A stretch of DNA of 64,000 nt, from assembly GCF_003788585.1 (NCBI RefSeq), contig NZ_AYKG01000023.1:62001-126000 (forward strand). Reading direction: 5' to 3'. Numbering within the stretch: position 1 is the stretch's first letter; every line of letters starts with the position of its first letter. The stretch is from Salinisphaera japonica YTM-1. GTDB taxonomy: Bacteria; Pseudomonadota; Gammaproteobacteria; Nevskiales; Salinisphaeraceae. Of the stretch, positions 1 through 64,000 are shown in pieces. Made by a program: the position numbers and the translations under genes. A model generated the notes under the pieces. The model ran no database searches. It was given only the letters and a program-made list of their open reading frames with translations, and was not told the DNA's origin.

Positions 1-540
1 AAGGGCAAGCCGCTGAACACCGGCTCGCTGGGCGACGTGATGCAGGAGTCGATCCAAGCGGCGCTCACGGTCATCCGGTCACGCTATGCCGCGCTCGGTA
101 TCGAGCGCGATTTCATGACCAAATCGGATCTGCACGTCCATGTTCCCGAAGGGGCAACCCCCAAGGACGGGCCTTCCGCGGGCGTGGGGATGTGTACATC
201 GATGGTCTCGTCACTGACCCAGATTCCGGTGCGTGCGGATGTTGCCATGACCGGCGAAATCACGCTGCGCGGCGATGTATTGCCGATCGGCGGGCTGAAG
301 GAAAAGCTGTTGGCGGCCCATCGCGGCGGGATCAAGATCGTGGTCATTCCCGACGAGAACACGAAGGATCTCGCCGAGATCCCCGACAACATCAAGAACC
401 GTCTGGATATCCGACCGGTGCGCACCATCGACGAAGTGCTCGAAATCGCACTCACTCGTGCACCGCAGCCATTGCCCGACGACGGCGCCAAGCCCGAGTC
501 GGCCAGCAAGAGTGAACCCGGCGAATTCCGGGCGCACTAG
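1..540 (+). CDS. lon: ATP-dependent protease Lon, C-terminal part (5' end outside window)
   Basis: The open frame runs in from the first base, so only the last 179 residues are present. They hold the Lon proteolytic domain: the catalytic serine in PKDGPSAG and the catalytic lysine in [14 protein letters not shown], which form the Ser-Lys dyad of S16 peptidases. Lon degrades damaged and regulatory proteins in the cytoplasm, driven by the AAA+ module that would lie upstream of this window. The C-terminal tail after residue 160 is hydrophilic and variable, as in other Lon proteins. hupB follows 201 bp downstream, the usual lon-hupB-ppiD order of gammaproteobacteria. An internal ATG at 37 is not a real start, because homology continues upstream of it to base 1. 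Confidence 0.97.
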
Positions 541-574
541 CTGGTGTTGTCTCGATTCCGGCGCCAACCCTTTG

Positions 575-604
575 TTGACGCTGGAATCGGGGCCTTGGTA
601 TAAA
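575..604 (+). promoter_or_regulatory. Sigma-70-like promoter for hupB
   Basis: TTGACG at 575-580 and TATAAA at 599-604 are separated by 18 bp. They lie about 140 bp upstream of the hupB start, in the lon-hupB gap. Good match by eye; no transcript evidence. Confidence 0.6.
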
Positions 605-741
605 TCTGGCTTCTTGACGGTCAGTCGTTGTCGATTGCACGCGATATGACATGCATGTTGCGTCTGACGTACAACATGAAGACCGGTTCGCGAGGCGGAC
701 CATCGAAAAACTCTCTAATTCCTTCAAGGGGATCATCCGTT

Positions 742-1014
742 ATGAATAAAACCGAACTCGTCGATGCCGTCGCCGCTGACGCGGACCTGTCCAAAGCCGA
801 CGCCTCGCGTGCCGTGGATGCCATGATCGACTCGGTCACCGATGCCTTGAAAAAAGGCGACAAAGTTTCGCTGGTGGGCTTTGGCGTGTTCTCCGTGCGT
901 GAGCGTGCCGCACGTCAGGGCCGCAACCCCAAGACCGGCCAGTCGATTCAGATCCCGTCGGGCAAAACACCCGGTTTCAAGGCTGGTAAAGCACTGAAAG
1001 ACGCTGTAAACTAG
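742..1014 (+). CDS. hupB: DNA-binding protein HU, beta type
   Basis: This 90-residue protein has the full HU fold. An N-terminal helical dimerisation region starts [11 protein letters not shown]. It is followed by the [21 protein letters not shown] signature that leads into the DNA-binding arm, and by the C-terminal helix [15 protein letters not shown] is a small basic nucleoid protein that bends DNA and supports replication, recombination and regulation. The ATG at 742 is preceded by AAGGGG at 726-731, about ten bases away, and matches the family's N-terminus exactly; upstream in-frame codons have no homology. It has its own promoter after lon, and a tRNA gene follows 41 bp later. Confidence 0.97.
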
Positions 1015-1055
1015 CGATCCTTCGCAGGGGCAGAAGGCAGGTATCTGCTCTCGCG

Positions 1056-1131
1056 GGGTGCTTAGCTCAGTTGGTAGAGCGTCGCCTTTACACGGCGAAT
1101 GTCGGCGGTTCAAGTCCGTCAGCACCCACCA
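1056..1131 (+). tRNA. tRNA-Val (anticodon TAC)
   Basis: A 76-base cloverleaf. Acceptor arms GGGTGCT and AGCACCC pair fully, the D-arm is AGCTCAGTTGGTAGAGC, and the anticodon stem TCGCC/GGCGA encloses the loop TTTACAC with anticodon TAC. The T-arm is GGCGGTTCAAGTCCGTC. Discriminator A and CCA are encoded. It lies 14 bp ahead of tRNA-Asp, so the two are probably co-transcribed. Confidence 0.95.
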
Positions 1132-1145
1132 AATAGCAGGTTAAC

Positions 1146-1222
1146 GGAGCGGTAGTTCAGCTGGTTAGAATGCCGGCCTGTCACGCCGGAGGTCGCGGGT
1201 TCGAGTCCCGTCCGCTCCGCCA
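1146..1222 (+). tRNA. tRNA-Asp (anticodon GTC), copy 1
   Basis: A 77-base cloverleaf with acceptor arms GGAGCGG and CCGCTCC, anticodon loop CTGTCAC (GTC), discriminator G and encoded CCA. It is identical base for base to the second copy at 1339-1415. Its processing would follow cleavage from the tRNA-Val transcript. Confidence 0.96.
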
Positions 1223-1257
1223 CGGTCATCGCGTCGGGCACGCCCGACGGGCCGAAC

Positions 1258-1289
1258 AAAGAGAGTGCTGAATCGGCACTCTCTTTTTA
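1258..1289 (+). terminator. Rho-independent terminator after tRNA-Val/tRNA-Asp
   Basis: A perfect 9-bp stem, AGAGAGTGC (1260-1268) with GCACTCTCT (1276-1284), has a 7-base loop and is followed by a T run. It ends the first tRNA transcript before the second tRNA-Asp copy. Confidence 0.85.
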
Positions 1290-1338
1290 TTGAGCGATGC
1301 CGAAGCACTTGCGTTTCGGTCGGTCGCGACAAGAGTAC

Positions 1339-1415
1339 GGAGCGGTAGTTCAGCTGGTTAGAATGCCGGCCTGTCACGCCGGAGGTCGCGGGTTCGAGTC
1401 CCGTCCGCTCCGCCA
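1339..1415 (+). tRNA. tRNA-Asp (anticodon GTC), copy 2
   Basis: Identical in sequence to the copy at 1146-1222, with the CCA end encoded. The 116-bp spacer between the copies contains a terminator, so this copy probably has its own promoter or relies on read-through. It is followed at 1442-1472 by its own terminator. Confidence 0.96.
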
Positions 1416-1441
1416 ACCGGTCGCCCGATAGCCGGGTGACG

Positions 1442-1472
1442 AAAAAGACGCCTTTCGGGGCGTCTTTTTTTT
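1442..1472 (+). terminator. Rho-independent terminator after second tRNA-Asp
   Basis: Stem AGACGCC (1446-1452) pairs with GGCGTCT (1459-1465), flanked by an A run and an eight-T run. Confidence 0.88.
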
Positions 1473-1613
1473 GTCCGCTCTTTGTCTTATTCCATCATCT
1501 GGCAGGCGATCAGCCGCCGTATTGCGGCCGGGCGATCGCGCGGTGGATGCGGTGAACGTGCAGGGCAGGCACAATGCTGGGCTTGTCGGAATCAACACTT
1601 CACGGGGCATTGC

Positions 1614-3548
1614 ATGCTGCAGAAGATTCGGGACGGGTCCAGTGGCCCATTGGCATATGTCGTGGTGGGCCTCATCGCGGTGGTCTTCGGGGTCTGGGGC
1701 ATTGGCTCGTACTTCACGCCCTCAAGTGATCCCACGATTGCCACCGCGGAGGATTCCCAGATCACGCAGTCCGAGCTCCAGCGTGCCTTCGACCAGCGTT
1801 ATCAGCAGCTGCGCCAGGCCATGGGCGACAGCTTCAACACGAGCGTCTTTCCGCCCGGTGAGGTGCGTCGCAGCGTGTTGCAACGCCTGATCGATCAGGC
1901 CGTGGTCACGCAGTACGCCAGCGATAACGGCTATCGCGTGACGGATGCTGATCTGTTGGCCTATATTCGCGACAATCCCCAGTTTCAGGCCAACGGCTCG
2001 TTTTCTGCCGAGCGCTACAAGCAACTGCTGGCCGGTTCGGGCATGCAACCGTCGCAATACGAGGCGCGCCTGCGCCAGGCACTGCTGGGCGATCAGGTCC
2101 GACAGGTCATGACCCTGGGTGCGTTTGCCGTGGCGCCCGAGGTCGATCAGGCCTACGCTCAGGCCAATACCGAGCGCGATGTCTCGCTGCTGCGCTTCGA
2201 GCCGGCGGCATACAGCCAGGACATCGAGATCAGCGATGCGGCCGTCAGCGATTATTATCAGGCACATAAAGATGACTTCATGCGGCCCGAGCGCGTGAAG
2301 GTGTCCTACGTCAGCCTGGATGCGAATACACTGGATACCGGCACCGCGCCGGACACCGCCAAGCTGCGCCAGATTTACGACGCACAGCAACAATCCTTTG
2401 GCACGCCCGAAACCCGCAGTGCCGACATGCTGCGCGTGGCGATCGACGCTACTGACGGGGCCTCGCAAGCACGCACGACCGTCAGTCAGCTTGCCGACAC
2501 GTTGCGTGACGACAAGAGCGCCGACCTCTCTGCACTTGCCGATGACACGGCCGGCGTCACGTACCGTCAGGTCACCGATCAAGCCAAGGCCGATCTGCCG
2601 GGCGCGGTTGCCGATACGCTGTTCTCGATGGACGAGGGAGCGGTCTCCAACCCGATCAAGACCGACTCGGCCTGGTATCTGGTGCGTATGACCGGCAAGC
2701 AGGCCGCTCGGCGCCCGGCATTCGATGACCCGGACGTGCAGGCACGGCTCAAGGCCATGGCACGCGCGGATAAACGTGACGAGGCGTTCGCGGAACAATC
2801 AGACACCCTGGAGGATCTGGCTTACCAGGCGCCGAACGATCTGAAGACGATTTCAGAGTCGTTATCGCTACAGCCCCAGACCAGCCAGTGGATCACGCCC
2901 GAGGGCGGGCCGGGTATCGGCCAGTACGATGCCGTGCGTGACGCCGCGTTTTCTGATGCCGTGCTCAAGGACGGCTTGAACAGCAAGGTGCTGAAACTGG
3001 GCAAGCAGCGCGAGATCGTGCTGCGTGTGGCCGAGCATGACAACGCGGCGCCCAAACCACTGGCAGTCGTGGCCGACACGATTCGCAAGCGACTCAAAAC
3101 CGAAGCCGCCGCTGACAAGGCGGCCAAGGCCGCGGATCAGGCGTTGGCCGCACTGCGGTCGGGGCAGTCGATCGACGAGGTGGCCAACGCCACCGATAAC
3201 GCGCGCTTGCAGCGTCTGGGCTATGTCGGGCGTAACGGCGACAACGCGCTGGATCGCTCGCTGCGAGAAGCTGCCTTTGCTATCGCGCTCGAAGGCAAGG
3301 GCGAGGCGGCCCACGGCAGTGACGCAGCCCGTGCCGACGACGACATGCCGGTGGTGGTCACGATCAACGGCCAGCGCTTGAACGCCGACCAAGGCACGAC
3401 CGAGGCCAAGCGCAAGTCCGAGATCGCCGACCAGCAACGCCAATACAACGCCTCGCTCGAATACGCGGCCTTTGATCGATACCTGAACGATCATGCCGAT
3501 ATCGAAATCGAGAAAGACAGTCTGAAAGCCCCGGAGGCGTCGTCATAA
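1614..3548 (+). CDS. ppiD: Periplasmic folding chaperone / peptidyl-prolyl isomerase PpiD (SurA_N domain)
   Basis: A 644-residue inner-membrane-anchored periplasmic protein. The N-terminus MLQKIRDGSSGP is followed by one membrane segment at about residues 14-32, then a SurA_N-type helical region to about residue 170, and a parvulin-like region around residues 260-360 (reading towards GAVSNPIKTDSAWYLVRMT). The remainder is helical and charged. PpiD sits at the Sec translocon and helps newly exported proteins fold. The ATG at 1614 is chosen because the membrane anchor begins directly after it, and the longer frame from 1482 would start on the edge of the tRNA terminator. Length is close to E. 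coli PpiD. The isomerase core looks degenerate, so the role may be mainly chaperone. Confidence 0.9.
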   Translation: MLQKIRDGSSGPLAYVVVGLIAVVFGVWGIGSYFTPSSDPTIATAEDSQITQSELQRAFDQRYQQLRQAMGDSFNTSVFPPGEVRRSVLQRLIDQAVVTQYASDNGYRVTDADLLAYIRDNPQFQANGSFSAERYKQLLAGSGMQPSQYEARLRQALLGDQVRQVMTLGAFAVAPEVDQAYAQANTERDVSLLRFEPAAYSQDIEISDAAVSDYYQAHKDDFMRPERVKVSYVSLDANTLDTGTAPDTAKLRQIYDAQQQSFGTPETRSADMLRVAIDATDGASQARTTVSQLADTLRDDKSADLSALADDTAGVTYRQVTDQAKADLPGAVADTLFSMDEGAVSNPIKTDSAWYLVRMTGKQAARRPAFDDPDVQARLKAMARADKRDEAFAEQSDTLEDLAYQAPNDLKTISESLSLQPQTSQWITPEGGPGIGQYDAVRDAAFSDAVLKDGLNSKVLKLGKQREIVLRVAEHDNAAPKPLAVVADTIRKRLKTEAAADKAAKAADQALAALRSGQSIDEVANATDNARLQRLGYVGRNGDNALDRSLREAAFAIALEGKGEAAHGSDAARADDDMPVVVTINGQRLNADQGTTEAKRKSEIADQQRQYNASLEYAAFDRYLNDHADIEIEKDSLKAPEASS

Positions 3549-3570
3549 CGCGCTGACGTTTTTGAGGCAC

Positions 3571-3604
3571 AAAAAAGCCGGCGAAAGAATCGCCGGCTTT
3601 TTTT
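3571..3604. terminator. Bidirectional terminator between ppiD and fabI
   Basis: An 11-bp stem, AAAGCCGGCGA (3574-3584) with TCGCCGGCTTT (3590-3600), has A-rich and T-rich arms and can serve both converging genes. Confidence 0.88.
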
Positions 3605-3637
3605 ATCTACGGGAGAGAGCTGGACGTATCGCCGGCG

Positions 3638-4429
3638 TTATTCGGCCGTGTCGAGCGGGCCCATGCCCATCACGCGATAACCGCCGTCGACGTAGATCAC
3701 CTCGCCGGTGATGCCCGAGGCCAGATCCGAGCCCAGAAACGCGGCGGCGTTGCCGATCTCTTCCTGGGTGACGTTGCGTTTCAAGGCCGCGGTGTCCTTG
3801 GCGTAGGTGAGCATCTTGCGGAAGCCGCCGATACCGGCTGCGGCCAGTGTCTTGATCGGGCCGGCCGAGATCGCGTTGACGCGTATGCCCTGGTTGCCCA
3901 GATCCGCGGCAATGAAGCGCATGTTGGCTTCCAGGCTGGCCTTGGCCGGGCCCATGACGTTGTAGCCCGGCATGACGCGCTCGGCGCCCAGATAGGTCAG
4001 GGTGATCAACGAGGCGCGGTCCGAGAGCATCGGCCGCGCGGCCTTGGCCAGTGCGGCAAAGCTGTAGGCGCTGATATCGTGGGCGATACGCGAGGCATCA
4101 CGTGAAATGCTGTCGAGATAGCCGCCGGACAGGGCTTCGCGCGGGGCATAGCCGATGGCATGCACCAGAACGTCCAGTTCATCCCAGTGCTCGCCCAGCG
4201 AGGTGAACAGCGCATCGATCTGAGCATCCTCGGCCACATCCAGCGGCAACACGGCGGTGGCCCCCAGATCCGCCCCCATTTTCTCGACGCGCCCCTTGAG
4301 TTTGTCGCCCTGGTAGGTCAATACCAGTTCGGCGCCTTGATCGCGCATGGCGCGAGCGATGCCGTAGGCGATGGAACGGTCGCTGGCAAGGCCCGTGATG
4401 AGCGCTTTCTTGCCGGTGAGAAAACCCAT
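3638..4429 (-). CDS. fabI: Enoyl-[acyl-carrier-protein] reductase (NADH), FabI
   Basis: A 263-residue short-chain dehydrogenase that reduces trans-2-enoyl-ACP in the last step of each fatty-acid elongation cycle. The cofactor region begins [23 protein letters not shown], typical of FabI. The active-site residues fall exactly on the E. coli numbering: Tyr146, Tyr156 and Lys163 ([11 protein letters not shown]). The substrate loop [14 protein letters not shown], associated with triclosan binding, is also present. The C-terminus [15 protein letters not shown] is normal. The gene is monocistronic here and converges on ppiD, with a shared terminator. Confidence 0.97.
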
Positions 4430-4493
4430 GATGGCTCCTGATGAATCGGGGATCGGTGGTCACAAGTGTAGCGCGCAGACGCGCTGCGACGGG

Positions 4494-6251
4494 CTAGCTG
4501 GATACGGCCGGCTGTAGCCGTAGTCGTTCACCCGGCTGAATGGTGCTTTGCGCCGACATGTTGTTCAAGCTGCGCAGGGTCGCGATCTGCATGGAAAACC
4601 GATCCGCGATCGACCACAGCGAATCGCCGGGCTCGACCTGATAGAAGTTCGGCAGCTCGGACGGCCCGTCCAGGGCGATGGTGGTGCCCGGCGAGAGCGT
4701 ACTGCCGGCGGGCATACGGTTCCAGCGACGCAGATCGGCCACGGCGACTTCGTTGGCACGGGCGATCGACCACAACGTGTCGCCCTGCTCGACGACATAC
4801 GTCGTGGGGGCCGGCGGGCGCGCGGCGCCCGGTATATCGATCGTCTGGCCGATGCGTAGCGTCGAAAGCCCGTTGCCGTTGGCGGCTTTCAGGCTGGCCA
4901 CGCTGACGTTGTACCGCTGGGCGATATGCCAGAGCGTATCGCCCGACTGCACAACATAATTCTGGCTGGGCACATCCTGTGTCGTGCGTGCCGGGCTGCC
5001 CGGGCGCGGGATGGTCAAGTGCTGACCGGTGCGGATACGGCTGCCACGGATATTATTGGCCTGGCGCAGGCTGGCCACACTGACGTCATACGCCTGAGCG
5101 ATACGACTCAATGAATCACCGCGGCGCACCGTATGCTCGGCGCTGTCGACGAGTTTGCGCGGGTTGATCTGGGACAGGCGCGATTCAAAGGCCGCAGCCT
5201 TGGTGCTGGGCACCAACAGCCGGGTCTCGTGGTTGGGATCACTGGCCCAGCGGCGCAGGCCCGGATTCAGGCGACGCAGATCGTCCTCGGACATATCGAG
5301 CATGTCGGCGGCGATCTGCATGTCGGTCTGGGCAGGCAGGGCAACAACCCGTGTGCGCGGCGTGTTGGCCAGTGCCGGCCAGCTCACGCCAAAGCGCGCC
5401 GGGTTCATCATGATGCGCCGCAGCGCCAGAAGCTGGGGCACGTATTCCCGGGTTTCCTCGGGCAGTTCGAGATCCCAGTAGGCGGTGCTGATGCCTTCGC
5501 GATCGGCGCGCTCGATCGCGCGATCCACGCGCCCCGGCCCGGCGTTATAGGCCGCCAGTGCCAGCAGCCAGTTGCCGTCATAACGGTTATTCAACGACTG
5601 CAGATAATTGAGTGCGGCATCGGTCGAAGCGATCGGGTCGTTGCGCCCGTCGTACCACCAGTCGCGCGTGAGATCCATATGGTCGGCGGTACCCGGCATG
5701 AACTGCCACATGCCGCTGGCGCCGGCATACGATTTCGCCGCGGGGTTATAGCCGCTCTCGACGATCGGCAACAACGCGATCTCCCCGGGCATGTGCCGGG
5801 CCTCGATCTGCTGAACCACGTGCCACAAGAAGGGCTGCGCGCGTGACAGCGAGGCGTCCAGGTGATCGTTGTGTGTGGCATAGAACTGGGTCCAGGCCCG
5901 CACCGATCGGCGCTCGCTGTTGGGATCGAGCGCGAAATCATGACGGATGGCCGACCACAGATCGCGGCCTGGATCAGGCCACTCATGCGGGACATAGTCA
6001 CGGCGCACCACGTCGGCATCCGGCGCCGGGGCAGCCTCTGCCTCGTCCGCCGGCTCGGGCGCGTTGGCCGGTACGGTGGACGGATGGGCCGTGGCCGCCG
6101 GCACCGAGCTTGCAGCTACCGGTTTGGGCGCGGGCTGGCTGGCACAGCCGGCCAGCATCAAAAAGCCGGCGGCTGTGATGATCTGTCTCAGCGGCAGGCC
6201 GGATACGGGCCGCACAGGCCGCCGGACAATCGACAACGAATCAGCTGGCAT
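4494..6251 (-). CDS. mltD: Membrane-bound lytic murein transglycosylase D with four LysM domains
   Basis: A 585-residue lipoprotein that cleaves peptidoglycan glycan strands. The signal peptide ends in the lipobox LAGC (Cys36). An SLT goose-type domain covers about residues 130-280, with the catalytic glutamate in IVESGYNPAAKS (Glu165) and supporting motifs ASGMWQFMPGT and AAYNAGPGRVDRA. Four LysM peptidoglycan-binding repeats follow at about 373-415, 431-474, 485-527 and 536-579; E. coli MltD has fewer. The ATG at 6251 sits just inside the gloB stop region, and a GTG at 6263 is an alternative start. The gene overlaps the end of gloB, so the two are probably translated from one message, as in the conserved mltD-gloB neighbourhood of enterobacteria. 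Confidence 0.93.
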   Translation of the reverse strand: MPADSLSIVRRPVRPVSGLPLRQIITAAGFLMLAGCASQPAPKPVAASSVPAATAHPSTVPANAPEPADEAEAAPAPDADVVRRDYVPHEWPDPGRDLWSAIRHDFALDPNSERRSVRAWTQFYATHNDHLDASLSRAQPFLWHVVQQIEARHMPGEIALLPIVESGYNPAAKSYAGASGMWQFMPGTADHMDLTRDWWYDGRNDPIASTDAALNYLQSLNNRYDGNWLLALAAYNAGPGRVDRAIERADREGISTAYWDLELPEETREYVPQLLALRRIMMNPARFGVSWPALANTPRTRVVALPAQTDMQIAADMLDMSEDDLRRLNPGLRRWASDPNHETRLLVPSTKAAAFESRLSQINPRKLVDSAEHTVRRGDSLSRIAQAYDVSVASLRQANNIRGSRIRTGQHLTIPRPGSPARTTQDVPSQNYVVQSGDTLWHIAQRYNVSVASLKAANGNGLSTLRIGQTIDIPGAARPPAPTTYVVEQGDTLWSIARANEVAVADLRRWNRMPAGSTLSPGTTIALDGPSELPNFYQVEPGDSLWSIADRFSMQIATLRSLNNMSAQSTIQPGERLRLQPAVSS

Positions 6252-7017
6252 CTTTCCAGTCACGCAGTACGCCGAATATTTCGGCCGGATCGGTCAAGTC
6301 GCGTCCGGCGCGATCGCTGGCCGCGCGTTGTGCGGGGGCGGCGTCCCAGCGCATGAAGGGGTTGATCTTTTTCTCTTCGCCGATACGGCCGGGCAGGCTG
6401 GGCGTGTTGTCGCGGCGCAGGGCATCGACTTCATCGATCACACGCGCGATATCGGCGTTTTCCGGCTCGACCCGGGCCGCAAAGGCGAGATTCTTCTGCG
6501 TGTACTCATGGCCGCCGCAGACGAGCGTGTCATCGGGCAGCTGGCGCAACGAGGCCAGCGAGGCCTGCATCTGGGCATGACTGCCTTCAAAGACACGCCC
6601 ACAGCCGCCGCGGAACAGCGCGTCTCCGGCCAGCAGAACGCCCGGCGTGACGAAGGCGATATGCCCCAGCGTGTGTCCGGGCACGTCGAGCACCTCGAAA
6701 TCCACGCCCAGACAATCAAGCGTGAACGAATCGCCCCCGGCCACGCGATGTTCGATGGCCTTTGTCTTTTCCGCGGCTTCGGCCGGGCCATAAACAGCGG
6801 CCGGATGATCGGCCAGCAGATCAGCCAGCCCGCCGACGTGATCGCCGTGATGATGCGTTATCAGATACGCGCCCACGCTGTAGCCGTGCTCGGCCAGAAC
6901 CGTTTTTACCGGCGCGGCCTCACCCGGGTCGACGACAACAACCGTGTCGGAATCCGGGCGCTTGAGGATCCAGATATAGTTGTCGGAAAGAGCGGGGATG
7001 GGCGTTATATCGATCAT
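6241..7017 (-). CDS. gloB: Hydroxyacylglutathione hydrolase (glyoxalase II)
   Basis: A 258-residue metallo-beta-lactamase-fold enzyme that hydrolyses S-D-lactoylglutathione to D-lactate and glutathione, finishing methylglyoxal detoxification. The metal-binding motif THHHGDH is at residues 54-60, and further ligands occur in VPGHTLGHI, LLAGDALFRGGCGRVFEG and CGGHEYT. The start at 7017 (MIDITPIPAL) matches the family N-terminus; the frame extends further upstream but without homology. It is divergent from the methyltransferase gene starting at 7073, leaving 55 bp for both promoters. The gene order mltD-gloB / yafS-rnhA-dnaQ is conserved with E. coli. Confidence 0.96.
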   Translation of the reverse strand: MIDITPIPALSDNYIWILKRPDSDTVVVVDPGEAAPVKTVLAEHGYSVGAYLITHHHGDHVGGLADLLADHPAAVYGPAEAAEKTKAIEHRVAGGDSFTLDCLGVDFEVLDVPGHTLGHIAFVTPGVLLAGDALFRGGCGRVFEGSHAQMQASLASLRQLPDDTLVCGGHEYTQKNLAFAARVEPENADIARVIDEVDALRRDNTPSLPGRIGEEKKINPFMRWDAAPAQRAASDRAGRDLTDPAEIFGVLRDWKDAS

Positions 7018-7072
7018 CGCCGAATGTTGCCAAGCTCTTATCGCAAAATCAACGACTTCCGCGAGGCTCGTG

Positions 7073-7855
7073 ATGCAAGACGACAAGCGCCTACAGCGGC
7101 CGCGGCAGTCATATGACGGCGCGACCATCGAAGATGAGTTGCTGGCCGCCATTCTGCCCGGGTTGATCGGCTATCGCGGGCTTGTCGTCGGCCCGATGGC
7201 CGCGGATCGCTATACGCGCCTGGCCACGGCCACCCTGCGCTGTTGGCACCTCGATCGTTGCCTCGGGCCGGGCGTGGATATCGCTTACGATGGGGCCCGT
7301 CTGCCGATCGAAAGCAACAGCGTGGACGTGCTCGTACTCTCGCATGCGCTTGAGGCCTCGCCCGATCCGCATGGCCTGGTGCGTGAATGTGCCCGGGTGC
7401 TCAGCCATCGCGGCCAGTGGCTGTCGTTGGTCGATAATCCAATGGCGCCCATGCGCGTGGCCGGCAAAGCCTGGCGCGGTGCATTGTTAAAGCCCGACAC
7501 GCCGCCGGTGCCGCGAGCCGCTCGCTTGATCGACTGGCTGCGCCTGATCGAGTTCGAAACCACCGACGCCTGGCGCTATGGTCCGACGGTGTCATGGCTG
7601 GCCGGTAGCGCGTTGGCCATGGATACACCCTGGCTCTGGCCCATGGGCTGGATGGCGACAGGTTATGCGCTGTTGGCGCGGCGCCGGGTATCGAAACGGG
7701 TGCCGCCCGGGCGCCGAGCCGAGCCGCGGGCGCGGCCCGCGATAGCGCTGGCGCGTATCGCTCGGGAAAGATCAGCAGGGCGGGCACGCATCCGCTACCA
7801 TGCGGGCGATGACGAAACGAGTCACCATCTACACCGACGGCGCCTGTCGCGGTAA
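7073..7855 (+). CDS. YafS-like SAM-dependent methyltransferase
   Basis: A 260-residue protein with a class I methyltransferase outline: [14 protein letters not shown], then [37 protein letters not shown] and a following [14 protein letters not shown], matching motifs IV-VI of the fold. The glycine-rich SAM loop is poorly preserved. E. coli places yafS at the same spot between gloB and rnhA, which supports the assignment, although the substrate is unknown. The last 40 or so residues are Arg-rich, look unlike a domain, and overlap the start of rnhA by 47 bp. A GTG at 7070 is an alternative start. Function beyond methyltransferase is not supported. Confidence 0.75.
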
Positions 7856-8255
7856 CCCTGGCCCCGGCGGCTGGGGGGCGCTTCTGTCCTATGACGGCCA
7901 CGAGCGCGAGCTCTGCGGCGGCGAAGCCAACACCACCAACAATCGCATGGAGCTGACGGCGGCCATACAGGCGCTGGAAGCGCTTTCGCGCGCCTGCGCG
8001 ATCGATCTGCATACCGACTCGACCTATGTGCGCCAGGGCATCATGGCTTGGATGCACAACTGGAAGAAGAACGGCTGGAAGACGGCCGCCAAGAAGCCGG
8101 TCAAGAACGCCGAGCTCTGGCAGGCTCTTGACGCGGCCTGTCAGCGCCACGATATCGAATGGCACTGGGTGAAAGGCCATGCCGGCAACCCCGGTAACGA
8201 AGCCGCCGATCGCCTGGCCAATCGCGGCATCGACCAGATGCAGGCTGGTAAATAA
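7809..8255 (+). CDS. rnhA: Ribonuclease HI
   Basis: A 148-residue enzyme that cuts the RNA strand of RNA-DNA hybrids. With the start at 7809 the active-site residues fall on the E. coli numbers: Asp10 ([14 protein letters not shown]), Glu48 (NNRMELTAA), Asp70 (HTDSTYV), His124 and Asp134 (GNEAADRLA). The basic handle [17 protein letters not shown], which binds the hybrid, is present. An ATG at 7800 three codons upstream is an alternative start. The gene overlaps the preceding methyltransferase frame and is followed 53 bp later by dnaQ, the conserved pair. Confidence 0.96.
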
Positions 8256-8308
8256 AACCAACACACCAGCCCACATGTCAGGCCCAAACGTTAGACAAGA
8301 GATTTCGT

Positions 8309-9028
8309 ATGCGACAGATCGTGCTGGATACCGAAACCACGGGCATGGACTACAACGATGGCCATCGGATCATCGAAATCGGCTGCGTAGAGCTGGAAAG
8401 TCGGCGCCTGACCGGTAATGACCTGCATATGTATATCCACCCGGATCGTGAGATCGATCAGGGCGCGATCGAGGTCCACGGCATCACGCTCGAATCGCTC
8501 GAAAACGAGCCCCGCTTCGAGGAAATCGCCGAACGATTGGTGGCTTATCTAGCCGGCGCCGAGCTGATCATCCATAACGCGCCGTTCGATCTGGGCTTTC
8601 TCAATCATGAACTTGGCCGCGTCAACGCGCAGCACGTCAAGCTCGAACAAGCCGGCAGCGTCATCGACACGCTCGTCGATGCCCGCCAGCGTTTTCCCGG
8701 CCAGCGCAACAGTCTCGATGCGCTGTGCAAGCGTTTGGAAATCGATAACTCCAACCGTGAGCTGCACGGCGCGCTGCTTGACGCCCAGCTACTGGCCGAT
8801 GTCTATCTGCGCATGACCGGCGGCCAGATCGATATCGGCCTGGCCGCGGAATCCGAGGATAGCAGCAACGCGCTGGCCGGCTCGGATCTGGCCTCGTACC
8901 TGGCGGCCGGCGCGCGGCCGCGTGTTCAGCGTGCCAGTGCCGATGAAGGCGATGCCCACGAAGCCTATCTGGATATGCTGGGCCAGGCTGCTGGCGGCGA
9001 CGCTCTCTGGCGCACGCTAAACGGCTAG
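8309..9028 (+). CDS. dnaQ: DNA polymerase III epsilon subunit (3'-5' proofreading exonuclease)
   Basis: A 239-residue DEDDh exonuclease. Exo I is VLDTETTGMDY (Asp7, Glu9), Exo II is in IIHNAPFDLGFLNHEL, and Exo III is in HGALLDAQLLADVYLRMTGG with the histidine that defines DEDDh enzymes. The C-terminal segment should bind the polymerase alpha subunit; it ends LDMLGQAAGGDALWRTLNG. It is the proofreading subunit of the replicative holoenzyme. It sits directly after rnhA and converges on the Mrp operon; a GC-rich hairpin lies in the 33-bp gap. Confidence 0.96.
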   Translation: MRQIVLDTETTGMDYNDGHRIIEIGCVELESRRLTGNDLHMYIHPDREIDQGAIEVHGITLESLENEPRFEEIAERLVAYLAGAELIIHNAPFDLGFLNHELGRVNAQHVKLEQAGSVIDTLVDARQRFPGQRNSLDALCKRLEIDNSNRELHGALLDAQLLADVYLRMTGGQIDIGLAAESEDSSNALAGSDLASYLAAGARPRVQRASADEGDAHEAYLDMLGQAAGGDALWRTLNG

Positions 9029-9039
9029 CCCGCCGTCGG

Positions 9040-9056
9040 CCCGGCGCAACGCCGGG
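9040..9056. terminator. GC hairpin between dnaQ and the Mrp operon
   Basis: CCCGGCG (9040-9046) pairs with CGCCGGG (9050-9056) around a three-base loop. There is no T run, so it may slow rather than terminate transcription. Confidence 0.35.
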
Positions 9057-9061
9057 CGGGA

Positions 9062-10765
9062 TCAGTAATACAGCAGCAGATACGCCGCCAGCAGGGCGGT
9101 GACCCAAAGCAGCATCACGCCGGAAGTCCAGGTTCGCGCGGCGGCCCCATTGGTGCCAAAGGCTTCGGTAAGCCAGTGCTGGGCGATACCGGCCAGTTGG
9201 GCCAGCCCGGCCACGATCTTGGCCCGCAGCGCGGTCACGCCGCGATGGATACCCCGGCCCATACGCGGCAGCAGGCGACGATAGACCCAGTCGGAGTCCA
9301 GATTCAGCCCGCGGACCTCGGGTGGGTAGAGCCCGCTCCTGAACAACACCACGAAGGCCAGAGCAGCGAACATCAGAAGCTGTAGCTGATTGACCACATG
9401 CGCGGTGGTGTACGGCGAGTAATCCACATCAAAAGGCAGAATCGCGTAGAGCGGCGCCGGGTAGACCCCGATACCGATACAAAGCGCGGCCGTCGCCCCC
9501 ATGGCCAGCAGCATGTTCAGCGGTGCCTCACGCACGCGAAAGCCGGCGTCATGGTGGAAGAACGAGAAGAACGGCACCTTGATCCCGGAGTGATCAAGCA
9601 CCCCGGCCGAGGCCACCAGGAGGGCCAGCCAAGCGATCCAGTGATGATTCTCGGCCGCGGCCGTCAGAATCATGGATTTGGTGACAAAGCCCGAGAACAA
9701 CGGAAACGCCGAGATCGACATCGAGCCGACGATACAAAAGGCGGCCGTCCACGGCATCGACTTATACAGCCCGCCAAGCTCGCTGGCCTTGATCGTGCCC
9801 ACCCGATGCAGCACCGCGCCCATCGACATGAACAACAGGCCCTTGTAGAGGATATGGGCAAAGGCATGGGCGGCCGCACCGTTCAGCGCGAGCGGCGTGC
9901 CGATACCGATGCCCACCACCATGAAGCCCAGCTGGTTGTTCAGGCTGTAGGCCAGCACGCGCCGCAGATCGTTCTCGATCACGGCGAAGAAGATCGGGAA
10001 GATCGTCATCACCGCGCCGATCGTGATCAGCGCTTCGGTGCCCGCATAGCCGCGGGCCAGCGAATAGATCGCCAGCTTGGTGGTATAGATCGACAGGATC
10101 ACCGTGCCCGAAACCGTGGCCTCGGGATACGCATCCTGGACCCAGTTGTGCAGCAGCGGAAAGGCCGCCTTGATCCCGAACGCCACGAAGATCAGCCAGC
10201 CGCCGGGCGTGGCAAGCCCCAGATGATCGAAAGCGATCGAGCCCGTCGCGTGATAATGGATGATCGTACCCATCATCAAAAGCAGGCCAGAGATGACCTG
10301 GATCACCAGATAACGCAGGCCCACGATATGAGCCTTGATGGTACGGCTGGCCCAGATCAGAAAGACCGAGGCAATGGCCGTGGCTTCCCAATAGATGAAC
10401 AGCGTGACCAGGTCGCCGGCCAGCACCGCGCCCACGGCCGCCCCGGCATAGACCAGGGCCGAGACATGCTGGATCCGGTCATCGACATGCAGGGCATACA
10501 GCCCGGTCAGAAACGAGCCGATCAGAAAGATCGTGGCCCAGATCCGTGACAGGCCATCGACACGCAACGTGGTCAGATCGAAGCCGAACAGGCCGATCTG
10601 GCCGTGCATGCCCATGGGCAGCTGCCAGAGCAGCGCCAGTGCGGCCGCCGGAATGACCAGCAGCCAGACCCCGTGCAACCAGCGCGGCAAACAAGCGATC
10701 AGAGCGGCGCCCAGCATGAGCACCAGGGCCGGGCTTGCCATCGCGTGACCTAGCCAATCACTCAT
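9062..10765 (-). CDS. Mrp-type antiporter NuoL/MrpA-N-like proton-conducting subunit
   Basis: A 567-residue polytopic protein of the proton_antipo_M (complex I NuoL/M/N) family, the last gene of the Mrp operon. The key charged residues of these antiporter modules are present: the TM5 glutamate in FIYWEATAIASVFLIW, the TM7 lysine in GIKAAFPLLHNW, and a TM8 lysine in IYTTKLAIY. It lacks the C-terminal domains of a full MrpA, which are supplied by the separate gene at 14975-15538, so it may be the N-terminal half of a split MrpA or a third MrpD. The long hydrophilic C-terminal part (residues about 470-545) resembles the lateral extension of some NuoL-type subunits. Its start overlaps the preceding 100-residue gene by 8 bp. 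Confidence 0.8.
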   Translation of the reverse strand: MSDWLGHAMASPALVLMLGAALIACLPRWLHGVWLLVIPAAALALLWQLPMGMHGQIGLFGFDLTTLRVDGLSRIWATIFLIGSFLTGLYALHVDDRIQHVSALVYAGAAVGAVLAGDLVTLFIYWEATAIASVFLIWASRTIKAHIVGLRYLVIQVISGLLLMMGTIIHYHATGSIAFDHLGLATPGGWLIFVAFGIKAAFPLLHNWVQDAYPEATVSGTVILSIYTTKLAIYSLARGYAGTEALITIGAVMTIFPIFFAVIENDLRRVLAYSLNNQLGFMVVGIGIGTPLALNGAAAHAFAHILYKGLLFMSMGAVLHRVGTIKASELGGLYKSMPWTAAFCIVGSMSISAFPLFSGFVTKSMILTAAAENHHWIAWLALLVASAGVLDHSGIKVPFFSFFHHDAGFRVREAPLNMLLAMGATAALCIGIGVYPAPLYAILPFDVDYSPYTTAHVVNQLQLLMFAALAFVVLFRSGLYPPEVRGLNLDSDWVYRRLLPRMGRGIHRGVTALRAKIVAGLAQLAGIAQHWLTEAFGTNGAAARTWTSGVMLLWVTALLAAYLLLYY

Positions 10766-11060
10766 GATCGTCGTCTCTCATCGGGGTCTGCAGGGCCTGG
10801 CGATCGCGCTCGTTGTAATAATCCTCGTTCCGGCGCAGCGCCGGGCGCAGCATCTTGGCCGCCAGCACGATGAAGCAATAAGCCACGAAGCCGGCCAGCG
10901 GATAGAACGCAAACCAGCCGTCGAAGCCGAAGTGCGGATGCTTGGCATAGAAGAACTCGGCCACGACAAGACCGGCACAGATCAAGACAATGAGCGCGAT
11001 GATCGTACGGATCACGCCGGTGCGCTCGAACAAACCGGGGCGTGCGTCAGGCTGGCTCAT
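10758..11060 (-). CDS. Small two-helix membrane protein in the Mrp operon
   Basis: A 100-residue protein with two predicted membrane segments, around GVIRTIIALIVLICAGLVVA and GWFAFYPLAGFVAYCFIVLA, and a charged C-terminus rich in Arg, Asp and Glu. I do not recognise it as one of the standard MrpA-G subunits. It overlaps the preceding MrpD-like gene by 4 bp and the following NuoL-like gene by 8 bp, so it is translationally coupled to both and is very likely an accessory subunit or assembly factor of this complex. Nothing in its sequence indicates a catalytic role. Confidence 0.75.
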   Translation of the reverse strand: MSQPDARPGLFERTGVIRTIIALIVLICAGLVVAEFFYAKHPHFGFDGWFAFYPLAGFVAYCFIVLAAKMLRPALRRNEDYYNERDRQALQTPMRDDDHE

Positions 11061-12523
11061 GAAGCGCTCCCGAAGGCCGTGTCGATGAAGGCGATGATCG
11101 GCCGGGCATAGAAGAACAGCACCACACAGGCGCTGGCCGTGATCATCAGCGGGACCACACAGGCCGCCGGCGCCTCGGCAAAGCCGCGCGGCGTCTTGTC
11201 ATCGCCCGGCAAGAAGAATGCCCGCGCCGGGATATCCAGTAGATAGACGATATTCAGCAACGAGGAGAGAGCCAGAACGACCAGCACCATCTGGGTCTGT
11301 ACATCCAGCGCGCCGGACATCAGATACCACTTGCTCCAGGCCCCGGCCATCGGCGGCAGACCGATCAACGAAATAGCCGCGATCGTGAATGCGGTAAAGG
11401 TCAGCGGCATGGCCCGGCCCAGGCCGTTGAGCTGGGAGACATACTTGCGATGCACGGCGGTATAGATCGCCCCGGCACAGAAGAACAGCGTGATCTTGCC
11501 AAACGCATGGGTGACGATATGCAGCCCGCCGGCGGTCGCCCCCAGCCGTGAAGCCAGGGCCGCGCCCAGCACGATATACGACAGTTGGCCGATGGTGGAG
11601 TAGGCCAGGCGTTTCTTGAGGTTGTCGCAATAGATCGCAACGACCGAAGCCGCCAGCAGCGTGAATGCCGCCAGCCACACGAACGGCTGGGACGCGCCGG
11701 TGACGTGCAGGAAATCGATGCCGAAGATATAGACCGTGATCTTGAGCACGCTAAACACGCCTGCCTTGACCACGGCCACGGCGTGCAACAGCGCGGATAC
11801 CGGCGTGGGCGCGACCATGGCCGCCGGCAGCCAGCGGTGCATGGGCATCACCGCGGCCTTGCCCACGCCGTAGATGAACAGGCCGTAAAGGCCCATGGCC
11901 GCCAGGCCGCCCAGCCCGGTCCCGGCAAACACGCCGCCGGGCGTGAAATCCACGTTGCCGGCGATCACCCAGGTGATCACGATCGCCGGCAGGAACAGCC
12001 CGATCGAGGTCGTCATGAGGATGCCGATATAGACCCGGCCGCCGTTGCGCGACTCGATATCCCCGTGGTGGGTGACCAGCGGATAGGTCACCAGCGTCAT
12101 CATCTCGTAAAAGACGAACAGCGTGAGCAGATTGGCCGACAGCGCCATACCGATCGCCGCCGAGATCGCCAAGGCAAAACAGATGAAAAAGCGGGTTTGG
12201 TTGGGCTCATCGTTACCGCGCATATAGCCGGCGGCGTACAGCGTGGTCAACGGCCAGAGGGCGGCCGCGATCAAGGCGAAGATCAGCCCGAACGGCTCAA
12301 GCGCGAAGGCCAGATCGAGCCCGGGCAGAATCGAAAAGACACTGAACTCCGGCCGCGCGCCGGCCGCGATGGGTGCGATGAAGCGCGCCACGCCGACAAG
12401 CAGGGCCACGCCGGTCAGCACGCTCACCGTCTCGCGCAGATTGGGCCAGCGTCCGACAAGCGCGATCGGGGCGGCCATCAGCGCCGGCCAAGCCACGAGG
12501 ATCAATAGCCACAGCGGGCTCAT
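11057..12523 (-). CDS. Mrp antiporter MrpD-like subunit 2 (NuoM family)
   Basis: A 488-residue polytopic protein of the NuoM/MrpD family. The TM5 glutamate lies in FVFYEMMTLVTYPLV, the TM7 lysine in VGKAAVMPMHRWLPAAMVAP, the next-helix lysine in AVAVVKAGVF, and the distal helix has NLKKRLAYSTIGQLSYIVLG. These positions form the proton pathway in complex I and Mrp. It is the second MrpD-type subunit in the operon, after the gene at 12520-14016, and overlaps it by 4 bp (ATGA). Together with the NuoL-like gene at the operon end, three antiporter-like modules are encoded. Confidence 0.88.
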   Translation of the reverse strand: MSPLWLLILVAWPALMAAPIALVGRWPNLRETVSVLTGVALLVGVARFIAPIAAGARPEFSVFSILPGLDLAFALEPFGLIFALIAAALWPLTTLYAAGYMRGNDEPNQTRFFICFALAISAAIGMALSANLLTLFVFYEMMTLVTYPLVTHHGDIESRNGGRVYIGILMTTSIGLFLPAIVITWVIAGNVDFTPGGVFAGTGLGGLAAMGLYGLFIYGVGKAAVMPMHRWLPAAMVAPTPVSALLHAVAVVKAGVFSVLKITVYIFGIDFLHVTGASQPFVWLAAFTLLAASVVAIYCDNLKKRLAYSTIGQLSYIVLGAALASRLGATAGGLHIVTHAFGKITLFFCAGAIYTAVHRKYVSQLNGLGRAMPLTFTAFTIAAISLIGLPPMAGAWSKWYLMSGALDVQTQMVLVVLALSSLLNIVYLLDIPARAFFLPGDDKTPRGFAEAPAACVVPLMITASACVVLFFYARPIIAFIDTAFGSAS

Positions 12524-14016
12524 GCGCCACCTCCGACAAGCGTGGCGGCCGCCCGCGCAGCTGCCTCGAGCTCGGGCGTGGCGTGCACCCCGATCACGAT
12601 ATTGATCGCAATCAACGCCCAGGTCGCCACCTGCATGCCAAGCGGCGCCTCGCCGTGTTTGTGATGCGAGACATCATCCGGCAAGGGGCGGAAATACAGG
12701 GCCTCGATCACCCGCCCCACGTAGATGATCGATAACAGAGACGCCACCAGCAGCAGCGCCATCACGCCGTAGTGCTGGGCGTCGAACAACGCGCTCATCA
12801 AGGCCCATTTGCTGATGAAGCCGGCCGTGGCCGGTACACCGATCAGGCTCAGCCCGCCGACGACGAACGCCGCCGAGGTCAACGGCATGGCTCGGCCCAG
12901 GCCCGCCAGGTCATTGATCGAGGACGCGCGCACCCGCCAGACCATGGCCCCGACGGCCATGAACAACGCACCCTTGATCAGACCGTGGTTGAGCAGATGC
13001 ACCAAGCCCGCCGATACCCCGGCCGGCGTGGCCAGGGCAAAGCCGGCCACGATATAGCCCATCTGGGCCACGCTCGACCAGGCCAGCAGACGTTTGACAT
13101 CGGTCTGGAATATCGAGGCCAGCGAGCCTGCGATCATCGATACCGCGGCCAGGGCAAGCAGCACGATGCCCAGCGGCAGGGTGCCGAAGGCATAGCCGGC
13201 GCCGAAAACCGTGAACACGAAACGAAACAGCGCATAGACCGCGACCTTGGTGGCCGTGGCCGCGATGAACGCAGAAATGGCCGAGGGCGCATAGGTATAG
13301 GCATTGGGCAGCCAGATATGCGCGGGCATGAGCGCGGCCTTCAGGCTCAGGCCCACCACGATGAACGCCAGGCCGGCCTGGACCGTGCGCGTGGCATACA
13401 CCTCGGGCAGACGATCGGCCAGATCGGCCATGTTGAGCGTGCCCGTCATCATGAAGATCAGCCCGATACCGATCAGCAGGAACGTGCCACCCACCGTGCC
13501 CATGATCAGATACTGGAACGAGGAAAGCAGGGCCCGACGTTTGGGCCCCATCGCGATCAGCGCATAGGACGACAGCGACGAAATCTCCAGGAACACGAAC
13601 AGGTTGAAGGCATCCCCGGTGACCGTGATGCCGACCAGGCCGGCCAGGCACAGCAGCATCAGGGCAAAGACCAGATATTCGCGCTCGATGGCGATTTCCG
13701 AGGCGATGCTCTTGCGGGCATACAGCCCGGTCAGTGCAGCGACCCCGGTCACCAGCAACAGCACCAGCGCGCTGTAGGTGTCGATGACCAGCTCGATACC
13801 GAAGGGCGGTGCCCAGTTGCCCACGGCATAGCTGACCTGGCCGGCGATCTTGGCCTCCACGAACAACAGAAACGCCATCGCGAACGCTGCCCAGCTGGCC
13901 AGGCAATAGATCAGCCAGGCAGCAAACGCGCGATGCGCCAATACACACAGCGGGGCGGCCAGCAACGGCACGACCACGACCAGCACAGGCATCTGATTGA
14001 AAAAGGCCGTGATCAT
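12520..14016 (-). CDS. mrpD: Mrp antiporter subunit D 1 (NuoN/NuoM family)
   Basis: A 498-residue protein of the proton_antipo_M family. The conserved TM5 glutamate is in FVFLEISSLSSYALIA, the TM7 lysine in SLKAALMPAHIWLPNAY, and the following lysine in ATATKVAVYALF. The sequence QTDVKRLLAWSSVAQMGYIVAG matches the distal conserved segment. MrpD works with the other Mrp subunits in exchanging cytoplasmic Na+ for external protons, important for salt and alkali tolerance. It starts by a 4-bp overlap with mrpC upstream and ends by a 4-bp overlap with the second MrpD-like gene. Confidence 0.9.
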   Translation of the reverse strand: MITAFFNQMPVLVVVVPLLAAPLCVLAHRAFAAWLIYCLASWAAFAMAFLLFVEAKIAGQVSYAVGNWAPPFGIELVIDTYSALVLLLVTGVAALTGLYARKSIASEIAIEREYLVFALMLLCLAGLVGITVTGDAFNLFVFLEISSLSSYALIAMGPKRRALLSSFQYLIMGTVGGTFLLIGIGLIFMMTGTLNMADLADRLPEVYATRTVQAGLAFIVVGLSLKAALMPAHIWLPNAYTYAPSAISAFIAATATKVAVYALFRFVFTVFGAGYAFGTLPLGIVLLALAAVSMIAGSLASIFQTDVKRLLAWSSVAQMGYIVAGFALATPAGVSAGLVHLLNHGLIKGALFMAVGAMVWRVRASSINDLAGLGRAMPLTSAAFVVGGLSLIGVPATAGFISKWALMSALFDAQHYGVMALLLVASLLSIIYVGRVIEALYFRPLPDDVSHHKHGEAPLGMQVATWALIAINIVIGVHATPELEAAARAAATLVGGGA

Positions 14017-14498
14017 GCGGGGCGGCTCTCATCGGCTTCGGCGCCGTCATCGGCCCCGTTGGCGGCGTGGCCTTCAGCGGCCTCGGCCTGTTCGCTGCGT
14101 GCTTCCTCGCGAGCTTCCTCGCCTTCGGAGGTGGCCATGTCGGCTGCCAATACGTCGTCCTCTTCGATCGAGCCGTAGGCTTCGTTGATACGCACGATCA
14201 GCGCCAGGCCGAGTGCGGTCGTCGACACGCCCACGACGATCGCGGTGAGAATCAGCACCTGCGGCAGGGGGTGGGCATAGACCGGGTCGCCGTCGATGAT
14301 GATCGGCGCGGTCGAGCCGTGGATATTGCCCATGCTGATATACAGGATGAACACCGCGCTCTGGAACACGGTCAGCCCGATGAGTTTCTTCACCAGGTTG
14401 TCGTGGGCGATGACGGTATAGAAGCCGATCATCATCAGACCGATCACGATCCAATAATTGAACAGCCCGGGCAGAGTCTCGGTCAGGAACTGGTTCAT
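14013..14498 (-). CDS. mrpC: Mrp antiporter subunit C (NuoK-like)
   Basis: A 161-residue protein with three membrane segments in its first 115 residues, in the NuoK/MrpC pattern: VIGLMMIGFYTVIA, KKLIGLTVFQSAVFILYIS, and the third helix PLPQVLILTAIVVGVSTTALGLALIVRI. The remainder is an unusual acidic tail of about 45 residues rich in Glu, Ala and Asp, not needed for the NuoK fold and probably cytoplasmic; such tails are common in proteins of halophiles. Overlaps of 4 bp on both sides show translational coupling with mrpB and mrpD. Confidence 0.92.
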   Translation of the reverse strand: MNQFLTETLPGLFNYWIVIGLMMIGFYTVIAHDNLVKKLIGLTVFQSAVFILYISMGNIHGSTAPIIIDGDPVYAHPLPQVLILTAIVVGVSTTALGLALIVRINEAYGSIEEDDVLAADMATSEGEEAREEARSEQAEAAEGHAANGADDGAEADESRPA

Positions 14499-14971
14499 GA
14501 TACGTCGTCGGCGTCGTAGTCGTCGGCGCGGCCGTGGTCTTCGTCGTTATCGGGATCGTCCTGGCGCCCGCGTCCGGCAAAGACATAGAAGATGGCGATC
14601 ATCACCGAGGCCACGGTGATGCCCACGCCCAGCTCGATGATGATCAGCCCGTAGTGTTGGCCGCCGTGGGCGAACAACCGATCGTAGTCCAGAAAATTGC
14701 CGCCCAGCAGAATAGTGGCCACGCCCGTGCCGCCGTAGATCAGCAGGCCGCCGGCTGCCCCGATACGAAGTAGCGTGGGCGTGACCGCGGCACGGGCCGC
14801 CTCCACGCCGAAGATCAGCCCGTAGAGAATGATGGCCGTGGCGAGGATCACGCCGGCCTGAAAGCCGCCGCCCGGGCTGTATTCGCCGTGAAACTGCACG
14901 TAGAGGGCATAGAGCAGCATCGGGGCGATGACGAGCTGCGAGACGATACGCAGCACGGTGTGTTCGCGCAT
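14495..14971 (-). CDS. mrpB: Mrp antiporter subunit B (MnhB family)
   Basis: A 158-residue protein with four membrane segments and the MnhB signature HGEYSPGGGFQAGVILATA in the second part of the first loop. The C-terminal 25 residues are strongly acidic. MrpB packs beside MrpC and the MrpA C-terminal domain in known Mrp structures. Its start lies three bases after the stop of the DUF4040 gene, and it overlaps mrpC by 4 bp. Confidence 0.92.
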   Translation of the reverse strand: MREHTVLRIVSQLVIAPMLLYALYVQFHGEYSPGGGFQAGVILATAIILYGLIFGVEAARAAVTPTLLRIGAAGGLLIYGGTGVATILLGGNFLDYDRLFAHGGQHYGLIIIELGVGITVASVMIAIFYVFAGRGRQDDPDNDEDHGRADDYDADDVS

Positions 14972-14974
14972 GGG

Positions 14975-15538
14975 CTACTCCTTGGTGCGCTTGCGACCGC
15001 GCCGACCGCGGCCAAGCAACATGAGTACGGCCATGCCGGCCGTGAATACAACCGCGACTTCACCCAAGGTGTCGTAGCCACGATAGCTGCCGAGCACTGC
15101 GGTGACGGTATTCGGGATATGGATCTCGTGCTGGGACTCGACCAGATACTTGTGCCGCAACGGGTGTTCCTGCACCGGCGTATCCGGGGCGCCGAAATGC
15201 GGCATGTCCAGACTGGCATAGACCAGGATCGCGCCCGTGATGACCGTGACCGCCAACCCGATCAGCCGACGCGATGATTCCACCGGTTTCTCGCGGGCGC
15301 GTGTCAGGCCGAAGGTCGCCAGGAACAACACCGTGGTGATGCCTGCGCCGACGGCTGCCTCGGTGAGTGCGACGTCGGGCGCGCTCAGCACGGTGAACAG
15401 GCTGGCCGAAAGCAGGCTGAACAGCCCGGTCAGCATGGCCACGGGAAACAGATGCCGCCAGCGGGCCAGCGCCAGAGCAACGGCCACCAGGAACACCAGC
15501 AGCCCGAAGTTGAGGATCAACGACACGGTCATGTTCAT
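14975..15538 (-). CDS. MrpA C-terminal domain as a separate protein (DUF4040/MbhD plus MbhE)
   Basis: A 187-residue protein that corresponds to the C-terminal part of a full-length MrpA. The first half carries the DUF4040 (MbhD) motif SAPDVALTEAAVGAGITTVL; the second half carries the MbhE-like motif NTVTAVLGSYRGYDTLGEVAVV. In classical seven-gene Mrp operons these domains are fused behind the NuoL-like part of MrpA. Here they stand alone, followed by mrpB, so MrpA is split, as in the group of Mrp operons that resemble membrane-bound hydrogenases. It overlaps mrpG by 4 bp. Confidence 0.88.
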   Translation of the reverse strand: MNMTVSLILNFGLLVFLVAVALALARWRHLFPVAMLTGLFSLLSASLFTVLSAPDVALTEAAVGAGITTVLFLATFGLTRAREKPVESSRRLIGLAVTVITGAILVYASLDMPHFGAPDTPVQEHPLRHKYLVESQHEIHIPNTVTAVLGSYRGYDTLGEVAVVFTAGMAVLMLLGRGRRGRKRTKE

Positions 15539-15897
15539 CGGGCACGTCCCTGGTCGTCGTCGTCATCGTCGATGACCGGGTCCACTCCGTCCTGCCGGGC
15601 GGCCCGGGCCATCGCGTGGGTAGCGGTCGGGCTGGTAATCAACAGAAACATCACGATGAGCACCAGTTTGAGCGTGACCAGGCCAATACCGGCCTGGATC
15701 ATCAGGCCGATGAAGATCAGCAGCATGCCGCCGGTATCAGCCACCGATGCCGCGTGGACCCGGGTATACAGGTCGGGCAGGCGCAGCATGCCGATGCCGC
15801 CGATCACGCACAGCAGCGCCCCGGCCACGATGAAGCCCCAGCTGGCCGCCGTGGCAAGGCCGGCCCATAGCGTTGTCTGGCCGAGCGCATCAAACAT
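15535..15897 (-). CDS. mrpG: Mrp antiporter subunit G
   Basis: A 120-residue protein with three membrane segments and the MrpG signature GGIGMLRLPDLYTRVHAASVADTGG. The C-terminus is a run of aspartates followed by Gln-Gly-Arg. MrpG packs against MrpA, E and F in the complex. Its start overlaps the end of mrpF by 8 bp and its end overlaps the next gene by 4 bp. Confidence 0.94.
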   Translation of the reverse strand: MFDALGQTTLWAGLATAASWGFIVAGALLCVIGGIGMLRLPDLYTRVHAASVADTGGMLLIFIGLMIQAGIGLVTLKLVLIVMFLLITSPTATHAMARAARQDGVDPVIDDDDDDQGRAR

Positions 15898-16180
15898 CGC
15901 TGTCGTCCTCGACGTCGCCGGCCCAGCCCAGGTCGCCGTACTGCATGAATTTAAGGACCGCCACGGTGCCGATGAAATTGATCAGGGCATAAGTCAGCGC
16001 CAGATCCAGATAGTCGGTTCGTCCGTTCAAAAAGGCCAGCAGCGCGATGACCAGTACGGTCTTGGTGCCGAACAGATTGATGCCCAGAATCCGGTCATAG
16101 ACCGTTGGGCCAAGCAGCACACGAATCAGGACCAACAGCATGGTCACGCCCACACCGGCCAGGCCAGCGGCATACATCAT
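15890..16180 (-). CDS. mrpF: Mrp antiporter subunit F
   Basis: A 96-residue protein with three membrane segments and the MrpF core LLGPTVYDRILGINLFGTKTVLVIALLAF, then YLDLALTYALINFIGTVAVLKF. MrpF belongs to the antiporter's E-F-G subunit group. The start at 16180 forms an ATGA overlap with the mrpE stop; a second ATG at 16177 is an alternative. The open frame runs much further upstream, but that part is only the shadow of mrpE. Confidence 0.92.
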   Translation of the reverse strand: MMYAAGLAGVGVTMLLVLIRVLLGPTVYDRILGINLFGTKTVLVIALLAFLNGRTDYLDLALTYALINFIGTVAVLKFMQYGDLGWAGDVEDDSDV

Positions 16181-16680
16181 GTCGGGTTGCTCGTGTTGTG
16201 GGTCTCTGCCTTGCCTTCGAGCCAGCGGACCTTGGCGTTCATCGCGCCCTCTGTGACGTCGGCATCGTGTATGTGTGTAAGCGAGTGAATCACGGCTTCG
16301 CCGCTCTGCATTTCGATGGTCACGGTACCGGGCGTCAACGTGACGGAGTTCGCGAAGATCGCGCGCCCGAGGGCCGTGCGCTGGCCGGTCTGCACGCGCA
16401 CCATCGAGGGGCGAATCGCCCGTGATGGGCCGAGCAGCCGCCACGCCACGTCGAGATTCGAGCGTGCGATTTCAGCCAGCAGCCAGACCGTATAGGCCGG
16501 CAGGCGAGGCAGCAAAGAGATCGGCACGCATTCTTCATTGATCAGACGCATGCGCGCGCATAACCAGAGCACGCCGGCGCACGACACGGCACCAAGCGAG
16601 AGAATGAGCACGCCGTAGTGGCCGGAAAGCGCCAGCCACAGGGCAACGAGTCCGATCACCAGCGCTATCACGTGACGCAC
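16177..16680 (-). CDS. mrpE: Mrp antiporter subunit E, first gene of the operon
   Basis: A 167-residue MnhE-family protein. Two or three hydrophobic segments at the N-terminus are followed by a soluble domain with the typical motif FANSVTLTPGTVTIEM and then VIHSLTHIHDADV. Order in the operon is E-F-G-DUF4040-B-C-D-D-small-NuoL-like, all on the minus strand with overlaps or gaps of at most a few bases. The 60-bp gap to the upstream TVP38 gene has no clear terminator or promoter, so the operon may be continuous with the two genes before it. Confidence 0.92.
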   Translation of the reverse strand: MRHVIALVIGLVALWLALSGHYGVLILSLGAVSCAGVLWLCARMRLINEECVPISLLPRLPAYTVWLLAEIARSNLDVAWRLLGPSRAIRPSMVRVQTGQRTALGRAIFANSVTLTPGTVTIEMQSGEAVIHSLTHIHDADVTEGAMNAKVRWLEGKAETHNTSNPT

Positions 16681-16740
16681 TTATCGCCCCCGGGGAAGAA
16701 GAAGAGCCACGAAGTTACAAAAGCCCGTGGAATCGGTCAA

Positions 16741-17496
16741 TTAAGCGTGGTTCTTGCGTGTATCGCCCGAATCCTGGCGGCTATCGGCCAGTGCCTTGCG
16801 CCGGCGATGCGCAAAATAAGCGATGATCGCGCTGGCCACGAGCAGGCCGCCGGAGATCATGAGCTGTGATCCGTCGATGAGCTGTTCCGGCGAAAAGGTG
16901 CGCTGTTTCAGAAGCTCCGGCAGATTGACCGTGGCCCCGAAGCTGACGAAAGTGATCATCGGCGGCAACATGCCGATGATGCTGCCAAAGGTATAGGACA
17001 GCCACGGCACGCGCAGCAGGCCACAGGCATAGTTGACCAGGTCAAACGGCAGGAACGAGGCCCGCAGCACCAGCACGGTCGGAAAGGCCTGTTCTCGCAG
17101 CAGCCGTGAAAACGCGGCAATGCGCGGGCTCTTGTCGGAATCCCCGTCGCCGGTGACATCGGTACGGAAAAAACGAGCCAGCAGATAGGCGGTCTGTGCC
17201 GAGGCGTTTTCCCCGATCAGACCGAAGATCAGCCCGGGCACGAACCCGAACAGGCTGCCCCCGGCAATCGTGAGCCACATCGCCGGAAAGAAGGTCAGCG
17301 GCCGGAGCGCGTAGATGATGATATAGACCAGCGGGGCGAGCGGGTTATCGACCACGTAGCGATAGACCAGGCCCATGATCTCGCGGATCGATAGCCCTTG
17401 CGTGATCACCCACACGATGGCCAGCCCGAACAAGAGCGCCCACAGCACGCCGACGGCGATACGGATCTGGTTACGGCGGGTCGGCGTTTTCGTCAT
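16741..17496 (-). CDS. TVP38/TMEM64 family membrane protein (SNARE-associated, DedA-like)
   Basis: A 251-residue protein with about five to six membrane segments. The VTT domain signature is clear: PLTFFPAMWLTIAGGSLFGFVPGLIFGLIGENASAQTAYLLARFF, then VLVLRASFLPFDLVNYACGLLRVPW. Relatives (YdjX/YdjZ, TMEM64) are thought to move or scramble lipids, but the bacterial function is not settled. The start overlaps the stop of the ArsR-methyltransferase gene by 4 bp (ATGA), so the two form a pair, and the Mrp operon follows 60 bp downstream. Confidence 0.88.
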   Translation of the reverse strand: MTKTPTRRNQIRIAVGVLWALLFGLAIVWVITQGLSIREIMGLVYRYVVDNPLAPLVYIIIYALRPLTFFPAMWLTIAGGSLFGFVPGLIFGLIGENASAQTAYLLARFFRTDVTGDGDSDKSPRIAAFSRLLREQAFPTVLVLRASFLPFDLVNYACGLLRVPWLSYTFGSIIGMLPPMITFVSFGATVNLPELLKQRTFSPEQLIDGSQLMISGGLLVASAIIAYFAHRRRKALADSRQDSGDTRKNHA

Positions 17497-18425
17497 CGCT
17501 TGGTCGCACTCGCCGTGATCAGACGGAAATAAGGCGGATGTCGTTCGCGGGCCCGTACGGCACAGGCATCCACGACAAGACCGGTGGCCTCGAGCCAGTC
17601 ACCGATCTGCTCCGGACGAAACCCGAGATTGACATGATCATAGGCCGCCACGGTTGCGGCGTGTTCATGTTCGGCAATCGTGGCCACGACCAGACGGCCG
17701 CCCGGGGCCAGCACGCGGGCCGCCTCGGCCAAAGCGGCGCGCGGCGCGGCACTGTAACTCAAGGCGTGCAGCATGAACACCGAATCAAAGACCGTGCTTG
17801 CGAACGGCAGCGCGTGCATATCCCCAATGCGATAATCCACGTTCGGCTGGTCGGCCAGGCGTCGACGGGCGGCTTCGATGACCGCCGGCGACAGATCCAG
17901 GCATGTGAAACGGGCCGAGCGCTCACACAACAGCTCGGCCAGCACGCCGTCGCCCGAGCCGATATCCAAAACCTGACCGAAACGCACGCACTCGATGACG
18001 CTGCGCGACATGGCTTCCCACGTGCGTCCCGGCGAGTACTGGCGCTCCATGCGCCCGGCGACCGATTCTGCCCAGCCGCCGGCATGGCTGCGCCGGCGCA
18101 CGATCTCTTCGGCGCGCTCACGGTCACGGGCGATCTGATCGTCATCCACGCGCTCGGACAGCAATGTCCAGAGCGGCGCGAAGTCGCTCGGCCAGTCGGC
18201 CGGAGCGACCCGGTAGCGAGCACTGCCCTGAATACGCTCGTCGCTGACAAGACCGGCCTCGCGCAGGCGCGCCAGGTGGGTCGAGATCCGGCTCTGGGTC
18301 AGCTGGGTCACGGCCGTGATCTCTGCCACCGATAGCGCCTCTTCGCCAAGCAGCAACAACAGCCGTAGGCGGGTCGGTTCGGCAACTAGACGAAGCAGTT
18401 GCGCACTGTGATCGAGATCGAGCAT
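17493..18425 (-). CDS. ArsR-type HTH regulator fused to a SAM methyltransferase
   Basis: A 310-residue two-domain protein. Residues 1-75 form an ArsR/SmtB-like winged helix (LVAEPTRLRLLLLLGEEALSVAEITAVTQLTQSRISTHLARLREAGLV). Residues about 140-300 form a class I methyltransferase with motif I VLDIGSGDGVLAELL, then CLDLSPAVIEAARRR, and the post-motif GDMHALPF. The pattern resembles UbiE-like fusions found in many proteobacteria; ligand and target are unknown. I see no obvious metal-binding Cys pair in the HTH part, so metal sensing is not supported. ATGs at 18434 and 18443 are alternative starts. It is translationally coupled to the TVP38 gene. Confidence 0.85.
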   Translation of the reverse strand: MLDLDHSAQLLRLVAEPTRLRLLLLLGEEALSVAEITAVTQLTQSRISTHLARLREAGLVSDERIQGSARYRVAPADWPSDFAPLWTLLSERVDDDQIARDRERAEEIVRRRSHAGGWAESVAGRMERQYSPGRTWEAMSRSVIECVRFGQVLDIGSGDGVLAELLCERSARFTCLDLSPAVIEAARRRLADQPNVDYRIGDMHALPFASTVFDSVFMLHALSYSAAPRAALAEAARVLAPGGRLVVATIAEHEHAATVAAYDHVNLGFRPEQIGDWLEATGLVVDACAVRARERHPPYFRLITASATKR

Positions 18426-18473
18426 AGCTGGCATGCGCCGCATCGCGCAGGGTTGAGACGTTGTGTTGTTTCA

Positions 18474-18502
18474 AACAAAAAGACCGCTCAGCGAGCGGCC
18501 TT
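18474..18502 (-). terminator. Rho-independent terminator of the phasin-like gene
   Basis: Read on the minus strand: AAGGCCGCTC, a GCT loop, GAGCGGTCTT, then a T-rich run. It lies 25 bp past the stop of the gene at 18527. Confidence 0.8.
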
Positions 18503-18526
18503 AATACCGTTACGGCGTAGGGTATA

Positions 18527-19759
18527 TCAGCTATTGCTGCTCGAATCACTGCTGCCGGTATTCGAGCTGCCGGCGTTGTTATTACCCGACGATTTGTTGG
18601 TGTTGCTGCTGTCGGTCTTGGTGTCGGCCGACGAGCCCGTGTTTGATGACGACCCGGCGGGTTTGCCGGTGCTTGCCGCGGTTTGTTTACTCGTCGTGCT
18701 TTTCGTCGACGACTTGGCCGCGCTCGATGACGATTTCTGGCTCGAAGCACCGGTCTTGGTGGACGAGGACTTGGCGGACGACGATTTTTTCGGGGTCGTG
18801 GTTTTCTGTGTGCCGGTCTTGGCCGCGGATTTTTTCGTCGTGCTGCTGGTGGTCTTCGCGCTGCTGGCAGCGGTGCCACTGCCCGACGACTTGGACTTGC
18901 CGGGCGTGCGCTTGGCCGGCGTTTTCTTGGCGGCCGTGCTCGTCTTGGCGCTGCCTGACTGTTTGCTCGACGAGCTGGTGGACTTGCTCGCGGCACTCTT
19001 GGCCGCCGAGCTTTTCGACTGGGTGGTCTTGGTGTCCTTGGCCGACGAGGCCGACTTGCTGGCACCGCTCTTGGCCGATGCGCTGCTTGACGACGCACTC
19101 TGTGTCTTCGTGCTGCTCGTCTTGCTGCGTTTTTTGGCCGTACTCGTCGTGGCCGCACCGGATTGGGTGGCCCCGCCGGTCTTGTTGCCCGACGTTGGCG
19201 CGGTGTTGCTGGCGGCGGCGGGGGCACCCGGTACAGCATCGGCCGCCTTGGCTGCCGTCTCGCGTGCCTCTTTCTTCAATTCATCGGCCGAAAGATCGGT
19301 GGCTTGTTCGGCCTGATCGACATAGCGGCTGGCTTGGGCACGTGCCTTGTTGGCGGCCTGTTCGGCGGCTTGTTGTGCGGCCTCGCCGATATCCTGCACC
19401 GTTTTTTCATCGCCGGCCCAGCCATCGCGAAACTGCTCGCTGACTTCCCGACGCGTGCTGTCGATAATCGCCAGGCTCTGACGTGCGTTGGACAGCACAC
19501 GGTCGATGGTTTCCTGGAGAAACTGGAGCTGGGCGATCGCCAGATCACCGGGTGAGCCGCCGCCGCGGATCGTCGACAGGCTGTGCATGGCCTCGCTGTA
19601 ATGCGTGCGTATCGCATTCAGCTCGTGCTCGGCCAGCTGCTCCATGCCGTCGTAGATCGCCTTGTTCGCACCGGCCAGGGCCTTAGTGTAGCCCTTTCGC
19701 AGACCGTCGATATCGTGTTTGATCTGGGTGATCGGATTATGGTGTTTGGAACGGGCCAT
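18527..19759 (-). CDS. Phasin-like protein with long Ser/Thr/Lys-rich tail
   Basis: A 410-residue protein in two parts. Residues 1-165 are helical and resemble phasins (Phasin_2), proteins that coat polyhydroxyalkanoate granules: SMHSL-type amphipathic helices, a [17 protein letters not shown] segment, and an Ala/Gln-rich coiled-coil stretch with [17 protein letters not shown]. From about residue 190 to the end the protein is low complexity: Ser, Thr, Ala, Lys repeats, basic at first and ending in an Asn/Ser-rich acidic stretch. PhaF phasins also carry a basic histone-H1-like tail that binds DNA, but with AAKP repeats rather than this composition. The start at 19759 (MARSKHHNP) is chosen over the longer frame. 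It is divergent from fadBA, consistent with lipid or storage polymer metabolism. Confidence 0.7.
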
Positions 19760-19932
19760 ACGGGATACCGCCGCCATCGAATAATGGTCATAGATAAGCA
19801 TGCTGCCCACGACGTGTCAAAAAACGCGCCAACGCCCGTATGCAAAGGCCTTGCGAGGGCACGGCTGTCGTTTGGGCGGCGACATAATTATACAAATTAC
19901 CGCCCGCTGAATACGTTGTGGCCATCGGATCA

Positions 19933-19946
19933 ATACGCTACCGTAT
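19933..19946. promoter_or_regulatory. Inverted repeat in the phasin/fadB divergent gap
   Basis: ATACG, four bases CTAC, CGTAT: a perfect 5-bp half-site repeat, 72 bp upstream of fadB. It could be a TetR-type operator for both divergent genes. The match is short and no known fatty-acid regulator consensus is met. Confidence 0.25.
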
Positions 19947-20017
19947 CGTCCAGCTTTATTCAGAGCGCAAGGTGCCGACAAGGGCTCGGTGCTGCTTACA
20001 TGTTGGGAGTGAGTCAC

Positions 20018-22165
20018 ATGCTTTATGAAGGCAAGAAACTCACGGTCACCGTCGACGATCAGATCGCGGTGCTGTGCTTCGATGCGGCCGAGGAATCGGT
20101 CAACAAGTTCGATGAGGCCACGGTGGCCGAGCTCGGCGAGGCGGCCAAGGCGCTTGCCGGCTCGGATGCCAGGGGCCTGCTGGTGACCTCGGCCAAGTCC
20201 GCGTTCATCGTGGGCGCTGACATCATGGAATTCGGGGCACGCTTCAAACTGCCCGATGATGAATTCGCCGCCGGTGTGGCCGATAGCCTGGCCGTATTCA
20301 ACGCCATCGAAGACCTGGATATGCCGAGCGTCACCGCAATCAACGGCATGGCGCTGGGCGGCGGTCTGGAGATGTGTCTGGCCACCGATTACCGCGTGAT
20401 GGGCAACAGCGCCCAGATCGGTTTCCCGGAGACACAGCTGGGTATCTACCCCGGCTTTGGCGGCACCGTGCGCACCCCGCGTCTGATCGGCGCCGATAAC
20501 GCCATCGAATGGATCGCCGACGGCAAGAATCGCCGGGCCGACAAGGCGTTGGCCGTGGGCATGGTCGATGCGGTCGTCGCCGATGACAAGCTCGAGGCCG
20601 GTGCCCGTGACCTGCTGGAAAAAGCGATTGCCGGCGAGTTCGACTGGCAGGCCCGACGGGCGATGAAGAAAGGCCCGCTGGCACTCAACCAGACCGAGGC
20701 CGCCATGACCTTCGAGACATCGAAGGGCTATGTGCTGGGCAATACCAAGGGTAATTATCCGGCCCCGGTCGAGGCCATCGAGCGCATGGCCCAGGCGGCG
20801 CACCTATCGCGCGACGAAGCGCTCAAGGTCGAGACCGAAGGCTTTGTGAAAGTCGCCAAGACCCCGCAGGCCGCGGCCCTGATTCAGCTGTTCCTCAACG
20901 ATCAGCTGATCAAGAAGAAAGGCAAGCAGGCCGGCAAGATCGCGCATGAAATCGATCAGGCCGCCGTGCTGGGCGCGGGCATCATGGGCGGCGGCATCGC
21001 TTACCAATCGGCCTCGAAAGGCGTGCCGACCCTGATGAAGGACATCAAGGACGAGGCCATCGAGCAGGGCCTGGACGAGGCGGCCAAGCACTTCGCCAAG
21101 GCCGTGGAGCGCGGCAAGATTGACAACCGCGCGATGGCCACGGGCATGTCGCGTATTCGCCCGACGCTGTCGTACGCCGAGTTCGAGGGCGTGGACGCGG
21201 TCATCGAGGCGGTCGTCGAGAATCCCAAGATCAAGAAAAGCGTGCTGGCGGAAACCGAAACTGCGGTCTCCGAGACCACGATTCTGGCCTCGAACACCTC
21301 CAGCATCTCGATCGATGATCTGGCGAGCGCGTTGAAACGCCCCGAGAACTTCCTGGGCATGCATTTCTTCAATCCGGTCCATCGCATGCCGCTGGTCGAG
21401 GTCATCCGCGGCAAGGCCTCCTCCGATGAAGCGGTCGCCACGATCGTGGCTTTTGCCCACAAGCTCGGCAAGACGCCGATCGTGGTCAACGATTGCCCGG
21501 GCTTTCTCGTCAACCGGATCCTGTTCCCGTATTTCTTCGGCTTTCAGCAGCTTGTCGCCGACGGGGCGGATTTCGCCCAGATCGACAAGGTCATGGAGCG
21601 CTTCGGCTGGCCTATGGGGCCGGCCTATCTGTCGGACGTGGTGGGCATGGATACCTCGCAGCACGTCGAGGACGTCCTGGCCGAGGGCTATCCCGATCGC
21701 ATGAAACAAGACGAGAAATCGTCGCTCGACGTGATGGTCGAAAACGACCGGCTCGGCCAGAAGACCGGCTCGGGCTATTACAAGTATGAGAAAGACAAGA
21801 AAGGCCGGCCCAAGAAATCCAGCGATCCGCGGGCTTATGAGCTTGTTGCCTCGGTTCAGCGCGGTGACGCCACGCCGGATGACGAGGAAATCATCGATCG
21901 CATGATGATCCCGATGATCATCGAGGCCGCGCGTGCCTACGAACAAGGTATCGCCGATACGCCCAACGAGGTCGATATGGGCTTGATCATGGGCTTGGGC
22001 TTTCCGCCGTTCCGCGGCGGGGCGTTCAAGTATGCCGATGCGCTGGGCTTGAAGGCTGTGTGTGACAAGGCCGATCAGTACGCCCATCTCGGCAAGCTCT
22101 ATGAGCCGACCGAGCGCATGCGAGAAATGGCCGCCAACGGCGAAACCTATTTTCAGATGTCGTAG
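20018..22165 (+). CDS. fadB: Fatty-acid oxidation complex alpha subunit (enoyl-CoA hydratase / 3-hydroxyacyl-CoA dehydrogenase)
   Basis: A 715-residue multifunctional enzyme of aerobic beta-oxidation. Residues 1-190 are the crotonase domain, with the catalytic glutamates in [13 protein letters not shown] and [17 protein letters not shown]. From about residue 310 comes the NAD-binding 3-hydroxyacyl-CoA dehydrogenase, with [14 protein letters not shown], the catalytic histidine in [14 protein letters not shown], and the C-terminal domain ending [16 protein letters not shown]. The start at 20018 (MLYEGKKL) aligns with E. coli FadB, and GGGAG at 20005-20009 is a good ribosome-binding site; upstream in-frame codons are rejected. 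fadA follows 42 bp later. Confidence 0.96.
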
Positions 22166-22195
22166 TGCACAGCACTGCGTGACTGATTCTTATAA

Positions 22196-23368
<1,173 letters not shown>

Positions 23369-23391
23369 TCAGGCACTGGCGTTCATGCGTG

Positions 23392-23420
23392 AAAAGCCGG
23401 CCATCGCAGGCCGGCTTTTT
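23392..23420 (+). terminator. Terminator after fadA
   Basis: AAAAGCCGGCC (23392-23402), loop ATCGCA, then GGCCGGCTTTTT. An 11-bp stem with A and T flanks; may also serve the converging aldo/keto reductase gene. Confidence 0.88.
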
Positions 23421-23442
23421 CATGTCTGGTATTTGACTGCGC

Positions 23443-24273
23443 TCAGGCCGGGTTGTCCCAGTCCGGGGCGAACGATGGATCGATCATGCGGCCGTCGGGC
23501 GTATGCAGGTCGAAGATCGCCTGCATCTCCGAGGCCGATAGCTCGAAATCGAATATCTCGAAGTTGGCGGCTACGTGATCCGGGTTGGACGAGCGCGGCA
23601 CGGCGATCACGTTGTCTTGTTGTACCAGCCAGCGCAGCGCGACCTGGCCGGCGTTCTTGCCGTGCGTCTGGCCGATGCGCTTCAACGTGTCGTTGGCAAA
23701 GACTTCGCCGCGGGCCAGCGGGCAGTAGGCCGTCAGCGCGATAACGTGCTCGGCCAGCGCATCGCGCACCGGGCTCTGATCCAGGAACGGGTGATACTCC
23801 ACCTGGTTGGTCACAAGCGCGGCCGGTGATGCCTTGGCGGCTTCGTGAATCAGGCGCGTGGTGAAGTTGCTGATACCAACATGACGTGCCATCCCACGGC
23901 GTTTGACATCGGCCAGCGCGGCCGTGGTTTCGGTGATCGAGACCTCGTCGTTGGGCCAGTGCAACAGCACGAGATCGACATAATCCGTACCCAGGCGCGA
24001 CAGGCTTTCGGCCATCGCCTGTTGCAGGTCGCCGTCGTGAAAACGATCGGTCCAGAGCTTGGTTGTAAGAAACACGTCTTCACGGGCCACGCCGGCATTC
24101 TTGATGCCGCGGCCCACGCTTTCCTCGTTGTCATACATCTGTGCGGTATCGATATGCCGATACCCCATGCGCAGCGCATGTTCGACCATGGCCTCGGCGT
24201 CGGCCGGTTCCAGTTCGAAAGTGCCAAAGCCCAGGGCCGGTATCTCGGCGCCGTTCGCAGTCACGTGATGCAT
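23443..24273 (-). CDS. Aldo/keto reductase (DkgA/DkgB-like)
   Basis: A 276-residue NADPH-dependent reductase of the AKR5 type. The catalytic tetrad is visible: Asp and Tyr in HIDTAQMYDNEESVG, Lys in TTKLWTD, His in LVLLHWP. The cofactor-binding end AVPRSSNPDHVAANFEIFDFEL is typical. Members reduce 2,5-diketogluconate, methylglyoxal and other aldehydes; the exact substrate cannot be read here. The gene is single, converging on fadA, and its promoter lies in the 321-bp gap shared with the TonB2 cluster. Confidence 0.9.
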   Translation of the reverse strand: MHHVTANGAEIPALGFGTFELEPADAEAMVEHALRMGYRHIDTAQMYDNEESVGRGIKNAGVAREDVFLTTKLWTDRFHDGDLQQAMAESLSRLGTDYVDLVLLHWPNDEVSITETTAALADVKRRGMARHVGISNFTTRLIHEAAKASPAALVTNQVEYHPFLDQSPVRDALAEHVIALTAYCPLARGEVFANDTLKRIGQTHGKNAGQVALRWLVQQDNVIAVPRSSNPDHVAANFEIFDFELSASEMQAIFDLHTPDGRMIDPSFAPDWDNPA

Positions 24274-24594
24274 TGTTCAAATACCTGTATCTGCCAATCA
24301 ATAGCCTGAAACGTGGGGCTGTTATCCAACGGTTCAAGCCGTACGCCTTGAGCGCCAGCCGGCTGATTATCGCGCGCGGCTGGCCAGTAAAAGGCCGAGC
24401 AACACGCTCGGGAGCGATTCGCAGGCGACCGCTTGATGACGGGTAAGTCGATATTTTCAAACAAACTATCGGGTCAACGCCCCGAACTGATCGGTTAAAT
24501 CTGCACAAATATAGGCGTATTCACGATTTCGTAACAATGAGCCTCGATTCTACGGGCTGGCAATCAATGCGCCATCGTATATCGGGGGGTCCGA
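24274..24594. promoter_or_regulatory. 321-bp divergent gap, AKR gene / TonB2 operon
   Basis: No gene is supported. The half nearest the TonB2 operon is AT-richer (about 24437-24540) and should hold its promoter; GGGGGG at 24583-24588 is the ribosome-binding site for the GTG at 24595. I see no Fur-type 19-bp box. Confidence 0.5.
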
Positions 24595-25494
24595 GTGAGA
24601 GTTCTTTCGTGTCGCACGCGAGTCATCTGTGCGTCGTGGGTCATGACCTGCGTGATGAGTTCCCAGCCACTGCTGGCCCAGGAAACCGTCGACCGGTCGC
24701 AGGCGGTCCAGGAGACGATCGATCAGGCGGGTCGCCAGACTCAGGGCCGGATCGATACGTTGTCAGACAAGGCACGCACCATGCTCGACGAGTACCGTCG
24801 TGCCAAGGATCAGGCGGCCAGCCTGGCGGTCTACAACGAACAGCTGGCCAAACAGGTCGATTCACAGACCGAAGAACTCGACTCGATCAATCGCCAGCTG
24901 TCCAGCATCGACCAGACCAAGCGATCGTTCGTGCCGTTCATGGTACGGGCGATCGATACGCTCGATATGTTCGTCAAACGCGACATACCGTTTCTCGATA
25001 CCGAGCGTACCCAGCGCGTGGCCGGGCTGCGCGATCTCATGGGCCGTGCCGACGTGACCACGGCCGAGCAGTTTCGTCAGATCATGACGGCCTACCAGAC
25101 CGAGATCGACTACGGCCGCAATATCGGCACCTATGAAGGCGAGCTGGCCCTGGACGGCGAGCCGCGCACGGTGCAGTTCCTGCGGGTCGGGCGCGTGGCG
25201 TTGTTGTATCAAACGCTTGACGGGCGCGAGACCGGCTACTGGGACGCCGATGCCGGCACCTGGAAACCGGCGCCGGATTATCGGCGCGCGGTGGAGCACG
25301 GCATCAACGTCGCCAGCGAGCAGGCGCCGCCGGATCTGTTGCATGTGCCGCTGAGCGCGCCGCAGCAGACCCGCGAGCCGGCCGCCTATAAGGCCGCTGC
25401 GTCCTCGCCAGAGGATGCCGCCCCAGGTGACGACACTTCAGTCGATAGTCAAACCCAGAACACAGCGCAGGAAAAGGGCCAGGGCGATGCATAA
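24595..25494 (+). CDS. DUF3450 periplasmic protein of the TonB2 cluster
   Basis: A 299-residue protein with an N-terminal signal segment ending near LLAQ, then a long coiled coil (residues about 30-105, TIDQAGRQTQGRIDTLSDKA through LDSINRQLSSIDQT). A globular part follows with FVPFMVRAIDTLDMFVKRDIPFL and VGRVALLYQTLDGRETGYWD. This matches the DUF3450 family, which is always found just ahead of the TtpC-ExbB-ExbD-TonB genes in Vibrio- and Shewanella-type TonB2 systems; its molecular role is not known. It starts on GTG with a G-run ribosome-binding site and overlaps the next gene by 8 bp. The C-terminal 40 residues are low-complexity. Confidence 0.85.
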   Translation: MRVLSCRTRVICASWVMTCVMSSQPLLAQETVDRSQAVQETIDQAGRQTQGRIDTLSDKARTMLDEYRRAKDQAASLAVYNEQLAKQVDSQTEELDSINRQLSSIDQTKRSFVPFMVRAIDTLDMFVKRDIPFLDTERTQRVAGLRDLMGRADVTTAEQFRQIMTAYQTEIDYGRNIGTYEGELALDGEPRTVQFLRVGRVALLYQTLDGRETGYWDADAGTWKPAPDYRRAVEHGINVASEQAPPDLLHVPLSAPQQTREPAAYKAAASSPEDAAPGDDTSVDSQTQNTAQEKGQGDA

Positions 25495-26881
25495 ATCAAT
25501 GTTTCAGCGGCTGGCCCGTCTGTCGATTGCGAGCCTCGTGCTGGTCTCGGTCGGGGTATCGGCGCAGGCACAGAGCCAAGCCTCATCGGCCGACGGCTCT
25601 CTGGCGGATCTGCTCGATACGGTGCGTTCGCAGAAGGAACAGGAAGCTGAGCGCAACCAGCAGCGTGTCCAGGCCTTCATTAACAAGGTCGACCAGCGCG
25701 AGGCCATGCTGTCGAAGGCCCAGGCTGATCTGGCGGCGGCCGAGACACGCCAATCGCGCCTGCAGGATGCCTACGGCGCCAACGAGAAACAGATCGGCGA
25801 GTTGCAGTCCGAGCTCGACCAGCGGGCCGGGGATTTCGGCGAAGTGTTTGGCGTGGTGCGCCAGGTCGCCGGCGATCTGCGATCCACACTGAACAGCTCG
25901 CTCACGTCGCTGGAGGCGCCCGGCCGCGGCAACTTCCTCGATGATATGGCCGATAGCCAGTCGCTGCCGCCGATCGAAGACGTCGAGCAGCTCTGGACTG
26001 TGATGCTCGATGAAATGGTGGCCTCGGGCGAGGTCAGTCGTTTCTCGCATGCTTACGTCACGCCCGACGGCGAGACCGAGCAGGGCAGGATCGTGCGGGT
26101 CGGCACGTTCAATGCGACCACCGGCGGGCAGTATCTGCGCTATAACGGCGATACCGATGAGCTTTCGGTGCTGGCACGCCAGCCCAATAGCCCATGGCCG
26201 GGTTATGCCGATAATCTTGCCGGTGCGCAGACCGGCAGCGACGGGACCGTATCCGGCGTGGTGGACCCCTCGCAAGGCGCGATCCTGGGGTTGCTCATTC
26301 AAAAGCCCAGTCTGGTTGAACGTATCCAGCAGGGCGGGCTGGTCGGTTATATCGTGATCGCCGTGGGCATCATCGGGTTGATCATCGCGCTCGAGCGTCT
26401 GTTCAAACTCGTACGCACCGAAGCCAGCATGCGCCGTCAGCGCAAGGATCTCGACTCGCCCAGCAAACGCAACCCGTTGGGCCGGGTACTCGCGGCATAT
26501 CACGATAACCGCACGACCGACGTCGAAAGCCTGCAGCTCAAGCTCGACCAGGCCATCCTGGCCGACGTGCCGGGCCTGGAGCGGGGGCTATCCACGATTC
26601 GGGTGCTCTCGGCTGTTGCTCCCTTGCTGGGGCTGCTGGGCACGGTGGTCGGCATGATCGCCACGTTCCAGGCCATCACCTTGTTCGGCACGGGCGATCC
26701 CAAGCTCATGGCCGACGGTATCTCGCAGGCGCTGGTCACCACGGTGCTGGGGCTGGTCGTGGCGGTGCCACTCGTGCTCATTCACAGCATGCTGGCCGGC
26801 CGCAGCCGTCGCCTGATCCAGATGCTCGAGCAGCAGAGCACGGGCCTGGTCGCAGCCCATGCGGAGACCGCACGTGCGTGA
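25487..26881 (+). CDS. TtpC-like MotA/TolQ/ExbB proton-channel protein with periplasmic coiled coil
   Basis: A 464-residue protein. A signal peptide (residues 1-29, ending SAQAQ) is followed by a periplasmic coiled coil (about 40-130) and a globular region. Three membrane segments then show the ExbB/TolQ fold: VGYIVIAVGIIGLIIAL, APLLGLLGTVVGMIATFQAI and LVTTVLGLVVAVPLVLI. The large periplasmic N-terminus separates it from normal ExbB and matches TtpC, the extra component required by TonB2 systems in Vibrio. It overlaps DUF3450 by 8 bp and the next exbB by 8 bp, so the products are made together. Confidence 0.88.
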   Translation: MHKSMFQRLARLSIASLVLVSVGVSAQAQSQASSADGSLADLLDTVRSQKEQEAERNQQRVQAFINKVDQREAMLSKAQADLAAAETRQSRLQDAYGANEKQIGELQSELDQRAGDFGEVFGVVRQVAGDLRSTLNSSLTSLEAPGRGNFLDDMADSQSLPPIEDVEQLWTVMLDEMVASGEVSRFSHAYVTPDGETEQGRIVRVGTFNATTGGQYLRYNGDTDELSVLARQPNSPWPGYADNLAGAQTGSDGTVSGVVDPSQGAILGLLIQKPSLVERIQQGGLVGYIVIAVGIIGLIIALERLFKLVRTEASMRRQRKDLDSPSKRNPLGRVLAAYHDNRTTDVESLQLKLDQAILADVPGLERGLSTIRVLSAVAPLLGLLGTVVGMIATFQAITLFGTGDPKLMADGISQALVTTVLGLVVAVPLVLIHSMLAGRSRRLIQMLEQQSTGLVAAHAETARA

Positions 26882-27407
26882 TCGGCTCATCGATCTGTAT
26901 TACCAGATGCAGGATTTCATGGCGGCCGGCGGGCCGGTGCTTTGGGCGATCCTGGCATTGACGATCCTGCTGTGGAGCCTGATCTGTGAGCGCTACTGGT
27001 ATTTCTTCCGGCGCCACCCGGCCGAGTTCAAGGCCGCTCTTTCGGCGTGGCATGCCCGGGCAGACAAGCAGAGCTGGTATGCCCAGAGTATCCGCGAGGC
27101 CTGGATCGCCGATCTGGATATCGGCCTGCGACGCTTTCTGCCCCTGCTCAACGCCGTGATCGCCATCCTGCCCATGACCGGCTTGCTGGGCACCATCACC
27201 GGCATGATCCAGGTCTTCGACGTGCTGGCCGTGACCGGAACCGGCAACCCGCGCGCCATGGCCAGCGGCGTCTCGGCGGCGACCGTGCCAACGATGGCCG
27301 GAATGGTCGCCGCGTTGTCGGGGCTGTATTTCGCGACCCGTCTCAATCGGCTCGCCAAGACCGAAGTGCGCTCGATCACCGACCGTATCTCACGGTTAGA
27401 GGACTGA
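26874..27407 (+). CDS. exbB: ExbB-family proton channel subunit (TonB2 system)
   Basis: A 177-residue membrane protein with three helices and the MotA/TolQ/ExbB core NAVIAILPMTGLLGTITGMIQVF plus TVPTMAGMVAALSGLYFA. It is the short ExbB that forms the proton channel with ExbD to energise TonB. The GTG at 26874 is preferred over ATG 26859 because GGAG at 26862-26865 lies eight bases before it. The start overlaps the TtpC-like gene, and exbD follows after 5 bp. Confidence 0.9.
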   Translation: MRDRLIDLYYQMQDFMAAGGPVLWAILALTILLWSLICERYWYFFRRHPAEFKAALSAWHARADKQSWYAQSIREAWIADLDIGLRRFLPLLNAVIAILPMTGLLGTITGMIQVFDVLAVTGTGNPRAMASGVSAATVPTMAGMVAALSGLYFATRLNRLAKTEVRSITDRISRLED

Positions 27408-27412
27408 TTCCC

Positions 27413-27823
27413 ATGAGAAGTCGTTACACATCCGAAGCACAGGATGACAACACCATCGACATGACGCCGATGCTGGATGTGGTCTTCATCCTGTTGATCT
27501 TTTTCATCGTGACCACGTCGTTCGTCAAGGAGACCGGCGTGGACGTCACCCGGCCGTCGGCGGAAACGGCCGAGCCGAAGAAACAGGCCAATATTCTGAT
27601 CGGTATCCGCGAAAACGACGAGGTCTGGATCGACAAGCAACAGGTCCAGCCCAACGCCATCCGGGCCAACGTCGAGCGTCTGCTTGCCGAGAACCCGGAT
27701 TCCAGCGTGGTGGTCGTGGCTGACGAAGGGGCGCGGACCGGGGTTCTGGTCAAGGCACTCGATCAGGCCCGGCTCGCCGGTGCAGACAACGTCTCTATTG
27801 CGGCTGACCGTGGAAACAACTAA
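27413..27823 (+). CDS. exbD: ExbD-family biopolymer transport protein
   Basis: A 136-residue protein with one N-terminal membrane helix containing the essential aspartate in DMTPMLDVVFILLIFFIV, then a periplasmic domain. The start at 27413 is followed by a polar leader before the helix, as in ExbD. It works with the two ExbB/TolQ-like proteins encoded upstream. Its last 14 bases overlap the start of tonB if that begins at the GTG 27810. Confidence 0.94.
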   Translation: MRSRYTSEAQDDNTIDMTPMLDVVFILLIFFIVTTSFVKETGVDVTRPSAETAEPKKQANILIGIRENDEVWIDKQQVQPNAIRANVERLLAENPDSSVVVVADEGARTGVLVKALDQARLAGADNVSIAADRGNN

Positions 27824-28529
27824 GCAAACCAGCTTGGAACAGATGGCCGCGGCCTGGGGCGGTGCCGGCCGCGGGTCGGCGCCACGCTTCGCCGGCGGCG
27901 TGCTGGTGGCGCTCGTCGTGGCCGGCGCGCTGTTCGTGCTGATGATGGCGCTGATCTACAACAGCAATGCCGGCATCACCGAAGACGACCGCGCGAACTC
28001 GATCAATTTCGTGCGCGTGCCCGACGAGCCGGAACAGCCCAAGACCAAGGAGCGTGAGCCACCCGACAAGCCCGAGCCGCCGGATGAGCCACCGCCGCCA
28101 TCACAACCGACGACCAGCACCATGACCGAGCCACAGCCGGCCGCGCCGAACATGGACGTTCCGAATATCGACACGGCCTCCAATCTCAAGGGCCAGCCGT
28201 TCATGGGCAGCGCTGCCCCCGGGCCGGGCTCGTCAGGCCAGGGCATGGGTGAGGGCAATCAATCGCTTCGAGTGGTGCGACAGGTCGAGCCGACCTATCC
28301 CTCGACGGCCAAACAGGCCGAAATCGAGGGCAAGGTGACACTAAGTTTCACCGTCAACCCGGACGGCACGGTCAGCAACATCGAGATCGTGGATGCCAAT
28401 CCGCCGCGCATGTTCGATGCCGCGGCCAAGCAGGCGATGGCGCGCTGGCAGTTCGAGCCGGCCACCGAGAACGGCCAGGCCGTGGCTAAGCGGGCCACCC
28501 AGACGCTCAATTTTCAGCTCAATAACTAA
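27810..28529 (+). CDS. tonB: TonB-family energy transducer (TonB2)
   Basis: A 239-residue protein with one membrane anchor (VLVALVVAGALFVLMMALIY), a Pro/Glu-rich periplasmic spacer (residues about 65-105) and a C-terminal TonB domain carrying QVEPTYPSTAKQAEIEGKVTLSF and ending near residue 239. The spacer is short compared with E. coli TonB, as in TonB2 proteins, which depend on TtpC and TPR partners to span the periplasm. The GTG at 27810 gives the anchor a 30-residue cytoplasmic leader; ATG 27843 is the alternative, with a weak GGAA before it. The receptor likely energised by it is encoded 1.7 kb downstream. Confidence 0.9.
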   Translation: METTKQTSLEQMAAAWGGAGRGSAPRFAGGVLVALVVAGALFVLMMALIYNSNAGITEDDRANSINFVRVPDEPEQPKTKEREPPDKPEPPDEPPPPSQPTTSTMTEPQPAAPNMDVPNIDTASNLKGQPFMGSAAPGPGSSGQGMGEGNQSLRVVRQVEPTYPSTAKQAEIEGKVTLSFTVNPDGTVSNIEIVDANPPRMFDAAAKQAMARWQFEPATENGQAVAKRATQTLNFQLNN

Positions 28530-28553
28530 GTGGTTTTCGAGGATGGTGAGCCC

Positions 28554-29819
28554 ATGATGCGTCCGTTTGAATCTTCGCGGTCACCGCGGGTCCGGCGCGG
28601 TGCCACCGCGGCCGCCGGCCTTGTCTTGGCACTGGCTCTATCGACCGCTGCAGGCACATCGCCGGTCGCGGCGGCCGAAAAGTCGCTGTCCCAGACCAAT
28701 TACGAAAAACTCTCGGCCGCCCGCGACCTGATGAACGGCGGCGATTACGAAACCGCCGTCGACAAGCTCAATGCGCTGTTGAAACAGGTCTATGGCGATG
28801 ATTATTCGGCGGCCGTCGTGCTTCAGGCGCTGGGCTATGCCCATCTGAACAATGACCTGAAGCCGCTGGCCATTCAGGATTTCGAACGCTCGCTGGCCCG
28901 CCAAGCATTGCCCGCCGCGCCCACGCGCGACGTCCAGCATGTGCTGGGGCGTCTTTATGCCGAGGAAGGGCGATACGACAAGGCCCGCAACACGCTGGAA
29001 GACTGGATCGCTGCCAAGCAGCAGGATTCCAGTGCGGCCGACTATATCTCGCTGGCCAATGTCTATGCCCAGCTCAAGGATTACGACAAGGGCATCGCGG
29101 CCATCGAGAAAGCGTTGGCCATGAGCAGCCAGGCCAACGAGAGCCACTATCAGCTGCTCGTGGCCATGCAGTATCAGAGCAAGCGATATGAGGCGGCAAC
29201 CGAGACGCTCAAGACGATGATCGAGCTCTGGCCGAGCAAGACACAATACTGGTCACAGTTGGCCAATATCTATCTCCAGGCGGGCAAGAACGAAAAAGCC
29301 CATTCGGTCCTGAAGCTTGCTTATTACAAGAACAGGCTCGATAAGGCATCTGATGTATTGAATCTGGCGCGTCTGGGAATGACCACCGGCGTGCCGGATC
29401 AGGCAGCGCGTGTACTGGCCGATGCCATGGAAAAAAATCGCATTGAATCGAGCGAACAGAACTGGCGCCTGCTCGCCCAGGCCTGGCGCCAGGCCAACGA
29501 GGTGCCACAGGCCATCGCAGCCTTGGATCATGTCGCCGAGTTTGGCAGCGAGGGCGAAATCCGCATGCGCCAGGCCGAGCTGTACATGAATCAGAACAGC
29601 TGGCGGCAGGTACTGGCTTACGTCAACAAGGCGATTGCGGCCGGTGATCTGGATTCGCCGGGCAAGGCCTATCTGCTCAAGGGCATGGCTTATACGCGTT
29701 TGAACGACTACGACCAGAGCCTGGCGGCCCTGCGACAGGCGGGCCAGTATCAGGACATGGCCGGCCAGGCCCAGCAGTGGTCACAGTATGTCGAGAAGAA
29801 AAAAGCGCTGGATTCCTGA
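28554..29819 (+). CDS. TPR-repeat periplasmic protein of the TonB2 cluster
   Basis: A 421-residue protein with a signal peptide (RGATAAAGLVLALALSTAAG...VAAAE) followed by repeated helical hairpins of the TPR type throughout residues 45-400, for example AVVLQALGYAHLNNDLKPLAIQDFERSL and AADYISLANVYAQLKDYDKGIAAIEKAL. A TPR protein always closes the TonB2 cluster of Vibrio and Shewanella and is thought to help the system engage its receptors; details are not known. ATG 28554 is preferred because GGTGAG lies just upstream; a GTG at 28530 directly after the tonB stop is possible. Confidence 0.87.
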   Translation: MMRPFESSRSPRVRRGATAAAGLVLALALSTAAGTSPVAAAEKSLSQTNYEKLSAARDLMNGGDYETAVDKLNALLKQVYGDDYSAAVVLQALGYAHLNNDLKPLAIQDFERSLARQALPAAPTRDVQHVLGRLYAEEGRYDKARNTLEDWIAAKQQDSSAADYISLANVYAQLKDYDKGIAAIEKALAMSSQANESHYQLLVAMQYQSKRYEAATETLKTMIELWPSKTQYWSQLANIYLQAGKNEKAHSVLKLAYYKNRLDKASDVLNLARLGMTTGVPDQAARVLADAMEKNRIESSEQNWRLLAQAWRQANEVPQAIAALDHVAEFGSEGEIRMRQAELYMNQNSWRQVLAYVNKAIAAGDLDSPGKAYLLKGMAYTRLNDYDQSLAALRQAGQYQDMAGQAQQWSQYVEKKKALDS

Positions 29820-30260
29820 GATGAGTAGAAATCATCCGGCATAACAACACAGTAAAAGCGGAACCGGTGTCGCACTGGCCGAATAGTTTGTTGTTTTAAA
29901 GACGCGCTTCCAGCGTTTTCGCTCTTGTGTCATTTGTATCCATCCAAGTGACCATTGATCTCGCCCTTTTACGTATTGATATCTCGCCGAACCGATCGTC
30001 GTCGTCGTGTGCGGGCGTAATGCTGCGTGATTCTTTTATCTTTATTGTATATAGAAATGAAAATAATCGTTTATTAAAGCGCTTATTTATTAAAACTGTC
30101 ACATAACTCTCGTAACGTGTTCGACATGCCGCCGGGGAGCGGCTACGGGGGAAGTGATCAGATCTAATCGGCTTTTAAATAAAGCCCGCATCCCCTCGCG
30201 TGTTTTTTAGCTTTAGTGCGGCCGGCCAGCGGTCTGCGCGGCGTTTGATGCGAGAGTCCA
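29820..30260 (+). promoter_or_regulatory. 441-bp regulatory gap before the TonB-dependent receptor
   Basis: No gene is supported. The stretch 30035-30110 is far more AT-rich than its surroundings and contains two direct copies of TTTATTAAA (30071-30079 and 30087-30095), a short palindrome AAGCGCTT between them, and a Pho-box-like pair at 30097-30114. It is the most likely promoter and operator of the receptor gene. A 68-codon frame on the minus strand (29896-30102) has no features of a protein. Confidence 0.5.
30097..30114 (+). promoter_or_regulatory. Pho-box-like double repeat upstream of the receptor gene
   Basis: CTGTCAC, ATAA, CTCTCGT: two 7-bp half-sites spaced exactly 11 bp start to start, the geometry of PhoB boxes. 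The first half is a very good match; the second matches five of seven positions of CTGTCAT. No good -10 follows at the expected distance, so this is tentative. Confidence 0.3.
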
Positions 30261-33200
30261 ATGTGGAAATGCCTGCCAACAGCCGCTGTGGTCGTGGCTG
30301 CCAGTTGCCCGGTCATGGCCCAGCCCTCGGCCGATACGGCAACGACCGGCGCGGCAGGTGCAACGGCATCACAGGGCGAAGGTCAGATCGTGCTGTTCGT
30401 GTTCGACGGCGATGCGCCCGTCTCAGGCGCGCGGCTGCTCGCTGACGGGCAATCGATTGGCAAGACCGGCGCCGACGGTGGGGCAGTGGCCAAGCTGGCC
30501 GCCGGTCAGCACAACCTCGTGCTCAGGCAGGGCAGTACCAACGCGCTTGATCTGGATGTAATCACCCGGGCAGACGAACAGGTGCGCATCATCGCCACCC
30601 TGCGTGACGGCCAGGCCCCGGAGCTCAATATCCAGGGGGGCGGTAGCGGCCCGGTACTGGCCGGCGCCACCGATGCCGGTGAAGACGCCGGCACGATCAA
30701 TGGCGTGGTGACCGGGCCCGGCGGCGGCCCACTATCCGGGGCAACCGTGCGCGTCCCGGCACGGGGTGTCTCAGCCGAAACCGGCGCCGACGGGCGTTTT
30801 GCCATCGACGTACCGCCGGGCACTTACAACCTGCGCGTCACACATCCGAATTACACCAGTGGCTCGGCGGCAGGGCTTCGCGTGGCGGCCAACGGCCAGG
30901 CCACGGCCAATGTCTCTCTTTCCGATTCGGGCATCAAACTGGCCGATTACACGGTCACCGCAGAGTATCTGGAAGGCAGTATCGCCTCGGAGATCGAGCT
31001 CCAGCGCGAATCCGACCAGATCACCAGCGTCATCGGCGCCGAGCAGATCGCCCGCACCGGCGATGCCAACGCGGCCGAAGCACTTCAACGGGTCAGCGGC
31101 CTGCTGATCGAGAACAACAAATACGCGGTCATCCGCGGCCAGCCGTATCGCTACACGCTGACCACCTTCAACGGCCTGCCGTTGCCCAGCCCCGATCCGA
31201 TCATCGAGGCCGTGCCGCTGAACCTGTTCACCGACACCATCCTGGCCAATATCCAGGTTCAGAAAAGCTATTCGGCCGACAAACCGGGTAACTTTGGTGG
31301 CGGCCTGGTGGCACTCAATACCATCAGCACCCCGGACGAGCCGTTTGCCACGTTCAAGATCAGCACCGGGGCCAACACGTTGGCGACCGGCGAACTGGGG
31401 TTGACCTACAAAGGCAGCAACGAAGATCCTCTCGGCCAGGACGGCGGCGAGCGTGAATTGCCGGGCGGCGTGCCGGATGGGGACACGCTTGCCGGATTCA
31501 CCCAGGCCGAGCGCCAGGCGGTCGGCCGCAGCTTCGATGATTTCTATATCGTCGAGGAGAAACAATTGCCGGCCGATATCGGCGCGGAGGCCGCCGCCGG
31601 CCGATCGTTTGATACCGACTACGGCACGTTCGGCGCGATCGTCACCGGCACCTATTCCCATGAGTATCGCCGCCAGATCGAGCAGGATAATTCCTATACC
31701 GCTTCGCAGGTCGACCCGCGGATCTCGTTTCTGGAAAACCGGACGGATCGTCAGATACAGCTCAGCGGGTTTCTCGCGCTGAGCGGCGAGTGGGATAACC
31801 ACGCGGTCAAGAGCAACACCCTGTTCGTGCGCGACTCACAGGATCGCACCCAGATCAGCGAAGGCTATGACCTGACCAGCGATGGCCGCGACGAGCGCCG
31901 TTTTCTGCTCGAATTCCAACGGCGTGATCTGTTTCTGACCCAGCTGCTGGGTGAGCACGACTTCAAATGGTTTCAGGTTGACTGGCGCGGTCAGCACTCA
32001 GAAACCGAGCGTGACCGGCCCGATCGCTCGAGCTATCGCTATCAGCGGCCGTTCGGCTCGGACCGGCTCCCGAGTTTCTATGCCGATACGGGCTTGGAGC
32101 GCGACTTCAACGAGGTCAACGGCCAGCTCGATAGCGGCAACGGCGACGTGACGATTCCCCTGCCAGATATCGGCGATTTCAAATGGGATCTGCGCGGCGG
32201 CGGCGATATCAACGTCGGCAGCCGGGACTCCAATACTCGACGCTTCCAGTTCATCCCTCAGAACGATGTACGCCTGGACCGCCATGTGATCGAGCAGATC
32301 ATCAACGACAACAAGATCCGAAACGACGGCTCGGGCGTGGCCTTCAACGAAGTGACACTCGCCTCGGACAGTTATACCGCGGATACCGACACCCGCGGCT
32401 ACTACATCGGCGGCCATATGGGGTTCGACGAGTGGATCGAAACCGATTTCGGCGTGCGAAACACCAACGCCAATTACGAGGTGATCACCGGCGGCGGAAC
32501 GGTCGGCGGCTTTGATCGTGAGTTCTGGCTACCGTCGGTCAACGTCACCGGCTCGATCACCGATGAGTTGCAGCTGCGGGCCAGCTACGGCCAGAGCGTG
32601 TCATACCCGCGTCTGGTCGAGCTTGCCGAAACCACGTTCTTCAATCCCGATACCGGCGAGCAGTTCATCGGCAACGCCCAACTGGCGCCCACCGAAATCG
32701 ACAGCTACGACCTGCGACTCGAGTTTTATCCCTCATCGACGGAAAACCTCAATCTCGGCGTGTTCTACAAGCAGCTCGAAAACTCCATCGAGCAACAGTT
32801 TCTGCCGCTGGCCAGCGGCACCAGTCTGACCAGTTTCACCAACGGCCAGAACGGCGAGATCCTGGGGCTTGAAACCGGTGGGCGCGTGAGCTTCGACCGG
32901 GTCGTGCGTGCCGGCTGGGTGCCGTTCGACTGGGTGGCCAACACTTATTTCCAGGCCAACTTCGCGTTGTCCAACTCCAGCGTTGAGCTTGATCCCGAGG
33001 CCAGCGGTGCAGCCACGAACCAGCGCCGGCCCTTGACTGGCCAGGCCGATACGACGCTGAACCTGCAGCTGGGCTACGACGGCGATACGCAGGACTTCAC
33101 GCTGCTCTATAACCGGGTCGGCTCGCGTCTGGATCAGGCGGGCACCAACAACCTGCCGGACATCTACCAGCAGCCGATCTCGTTCCTCGGGTTCACCTAC

Positions 33201-33386
33201 AGCCTGGATCTGCCCACGCGGCTGCCGTTCATCGGGCCGATTCCGACGCTGTCCGGGGCTCAGATCAAGTTCAAGGGCGCGAACCTGCTCAACGCCGAAC
33301 GTGAATATCGCCAGGGCGAGCGCCTGCAACGACGGGTCGAGTTCGGCCGCTCGTTCAGTGCGTCGCTACGCCTGAATCTTTTCTAG
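30261..33386 (+). CDS. TonB-dependent outer-membrane receptor with N-terminal PEGA-like and carboxypeptidase-regulatory domains
   Basis: A 1041-residue receptor. Signal peptide about residues 1-20, then a short beta-domain (residues 40-115, VLFVFDGDAPVSGARLLADG), then a carboxypeptidase-regulatory-like domain (about 145-220, GVVTGPGGGPLSGATVRV...PPGTYNLRVTHPNY). The plug follows at about 250-370 (ANAAEALQRVSGLLIENN), and the rest is a 22-strand-type barrel ending in RLNLF with the aromatic C-terminus needed for assembly. No TonB box can be named with certainty. The substrate is not readable. Receptors of this shape sit next to TonB2 clusters in other gammaproteobacteria, and the downstream lipoprotein is a likely partner. 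The ATG lies after an AT-rich regulatory gap. Confidence 0.9.
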   Translation: MWKCLPTAAVVVAASCPVMAQPSADTATTGAAGATASQGEGQIVLFVFDGDAPVSGARLLADGQSIGKTGADGGAVAKLAAGQHNLVLRQGSTNALDLDVITRADEQVRIIATLRDGQAPELNIQGGGSGPVLAGATDAGEDAGTINGVVTGPGGGPLSGATVRVPARGVSAETGADGRFAIDVPPGTYNLRVTHPNYTSGSAAGLRVAANGQATANVSLSDSGIKLADYTVTAEYLEGSIASEIELQRESDQITSVIGAEQIARTGDANAAEALQRVSGLLIENNKYAVIRGQPYRYTLTTFNGLPLPSPDPIIEAVPLNLFTDTILANIQVQKSYSADKPGNFGGGLVALNTISTPDEPFATFKISTGANTLATGELGLTYKGSNEDPLGQDGGERELPGGVPDGDTLAGFTQAERQAVGRSFDDFYIVEEKQLPADIGAEAAAGRSFDTDYGTFGAIVTGTYSHEYRRQIEQDNSYTASQVDPRISFLENRTDRQIQLSGFLALSGEWDNHAVKSNTLFVRDSQDRTQISEGYDLTSDGRDERRFLLEFQRRDLFLTQLLGEHDFKWFQVDWRGQHSETERDRPDRSSYRYQRPFGSDRLPSFYADTGLERDFNEVNGQLDSGNGDVTIPLPDIGDFKWDLRGGGDINVGSRDSNTRRFQFIPQNDVRLDRHVIEQIINDNKIRNDGSGVAFNEVTLASDSYTADTDTRGYYIGGHMGFDEWIETDFGVRNTNANYEVITGGGTVGGFDREFWLPSVNVTGSITDELQLRASYGQSVSYPRLVELAETTFFNPDTGEQFIGNAQLAPTEIDSYDLRLEFYPSSTENLNLGVFYKQLENSIEQQFLPLASGTSLTSFTNGQNGEILGLETGGRVSFDRVVRAGWVPFDWVANTYFQANFALSNSSVELDPEASGAATNQRRPLTGQADTTLNLQLGYDGDTQDFTLLYNRVGSRLDQAGTNNLPDIYQQPISFLGFTYSLDLPTRLPFIGPIPTLSGAQIKFKGANLLNAEREYRQGERLQRRVEFGRSFSASLRLNLF

Positions 33387-33462
33387 ACGTCATGCATCGC
33401 GCGCCGCCGATGTCGATTTTTACAAGCGGTGCAATGGAAAAATCATCAGAGAGAGCATTTCT

Positions 33463-35298
33463 ATGAACAAGCAACGAGTGGCCATGTTCCTGACGGCCGC
33501 CTCGGTGGCCCTCGTCGCCTCGGGCTGCGGCGGCGACGGGTCGGACATCATCGAAGGCGATACCAGCTTTTCCGGCGTCGGTGGTCAAGGCGGCCAGGGC
33601 GGCTCCGGCAGCGGTGGTTCCGGTGGCGGTGGCACGGACGGCGGCGGCGCCAACCCGGGCAATGATTCCATGGACGACGGGATGGATCCCGAAACCGGGA
33701 TGATGACCAGCGGTGTGGCCGTGCAGAACTATGGCCAGGGCGGCGGCTATCTTCAGGCCGGTTTCTTGTACAACCAGGATATCCACCCGCTGCGCGCTGA
33801 AATCGACAGCGATTTCGACGGCGACGGCGTCGGCGTGGGTGATGCGATCACCCCGGGCGACCCGGGTAACTGCCCCGAAGGCACGTCCAACACGAACGCC
33901 ACAGCCACGATCTTCGAGGGAACGCCGGCCTTTCCAGTCTGTGAGCTGAGCCAGAGCGCCGTGGGTGAGCCTGGCGATCAGGTCGAGACCATCAACCTCA
34001 CGAACGGATTCGTCTATTATCTGACCGACCCGCTTCGTATCGGTAACGGATTCCGGCAGAACGCCACGGCCGATTCTGTGGACAACATCACGCTGAATAT
34101 AGAAGGTGGCACACAGCTGTTCGCTGACCCCGGGATTGCCAACAGCGAAGGCGGGGCCTATCTGCGGATCACTCGTGGCTCGACGATCAATATCAACGGC
34201 ACACAGCAACGGCCGGTGATCATGAGTGCGGCACGCCTGGAAAACGGTCAGATCGTGGAGCCGGCCAACTTCACCGAGATCGGCCAGTGGGGCGGCCTGG
34301 TATTGGACGGCTATGCGCCGACCAACGCCGAAGGTGAGGACGGTGGTGCCGTGCCCAACGAGGCCATCAGTGAAGCCGCCCCGTCACAGCAATCGAATTA
34401 TTTCGGCGGTGGCGACACTGAAGATAGCAGCGGCGAAATCCATTATCTGGTCATCGGCGAAACCGGCGTGACCATCCGTCCGGATTCGGAAGTCCAGGGC
34501 ATCACGATGGAAGGCGTGGGTGCCGGCACCGAGATCGATCATGTCCAGGTTTTTGGCTCGGGCGATGACGGTATCGAGTTCTTTGGCGGCACGGTGACTA
34601 TGCAATATGTGCTGCTCAACGGCGCCGAAGACGACACGCTCGACATGGATCTGGGCTTCCAGGGCACGGTCAAGAACGTGATCGGTATCCAGGGCACCCA
34701 ACGTGGGAACCGCACCATCGAGGCCGATGGTAACGGCAACGGCTTCGACTTCGAGCCCAAGACCACGCCGAATATCGCCAACGCCTTGTTGCTCGGCGCC
34801 GGCGATCAGCAGGACGGCTCGGCCGGCATGCTGGCCCGCGAAGGCTTCGGCGGCGATCTGGAAAACACGGTCGTCACCGATCTGGCCTCGGTGACCAATC
34901 GTGATAACGGCGCGTATTCGCAGGGCTGCTTCATCAATACCGATGAGGTCGATCCGGATCTGCAGGCCGCGGGCCTGGCGTTCTTCTGCACGAACGACGC
35001 CGATGGCGGCGTGCCGGGCCAGGCTGACGTCGATCCGAACCTGTACCCGACCTGGTACAACGGCATGTTCCAGCAGGACAGCGGCTCGGGCGACACCATG
35101 GGCGACTTCCGCGGCATGGAAGACCCGGACATCAGCGTGGACGCCACGAGCTTCATCGTGACCACCACCGTCGAGCCGGTTACCGACGGCACGAATGACG
35201 GTATCCAGGCTGATGCCTACATGGGCGCGGTCGACCCGGAGACTGCCGACGGCGAGGAATGGTTCCGGGGCTGGATCGTCAGCGTGGCCGGCGAATAA
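33463..35298 (+). CDS. Large surface-type lipoprotein partner of the receptor, beta-helix-like
   Basis: A 611-residue lipoprotein. Signal peptide with lipobox LVASGC (Cys23), then a very Gly/Ser-rich flexible spacer (residues about 38-68), then a body rich in Asp, Gly, Asn with repeats such as EIDHVQVFGSGDDGIEFFGGTVTMQYV that suggest a parallel beta-helix. Asp-rich DSDFDGDGVGVGDAI could bind calcium. Few cysteines are present (CPEG, CELS, CFIN, FFCTN) and they could form disulphides. It follows the receptor by 76 bp without a terminator and ends with a strong one, so receptor and lipoprotein form one unit. Role inferred: surface capture of the receptor substrate. I do not recognise a named family. 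Confidence 0.8.
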   Translation: MNKQRVAMFLTAASVALVASGCGGDGSDIIEGDTSFSGVGGQGGQGGSGSGGSGGGGTDGGGANPGNDSMDDGMDPETGMMTSGVAVQNYGQGGGYLQAGFLYNQDIHPLRAEIDSDFDGDGVGVGDAITPGDPGNCPEGTSNTNATATIFEGTPAFPVCELSQSAVGEPGDQVETINLTNGFVYYLTDPLRIGNGFRQNATADSVDNITLNIEGGTQLFADPGIANSEGGAYLRITRGSTININGTQQRPVIMSAARLENGQIVEPANFTEIGQWGGLVLDGYAPTNAEGEDGGAVPNEAISEAAPSQQSNYFGGGDTEDSSGEIHYLVIGETGVTIRPDSEVQGITMEGVGAGTEIDHVQVFGSGDDGIEFFGGTVTMQYVLLNGAEDDTLDMDLGFQGTVKNVIGIQGTQRGNRTIEADGNGNGFDFEPKTTPNIANALLLGAGDQQDGSAGMLAREGFGGDLENTVVTDLASVTNRDNGAYSQGCFINTDEVDPDLQAAGLAFFCTNDADGGVPGQADVDPNLYPTWYNGMFQQDSGSGDTMGDFRGMEDPDISVDATSFIVTTTVEPVTDGTNDGIQADAYMGAVDPETADGEEWFRGWIVSVAGE

Positions 35299-35323
35299 AC
35301 CACCCCACGCTTAAGCCAGAACC

Positions 35324-35362
35324 AAAAAAGCGCCGATCGGCAAACCCGATCGGCGCTTTTTT
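35324..35362. terminator. Strong terminator after the lipoprotein gene
   Basis: A 17-bp perfect stem (35324-35340 with 35346-35362) around the loop CAAAC, with six-base A and T arms. Confidence 0.92.
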
Positions 35363-35369
35363 ATGATTC

Positions 35370-35648
35370 TTCGCAGATCACCGGGATTCGAGAATGAGAG
35401 TCCGCAAACAAACGCGAATGAAACGCAAATAAAGACCACAGGCCATACTGGTCACGGTCTATTCAAGCGAATCAAGTCCGTGATGAAGGCCCATGGAAGA
35501 CGTCTTTCGGGATAACTCAATTTCAGCGCGCACGCGGTCGAACTGAGCGAGTCGCTTCGATGCCACATCGCACGTTATTTGCGCTCATTTGCGTTCTTTG
35601 CGGACGAGTCGCCTGACCCGCGGGCGTCCCACTCATCTGCGATGAACC
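35370..35648 (-). repeat. MITE-like 280-bp element, copy A (inverted relative to copy B)
   Basis: The reverse complement of this stretch aligns along its whole length with 46146-46428. The best shared block is about 40 bp and includes CGTCCGCAAAGAACGCAAAT and AATAACGTGCGAT. Ends carry inverted motifs TTCGCAGAT (35370) and ATCTGCGATGAA (to 35646). Inside, GTCCGCAAA plus three ACGCAAAT-type words near one end face GTCCGCAAA-type words near the other, and AGACGTCTT marks the centre, so the element can fold as one long imperfect hairpin. No credible coding frame. It fills the 371-bp gap between the lipoprotein terminator and the barrel protein gene. Confidence 0.85.
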
Positions 35649-35669
35649 TTTTTTATGGCTCATCGCTGA

Positions 35670-36362
35670 TCAGCGATCTGGCGGCAGGATCGGGATCTGG
35701 AAGCCGATCTGCAGTAAATGACCGTCGATATCAAAATCATCGGCACGGCTATCCGAGCCCATTTCGACGTTCACATCGGCCTGGCGATAACGATATTCCG
35801 CGCGTAGCGATACACCCCAGGGATCGGGAATGCCGATATCGGTCAGTGCGATACGTGCCCCAGCACCCACGTCCCAGAACGAGCCGGTTTCACTGGGCTC
35901 GTCACCCAACCCGCCCACGCGATCGAAATCAAACTGGCTGAGCCCATAACTGGCCAGGCCATAAACGGGTAGACGATGCGGTAACGGAAAGACCAGCGCC
36001 GACAGCCCGTACTGAAAGATATTGACACTTTCGAAGACCGAGCCATCGATCGAGGCATCGCCGGCAAAATCGACGAACACTTCCCCCGTGAAATAAGACG
36101 TGAACGGCTTGCCGATGCTGATGGCCCCGCCCAGCGTATCGTCAAGGCTCGCCCCGTTGCTGTCGCCTAGCCAGGCCGCGCTGAGCATGGGGGCGATGTA
36201 GGGCCGTGCGTCATGGCCCAGGCTGTCAAAGGCGGGCTCGGCGGTTTGTTGATCAGCCGAGTCGACCCGGGATACTTCAGCCGCGGTCTGGGCCCAGCCG
36301 GTCTGTGTGATGGCCAGGCCGATGCCGGCCAGGGCAAAGAAATGCCCGGTTCTCATCTGCAT
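35670..36362 (-). CDS. Small outer-membrane beta-barrel protein
   Basis: A 230-residue protein with a signal peptide (MQMRTGHFFALAGIGLAITQTGWAQ) and alternating beta-strand pattern: ARPYIAPMLSAAWLG, GGAISIGKPFTSYFTGEVFVDFAG, YGLSALVFPL, VYGLASYGLSQFDF, FWDVGAGARIAL, GVSLRAEYRYRQADV, LLQIGFQIPI. This fits an eight-strand OmpA/Opa-type barrel. The ATG at 36362 has GGGGGAA six bases upstream and is preferred to the frame start at 36386. The function is unknown. Its stop lies 22 bp from the end of repeat copy A. Confidence 0.78.
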   Translation of the reverse strand: MQMRTGHFFALAGIGLAITQTGWAQTAAEVSRVDSADQQTAEPAFDSLGHDARPYIAPMLSAAWLGDSNGASLDDTLGGAISIGKPFTSYFTGEVFVDFAGDASIDGSVFESVNIFQYGLSALVFPLPHRLPVYGLASYGLSQFDFDRVGGLGDEPSETGSFWDVGAGARIALTDIGIPDPWGVSLRAEYRYRQADVNVEMGSDSRADDFDIDGHLLQIGFQIPILPPDR

Positions 36363-36857
36363 GAGTGGTTCCCCCAAATAACGCATACAAAAAACCCGGG
36401 CTTTTAGTGCCGCGTGCGACGTATGCCTGAAAGATTCATAAAAGCATCACGATTGAATCACCCGGATATGACAGGGCGATGGCGATACGCTCGTACCGGT
36501 CTTGCATCGCGACAGGCCGGGTGGGTCGATTCCGCACTGCCGTGTCACGCGCCGGTTGGCGTGTCCTGTCGATGGCCGCGCCAGCCGGCGTCTTAGACCA
36601 TCGTCGCGATCACCAACGCGGGTCGCATGATCGCGATATCGTGTGAAAGCGCAGCGCGACAGGGCTTGCGAGGCCGGCGTGACCTCACGATTGACTCGAT
36701 CGCTGCCGGATCGTCGGCGACACGTTGTTGCACTCACCGACCTTGGTTGTATAAAACCGAACGGTAGTTTCAAGGTGCCACGAGTTCGCTGCGGAACTCA
36801 TGGCGGGCTGGCGCGTGTCTCGCGCGAGCCGCGGCTTCGAATAGCACGAGGGAATGC
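36363..36857. promoter_or_regulatory. 495-bp divergent gap with promoter for the AraC gene
   Basis: No gene is supported. A good promoter toward the AraC gene is visible: TTGCAC at 36728-36733 and TATAAA at 36750-36755 with a 16-bp spacer, about 100 bp before the start codon. The part near 36380-36440 is AT-rich and probably holds the promoter of the barrel gene. Nothing else stands out. Confidence 0.5.
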
Positions 36858-37967
36858 ATGCGCGATTCCGAAGCGTTGCTGAGAATGATCTTTCAAGCAG
36901 CCCGAGCAGCCGGGGTGTCTCGTGACGCGTTGGCCGCAGAGCTGAACTGTCCGCCCGCGTTTCTGGACAACCCTGAAGGACGTCATCCACACGAGCTGCA
37001 GGCTTATTTCTGGGCCGCCCTGGAAAAGCTCACCGGGGACGTCGAGATCGGCTTGAGCCTGTGTCGACACCTGCCGGGCTTTGACGGTCATCGTCTTGAA
37101 TATGTTCTGCTCAGTAGCAGTACGCTACGCGAAGGGCTCATGTTCGCGCATCGGTATCGTCGTGTACTCAGCGATGCCATGGCGTTGCGTCTTGTGGATG
37201 GTTCCAGCGGCGAGCATCTAGAGATACAGGCGGCAGCATACGAGGGGCCACAGCGTCGCCACACCGATATCTGCGTGGTCTATGCGGTGCTGCGCGCGCT
37301 TCGAATCGTGCCACTTGCCGCACCGCCGTCCCGGGTGCATCTGGCGTTTGAGGCACGCCTGTCGCCGGCGGTCTACGAGACGTTGTTCGGCTGCCCCGTG
37401 GTCTTCGCAGCGCCGATCAATCGAATCGAGATACCGCCGGGCATGTTGGATGCGCCGCTGCCCCTGGCCGATCCGGATATCGCCGATCTGCATCGGCGCA
37501 TGGTGGCCAGCAAGATCGCGCCAATCGAGCGACAGGATATCGTCGATCATATTCGCTCGGCGCTCTACGCTCGCAGCCTGACGCATGAGGGCGTGAGCGC
37601 GACGTTGTCGGATCTCGCCGTTCTTCTCGGTGTTCCAGAGCGTCGTATACGCGATGCTCTGGGCGATAGCGGGACATCGTTTCGTAATCTGCTGACCGAG
37701 ATCCGAGCCTGTGTCGCGGAACATCTGCTGCGCGATACCAACGCACCGCTGGATTATGTCGCTCGGGCGGCAGGATTCATGGATCGCACGGCGCTGTCTC
37801 GCTCGTTCGGGGCGACCCGCGGATTGCCGCCTCTTCGATACCGCCGCCAGGCCCAGGCTCGGGCACGGCGTGCGGGTGCAAGAACACGCTTGCGAGACCC
37901 GGAAGACGTCCTGCAAGAGCTCAAGCGCAACGCCGACCGCCGGCTGATCACGGATCGGATCGAGTAG
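36858..37967 (+). CDS. AraC-family transcriptional regulator
   Basis: A 369-residue regulator. Residues about 15-200 match the Arabinose-bd-type sensor of OruR/ArgR-like AraC proteins (GDVEIGLSLCRHLPGFDGHRLEYVLLSSSTLREGL), and the C-terminal HTH region covers about 245-335, with SLTHEGVSATLSDLAVLLGVPERRIRDALGDSGTSFRNLL then PLDYVARAAGFMDRTALSRSFGATRGLPPLRYR. The first HTH and the linker helix agree with the family. It stands at the head of the envelope module, so it may control the genes to 46.1 kb; the inducer is not known. An arginine-rich C-terminal tail of about 30 residues is unusual. Confidence 0.85.
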   Translation: MRDSEALLRMIFQAARAAGVSRDALAAELNCPPAFLDNPEGRHPHELQAYFWAALEKLTGDVEIGLSLCRHLPGFDGHRLEYVLLSSSTLREGLMFAHRYRRVLSDAMALRLVDGSSGEHLEIQAAAYEGPQRRHTDICVVYAVLRALRIVPLAAPPSRVHLAFEARLSPAVYETLFGCPVVFAAPINRIEIPPGMLDAPLPLADPDIADLHRRMVASKIAPIERQDIVDHIRSALYARSLTHEGVSATLSDLAVLLGVPERRIRDALGDSGTSFRNLLTEIRACVAEHLLRDTNAPLDYVARAAGFMDRTALSRSFGATRGLPPLRYRRQAQARARRAGARTRLRDPEDVLQELKRNADRRLITDRIE

Positions 37968-38012
37968 CCGCCACAAGTCCGCTGCCAGGCACGGGGGCGT
38001 CCCATGAGCCAG

Positions 38013-38030
38013 CGCGACCGATCGGTCGCG
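38013..38030. promoter_or_regulatory. Perfect 18-bp palindrome downstream of the AraC gene
   Basis: CGCGACCGA followed directly by TCGGTCGCG, 46 bp past the AraC stop and 228 bp ahead of the large lipoprotein start. There is no loop or T run, so it is not a terminator; it could be an operator for a dimeric repressor. Confidence 0.4.
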
Positions 38031-38257
38031 AGAGCTGCTGTGAGCTATTTCCATGCTCGTGGCCCGTATTCCAACCAAAGTCGAATGCTGCCTTAAAAAA
38101 GCCTTCTAACAATTGCTTGCGATCAAATTTGACTCCAGTGACGTCGCGCGCTGCGGTGGCGTCACATCTCGCGGCGACAAACATGATTCAACAGGTGGGC
38201 GGGCATGGCGCATGTCCGGTTGGCATCGTGTTTTTACCGAGATGGGGGATCGGATCG

Positions 38258-41200
38258 ATGGGTGATCTTTTTAGGACGAGGCTGCCTGGTGACCAGGCAG
38301 GCGTTTCAAAACCTTTCCGCAGGTCTGCGCAAGCGTTGCGCGTCTGTATCGTGGGGGCTGTTGTGGCCACCACGTTTACCGCCTGCGATTCGGGCGATGG
38401 CGGGGACAACGGCGGCGTTGGCCAGCCGGACAGCGGCGCCGCCGTCGGCGCGATCGATGCCAACGCACCGGCCGGTCTGGCGTTCTCCTACCCGATCGAT
38501 GGCCAGACCGATGTGTATCCGGGTACCACGATCGTCTTTGCGTTTTCGGGCGAAGCCGAGGGCGATGTAGCGCTGATCGATACCGAAAGTGGCCAGGCGT
38601 TACCGGCCGCCGTCGTCGCGCAGGGCAACGGGATCTACAACATTCGGCCTGCGGACTCCGATGCCCGAATGGCGCCGGCGACTACCTATGCCGTTGTGGC
38701 CCGTGGGCGTATCGGCGATGACGACAACACGGCGTTTGAAGACGGTGAGAGCCTGTTCGCCTTCACCACGGCGCCGGCCATCGGCGCCTCTGTAGCCGAT
38801 GACTTCACGCTGGTGAACTTCCCCAGTGGTAGCGACGCCGGGTTTCCGATCGCGGGTACGGCCTTGCCGTTCACCCAGTTCAACACCGTGCGTGCGCGCT
38901 TCTCGCAGGCAGTCGATGTGTCACACGTCAAACTCTGCCGCGGGACTGAAACGCTGGGCCAGGACGGTTGCAGCGTGGCTGTTACCGGTGCCGACGGGCG
39001 AAACGTTGCCGGTCGCCTGAATGTGGCCGGGCGTGATCTGGTTTTTGATCCGGGCACTATCGCGCCGGACCCCGCCAACCAGAACGCCGACCAGTACGCG
39101 AACGACGATCTGGCCGCGGATACACGCTATAGCGTGGATTTCGGCGACGAATTCGTCTCCACCTCGGGTGCTTCGTTGTCGGGCACGGCCTCGTTTTCGA
39201 TCCGCCCGCTTGCCATCAATACGGGGGATCGGGTCGATGTCGTCCAGCGACTGCGTATCGGCAATATTGGTGATGACGATGATGACACCAGCCCGGTGAC
39301 CGGGCGTACGGCCAACAACATCGAACTGGCCAGCCAACTTATTGGTCGTTATGACCTGGCCGCAGTGCCGTCGCCGGAGCAGGGCGGTCTGCAGGTTCGT
39401 CTGGCTGCCTTCAACGGGCCGCGTTTTGGCGGCACGATTCCGACGTTGCTGCCACGCGGGCAGAAATTTCTGCTCAAGGATTTCAACCTGGCGCTGGGCA
39501 GTCGTCTGGGCGATGACGGCACGTTCGATGAAGCGGTTGTGGACACCCCGGCCGATCTCGACGGCATGCAGATCCAGTTCGCCAACGACTCGGATGTCTA
39601 TTTGCTGGCCAATGATCTATCGAATATCGGTAGCCCGGCCCGTGTAACGCAGCGCCTGGACTTGAATATCTTCGGCCAGGTTGCTCCCAACAGCCCGATC
39701 GCCGCGCTGGCCAATGGGGTGGTCAACCAGACCGCCTTGAATATCCTGGCCTCAGGCGTTGCGGTGCCCCAGGAAAACGGCGACATCAGTCTGGTGCTGT
39801 ACGGCAGTTTTCCGATCTCGGTCAACGCAGACGGGCGCGCGGCGGTCAACTTCGAGCTGGAGCTGACATTGCCGGCAAGCACCGACGATCAGCCCCGGAT
39901 CATGGCTGACATGACCAACCCGCGGATCACGGCACAGTATCCCAGCGCGTGCACCTACACGTTCAACGTGGCAGACACCGATAACGAGCAGCTGTTTGAA
40001 AGCGGCGATATCGTTGGCGGTTTGACCGGTACAACCACGCTGTCGGCCACTGAATCGAATTGTATTTCGGTGTTGAACGAGCGCCGCGTGGTGTCGGCCG
40101 GGGAGCAGGAAACTGACTTCCTCGACGACTTCGACCCGGACGCCACCTACAACGCCACGCGCCCCGTAGCCGACAGCCTGCCGCTGGGGGCCTCGCCGTC
40201 GCTGCTGTTCTCCGAGCCTGTGGATCCTGCATCCCTGGTTGGCAACGTCACGCTCGTGGCCGATGAAAACAGCAGCCCCGTGACCGTACGCATGCACGCC
40301 GAGGGCGCGAGTGTGGTTATTGATCCCGTTCGTCGTCTGGCACCGGATACCGCCTACACGCTGCGTGTGAACTCACGCGTGACCGACATGAGCGGCAACC
40401 CGGTGGCACTGGCCGGCGATTTTCCGGACAGCGCGATCGTTTCCAGCGTTAAGTTCACGACCGAGCCGATGGTCATCCCCTTCGACGAGGCGGGTGATCC
40501 CGTCGCGGTGAGTGATGACGTCAACGAGGCGGTTTTCCAGACCGCGCCTTTCGTCACCGCCATCTCGGTGGGCCTTGCCTGTCCGCTGATCCCCGAGAGC
40601 GGCGACTACCTCGACGGTGGCGACGTAGCCGGCCGGTGCGTCGGCGATACCCCCAGCGAGCAGGCCGTGACGATCCCGGCGGTCATACCGTTCTTCCCGG
40701 TTGCGGTCGAGCAGGCAGCCAGCCCGACACGGCGTTATGACGTGTTCTCTCAGCCGGTCAACGCGCCGATCGAGGTGTATTTCAGCAAGCCCGTGCAGAA
40801 AGCCACGATATCGCTGGCCGATGGATGCTTGTCGGGCGGTAGTGGCAATGACAACGCGGATGCCACGATCGCGATCCAGCGCATGGACGGCTCGGGCAAC
40901 TGTGAACGGGCCGTTCCCGGCCAGTTGAGCACCCTGGGTAACGGGGCGCTGACCACTGGCTTCGCGTTTCAGCCGGCACGGCCGTTCGAGCGCGGCGCGC
41001 GTTACTGGGTCGTGATCTGTGGCAGCGCATCGGGCGATGACGACGGGCAGGAGAACGACTGCACGAGCGGGCGCACCATCATGGGCCAGAGCGGCCTTGC
41101 CCTGAATACCGACCCGCTGACGGGTACCGGCACGCGACGCGACGGCCAGGCCAATCAGCCCGGTCTGAACACGGACGATGTGCCGGGGGGTGGCGACGAC

Positions 41201-42205
41201 GTCCCCGGAACCGTGGTCGTGAGCTGCTTCGTCTCGAACGAAGAGGCCGGCGGGCCGGATATCCGCATGCCGTTCAACGGCGTGCCTGCTACGCCCGACT
41301 ACGCGACCACCGTGCGTGCCCTGCCCAAGACCGATACCAATGGCAACGGCTTTCTCGACAATACGCCGACCGCTGAGAGCCAGATCGAGGATCCAACGGC
41401 CAAGGTGATAAGCGGCGTGAATAGCGGCAATGACCGCGGGCCGAGCACCACAGTGTTCAACGATGCCTACGGGCGAGAGCGGGTTCAGGTGGCCAACGCA
41501 GTCTATGCCCGAACATTGAACAGCTTTGCGCAGTTCGGCTTCGGCTCAGAAGTCGCACCCGCCGAAGCCGGGTTCCTGGGCGGCGAGCGACCCATTGTTC
41601 TAGGGCCGGCCTTAAGCGGCTCGGACTGTAACGTCAACAATATAAGGCTGGAGAACGATACGCCGGTCGTCTCAAACGGCTCGCCGAACTCGTGTATCCC
41701 GATTGATCTGCCGCCGGGTGGTTTGTTGACGCTTACGAGCCTGCCCGCGCTGGGTGCAACGCCCACGGGTCGGTTGTTGCTGCGCTTCCCCAATCGGGTG
41801 GTCGACGGCCAGGCAACCGGCCAGCCCCAGCGTGGCTACATCGTGCCGAAATGCAGCGGGACCTTCCCGGCTTCTGGCGAGGTCGAGAGCTTCGATTACG
41901 ACTACAGCCCGTGTTTTGTTGCCGATCTGCAATTGACGCTTAACGCCCCGGACACTGTGTTTTCAGCCGGCCAGGGCCTGGGGATCGAGCAACAGGACAT
42001 CAGCCTTCAGGTGTTTGGGCCGGTGGCGTTCGAGCAGGACGGCCGGCTGGTGATCGCCACGCGTAACTCGAGGGCCTTCGCTATCACCGCGAAACTGGGC
42101 TTTGCGGGCAATACGGGCCCGCTGGACGCGCCGATACCGGCGGGCTATCAGACGCTCCAGCTGATTGGCCCGGCTCTGCACGGCGGACTGGCTTTCCCAC
42201 AGTGA
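38258..42205 (+). CDS. Giant lipoprotein with bacterial Ig-like (Big_5) domains
   Basis: A 1315-residue exported protein. The start at 38258 (MGDLFRTRLPGD) has GGGGGAT about ten bases upstream and gives a signal peptide ending in FTAC (Cys43), a fair lipobox. Big_5-like domains are visible near residues 65-170 (FSYPIDGQTDVYPGTTIVFAFSGEA), 635-740 (LPLGASPSLLFSEPVDPASLVGNVTL ... LAPDTAYTLRVNSRVTDMSGNPV) and 825 onward (NAPIEVYFSKPVQKATISLADG). Between and after them are Asp/Gly-rich segments with scattered cysteines. Such proteins are surface or periplasmic adhesin-like scaffolds. The gene is followed by a terminator and the PraB-like gene. Substrate or partner is unknown; I would not name a function beyond envelope lipoprotein. 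Confidence 0.75.
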   Translation: MGDLFRTRLPGDQAGVSKPFRRSAQALRVCIVGAVVATTFTACDSGDGGDNGGVGQPDSGAAVGAIDANAPAGLAFSYPIDGQTDVYPGTTIVFAFSGEAEGDVALIDTESGQALPAAVVAQGNGIYNIRPADSDARMAPATTYAVVARGRIGDDDNTAFEDGESLFAFTTAPAIGASVADDFTLVNFPSGSDAGFPIAGTALPFTQFNTVRARFSQAVDVSHVKLCRGTETLGQDGCSVAVTGADGRNVAGRLNVAGRDLVFDPGTIAPDPANQNADQYANDDLAADTRYSVDFGDEFVSTSGASLSGTASFSIRPLAINTGDRVDVVQRLRIGNIGDDDDDTSPVTGRTANNIELASQLIGRYDLAAVPSPEQGGLQVRLAAFNGPRFGGTIPTLLPRGQKFLLKDFNLALGSRLGDDGTFDEAVVDTPADLDGMQIQFANDSDVYLLANDLSNIGSPARVTQRLDLNIFGQVAPNSPIAALANGVVNQTALNILASGVAVPQENGDISLVLYGSFPISVNADGRAAVNFELELTLPASTDDQPRIMADMTNPRITAQYPSACTYTFNVADTDNEQLFESGDIVGGLTGTTTLSATESNCISVLNERRVVSAGEQETDFLDDFDPDATYNATRPVADSLPLGASPSLLFSEPVDPASLVGNVTLVADENSSPVTVRMHAEGASVVIDPVRRLAPDTAYTLRVNSRVTDMSGNPVALAGDFPDSAIVSSVKFTTEPMVIPFDEAGDPVAVSDDVNEAVFQTAPFVTAISVGLACPLIPESGDYLDGGDVAGRCVGDTPSEQAVTIPAVIPFFPVAVEQAASPTRRYDVFSQPVNAPIEVYFSKPVQKATISLADGCLSGGSGNDNADATIAIQRMDGSGNCERAVPGQLSTLGNGALTTGFAFQPARPFERGARYWVVICGSASGDDDGQENDCTSGRTIMGQSGLALNTDPLTGTGTRRDGQANQPGLNTDDVPGGGDDVPGTVVVSCFVSNEEAGGPDIRMPFNGVPATPDYATTVRALPKTDTNGNGFLDNTPTAESQIEDPTAKVISGVNSGNDRGPSTTVFNDAYGRERVQVANAVYARTLNSFAQFGFGSEVAPAEAGFLGGERPIVLGPALSGSDCNVNNIRLENDTPVVSNGSPNSCIPIDLPPGGLLTLTSLPALGATPTGRLLLRFPNRVVDGQATGQPQRGYIVPKCSGTFPASGEVESFDYDYSPCFVADLQLTLNAPDTVFSAGQGLGIEQQDISLQVFGPVAFEQDGRLVIATRNSRAFAITAKLGFAGNTGPLDAPIPAGYQTLQLIGPALHGGLAFPQ

Positions 42206-42218
42206 TCGCATGATTTGA

Positions 42219-42256
42219 CACTTGCGCGCCCGTGGGCGGGCAAGTGCCGATTTTTT
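42219..42256 (+). terminator. Terminator after the giant lipoprotein gene
   Basis: CACTTGC (42219-42225) pairs with GCAAGTG (42240-42246), with an inner CGCCC/GGGCG stem, followed by a T run at 42251-42256. Confidence 0.65.
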
Positions 42257-42309
42257 CAAACCGTTGCAAGCGCAACATCCGACAAACCAACTCCTAGGGA
42301 GAAGACAAG

Positions 42310-42828
42310 ATGAACAACATCATCAAGAAATCGCTGATTGGCGGCGCCATGGTTCTCGGTAGCGTGGGTATCGCCCAGGCCGCGACCGTGACACCGGGCG
42401 TGGGCACCTATTCCTTCGCCGGCCCGGCCACGCTGTCGGCGTTCGGTATCAACCCGATGTGCACGCTCGAGCTGACCGGTGACGTGCAGAAGAACGGCAA
42501 CGGCGGCGTGACCGTCACCGTGACTGACGGCGATGCCACCGGTGGCTTCGCCTGTGGCTTCGTGGGCTTCGAGTTCCCGTGGACCGCGGAAGTCTCGGCC
42601 GACCAGATCCCGGCCGACCCGACGCAATCCGTGCCGATCATGTTCGACAACGTGGTCGTGACCGCCATCGGCAGCAACTGCACGGATGAGCCGACCTCGC
42701 TCCCGGCCATCTTCTCGAACGGTGATCCGATCAGCGAGCCGTCCTCGTTCAGCTTCAATGCCAATATCGGCAGCTGTGCGGTCAACGGCACCGTCTCGGC
42801 ACAAAGTGATGTGAACGTCACGCAGTAA
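42310..42828 (+). CDS. Small secreted protein resembling PraB (alkane-growth-associated)
   Basis: A 172-residue protein with a clear signal peptide (IGGAMVLGSVGIAQAA). The mature part is all-beta in outlook, with four cysteines in NPMCTLEL, GFACGFVG, GSNCTDEP and IGSCAVNG. The pattern of VTPGVGTYSFAGPATLSAFG followed by CTLELTGDV and a WTAEVSA stretch recalls PraB, the extracellular protein first described as an activator of alkane growth in Pseudomonas. This resemblance is from memory and moderate. AGGGAGAAG at 42296-42304 is a strong ribosome-binding site, so high expression is likely. A terminator follows. Confidence 0.6.
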   Translation: MNNIIKKSLIGGAMVLGSVGIAQAATVTPGVGTYSFAGPATLSAFGINPMCTLELTGDVQKNGNGGVTVTVTDGDATGGFACGFVGFEFPWTAEVSADQIPADPTQSVPIMFDNVVVTAIGSNCTDEPTSLPAIFSNGDPISEPSSFSFNANIGSCAVNGTVSAQSDVNVTQ

Positions 42829-42846
42829 TACGCACTGTTGTGTCAG

Positions 42847-42877
42847 CGCCCGGGCGATATCGTCCGGGCGTTTTTTT
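42847..42877 (+). terminator. Terminator after the PraB-like gene
   Basis: CGCCCGG (42847-42853) pairs with CCGGGCG (42864-42870), then seven T's; the 10-base middle GCGATATCGT can also pair internally. Confidence 0.85.
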
Positions 42878-42968
42878 GTCTGGCGCGAGCGCCGGGTATC
42901 GCGCGTTCTCTTCGTCACACGAGCTTGTCAGGGGCCGTGTTATCGGCCAGCTTGTAGGCCGTATTCCA

Positions 42969-43505
42969 ATGGACGATGCCGTGTTTGACGATATCTCGTG
43001 GGCCTGGTGGGCCGGCCAGGGTTTCGGGCTCGCGGCCCTGGTGCTTTGTGTGCTCGGGTTCGCGAGCCGGCACGACGAACGTCTTTTTCTGCGTTTGTTG
43101 TTGGCGAATGTGGCTTTCACGCTTCAATTCGCGCTGTTGGGGAGCTGGGTCGCGGCCGGTATCACCGCACTCATCGTGCTCCGTATCCAGCTTGTGCGTC
43201 GTTACAAGGGCTCCTGGCTCGTCATGTCAGGGATGCTTGTTGCCACGCTTGTCGTCGCGCTGCCCGGGCTCGGCTCGTTGCATGCGCTGTGGCCGCTGGC
43301 GGCCGGCCTCATCGGAACGCTGGCCATGTTCATGTTCGAAGGCATCCCCATGCGCTGGTTGCTGGCGGTGGCGGCGTTCTGCTGGGTGATGGCGAATCTT
43401 CTGGTCGGGTCGATCGGTGGCACCGCTGCAGAAATACTTATTCTGGTCACCAATCTCGTCACTATCGGGCGGTTGATGCGGGCTCGTCGTTCGCGTGTGT
43501 CGTAA
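42969..43505 (+). CDS. YgjV-like inner-membrane protein
   Basis: A 178-residue protein with about six hydrophobic helices: FGLAALVLCVLGFASRHD, LFLRLLLANVAFTLQFALLG, AGITALIVLRIQLVRRYKG, LVMSGMLVATLVVALPGLG, IGTLAMFMFEGIPMRWLL, FCWVMANLLVGSIGG, and EILILVTNLVTIGRLM. The N-VAFTLQFALLG-and-IGTLAMFMFEGIPMRW pattern fits the Imp-YgjV family, whose function is unknown. The start at 42969 gives the expected N-terminus; the longer frame begins inside a terminator. Its neighbours are envelope genes, but it has no visible functional link to them. Confidence 0.7.
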   Translation: MDDAVFDDISWAWWAGQGFGLAALVLCVLGFASRHDERLFLRLLLANVAFTLQFALLGSWVAAGITALIVLRIQLVRRYKGSWLVMSGMLVATLVVALPGLGSLHALWPLAAGLIGTLAMFMFEGIPMRWLLAVAAFCWVMANLLVGSIGGTAAEILILVTNLVTIGRLMRARRSRVS

Positions 43506-43941
43506 CTTGCCGAGAACCGGCGTCGCAGGCCCCGAATCGACCTCTAAATGATGCGGAGAAAACATCACAAGAAGAGCATAAAAGACAAAATAAGCTGGTA
43601 TGCGCCGAAAGTCGAAAGACCCTTTTTAACAATTTTATATCAATAACTTAGGCTTTTTTTTGACCCGATTGCCGGTTTTTTTTGGGGTCGAGTCATCCCG
43701 TTATCGCTAATTTATGGTTCAAAGAGAGTCATAGGGACTGTTGGGGAGTCGCAAGAGCGCCATGCGGCGCGTTATCCCGCTGCTGATGAGAAACGTCATG
43801 GCGTACGGAGACGGACTCATACGACACCGCATAGACCCTGAAGCCAGCCGCGGCACTTGTGTGTTGTACGCGAGCGTCGTGGCATTACCGGTAGAACGAA
43901 TTGATTCGTTAATAACGACAAACGTCGATAGGGGAAAACCG
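43506..43941. promoter_or_regulatory. 436-bp gap before the OmpW-like gene, with palindrome
   Basis: No gene is supported. 43590-43690 is AT-rich and holds several long T runs; it probably carries the ompW-like promoter. A perfect palindrome AACGAAT-TG-ATTCGTT lies at 43895-43910, 31 bp ahead of the start codon and just before the AGGGG ribosome-binding site (43930-43934). It looks like an operator. Confidence 0.5.
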
Positions 43942-44874
43942 ATGGGGATCAAGAGCGCGCCGCTGCGGGTCAATACCGGCATATTTGCCGCAGCGTTGAT
44001 CGGTATGGGAGGTCTGCTGGCAAACGGCACGGCTGTAGCACAGGGACAGATGCGCGATATGGAAGCTACGGGCGGCGATACGCTCATCGGCGACGCCATC
44101 AGCTTCGTCGGCAATAATCTTTATTTTCGTTTCGGTGCCGGTTACCTCGATTATTACGGCACGTCGTCCGAACTCAAGGTCGAGGATGCGAAAGGTCTGG
44201 CCGCGCAGGCATTCGGCCCGGGCGAATCCAGCCTGGACGGCACGGGCACATCGCTCAACGACAAGATGTTCCCTTCGGGCACGCTGGGGCTCTATATCCC
44301 CTGGACCAATCATCACCTGGCCACCGAGGTCACCATCTCCGCGCCCATCAAACTCGACTTCCAGGTCGACGGCGCCGCCGCAACATCGTCACTGGCGCCC
44401 GACGCGCTGGGCGGCAACGGCCCGGGCAACACGATCAATCCGGGCGTGCCCACGCTTAACCGAAATATCGGCCAGCTCAAGGCCTTGCCGCCGAACATCA
44501 GCTTCGTCTATCGACCGTTCGTGAATACTCGTATCCAGCCGTATATCGGCGTGGGGGCGATGTATCTCTATACCTACGACACCGACATCAACGAGCCGCT
44601 GCTGAACTCGGTCAACGAGCCCACGCTGTATCTGTCCAAACCCTGGGCCTGTACCGGCAAGCTCGGCTTCGATATCAATATCACCGAAAAGTTTTTCGTC
44701 GGCGCCGAGGCTCAGTACATCGGCTGTGCCGAGGTCAAGGCCGAGCTCAACGATATCTCGATTCGAGCGGATAATATCTCTGACACGTTCGGACCGGTGG
44801 ATGTGGGCAAGGTCAGCTCGACCAACAGCTTCGAGGCCGTACTTTACCAGGTCTCAATGGGCGTTCGGTTCTAG
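43942..44874 (+). CDS. OmpW-family outer-membrane channel
   Basis: A 310-residue OmpW-type barrel. Signal peptide to about residue 34 (LANGTAVAQG). The body has the OmpW pattern NLYFRFGAGYLDYYG ... LPPNISFVYRPFVNTRIQPYIGVGAMYLYTYD ... GKLGFDINITEKFFVGAEAQYI and ends MGVRF with the terminal Phe. Proteins of this family admit small hydrophobic compounds across the outer membrane and include AlkL, the alkane channel. Length is greater than E. coli OmpW (about 190 mature residues) owing to an extended loop with GDGAAA-type residues around 120-160. Substrate inferred, not shown. Confidence 0.82.
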   Translation: MGIKSAPLRVNTGIFAAALIGMGGLLANGTAVAQGQMRDMEATGGDTLIGDAISFVGNNLYFRFGAGYLDYYGTSSELKVEDAKGLAAQAFGPGESSLDGTGTSLNDKMFPSGTLGLYIPWTNHHLATEVTISAPIKLDFQVDGAAATSSLAPDALGGNGPGNTINPGVPTLNRNIGQLKALPPNISFVYRPFVNTRIQPYIGVGAMYLYTYDTDINEPLLNSVNEPTLYLSKPWACTGKLGFDINITEKFFVGAEAQYIGCAEVKAELNDISIRADNISDTFGPVDVGKVSSTNSFEAVLYQVSMGVRF

Positions 44875-44907
44875 ACAGCCGTTTCAAGACCTTGGCCGGG
44901 CCAGTAC

Positions 44908-44921
44908 AAAACGTACGTTTT
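44908..44921. promoter_or_regulatory. Perfect 14-bp palindrome between OmpW-like and lipoprotein genes
   Basis: AAAACGTACGTTTT lies 33 bp after the OmpW-like stop and 90 bp before the lipoprotein start. It may be an operator. The lack of a loop and of a T run on the far side argues against a terminator. Confidence 0.4.
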
Positions 44922-45010
44922 AAAGTCTCCCTTTGCATGACGACGTTCAGGACTCGGCCCTTTTAATTTCCGCAACACGCCGCGGCGGGTTGCGAGCGGG
45001 GAACAGCATC

Positions 45011-46090
45011 ATGAAATCATCACGTTTTACCCGATGGGTCACGACCGGGGCGATCGCCGGTCTGACCGGGTTGGCACTCTCGGGCTGCGGTTTGATCTAC
45101 AAGCCCGTGGGCCATACGCTCAATCACTACAGTCTCGACGAGATCGTGCCCTATGCGTTGGGCAGTGGTGATCTTGACCTGGCTGCCTGTGGCACCGGCA
45201 TGGGCCTGAATCAGCTGGGCGGCAGCTTCTCACGCGTGATAAACCGCCCGGCGCGCTTGATGATCGTGACCAACACCACCGCCTCGTTCTGTTCGGAAAT
45301 GCAGGCACAGAAATATCACCTGTTGGTACAGCGCAACCTGCATAACGGCAACACGGATGTCGCCCAGGACAACCGTATCGTGGCCCAGCGCTGGGAGCGG
45401 CTGACCGCACTTCGTCGTTATCAGGTCTACAACGACACGGTCGAAGCCTATGGAGAAATCGGCGCGGAAAAATGCCCGAATCTATCCAACGAGCTGGGCA
45501 CCGATCAGGACGAGTTCGTCTATCTGACCGGCGTGCTGGTGGGCGTGCAGGGCCTGCTCAACGATATTCAGGCGAATTCATCGGTGGGTATCCCGCAGAA
45601 CGTGGCCGCCAAGGCCGGGCGTGCATCTGAGTGCATCGACAACATCAAGTGGTGGGGCGTGCCCAAGGCCCTGGAAGCCGTGGTGTGGCTGTCGGTGCCG
45701 GGTAATGCGCCGCAAGACGCGGATCCATGGGCCCAGCTTCGCCAGGCCTCAGCCCAGGGCAAGCAGGCCGGCATCGCCTTGCCAGCCATGCTTTACGCGC
45801 TGGCCGCCTATGGCCAGTCAGACACGGCCAGGGAGAAAGAAGCCATCAAGATGGTGGCCGATATCTACAACGCCTATGACCCGGGCCAGAAGCCGGACGA
45901 TCGCGACGAGGACAACGCTGCGGCCCAGTATCTGCTCTTGAATCAGATTGCCTACAACGAAGCGCTTTATCTGTCGGATCGAATCTGGATCGACGATGAA
46001 GGGCATCGTACGCCGCTCGTGGCGCTGGGCAGCTTCCCGGGTGAGGGTGGAGCCACCCAGGAGATCGATGCCGATAGTTATCTGAACTGA
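45011..46090 (+). CDS. Lipoprotein of unknown function closing the envelope module
   Basis: A 359-residue lipoprotein. Signal peptide with lipobox LSGC (Cys26). The remainder is mainly helical, with segments such as VPYALGSGDLDLAACGTGMGLNQLGGSF, QAQKYHLLVQRNLHNGNTDVAQDNRIVAQRWERLTALRRYQVYNDTV and WWGVPKALEAVVWLSVPG. There are three or four cysteines in the mature part. It resembles TRAP-associated TatT-like lipoproteins in outline, but I cannot assign it. It lies directly after the OmpW-like gene and ends with a terminator, next to repeat copy B. Outer-membrane anchored partner of the OmpW-like channel is a plausible inference. Confidence 0.75.
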   Translation: MKSSRFTRWVTTGAIAGLTGLALSGCGLIYKPVGHTLNHYSLDEIVPYALGSGDLDLAACGTGMGLNQLGGSFSRVINRPARLMIVTNTTASFCSEMQAQKYHLLVQRNLHNGNTDVAQDNRIVAQRWERLTALRRYQVYNDTVEAYGEIGAEKCPNLSNELGTDQDEFVYLTGVLVGVQGLLNDIQANSSVGIPQNVAAKAGRASECIDNIKWWGVPKALEAVVWLSVPGNAPQDADPWAQLRQASAQGKQAGIALPAMLYALAAYGQSDTAREKEAIKMVADIYNAYDPGQKPDDRDEDNAAAQYLLLNQIAYNEALYLSDRIWIDDEGHRTPLVALGSFPGEGGATQEIDADSYLN

Positions 46091-46111
46091 CCGGCTCTCG
46101 GTGCGCAAACG

Positions 46112-46145
46112 AAAAAGGCCCGCTGAAGATCAGCGGGCCTTTTTT
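46112..46145. terminator. Terminator after the envelope module lipoprotein
   Basis: AAAAAGGCCCGCTGA (46112-46126), loop AGA, TCAGCGGGCCTTTTT (46130-46144). Its T-arm touches the left end of repeat copy B. Confidence 0.92.
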
Positions 46146-46428
46146 GGTTCATCGCAGATTAGCGCCACGCCACGCCGCGCAGGCGAATCGTCCGCAAAGA
46201 ACGCAAATGAGCGCAAATAACGTGCGATATGGCATCGAAGTGACTCGCGCAGCCCGAACGCGTGCGCGCTGAACGTAGGTTATCCCGAAAGACGTCTTTC
46301 ATGGGCCTTCATCGCCAACTTGATTCGCAGGAATAGCGCGTAATCACCATGGCCTGTGGTCTTTATTTGCGTTTTATTCGCGTTTATTTGCGAACTGTCA
46401 TTCTTGAATCCCGGTAATCTGCGAAGGA
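46146..46428 (+). repeat. MITE-like 280-bp element, copy B
   Basis: The sequence runs from GGTTCATCGCAGAT to ATCTGCGAAGGA and aligns with the reverse complement of 35370-35648 along its length, by eye more than four fifths identical. It lies 40 bp from the clpB stop. Left-half words GTCCGCAAAGAACGCAAAT and GAGCGCAAATAA pair with right-half words TTATTTGCG, TTATTCGCG and TTTATTTGCGAAC. The centre holds the perfect palindrome GAAAGACGTCTTTC (46287-46300). No coding frame is credible; no transposase gene is nearby. Confidence 0.85.
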
Positions 46429-46467
46429 CTTTTCCTGGCGTCGTTATATACGGCTTGATCAGCGCTA

Positions 46468-49059
<2,592 letters not shown>

Positions 49060-49118
49060 AGTGTTCAACCCTTGTCAGATACGGCCATGACGCCGCACGT
49101 GATCTATCGATGTTCTAT

Positions 49119-49146
49119 TAATAGGACCATGCGCAAACAATTCAAC
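49119..49146 (-). promoter_or_regulatory. Possible heat-shock (sigma-32-like) promoter of clpB
   Basis: On the minus strand GTTGAAT, 13 bases, TCCTATTA resembles CTTGAAA-N13-CCCCATNT. It lies 60-90 bp upstream of the clpB start. The match is partial, but heat-shock control of clpB is usual. Confidence 0.45.
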
Positions 49147-49275
49147 CACTGTTTGAAACATCGTCTAAAAGCCCGGCGCGACACGCTGCTACACTGAGCG
49201 GTCTGGCGTCTCGGTTGCCGCGTACCCGCGCACCAACGCCGCTATTCTTTGCGCTGTTTTTTATCGAGGCTGTTC

Positions 49276-50022
49276 ATGACGAACCCCTACGCCGATCCGG
49301 ATTTCATGGCAAGCGACGATGCGCGCCCGCTGCGAATCCTGTCGGAATACATCGAACCCCGGGCCCGGCTGTTGAATCTGAACGTCCACAACGGGCTGAT
49401 CTTCTGGGGCTCGGCGCGCCTGAAGACACCGGAAGGCCCGGATGTATCCTCGCAAGTGGACTACTACGGCCAGGCCCGGGATCTGGCGGCGCGCATGATG
49501 CGCTGGACCATGGACAGCCACGCCGAGTCACAGCAGTACTATGTCTGTACCGGCGGTGGCCCGGGCATCATGGAGGCCGCCAACCGCGGCGCTGCGGACG
49601 TGAACCCGGCCCGTTCAATGGGCCTGAACATCGAGCTTCCGCATGAACAGGGCACCAACGCCTGGGTCCATGAGTCGCTGAACTTCGACTTCCATTATTT
49701 CTTCATGCGCAAGTTCTGGTTCATGAACATCGCCAAGGCGTTGATCATCTTCCCGGGCGGCTTCGGAACGATGGACGAGCTGTTCGAGATGCTCACGCTC
49801 ATCCAAACCGGCAAGCAACCCAGGATTCCGGTGGTGCTCTACGGCAAGTCGTTCTGGGAGCGCCTGATCGATTTCTCGGTGTTCGCCGACCACGGGCTCA
49901 TCAGCCAGGGTGATCTGGATCTGTTCTATCAGGCCGAAGACGTGGACGATGCCTATGGCTTTCTGACCGAGGCTCTGGGCGATTGCCCGGTCGAAACCAA
50001 GCGGCGTCGTGTGGGCAGCTAG
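49276..50022 (+). CDS. LOG family protein (TIGR00730-like Rossmann-fold)
   Basis: A 248-residue Rossmann-fold protein with both LOG signatures, GGGPGIMEAANRGA (nucleotide loop) and PGGFGTMDELFE (active site). LOG proteins hydrolyse nucleoside 5'-monophosphates and include plant cytokinin-activating enzymes; bacterial members of this long form (N-terminal FWGSARLKTPEGP extension) are commonly annotated as 5'-nucleotide nucleosidase/LOG. The start at 49276 (MTNPYADPDFM) is preferred; the longer frame from 49249 has no homology. It converges on the TIGR04282 gene after only 6 bp. Confidence 0.88.
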   Translation: MTNPYADPDFMASDDARPLRILSEYIEPRARLLNLNVHNGLIFWGSARLKTPEGPDVSSQVDYYGQARDLAARMMRWTMDSHAESQQYYVCTGGGPGIMEAANRGAADVNPARSMGLNIELPHEQGTNAWVHESLNFDFHYFFMRKFWFMNIAKALIIFPGGFGTMDELFEMLTLIQTGKQPRIPVVLYGKSFWERLIDFSVFADHGLISQGDLDLFYQAEDVDDAYGFLTEALGDCPVETKRRRVGS

Positions 50023-50028
50023 CCGTGC

Positions 50029-50703
50029 TCACGCGCTGACGAGTCGTGGCCGCAGGCCGGGCATGATGGCACCGCGCAGCAGCCGCGCCCGTTGGTCACG
50101 CGGCTGGGCGCACCAGTCGCGATAGTCATCGATATCGCGCATCGACGGGCCTTCACGCCAGCTTAGCGCCCGGGCCTGCATGGCCGCGCGCGTCTGGCGG
50201 GCGACTCGTGGCGTGCTCCAGGCGATACCCTGAAAAACGCCGCGAGGCGTATGACGCCCGCCGATCAGCCAGTAGCCGCCGTCGTGCGTCGGGGCCATGA
50301 GCATATCGATCGTCTCGTCCAACCGGGCCAGCACGTCGGCCAGCGGCAGGCGCGCGAGATCGGGTTGATCGGTGCCGATCACCACCGCGCCGGCGCCGCG
50401 CCGTTGGTTCTGTCTAAGCGCATGGGCCATGCGCCGACCCAGATCGCCGCCTGATTGACGCATACGCGAACAGCCATAACGCCGCGCCAGGCGAGTAAAC
50501 AGTGGGTGACGCGTATCGGGCGCACAGGCCAGCACCACGCGCCCCGGCGCCTGGCGCGTGGCGTGGGCGATGACCTGCTCGGTCATGGCCTGATAACAGC
50601 GCGCCGCCAGCACGGGCCCGACGTGGCGGGCCAGGCGGGTCTTGCAGCGCCCCGGTTCGGGTGCCTTGGCAAACACGATGACGACGGGCTGGGCAACGGG
50701 CAT
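50029..50703 (-). CDS. TIGR04282-type glycosyltransferase-fold protein
   Basis: A 224-residue protein with the TIGR04282 pattern VVIVFAKAPEPGRCKTRLA at the N-terminus, then VVIGTDQPDL and PTHDGGYWLIGGRHTP, a GT-A-like nucleotide-binding fold related to CofC and MobA. Members sit in many pathways and no substrate is known. The ATG at 50703 is chosen; the open frame upstream runs antisense through the tRNA-Ala gene and has no homology. No clear ribosome-binding site is seen. Confidence 0.8.
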   Translation of the reverse strand: MPVAQPVVIVFAKAPEPGRCKTRLARHVGPVLAARCYQAMTEQVIAHATRQAPGRVVLACAPDTRHPLFTRLARRYGCSRMRQSGGDLGRRMAHALRQNQRRGAGAVVIGTDQPDLARLPLADVLARLDETIDMLMAPTHDGGYWLIGGRHTPRGVFQGIAWSTPRVARQTRAAMQARALSWREGPSMRDIDDYRDWCAQPRDQRARLLRGAIMPGLRPRLVSA

Positions 50704-50805
50704 GGCGCGATCCGGGCGGCAGGGCGGGATGATGTGTCCCAAGGGGTTGGCAACAGAAACAAGCCTGCTATCATACGCAGCTCGTTCGCCGCGGTGGACG
50801 ATCTC

Positions 50806-50881
<76 letters not shown>

Positions 50882-50887
50882 GAACGC

Positions 50888-50917
50888 AAAGGACTCGGCC
50901 ATGCCGGGTCCTTTTTT
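50888..50917 (+). terminator. Terminator after tRNA-Ala
   Basis: AAAGGACTCGGC and GCCGGGTCCTTT form a 12-bp stem with one mismatch, followed by T's. Confidence 0.88.
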
Positions 50918-51028
50918 ATGCCTGGTTTATGTAAGCACAAACGTGTCTCATACAAATGGCGCAATGACACGCAGGCCGGGCCTGCGTAACTTTGCTCGCC
51001 AATCGGGCATAATTTCATTCGGGGCGCC

Positions 51029-52006
51029 ATGTCGACACCGCGCGATCAACAGGATCTGGCGATCTATGTCGCGTGGTTATCGTATGTGGGTGGCCATACG
51101 CAGGCCGATATCGCCCAGCGGCTGTCGCTCTCACGAGCCAAGGTACATCGCTTGATCGGCGAGGCCCACGACGCCGGTTTCGTGCATGTCTTCATCGACC
51201 GATCGCCGCAGGCGCTCGTCGATCAGGAGGATCGCCTGATCGCACGTTACGGGCTGACTCAATGTGTGCTCGTGCCCGATGTCAGAGCCCCGGGTGATAC
51301 GGCCAACAACACCGTGGCCATTGGTTCAGCGGCCGCGCAGTATGTGCATAAGCGCCTGGCAAGCGGCGAAGTGCGCGCGCTTGGGGTGTCCTGGGGGCGC
51401 TCGCTGGCCGAGATGACGCGTCAGCTGCCGCGCGAGTCCTATCCTGATCTGTCGATTGTCTCGTTGATGGGCAGCCTGACTCAGCGGGCCGCCATCAATC
51501 CGTTCGATGTGGTCTATCGTCTGGCCGAGATCACGGGCGGGCAGGGGTTCTTCCTGCCCGTGCCGTTCATCGCCGATACCGTGGCTGATCGCGGGGTATT
51601 ACTGGCCCAGCGCAGCGTGGTCGATGCGCTGGCGCGTGCACGCGCGGTGGATCTTTGTGTGGTGGGTATTGCTGCCATGAAGGCCGACCAGCCGATCTTT
51701 CGCAGCGAGCGAGGGCTGTTGGCCGATGGCGCACGTGACGAGCTGATGGCCAGCGGCTGCGTGGCTGAGGTGGTCGGGCATTTTCTCGATGCGCAAGGGC
51801 GCCTGGTGGATCACCCGATCAATCGCCGAACCATCGGACTATCGTTTGCCGAGCTGGTCCAGCAGAACGTGCTGGCCGTTGTTGCCGGGGCCCACAAGGC
51901 CGCCGCCATCCATGCTGTGTTGCAAAGCGGGCTGGTCGATCGGCTGATCATCGACGCGCCGGCCGCCGATGCCCTCGAGCGCCTGGCCGCCGAGCAGCCG
52001 GCATGA
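51029..52006 (+). CDS. SorC/DeoR-family sugar-responsive regulator
   Basis: A 325-residue protein. The N-terminal helix-turn-helix (YVGGHTQADIAQRLSLSRAKVHRLIGEA, residues about 20-55) is followed by a SorC sugar-phosphate-binding domain (about 65-320) with GVSWGRSLAEM, SIVSLMGSL, CVVGIAAM and AVVAGAHKAAAIHAVL. SorC proteins bind a sugar phosphate and control adjacent catabolic genes. The stop overlaps the next gene by 4 bp (ATGA), so it is co-expressed with the class II aldolase, its likely target pathway. It starts about 110 bp after the tRNA terminator. Confidence 0.88.
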   Translation: MSTPRDQQDLAIYVAWLSYVGGHTQADIAQRLSLSRAKVHRLIGEAHDAGFVHVFIDRSPQALVDQEDRLIARYGLTQCVLVPDVRAPGDTANNTVAIGSAAAQYVHKRLASGEVRALGVSWGRSLAEMTRQLPRESYPDLSIVSLMGSLTQRAAINPFDVVYRLAEITGGQGFFLPVPFIADTVADRGVLLAQRSVVDALARARAVDLCVVGIAAMKADQPIFRSERGLLADGARDELMASGCVAEVVGHFLDAQGRLVDHPINRRTIGLSFAELVQQNVLAVVAGAHKAAAIHAVLQSGLVDRLIIDAPAADALERLAAEQPA

Positions 52007-52671
52007 CGAGCCCGACCCACGAAATCGTCGCGGCCATGCGCACGCTGGATCGAAAAGGGCTGAACCGGGGTGCTTCCGGCAATATCAGCCTGCGCTGCCG
52101 GGATGCGGGCGACGGTTTCTGGATCACGCCGTCGGGCATACCGGCCACCGAGCTTACCGCCGACGACATCGTACGCGTGGATAGCAGCAGCCACGTGCAT
52201 GGTCGGTGGCGTGCCTCCAGCGAGTGGCGCTTTCATCGCGACGTACTGGCCGCCCGGGCCGATATATCGGCGCTCGTGCACACCCATTCGATCCACGCGA
52301 CCGCGTTCGCGATCTGTCGACAGCCGATACCGGCGGCTCACTATATGGTGGCAGCCGCCGGCGGGGCCGCAATTCCGTGCGCCGGTTATGCCGTGTTCGG
52401 CAGTCAGGCGTTGTCGGAATCCATCGTTACCGCGCTTGGCGCGCGCTATCAGGCTTGTCTGATGTCCAATCACGGCATGCTGGCTGGTGGGCCGAGCCTG
52501 GCGCGCGCGCTATGGCTGGCCGAAGAAGTTGAAACCCTGGCTCATCAATACGCCTTGGCCTGTCAGATCGGCCGGCCGGCGATACTTGACGCGGCGGCGA
52601 TGAACGCCGTGCAGGCGGGGTTTGCCGGGTACGGGCCGGGATCGACAACCCATGCGGAGCCGAGCGAATGA
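52003..52671 (+). CDS. Class II aldolase/adducin-family protein (fuculose-phosphate aldolase-like)
   Basis: A 222-residue aldolase of the AraD/FucA family. Zinc ligands and catalytic residues are visible: glycine-rich GASGNISLR, the acid in SSEWRFHRDV, His pair in LVHTHSIHATA and His in MSNHGMLAGG. These are the ligands of L-fuculose-1-phosphate aldolase. The substrate is a sugar phosphate of unknown kind. It overlaps the SorC gene by 4 bp and stands alone otherwise: no kinase or transporter for the sugar is next to it, although a porin follows 278 bp downstream. Confidence 0.86.
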   Translation: MTSPTHEIVAAMRTLDRKGLNRGASGNISLRCRDAGDGFWITPSGIPATELTADDIVRVDSSSHVHGRWRASSEWRFHRDVLAARADISALVHTHSIHATAFAICRQPIPAAHYMVAAAGGAAIPCAGYAVFGSQALSESIVTALGARYQACLMSNHGMLAGGPSLARALWLAEEVETLAHQYALACQIGRPAILDAAAMNAVQAGFAGYGPGSTTHAEPSE

Positions 52672-52862
52672 CGCTATGGCCGGATAAGACAGGCGCATGT
52701 CCATCGACAGCTCGGCACGTTAGACGGATTGCTGATACGTCTTGTGGCCGGCGACTTCTATTATCGCGGTGTGCTTGTAGATATGTATGTACTAAACAAG
52801 TTTATTGCAAGCACGTCAGTCCGGTCGCGTTACGTGTCGAAGCGCATCACGACCGCGAGAAA

Positions 52863-52889
52863 GACGTGTGGCGATCAACCACACACGTC
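52863..52889. promoter_or_regulatory. Long inverted repeat upstream of the OprD-like porin
   Basis: GACGTGTGG, seven bases, CCACACACGTC: a 9-bp inverted repeat with two extra bases in one arm, 61 bp before the porin start, suggesting a repressor site. The 278-bp gap before the porin also contains an AT-rich stretch near 52775-52805 that may hold the promoter. Confidence 0.4.
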
Positions 52890-52949
52890 GAAGGGGCAGA
52901 ACGACAGCGCTCGTTCACACATGAAAAACTAGCCAAGCAGGAGGACATC

Positions 52950-54581
52950 GTGAACGTACACGATTCGAAGGGGGGACGATGGGCAGGCGCCGGTCGATAC
53001 GGGGTATCGGTTCCAGCGCTGACTATCGCTGTGGTTGTGTCGAGTTTCGGCGCCAGTGCGGTGGCCCAGACCCCCGCCACCGATCAAACCGATGTGCCGG
53101 ATGATGCGCCCGCACAAGCGCTGACGTTTCCGGAAATGTTCGAGCGCGAAGTCGTACGCGGCTCGGAAGTTCACGGCCGTGTCGGGATCTATGATTTCCG
53201 CCGTTGGCACGATACCAACCAGCCGTATCCCGGCCAGCCGGACACCGGTGACGACTTCAACAACGAAAACACCAATTACGGCGCCCAGATCGGTATTCAG
53301 ACCGGTCGTATCTACGGCTTCTCTGCCGGCGCCGAGTTTGTCTACTCCGGCGGCTTTTACGGCAACAACGATGCCGGTACACGACTGAACTGTGTGCTGG
53401 CCTGTGGCGATGAAATCTCCGAGCTCACACAGGGCTATCTTCAGTTCAACAGTTACGGCACGCAGATTCGCGCCGGTCGGCAACTGTTGAACACGCCGCT
53501 TGCCGCCTCGGACCAGTTCACCTTCAAACCCCGTTCGTTCAGTGGCGTGAGCGGAACGATCCGGCCCTTGCAGACCGTACGCCGCCTGCAACAGTCACCC
53601 GGTGACCTGGCACAGGGCGACGCCACGGAGGCCAGCACCTTTGGCCCGCAGGTGACGCGTTCACGCATCGCCGATACGCAGAACTACGAAACCGATCAGT
53701 ACCTGCCGTTCGCGATGGGCGCCGAGACGATGGATATTCCCGAATGGCAGCTCGTGGGCGCCAAGATCGATCGGTACGCATCGCGTTTCAACAACGATAA
53801 CTTTCGCTCGGACAACCGTTATTTCACCGACGTGGACGGTTTCTGGATGGTCGGCACGACGTTTCGAAACGTCTGGTCCGGCGGCCAGGTCATCGGCCAG
53901 TATTATCACTATCGTTTTCAGCAGACCGTATCTTCGGATTACGGCGAGATTGGATACATGGCCCCTGAGTTCGGCGAGGGCGCCAGTGCCTGGGCGCCGT
54001 ATGTCCGCGTGCAGGCGAGTGCGTCATACAACGCCGACGAACAGCGGGTGCCCCAGGGCATCGACAATCAGATCTACGGTCTGAAAACCGGTATTCGCTC
54101 GTCCGAGGTCGGGTTTTCGGTCTTCGGTACGTTCTCGCCCGTGAACAAGGGCTCGTTCAACAACGGCCAGACTTTGAACCCCTATACCGATCTGTCCGGC
54201 GTGTTCTACACCGACACCATGAACAACGGCATACAGAACTTCGGCCCGGGTTGGGGCGCCGGCGTGCGCTTTGATTTCACCCCGTCGGACAATCTGGCCA
54301 TGTATGCCCGCTATGTGAAGTACAAGGCCGAATTCGGTCATTACCATGACTTCTATTTCTCGGGTGGGCCGAACAACCAGATCACGGATGATTCCTTCAC
54401 CGGGGAACTGGTGCGTAATCAGTACAGTGACGGCATTGGTATCGGCCTGACTTATGACTTGGGCGGGTTGTGGCATCAGCTGGCCGGCCTCAAGCTCAAT
54501 AACAACCTGGGTATCACGCGCTACGATGAAAACGCAGAGGATTTCTACGACAATCGTCTGCGGTTGTATTACCAGTTCTGA
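52950..54581 (+). CDS. OprD-family outer-membrane porin
   Basis: A 543-residue barrel protein. Signal peptide to about residue 40 (SVPALTIAVVVSSFGASAVAQ). OprD-type features are present: GSEVHGRVGIYDFRRW, YGAQIGIQTGRIYGFSAGAEFVYSG, QIRAGRQLLNTPLAASDQF, GFWMVGTTFRNVW, and the terminal YYQF with a final Phe. OprD porins admit basic amino acids, peptides or small aromatic and organic acids. The GTG start at 52950 has a strong GGAGG at 52940-52944. It lies between the SorC-aldolase pair and zwf, so it could serve sugar entry, but that is only inferred from position. Confidence 0.85.
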   Translation: MNVHDSKGGRWAGAGRYGVSVPALTIAVVVSSFGASAVAQTPATDQTDVPDDAPAQALTFPEMFEREVVRGSEVHGRVGIYDFRRWHDTNQPYPGQPDTGDDFNNENTNYGAQIGIQTGRIYGFSAGAEFVYSGGFYGNNDAGTRLNCVLACGDEISELTQGYLQFNSYGTQIRAGRQLLNTPLAASDQFTFKPRSFSGVSGTIRPLQTVRRLQQSPGDLAQGDATEASTFGPQVTRSRIADTQNYETDQYLPFAMGAETMDIPEWQLVGAKIDRYASRFNNDNFRSDNRYFTDVDGFWMVGTTFRNVWSGGQVIGQYYHYRFQQTVSSDYGEIGYMAPEFGEGASAWAPYVRVQASASYNADEQRVPQGIDNQIYGLKTGIRSSEVGFSVFGTFSPVNKGSFNNGQTLNPYTDLSGVFYTDTMNNGIQNFGPGWGAGVRFDFTPSDNLAMYARYVKYKAEFGHYHDFYFSGGPNNQITDDSFTGELVRNQYSDGIGIGLTYDLGGLWHQLAGLKLNNNLGITRYDENAEDFYDNRLRLYYQF

Positions 54582-54694
54582 GCGTGACCGGCGTCCGTCT
54601 TGTCCGGGTCGGCATCGCCGGCTCTGGACAGGACGAGAATGACGGCGGGTATACTCGGCCGCTGATCAATTAAACCGAACAAGAGAGAGACGCC

Positions 54695-56173
54695 ATGGCC
54701 GCGGAATTCGTCCCAGTCGATCCGTTTGATCTGGTGATCTTCGGGGGCACCGGGGATTTGGCCCGTCGCAAGCTGCTGCCGGCGCTTTATCATCGAGATG
54801 CCGACAACCAGTTCTCCGAAGACAGCCGGATTCTGGCCGTATCTCGTCAGGACATGGACGATGCCGGCTATGTCGCCTGGGTGCGTGAGGTACTCGAAGC
54901 CCACCTGCCCGAGGCACTCGACGAAGACGTCTTTGCGCGGTTTGAAAAACGTCTGTGCCATATCCAGCTGGACGTCGACGATGCCGACGGCTGGCAGGCG
55001 TTCGCCGAGCGTTTCGCCGACAACGGCGAGCGGATCTGCACTTTCTATCTGGCCACCGCTCCGTTCTTGTTCGGCAAGATCGCGGCCGGCATCGCCGATG
55101 CGGGCTTGTCCGATGCGCCGAACCGTATCGTGTTGGAAAAGCCGGTCGGCCATGACACCGAGTCCGCGCGCGAGATCAACGACGCCGTCGGCTCGCGTTT
55201 CGACGAGTCGCGGATCTATCGCATCGATCATTATCTGGGCAAGGAAACGGTCCAGAACCTGATCGCGCTGCGTTTCGGCAACAGCCTGTTCGAGCCGGTA
55301 TGGGGCCGCCAGGCCGTGGACAACGTCCAGATCACGGTGGCCGAAAGCCTGGGCGTGGATGAGCGCTTCGATTTCTACGAATCCACGGGCGCGCTGCGCG
55401 ATATGGTGCAGAACCATATGCTTCAGCTGCTGTGCCTGACGGCCATGGAGCCGCCGGCCAGCATGAACCACGACGACGTGCGCAACGAAAAGATCAAGGT
55501 GCTGCGTTCGTTGAAGCCCATCGCCCCGGGCAACGTACGCAAGACCACCGCGCGCGGCCAGTACGGCGCGGGCATGGTCGATGGCGAGGCGGTGCCGGCC
55601 TACGGTGCGGCTGATCCGGAACAGCAGGCGCCGGCCGAAGAGGCCGAGGCCGAAACGTTTGTGGCCATCAAGGCCGAGATCGATAACTGGCGCTGGCAGG
55701 GTGTGCCGTTCTACTTGCGTACCGGCAAGCGCATGGCCCGTAAATCCAGCCAGATCGTGTTCGAGTTCAAGCCGGTCCCGCACTCGATCTTCGGCGACGA
55801 GCCGCTTCAGCCCAACCGGCTGGTGCTGCGCTTGCAGCCGGAAGAGGGCGTGGAGATGTCGATCATGACGAAAGAGCCCGGCCCGGGCGGCTTTCGTATG
55901 CGTAGCCTGCCCTTGAACCTGAGTTTCTCACAGGCTTTCGAGGTGGCGTATCCCGATGCCTACGAGCGCTTGTTGATGGAAGTGCTGCGCGGCAACCCGG
56001 CGCTTTTCATGCGCCGCGACGAGGTCGAGGCCGGCTGGGCCTGGGTGGATCGGATTCTGGAGGCCTGGCGTATGGAGCAGGTCGAGGCCCAGGAATACAT
56101 GGCCGGCAGCTGGGGCCCGACCGATGCCTTCGTACTGCTCGATCGCGACGGGCGACGCTGGTACGAAGGATAA
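54695..56173 (+). CDS. zwf: Glucose-6-phosphate dehydrogenase
   Basis: A 492-residue enzyme that oxidises glucose 6-phosphate to 6-phosphogluconolactone with NADP or NAD. The cofactor motif GGTGDLARRKLLP is at residues 18-30, and the substrate motif RIDHYLGKETVQ with the catalytic His region is near 175-190. The C-terminal part has typical DAYERLLMEVLRGNPALFMRRDEVEAGW. It begins the zwf-pgl-edd-eda block, all on the plus strand with gaps of 14-60 bp. A possible -10 TATACT lies at about 54649-54654. I see no HexR box upstream. Confidence 0.96.
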   Translation: MAAEFVPVDPFDLVIFGGTGDLARRKLLPALYHRDADNQFSEDSRILAVSRQDMDDAGYVAWVREVLEAHLPEALDEDVFARFEKRLCHIQLDVDDADGWQAFAERFADNGERICTFYLATAPFLFGKIAAGIADAGLSDAPNRIVLEKPVGHDTESAREINDAVGSRFDESRIYRIDHYLGKETVQNLIALRFGNSLFEPVWGRQAVDNVQITVAESLGVDERFDFYESTGALRDMVQNHMLQLLCLTAMEPPASMNHDDVRNEKIKVLRSLKPIAPGNVRKTTARGQYGAGMVDGEAVPAYGAADPEQQAPAEEAEAETFVAIKAEIDNWRWQGVPFYLRTGKRMARKSSQIVFEFKPVPHSIFGDEPLQPNRLVLRLQPEEGVEMSIMTKEPGPGGFRMRSLPLNLSFSQAFEVAYPDAYERLLMEVLRGNPALFMRRDEVEAGWAWVDRILEAWRMEQVEAQEYMAGSWGPTDAFVLLDRDGRRWYEG

Positions 56174-56221
56174 TTTAAACTCGGCTCATATTTTTCGTTC
56201 TTCGAACAAGGGACCGTTCCC

Positions 56222-56905
56222 ATGTCCAACTTCAAGCGCTACGATGATCGCACGCATGCCGCACGCGATCTGGCCGATGCGATCGCCAACACACTGCGCG
56301 AGGCGATCGCCGAACGGGGCGGGGCCAGTCTGGTGGTCTGTGGTGGCAGCTCGCCGATCGAGCTGTTCGAATATCTTTCACAGGCCGAGCTGGACTGGTC
56401 ACAGGTCGTGGTCGTGCCCTCGGACGAGCGCTGGGTGCCGGCTGACGATGCTCAGAGCAACGAGCGCATGCTGCGCGACACGCTTTTGACCGGGCGTGCC
56501 GCCGATGCCATGTTCGTCAGCCTGTATCGGCCGACCGATACGCCGGCCGAGGCGGTGTCCGACGTCGAGGGCGCGCTGCTGGATATCCCGACGCCGTTCG
56601 ATGTGGTGCTACTGGGCATGGGCAGCGATGGCCACACGGCGTCGTTGTTCCCGGATGATCCCAACATCGAGCGCGCGCTGGCCTCGAAGGCCCGGGTGAT
56701 ACCGGCCGACGTCGGGCCGCCGGCCCGCATGTCGCTCGGCCCGGCTTATCTGCGTGCGGCACGTCGAATCGATATTCTGGTATTCGGCGACGACAAGAAG
56801 CGTGTTCACGACGAGGCCGTGCAGCCGGGGCCATTGGCCGCGTTGCCGGTACGAAGTGTTCTGAACACCACGGATCCGATTCCCACGGTCCACTGGGCCG
56901 AGTAG
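56222..56905 (+). CDS. pgl: 6-phosphogluconolactonase (DevB/Pgl type)
   Basis: A 227-residue enzyme of the glucosamine-6-phosphate isomerase/6-phosphogluconolactonase family, with [24 protein letters not shown], and the catalytic motif [15 protein letters not shown]. It hydrolyses the lactone from Zwf to 6-phosphogluconate. It follows zwf by 48 bp and precedes edd by 14 bp, so the enzymes are made in pathway order. Start at 56222 is supported by the [10 protein letters not shown]-terminus and an upstream GGGAC-type sequence. Confidence 0.93.
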
Positions 56906-56919
56906 TCAGGAGCGCTCTC

Positions 56920-58749
56920 ATGGCCATGAATTCAACCGTTCACGACGTTACCCAGCGCATCATCGAGCGCTCGCGAGAGTCGCGCGCCGATTACTTGCGG
57001 CGTATGAACGAGGCCGGCCATGCCGGCCCGCATCGCGGGCGCATGTCGTGCTCGAACCTGGCCCACGGTTTTGCCGCCGAGGGCGAGCCGGTCAAGGACG
57101 CACTGGCCGGTGACACCCGGCCCAACGTGGGTATCGTGACCGCGTTCAACGACATGCTTTCGGCGCACCAGCCTTTCGAGCGCTACCCGGACATCATCAA
57201 GCAAGCGGCCTGGAATGCCGGCGGTGTGGCCCAGGTGGCCGGGGGCACGCCGGCCATGTGCGACGGCGTGACCCAGGGCCAGCCGGGCATGGAGCTGTCG
57301 CTGTTCTCGCGCGACGTGATCGCGATGTCCACCGGTGTGGCACTCACCCACAACATGTTCGATGCCGCGCTGTGCCTGGGGGTCTGCGACAAGATCGTGC
57401 CCGGGCTGTTGATCGGCACGCTGGCCTTTGGCCATCTGCCGGTGATCTTCGCCCCGGCCGGGCCCATGACCTCGGGCATGGCCAATCCGATCAAGGCCAA
57501 GGTGCGCGAGCGTTTCGCCCAGGGCGAGATCGGGCGCGACGAGCTGTTGAAGGCCGAGTCGATGTCCTATCACTCGCCGGGCACGTGCACCTTCTATGGC
57601 ACGGCCAACTCCAACCAGCTGATGATGGAGTTCATGGGCCTGCACATGGCCGGTACCTCGTTCATCAACCCGGGCACGCCGCTGCGAGAGGCCTTGACCG
57701 TAGCCGCGACCGAGCGCGCCATCGAGATGGCACGTCTTGACGATGACCAGCGCGCCCGACGCATGTGCGACATCGTCGACGAGAAATCCATCGTCAACGG
57801 CCTGGTGGGCCTGCTTTCCTCCGGGGGCTCCACCAACCACACGATGCACTATGTCGCCGTGGCCCGTGCCGCCGGCATCAAGATCAACTGGGACGATTTC
57901 TCCGAGCTCTCGGCGGCCGTGCCGCTGCTGGCGCGGGTGTATCCCAACGGTATTGCGGATGTGAATCACATGCGTGCGGCCGGCGGCATCCAGCTGATGA
58001 TCCGCAGCCTGCTCGACGCCGGCCTGCTGCACGACGACGTGATGACCGTGGAAGGTTACGGCCTGCACAACTACACGAAAGAGCCGTATTTCAACGACGG
58101 CGCGCTGGCCTGGCGCGAAGGCCCCACGGCCAGCCATGACGAAGACGTGATGCGCCCGGCTGACAACCCGTTCGCCGCCACGGGCGGCATCAACGTGCTG
58201 GATGGCAACGTGGGCCGTGCCATCATCAAGACCTCGGCGGTGGAGACCAAACATCGGCGCATCGAGGCCCCGGCACAGGTCTTTGCCTCGCAGCAGGCCG
58301 TGCTGGATGCTTTCAAGGCCGACGAGCTCAATCGTGATGTGGTGGTGGTGGTGCCCAACAACGGCCCGCGGGCCAACGGCATGCCGGAACTGCACAAGCT
58401 CACGCCCAGCCTGTCGGTGCTGTTGCATCGCGGCTATCAGGTGGCGCTGGTCACCGACGGGCGCATGTCCGGGGCCTCGGGCAAGGTGCCGGCGGCGATT
58501 CAGGTCACGCCCGAGGCCAAGCTGGGCGGCATGATCGGCCGGATTCGTGACGGCGATATCGTCGTGGTGGATGCCGATACCGGCGAGCTGTCGGTGCAGG
58601 TCGATGACGCCGAGCTGGCCGAGCGCGAGGCGATCGAGTTCCCCGACGAACCGTCGGCCGAATACGGCTTGGGCCGCGAGATGTTCGCGCTGTTTCGTAA
58701 CAACGCGCTGCCCGCCGAAGAAGGCGCCGGCCCGGCGCTGCACGGCTAG
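56920..58749 (+). CDS. edd: 6-phosphogluconate dehydratase
   Basis: A 609-residue [4Fe-4S] dehydratase of the IlvD/Edd family that makes 2-keto-3-deoxy-6-phosphogluconate, the key Entner-Doudoroff intermediate. Family motifs are present: [52 protein letters not shown] with the cluster cysteines, [23 protein letters not shown] and [15 protein letters not shown]. It follows pgl by 14 bp and precedes eda by 58 bp. Confidence 0.97.
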
Positions 58750-58807
58750 ACGAACGCGCCAGGGCCATCGAAGGCCCTGCCGATATGCTTAAAAGGACAC
58801 GAGACAC

Positions 58808-59440
58808 ATGGCCGACACGCTAGCCATCATGAAACTTTCGCCGGTGATTCCGGTGGTGACCATTCACGACGTGGATGAGGCCGTGGCCATGGCCCGCTCG
58901 ATCCATGCCGGTGGGCTGAAGACCATCGAGATCACGCGGCGCACCCAGGTCGCCATCGAAGCCATGAAAGCCATCGCCGCCGAGGTGCCCGAGCTGGTGC
59001 TGGGCGTGGGCACGGTGTGGGATGCCAAACAGTGTGAAGAAGCGATTCACGCCGGCGCGCAGTTCATCGTCTCGCCAGGCATTGCCGATGCCGTGGGCGA
59101 TGTCTGTCGCGAAGCCGACATGCCGTATCTGCCCGGCGCCCAGACCGTCAGCGAAGCCGCGCACCTCGTGCGCCGCGGGCATCGCGAAATCAAGCTGTTT
59201 CCGGCCTCGGTCATTGGCGGCCCGTCGGCCATCAAGGCCTACGCCGCGGTGTTCCCGGATCTGAAATTCTGCCCCACGGGCGGTATTACCGAACAGACCG
59301 CGCCGGATTATCTCAAACTGCCCAGCATCCCCTGCGTGGGCGGTAGCTGGCTGGCCAAACCGCCGGGCGAGGCGCCGGCCGGCCGCGATCCGATCGAGGC
59401 CGCGGCAGCGCGTGCCACGACGCTGGGCCGCAGCGGGTAA
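58808..59440 (+). CDS. eda: 2-dehydro-3-deoxyphosphogluconate (KDPG) aldolase
   Basis: A 210-residue class I aldolase that splits KDPG into pyruvate and glyceraldehyde 3-phosphate. The Schiff-base lysine is in HREIKLFPASVIGG (Lys129), with Glu41 and Arg45 in IEITRRTQ and the phosphate-binding end FCPTGGITEQTAPDYL. It closes the Entner-Doudoroff gene block and converges on the gtsD-like ATPase gene after 23 bp. Confidence 0.96.
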   Translation: MADTLAIMKLSPVIPVVTIHDVDEAVAMARSIHAGGLKTIEITRRTQVAIEAMKAIAAEVPELVLGVGTVWDAKQCEEAIHAGAQFIVSPGIADAVGDVCREADMPYLPGAQTVSEAAHLVRRGHREIKLFPASVIGGPSAIKAYAAVFPDLKFCPTGGITEQTAPDYLKLPSIPCVGGSWLAKPPGEAPAGRDPIEAAAARATTLGRSG

Positions 59441-59463
59441 GGCCGTAGCGGCCCGGCACGCGC

Positions 59464-60564
59464 TCAGGCGATGCGTGCCTCGCTGTCGCAGTCGAAAAAC
59501 ACCGCGCGTTCAACATCCACGGCGAGTGCTACGGTGTCGCCGGCCGCCGGTGCCGCCGAGGGCAGGCAGCGGGCGGTGACTGGCTCGGCGTTGATTTCCG
59601 TGTGTAGATAGGTGTCCGGCCCGGTCGGCTCGACCACGTCGATCCGGCAGGCAATCGCCTCGGCCGAGCCGTGCGCGGCCGGCACCAGATGTTCCGGGCG
59701 TACCCCCATGACGACACGACGCGCGCCGTGGGCGGCCAGTCTTTCGGTCGTGGCCGACGGTAGCGCAAGCCGGGCCTCATCGGTGGCACCGGTCAGACAA
59801 ACCGCGGTATCGCCAGCCTCACCGATCAGTTCGCATTCTATGAAGTTCATCGCGGGCGAGCCGATGAAGCCGGCCACGTACCGATTGGCCGGGTCGTCGT
59901 AGATCTCGCGTGGAGTGCCCAATTGTTGCACGCGCCCGGCGTGCATCACCGCGATACGATCGCCCAGCGTCATGGCCTCGATCTGGTCGTGGGTGACATA
60001 GACCATGGCCGTGGCCAGGCGTTGATGCAGCTGCTTGATCTCGGTGCGCATCTCGACCCGCAGCTTGGCATCCAGATTCGATAACGGTTCGTCGAATAGA
60101 AACAACGCAGGATCGCGCGCCAGGGCACGCCCGATAGCCACCCGTTGACGCTGACCGCCGGACAGCTGCGCCGGCTTGCGGTTCAGCAGGTCTTCGATCT
60201 GCAGCATCTTGGCAACGCGCTCGACGGTGGCACCGCGTTCCTGCTTGGCCACGCCGCGCATCTTCAGCCCGAACTCGATGTTTCGCCGCACATTCATGTT
60301 CGGATACAGCGCATAGAACTGAAACACCATCGCGATGTTGCGCTCGCGCGGACTGGCGGTATTGACCGAGCGGCCGTCGAGCGTGATCTGGCCTTCGGTG
60401 ATGGTCTCCAGGCCGGCGATCATGTTCAGCAGCGTGGATTTGCCACAGCCGGAGGGCCCCACGAGGATCAGAAACTCGCCCTCGGCCATCGCGATATTGA
60501 TGTCTTCGAGCACGCGGGTGTCGCCAAAGGTCTTCGACACGTTTTCGATATTTAGTACGGCCAT
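59464..60564 (-). CDS. Sugar ABC transporter ATPase (GtsD/UgpC/MsmK-like)
   Basis: A 366-residue MalK-type ATPase with Walker A GPSGCGKST, Q-loop region MVFQFYALYPNMNV, signature LSGGQRQRVAIGRA, Walker B ALFLFDEPLSNLDAKLR and H-loop YVTHDQIEAM. The C-terminal regulatory OB-fold (residues about 245-360) is typical of the CUT1 class. The Q-loop residue after Gln is Phe, where Ser or Asn is more usual. It is the last gene of the importer operon; the gene order binding protein, two permeases, ATPase matches gtsABCD of Pseudomonas, which imports glucose. Confidence 0.9.
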   Translation of the reverse strand: MAVLNIENVSKTFGDTRVLEDINIAMAEGEFLILVGPSGCGKSTLLNMIAGLETITEGQITLDGRSVNTASPRERNIAMVFQFYALYPNMNVRRNIEFGLKMRGVAKQERGATVERVAKMLQIEDLLNRKPAQLSGGQRQRVAIGRALARDPALFLFDEPLSNLDAKLRVEMRTEIKQLHQRLATAMVYVTHDQIEAMTLGDRIAVMHAGRVQQLGTPREIYDDPANRYVAGFIGSPAMNFIECELIGEAGDTAVCLTGATDEARLALPSATTERLAAHGARRVVMGVRPEHLVPAAHGSAEAIACRIDVVEPTGPDTYLHTEINAEPVTARCLPSAAPAAGDTVALAVDVERAVFFDCDSEARIA

Positions 60565-60642
60565 GACGGGTTCTTGTTCAATGTCGGAAAACGATGCGCC
60601 ACACAGCGCGCCATGCGAAAAGCAGATAAAGACACGGTGGCC

Positions 60643-61527
60643 TCAGCCCTTGACCGCGCCCGCGGTCAGCCCGCGCATGAAATAACGCCCGGCCACGATA
60701 TAAACCACCAACGTGGGCAGGGCCGTGATGATCGCGCCGGCCATATCCACGTTGTAGCGCTTGATGCCGGTCGAGGAGGTGTTGACGAGGTTGTTCAGCG
60801 CCACCGTGATCGGGTGGGCATCGCCCGAGGTGAACACCACGCCGAACAGGAAATCGTTCCAGATCTGGGTGAACTGCCAGATCACACAGACCATGAGAAT
60901 CGGCGTCGAGATCGGCAGGATCACGTAGCGAAACGTGGAAATGAACGACGCGCCGTCGATACGCGCGGCCTTGACCAGCTCATCGGGAATAGCCACGTAG
61001 TAGTTGCGACAGAACAACGTCGTGAAGGCCACGCCATAGACCGAGTGCACGAGCGTCAACCCGGCCACCGAGTTGTCCAGCCCGATCATGCCGAGCACGC
61101 GCGCCATGGGCAGCAGAAACATCTGGAAGGGCACGAACGTGCCCACCAACAACAGCCCGAAGATGATTTCCGAGCCCTTGAAGCGCCACTTGGTCAGCAC
61201 GTAACCGTTCAACGCGCCGAAGGCCGTGGACAACAACACGGCCGGCACAGTGAAGGCCACCGAGTTCCAGAAATAATGCTGCAAGCCGGTACAGTCCGAG
61301 CCGGTACAGGCTGATGACCAGGCTTGTTGCCAGCCGGTGAGCGAAAACGGAGCGGGCAGGGCGAACAGGTTGCCGCCGCTGATCTGGCCCAGCGTCTTGA
61401 ACGACGTCGTGAGCATGACGTAGAGCGGCAACAGAAAATAAGCCGCCGCCAGAAGCAGCAGACCATAGACGAGCACACGCGCGAGCGAGCCGCCCCGGGC
61501 CACGCCGTCTTCAGTTCTTGTGGCCAT
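60643..61527 (-). CDS. gtsC: Sugar ABC transporter permease (GtsC/MalG-like)
   Basis: A 294-residue integral membrane protein with six predicted helices and the EAA loop of CUT1 permeases, VKAARIDGASFISTFRYVILPISTP, which contacts the ATPase. The ATG at 61527 has AAGGGA eight bases upstream; GTG 61530 is an alternative. It overlaps gtsB by 17 bp. It pairs with the other permease to form the translocation channel. Confidence 0.9.
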   Translation of the reverse strand: MATRTEDGVARGGSLARVLVYGLLLLAAAYFLLPLYVMLTTSFKTLGQISGGNLFALPAPFSLTGWQQAWSSACTGSDCTGLQHYFWNSVAFTVPAVLLSTAFGALNGYVLTKWRFKGSEIIFGLLLVGTFVPFQMFLLPMARVLGMIGLDNSVAGLTLVHSVYGVAFTTLFCRNYYVAIPDELVKAARIDGASFISTFRYVILPISTPILMVCVIWQFTQIWNDFLFGVVFTSGDAHPITVALNNLVNTSSTGIKRYNVDMAGAIITALPTLVVYIVAGRYFMRGLTAGAVKG

Positions 61528-62431
61528 CACGGCGTCCCTTGAGTTCGGCGATGAGCATGGGCAGCATCGCCAGTGCGACGGCAGCCATCATCAGCGTTGC
61601 GGCCGCGGCGCCCAGGCCGATCTGGCCGCGATTGAAACCGAAGTCGTACATGAAGATCGCCGGCACCCAGGTCGAATAGCCCGGCCCGCCGCCGGTCAGG
61701 GCGATGACCAGATCAAAGCTCTTGATGGCCAGGCTCACCAGCAGAATGATCGCCGAGAAGAACACCGGGCGCAGGCTCGGAATGATGATCGACAGATACA
61801 CGCGGGGCAGACTGGCGCCGTCGATCTGTGCGGCCTTGATGATCGAGCTGTCGATGCCGCGCAGCCCGGCGAGAAACAGGGCGGTCACAAAGCCGGATGC
61901 CTGCCAGACGGCTGCGATCACCACGGCATAGATCGCCATATCCGGGTTGATCAGCCAGTCGAAGGAGAATCCCGTCCAGCCCAGAGCGTGCACGAACTGC
62001 TCCAGGCCAAGGCTCGGGTTGAGCAGCCATTTCCAGACCACGCCCGTGACCACCAGCGATAGCGCCAACGGATAGAGATAGATCGTGCGCAGCCAGCCCT
62101 CGGCCCGGATCTTCTGGTCCAGCAGAATCGCCAGAAACAGGCCGATCGCCAGGCATAGCGCGACATAGAGCACGCCGAAGATCGCCAGATTGATGACCGA
62201 TACCCACCAGATATCGAGCTTGAACAACACCTCGTACTGGCGCAGGCCGGCAAAGGTGTTGTTCGGTAACAGACTCGACGTGGTCAGCGACAGCCAGATC
62301 GTCCAGCCGATGAAGCCGTAGACGAACACCAAAAGCGCCACGCCGCTGGGCACCAATGCCAGTTTCGGCAGCCACCGGTCGAGCCAGCGGCGTATCGGCA
62401 TGGCGCCGCTGGACGGAGAAGAATCGGCCAT
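61511..62431 (-). CDS. gtsB: Sugar ABC transporter permease (GtsB/MalF-like)
   Basis: A 306-residue integral membrane protein with six helices and the EAA loop SSIIKAAQIDGASLPRVYLSIIIPSLRP. The start at 62431 has GAGGGCT seven bases upstream. It is the first permease after the binding protein and overlaps gtsC. The preceding 110-bp gap contains a strong hairpin, so its message is likely separated from gtsA by differential stability. Confidence 0.9.
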   Translation of the reverse strand: MADSSPSSGAMPIRRWLDRWLPKLALVPSGVALLVFVYGFIGWTIWLSLTTSSLLPNNTFAGLRQYEVLFKLDIWWVSVINLAIFGVLYVALCLAIGLFLAILLDQKIRAEGWLRTIYLYPLALSLVVTGVVWKWLLNPSLGLEQFVHALGWTGFSFDWLINPDMAIYAVVIAAVWQASGFVTALFLAGLRGIDSSIIKAAQIDGASLPRVYLSIIIPSLRPVFFSAIILLVSLAIKSFDLVIALTGGGPGYSTWVPAIFMYDFGFNRGQIGLGAAAATLMMAAVALAMLPMLIAELKGRRDGHKN

Positions 62432-62456
62432 TCAAGAGCCCTCGATAGACAAGCCA

Positions 62457-62487
62457 GCAACGGGCGCACAAGACGAGCGCCCGTTGC
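62457..62487 (-). other. Intergenic stem-loop between gtsA and gtsB
   Basis: GCAACGGGCGC (62457-62467), 9-base loop, GCGCCCGTTGC (62477-62487): a perfect 11-bp stem. No T run follows on the minus strand, so it is unlikely to be a full terminator; it probably protects the gtsA message or reduces transcription into the permeases. Confidence 0.65.
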
Positions 62488-62542
62488 TGCGCGCCGGCAT
62501 CCGGTGAAACCGTGCCGGCCCCAACCTCGGCTAAACCATCGA

Positions 62543-63835
62543 CTAAAGTTGCGACATCATCTGTGCCTGTTGGGCCTGGCTAGCCATCTGCGCCGCCGCG
62601 TCCTTGGCGCTCATGTCCTTGTCGTTATAGAACTTGGCGATCACGTCGAACAATGCGCCCTTGACCGCGCCGTTCTCGGCCATGTCCTGGGAGTAGCTGG
62701 GCACCAGGGCATCGTTGTCCACCGCGGCTTCGAACGCGGTCTGGGCTTTTTGTGCACAGGCATCGAAACCCTCGAGCGAGACGCCCTGGCGCACCGGGAT
62801 CGAGCCCTTGGCCATATTGAACTTGCGCTGGAATGCCGGTGAGAGTGCGGTGCGGGCAAAGGCATACTGCGCGGCTTCATCCGAGTTCGAGTTCTTGAAC
62901 ATCTCGAACGAGTCCGCGTTGTAGACAAAGCCCGTGTGCTCGCCCGGCAGCGCCATGCAGGCGATCTCGTCGCCCGGCGTGGCGCCGGCGTTGGTGATCT
63001 CGCCCTTGGCCCAGTCGCCCATGATCTGCATGCCGGCCTCGCCCTTCACGACCAGCCCGGTGTCGTGGTTCCAGGACAGGCCCTGGCCGTTGGGGTCTTC
63101 ATAACGCTGGAGCGTGCGCAGCCGCTCGAGTGACTTGACCATCTTGGGCCCGGACAGCACGGCTTCGTCCAGATCCACGAAGGCCTTGCGATAGAAATCC
63201 GCGCCGCCGGTGGCCAGTGCTACGGCATCGAACTCGGTGGCCACCTGCCAGGTATCGCCGCCGCCGGCGATCGGCGTGATGCCAGCGGCTTTGAGTTTCT
63301 TGAGTGCGGTGACGAACGAGTTCCAGTCGGAGGGCATGGCCGCACCGGCTTTTTCCATGGCCGACTTGTTGATCCAGACCCAGTTGATGCGATGCAGGTT
63401 GAACGGTACGGCCACGAAATGACCGTCGCACTGCATGCCCTCGGCCACCGGGCCCGGCAGGATCCTGGCCCAGTTCTGGTCGGCGGCGACCTTGTCGATA
63501 TTCATCGCCAGGCCGGCCTTGCACCACTGCTGGATCTCCGGGCCCTTGATCTGGGCCGCGCCGGGAATGTTGTTGGACTGGATACGTGATTTCAGCACCG
63601 TGCGAGCGTTCGAGCCGCCGCCGCCGGATACCGCGTTGTTGATCATCTTGTAGCCATCGCTGGCCAGCATGTCCTGGAGTACGTTCATGGACTTGGCCTC
63701 GGAGCCCGAGGTCCACCAGTTCAGCACGCTGACCGTGCCTTTGTCGGGGGCAGCGTGCGCGGCCGCGCCGATCGACAGGGCCGCGACGGCTGCCCCGAGT
63801 TGCAAGCCGCGGACGGCCCATCGTGTCTGTGTCAT
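62543..63835 (-). CDS. gtsA: Glucose/sugar-binding protein of the ABC importer (GtsA-like)
   Basis: A 430-residue periplasmic binding protein (CUT1 solute-binding family 1). Signal peptide to AHA at about residue 28 (VAALSIGAAAHA). The mature protein begins APDKGTVSVLNWWTSGSEAKSMNVLQDML and has SGGGGSNARTVLKSRIQSNNIPGAAQIKGPEIQ and FNLHRINWVWINKSAME, closely recalling the GtsA glucose-binding protein of Pseudomonas. The start at 63835 has GGGGGA six bases upstream. The location next to the Entner-Doudoroff genes supports glucose as the substrate, but the ligand is inferred. Confidence 0.92.
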   Translation of the reverse strand: MTQTRWAVRGLQLGAAVAALSIGAAAHAAPDKGTVSVLNWWTSGSEAKSMNVLQDMLASDGYKMINNAVSGGGGSNARTVLKSRIQSNNIPGAAQIKGPEIQQWCKAGLAMNIDKVAADQNWARILPGPVAEGMQCDGHFVAVPFNLHRINWVWINKSAMEKAGAAMPSDWNSFVTALKKLKAAGITPIAGGGDTWQVATEFDAVALATGGADFYRKAFVDLDEAVLSGPKMVKSLERLRTLQRYEDPNGQGLSWNHDTGLVVKGEAGMQIMGDWAKGEITNAGATPGDEIACMALPGEHTGFVYNADSFEMFKNSNSDEAAQYAFARTALSPAFQRKFNMAKGSIPVRQGVSLEGFDACAQKAQTAFEAAVDNDALVPSYSQDMAENGAVKGALFDVIAKFYNDKDMSAKDAAAQMASQAQQAQMMSQL

Positions 63836-64000
63836 GGCGTTTCCCCCTGGTGAGCCCGCGCGATCGTCTCGCATGCGGCGCGGTCTGTTTGTTCAAGTCG
63901 ATACGCTGTGTATCAGCGCATTTGTGCAAGCTTTGCGAAAAAATTCAGTCAGGACAACGGAACAAAGGTCTAATAAAAAGGAACCGGTTTCAGCACAAAA
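63836..64000 (-). promoter_or_regulatory. Upstream region of the gts operon (cut by window end)
   Basis: AT-rich stretches at 63937-63952 and 63967-63982 are consistent with the gts promoter. A near-palindrome GGAACCGGTTTC at 63980-63991, centred on CG, could be a LacI-type operator; weak, and the region is not complete. Confidence 0.35.

Follow-up and report, generated by a model that had tools for sequence, protein, structure and literature searches.

Class C (IIC) group II introns are ribozyme retroelements. They insert downstream of Rho-independent terminators (PMC3522654, crediting Robart et al. 2007), and this insertion behind terminators is what they share with the element reported here, which differs from them in being, on our reading, a DNA transposon that duplicates 8 bp of its target. 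Insertion sequences that target REPs are similar in taking intergenic palindromes as targets, but their sites are the REPs, and the main text of PMC1525189, as available, does not mention ISL3. In Enterococcus faecium, DNA with an ISL3-family element at one end is described within the rho-independent terminator of an rRNA operon, with an 8-bp duplication, and its authors call the insertion mechanism uncharacterised; unlike the sites described below, this is, in the available text, a single site (ACTAGAAA) near the middle of the terminator, outside its T-tract (PMC11702846). ISAeme19 is 1304 bp long, with imperfect inverted repeats of 19 bp and direct repeats of 8 bp; its transposase belongs to the ISL3 family, as does that of the candidate helper found here, whereas our element has no transposase, and the chromosomal sites given for ISAeme19 in the available text are the genes mgrB and kdsD, not terminators (PMC12554700). 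As for bacterial MITEs, MITEAba12 and others resemble our element in being short and gene-free, with the ends of a co-resident insertion sequence and with target duplications; MITEAba12 differs in having the ends of ISAba12 and duplications of 9 bp, and its authors describe a site pattern of A/T richness only, in the text available (PMC6382973), while the present element has ISL3 ends and the T-tract of a terminator as its usual site. The main text of a MITE review (PMC10969869), so far as available, is without mention of ISL3. None of the literature matches listed describes a terminator preference in an ISL3 clade or MITE, which weighs little because the search covered mostly non-subscription journals; nor did the matches listed include a report of MITEs in Salinisphaera, and the decamer strings described below were not found.

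The window analysed here is a stretch of 64,000 nucleotides from the genome of Salinisphaera japonica YTM-1 (G000, the source genome), and G001, G003, G004, G008, G009, G010 and G011 denote relatives within the genus. An inverted-repeat search of the window finds the arms 35369-35622 and 46173-46426, inverted and ungapped over 254 nt with 87% complementarity, extended by the arms 35623-35648 and 46146-46171 (26 nt, 85% complementary). In a search of the source genome with 46146-46428, the partner copy is matched over query positions 1-281 with 87% identity and an E-value of 3.3e-93, and the longest identical block between the copies has 41 bp. The inverted pair is therefore real and far beyond chance, and the earlier note, which had matched the reverse complement of 35370-35648 to 46146-46428 with a shared block of about 40 bp, is right in both respects; only its left copy is drawn slightly too narrow. 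Copy 1 covers 35365-35648 (284 bp, minus strand) and runs from GGTTCATCGCAGATGAG to GATCTGCGAAGAATC on that strand, with terminal inverted repeats. It is bounded by an 8-bp target duplication, TTTTTTAT, at 35357-35364 and 35649-35656; the left one is the T-tract of a terminator, whose best hairpin (35330-35356, plus strand, -24.0 kcal/mol) follows the gene 33463-35298 and stands directly before the T-tract. Copy 2 covers 46146-46428 (283 bp, plus strand), runs from GGTTCATCGCAGATTAG to GGTAATCTGCGAAGGA and is without an exact duplication (CCTTTTTT and CTTTTCCT). The gene 44933-46090 is followed by an intrinsic-terminator hairpin (46117-46139, plus strand, -19.8 kcal/mol) and then by six T (46140-46145) adjoining copy 2.

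Over the whole source genome the element has at least eight copies, of 192-284 bp, so that it is not confined to this window; copies in this place only would, by the earlier note, have counted against its proposal. In this search, for which the best 40 of 61 first-look candidates were scored, the 18 matches listed fall into three groups: long ones of 258-283 bp at seven places, a pair at C41 that represents a single internally deleted copy, and nine short ones (24-51 bp), which on reading mostly prove to be a different repeat. The six other long copies have 83-88% identity to copy 2. In the genus, one further copy is found in G009, and the other 12 genomes give no long match among the best 12 candidates scored for each; the plasmid and phage collections give no match to the element at E 1e-5. 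When the copies are aligned in one orientation, the ends are GGTTCATCGCAGATTAGCGGGA on one side and GGTTCTTCGCAGATCACCGGGA (reversed) on the other, and the sequence directly beyond them is rich in T or A. Target-site duplications, which the earlier note had suggested looking for together with further copies, are present as exact 8-bp repeats in three of the eight copies, all being T-tracts: TTTTTTAT at the C34 copy, ATAAAAAA (as read on the element strand) at copy 1 of the window, and TTTTTTGT at the C3_24096 copy if the element end there is read with one G fewer than in the consensus. The other five copies have no exact duplication. The interior consists of two facing arms, each with two to three units of about 10 bases (CGCAAATGAG, CGCAAATAAC and similar). 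In copy 2, the inner left arm (46190-46220, plus strand) is GTC followed by the units CGCAAAGAA, CGCAAATGAG and CGCAAATAA, resembling the units of a decamer repeat that occurs across the genome, and the inner right arm (46362-46395, minus strand; TTTATTTGCGTTTTATTCGCGTTTATTTGCGAAC on the plus strand) is predicted to pair with it. Among the open reading frames of at least 90 aa in 32000-50000, only one overlaps a window copy, at 35579-35941 on the plus strand, crossing the edge of the element.

The earlier note supposed that such an element, if it moves, must use an enzyme from elsewhere, as MITEs do, and a candidate for this enzyme is present in the same genome. The end sequence occurs, with at most three mismatches, at 36 places of the source genome, against six for a control pattern. 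Two such ends, facing each other 1310 bp apart (C45:48361-49670), enclose an intact gene of 401 aa (C45:48462-49664), which encodes an ISL3-family transposase within an insertion sequence of 1.3 kb; the protein matches PF01610 with E 2.2e-65 and 221.3 bits (cut-off 23), and NF033550 with 304.8 bits (cut-off 180). The nearest named label is ISAeme19, with 55% protein identity, a product name taken from plasmid records. The ends of the MITE agree with the right ISL3 end of the source genome, both ends in G010 and the right end in G009 at 18-19 of 22 positions, and by eye with the left ISL3 end of the source genome at 19-20 of 22, the best end match in five shuffled 64-kb windows being 16 of 22; the ends of a distant ISL3 element in G008 agree at 9-11 of 22. 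The transposase is present in 122 plasmid records (E 1e-80), and phage records give no match at E 1e-30. Five contigs of G009 break off at the final 120 coding bases of a relative with 80% protein identity, the effect that a recently multiplied insertion sequence has on an assembly. When the MITE interior, taken as copy 2 without its outer 24 nt on both sides, is compared with 82 ISL3 loci, nothing matches at E 0.01; the link of the MITE to ISL3 is thus through its ends only, and an origin by internal deletion is rejected on the same ground. The body probably comes from another source; its arms are similar to the genome's own decamer repeat.

Altogether, the element is short, has no transposase gene, carries the ends of an autonomous element, has duplications of the length usual in that family and is dispersed in the genome. 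Because its ends match those of the ISL3 insertion sequence, its duplications are 8-bp T-tracts and its copies adjoin terminators, we take it for an ISL3-type MITE. More fully, we read the 280-bp element as a gene-less MITE with ISL3-family ends, served by a transposase of this ISL3 clade and preferring the T-tracts of terminators, and we give this reading a probability of about 0.9, on the copies, the matching ends, the 8-bp duplications, the terminator association and the repeat-less junctions in relatives, all of which are features of the sequences themselves. A transposase of the clade of the 401-aa protein would recognise the MITE ends of about 22 bp in trans and move the element, inserting it at a staggered 8-bp cut in an A/T-rich site, whereby the 8 bp would be duplicated; the preferred site would be the T-tract behind an intrinsic-terminator hairpin, and the two window copies would be independent insertions behind two terminators. 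Through the duplication of the 8-bp T-tract, the hairpin still has such a tract behind it and the adjacent gene should retain a functional terminator, so that the insertion should do little harm. As a MITE, the element is ordinary; the interesting part is its apparent homing to terminators.

We then consider the terminators in detail. An intrinsic-terminator hairpin in the proper orientation, of -12.4 to -24.0 kcal/mol and with its T-tract on the right strand, directly adjoins seven of the eight copies of the source genome, to the left of the element in five and to the right in two. The copy at C41 has no adjoining terminator, and the G009 copy has none on the left, the sole side on which its end is kept. 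In the rest of the window, an oriented terminator is found at 23 of 115 octamers with at least six T or A, against which the seven of eight copies give a one-sided Fisher p of 1.9e-4, or 6.7e-4 when the G009 copy is included (7/9). Octamers with at least seven A/T lie in an oriented terminator in 17 of 194 cases, and the MITE copies compared with these give 1e-6. With an unoriented rule, 8 of 30 homopolymer-like octamers in the intergenic parts of the window are in a terminator (p 0.003), the intergenic parts being defined by a crude ORF caller that marks 93% of the window as coding. Autonomous elements have been read in the same way. For the relative in G009, four of five right ends adjoin a terminator on the visible side, and the fifth adjoins a run of eight T, its other side being on another contig. 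A lone ISL3 right end at C4 of the source genome also adjoins a terminator hairpin; the sole full-length ISL3 copy found there lacks such a hairpin at both ends, and its two flanking octamers differ.

The same association is seen in the clade at large, which is found here in Pseudomonas, Halomonas, Vibrio and Aeromonas, among others. From 232 confirmed relatives of the transposase 80 loci were kept, and 39 deduplicated insertions are readable at both ends with octamers matching at no more than two of eight differences; the other 41 loci were left out for a missing or unrecognised end, octamers differing at more than two of eight positions, an N flank or a repeated flank. Oriented terminators hold 20 of the 39 insertions; of 1500 A/T-matched control octamers, sampled from 2262 on the same contigs, they hold 56. 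For octamers with at least seven A/T the proportions are 19/36 in the clade and 56/1500 in the controls (odds ratio 29, p 5e-17), and for octamers with at least six T or A they are 20/30 and 37/332 (odds ratio 16, p 3e-11). An unoriented rule, by which a hairpin on either side is counted whatever the strand of the T-tract, gave 23/39, and we use the oriented rule with oriented controls instead. The control matched for T-tracts favours something more than base composition.

Two explanations may be given for this excess. Possibly, with a chance that we set just under even, the ISL3 clade and its MITEs home on the hairpin plus T-tract, or on a halted transcription complex, rather than on A/T-rich DNA alone, and leave the terminator working, so that the preference would be targeting and not only survival. 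Rather less probably, yet still to be taken seriously, insertion may occur into any A/T octamer and persist where it harms least, behind terminators. The latter agrees with the base composition of the duplications, since all 39 octamers have 6-8 of 8 positions A/T, with the 19 of 39 insertions that lie outside terminators, and with the presence of the clade member ISAeme19 inside mgrB and kdsD in the account of PMC12554700. Against mere survival, the enrichment persists when intergenic homopolymer-like octamers are compared, with 22/30 in the clade and 32/157 in the controls (by the unoriented rule, with the intergenic parts set by a crude ORF caller). Another argument against it comes from the distant element of G008, which has 41% protein identity and is listed at eight places in this single-contig genome: six copies were read, with the exact 8-bp duplications actgaatc, catatcct, cttttctc, attttttt, cgttgtaa and cgtagatc, and under the same selection none of the six is in an oriented terminator, although only one of the six octamers has at least seven A/T, so that the element is a partial control and not a T-tract-matched one. 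From its 0/6, the preference seemingly belongs to this clade and not to the whole ISL3 family, as far as one comparison can tell. If the preference is true targeting, it would be a safe-site strategy of this transposon clade, the equivalent among DNA transposons of what class C group II introns do, and it predicts that elements of the clade tend to land behind genes, with genes and terminators unbroken.

Very improbable, in our judgement, is a structured RNA or regulatory repeat that multiplied in another way and has ISL3-like ends by coincidence. For the copies, the predicted fold is indeed one of nested helices, with end paired to end and arm to arm, and the arms share decamers with another intergenic repeat of the genome. 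However, double changes are seen in only one of 79 predicted pairs, with an unfavourable covariation term, so the fold is taken as the symmetry of a MITE and gives no evidence of a conserved RNA; no Rfam family reaches the gathering threshold in 33000-48000 or in the eight loci, and the duplications and shared ends are traces left by transposition. A structured RNA family is rejected on the missing covariation and the lack of an Rfam match.

For the MITE, it is necessary to ask what the pair means for the DNA between the copies, since the earlier note suggested that the inverted copies bracket an 11-kb segment and can flip or mobilise it. The gene 33463-35298 occurs in only two other genomes of the genus, G010 and G011, and in both a terminator, recognised by eye, and then the beta-barrel gene come after it, with no MITE between. 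At the right side, the gene corresponding to 44933-46090 is followed in G001 by a terminator (by eye) and then clpB, again without a MITE, and G003, G004 and G009 have a different gene beside clpB, so that the right junction without repeat is that of G001 alone. The left and right junctions thus come from different relatives, none of the contigs examined having the two together; in these diverged relatives no exact pre-insertion site was found. At each of the two junctions the gene order is the same without the repeat, which the earlier note had itself named as evidence against its proposal. The outer octamers of the pair are unequal, TTTTTTAT against CTTTTCCT, where a composite transposon would require a match, and copy 1 has a duplication of its own. 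From this duplication and the MITE-less junctions of the relatives, the two copies are best read as independent insertions, old and separate and not a unit, and the segment as assembled would not have been turned or moved by them. That the pair forms an invertible or composite-transposon segment, flipped by recombination or moved via its outer ends, is in our estimate the least probable reading of all and is rejected, although the inverted orientation and the 41-bp identical block could in principle serve RecA and MITE-bounded composites, Tn3-derived in the examples of PMC13367494 as available, exist and can show inverted interiors, since a crossover of copy 1 with copy 2 would have separated the matching TTTTTTAT pair of copy 1, the outer octamers and the relatives' junctions are as given above, and the other copies stand alone on other contigs. 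A false lead is thereby removed: there is no sign that the repeats turn the 11-kb envelope segment into a switch.

Finally, the gene content of this segment is as the earlier note described it for five genes, which are identified by Pfam as an OMP beta-barrel gene (35670-36386), an AraC-type regulator (36858-37967), an Ig-like (Big_5) protein (38117-42205), YgjV (42840-43505) and OmpW (43741-44874). For the proteins of 42310-42828 and 44933-46090 Pfam gives nothing at E 0.01, and the names PraB-like and lipoprotein are therefore those of that note. In G011, the part corresponding to 36493-42916, with the AraC, Ig-like and PraB-like genes, is absent here, and the edges of this change do not lie at the repeats.

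The genome of Salinisphaera japonica YTM-1 has a second repeat, commoner than the gene-less MITE of about 280 bp and present at many intergenic places, for example the loci L234 (contig C16, 22300-23900), L235, L236 and L248. In the 10 inspected of the 20 loci fetched, this decamer repeat consists of CGCRAATRAA and CGCAGATNAA units in tandem, with 2-3 per arm, and the arms are inverted to each other with, as judged by eye, about 100-250 bp between them. The occurrences are frequently found in clusters. Units like these make up the inner arms of the MITE. The 18-mer GCRAATRAACGCRAATRA is detected at 138 places in the genome with at most one mismatch, a count that takes in the MITE arms, versus 12 for the control. 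Outside this genome, the exact 18-mer is found in one of 149 other genomes sampled from the phylum, and short matches are present in six other members of the genus as well as in a few genomes from the order. The decamer-repeat loci submitted to Rfam gave no match, and the decamer strings were not found in the literature searched.

The OmpW-lipoprotein stretch of the window (44025-46088) has a second copy on contig C11 of the same genome (39062-40165), with 80% identical DNA. The C11-type copy is shared by the congeneric genome G010, with the same sequence behind it, and another genome of the genus, G011, has a similar copy. Between its beta-barrel and YgjV genes, G011 is without the stretch at window 36493-42916, and the missing DNA comprises the AraC regulator, the 1362-aa Ig-like protein and the PraB-like protein.

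A solitary right end resembling that of the ISL3 element, apparently a remnant, adjoins a terminator hairpin on contig C4 (41863-41878, L051). The intact ISL3 element is neighboured on contig C45 (41000-51000, L049) by ORFs that, by their appearance, look like broken IS3-type transposase genes.
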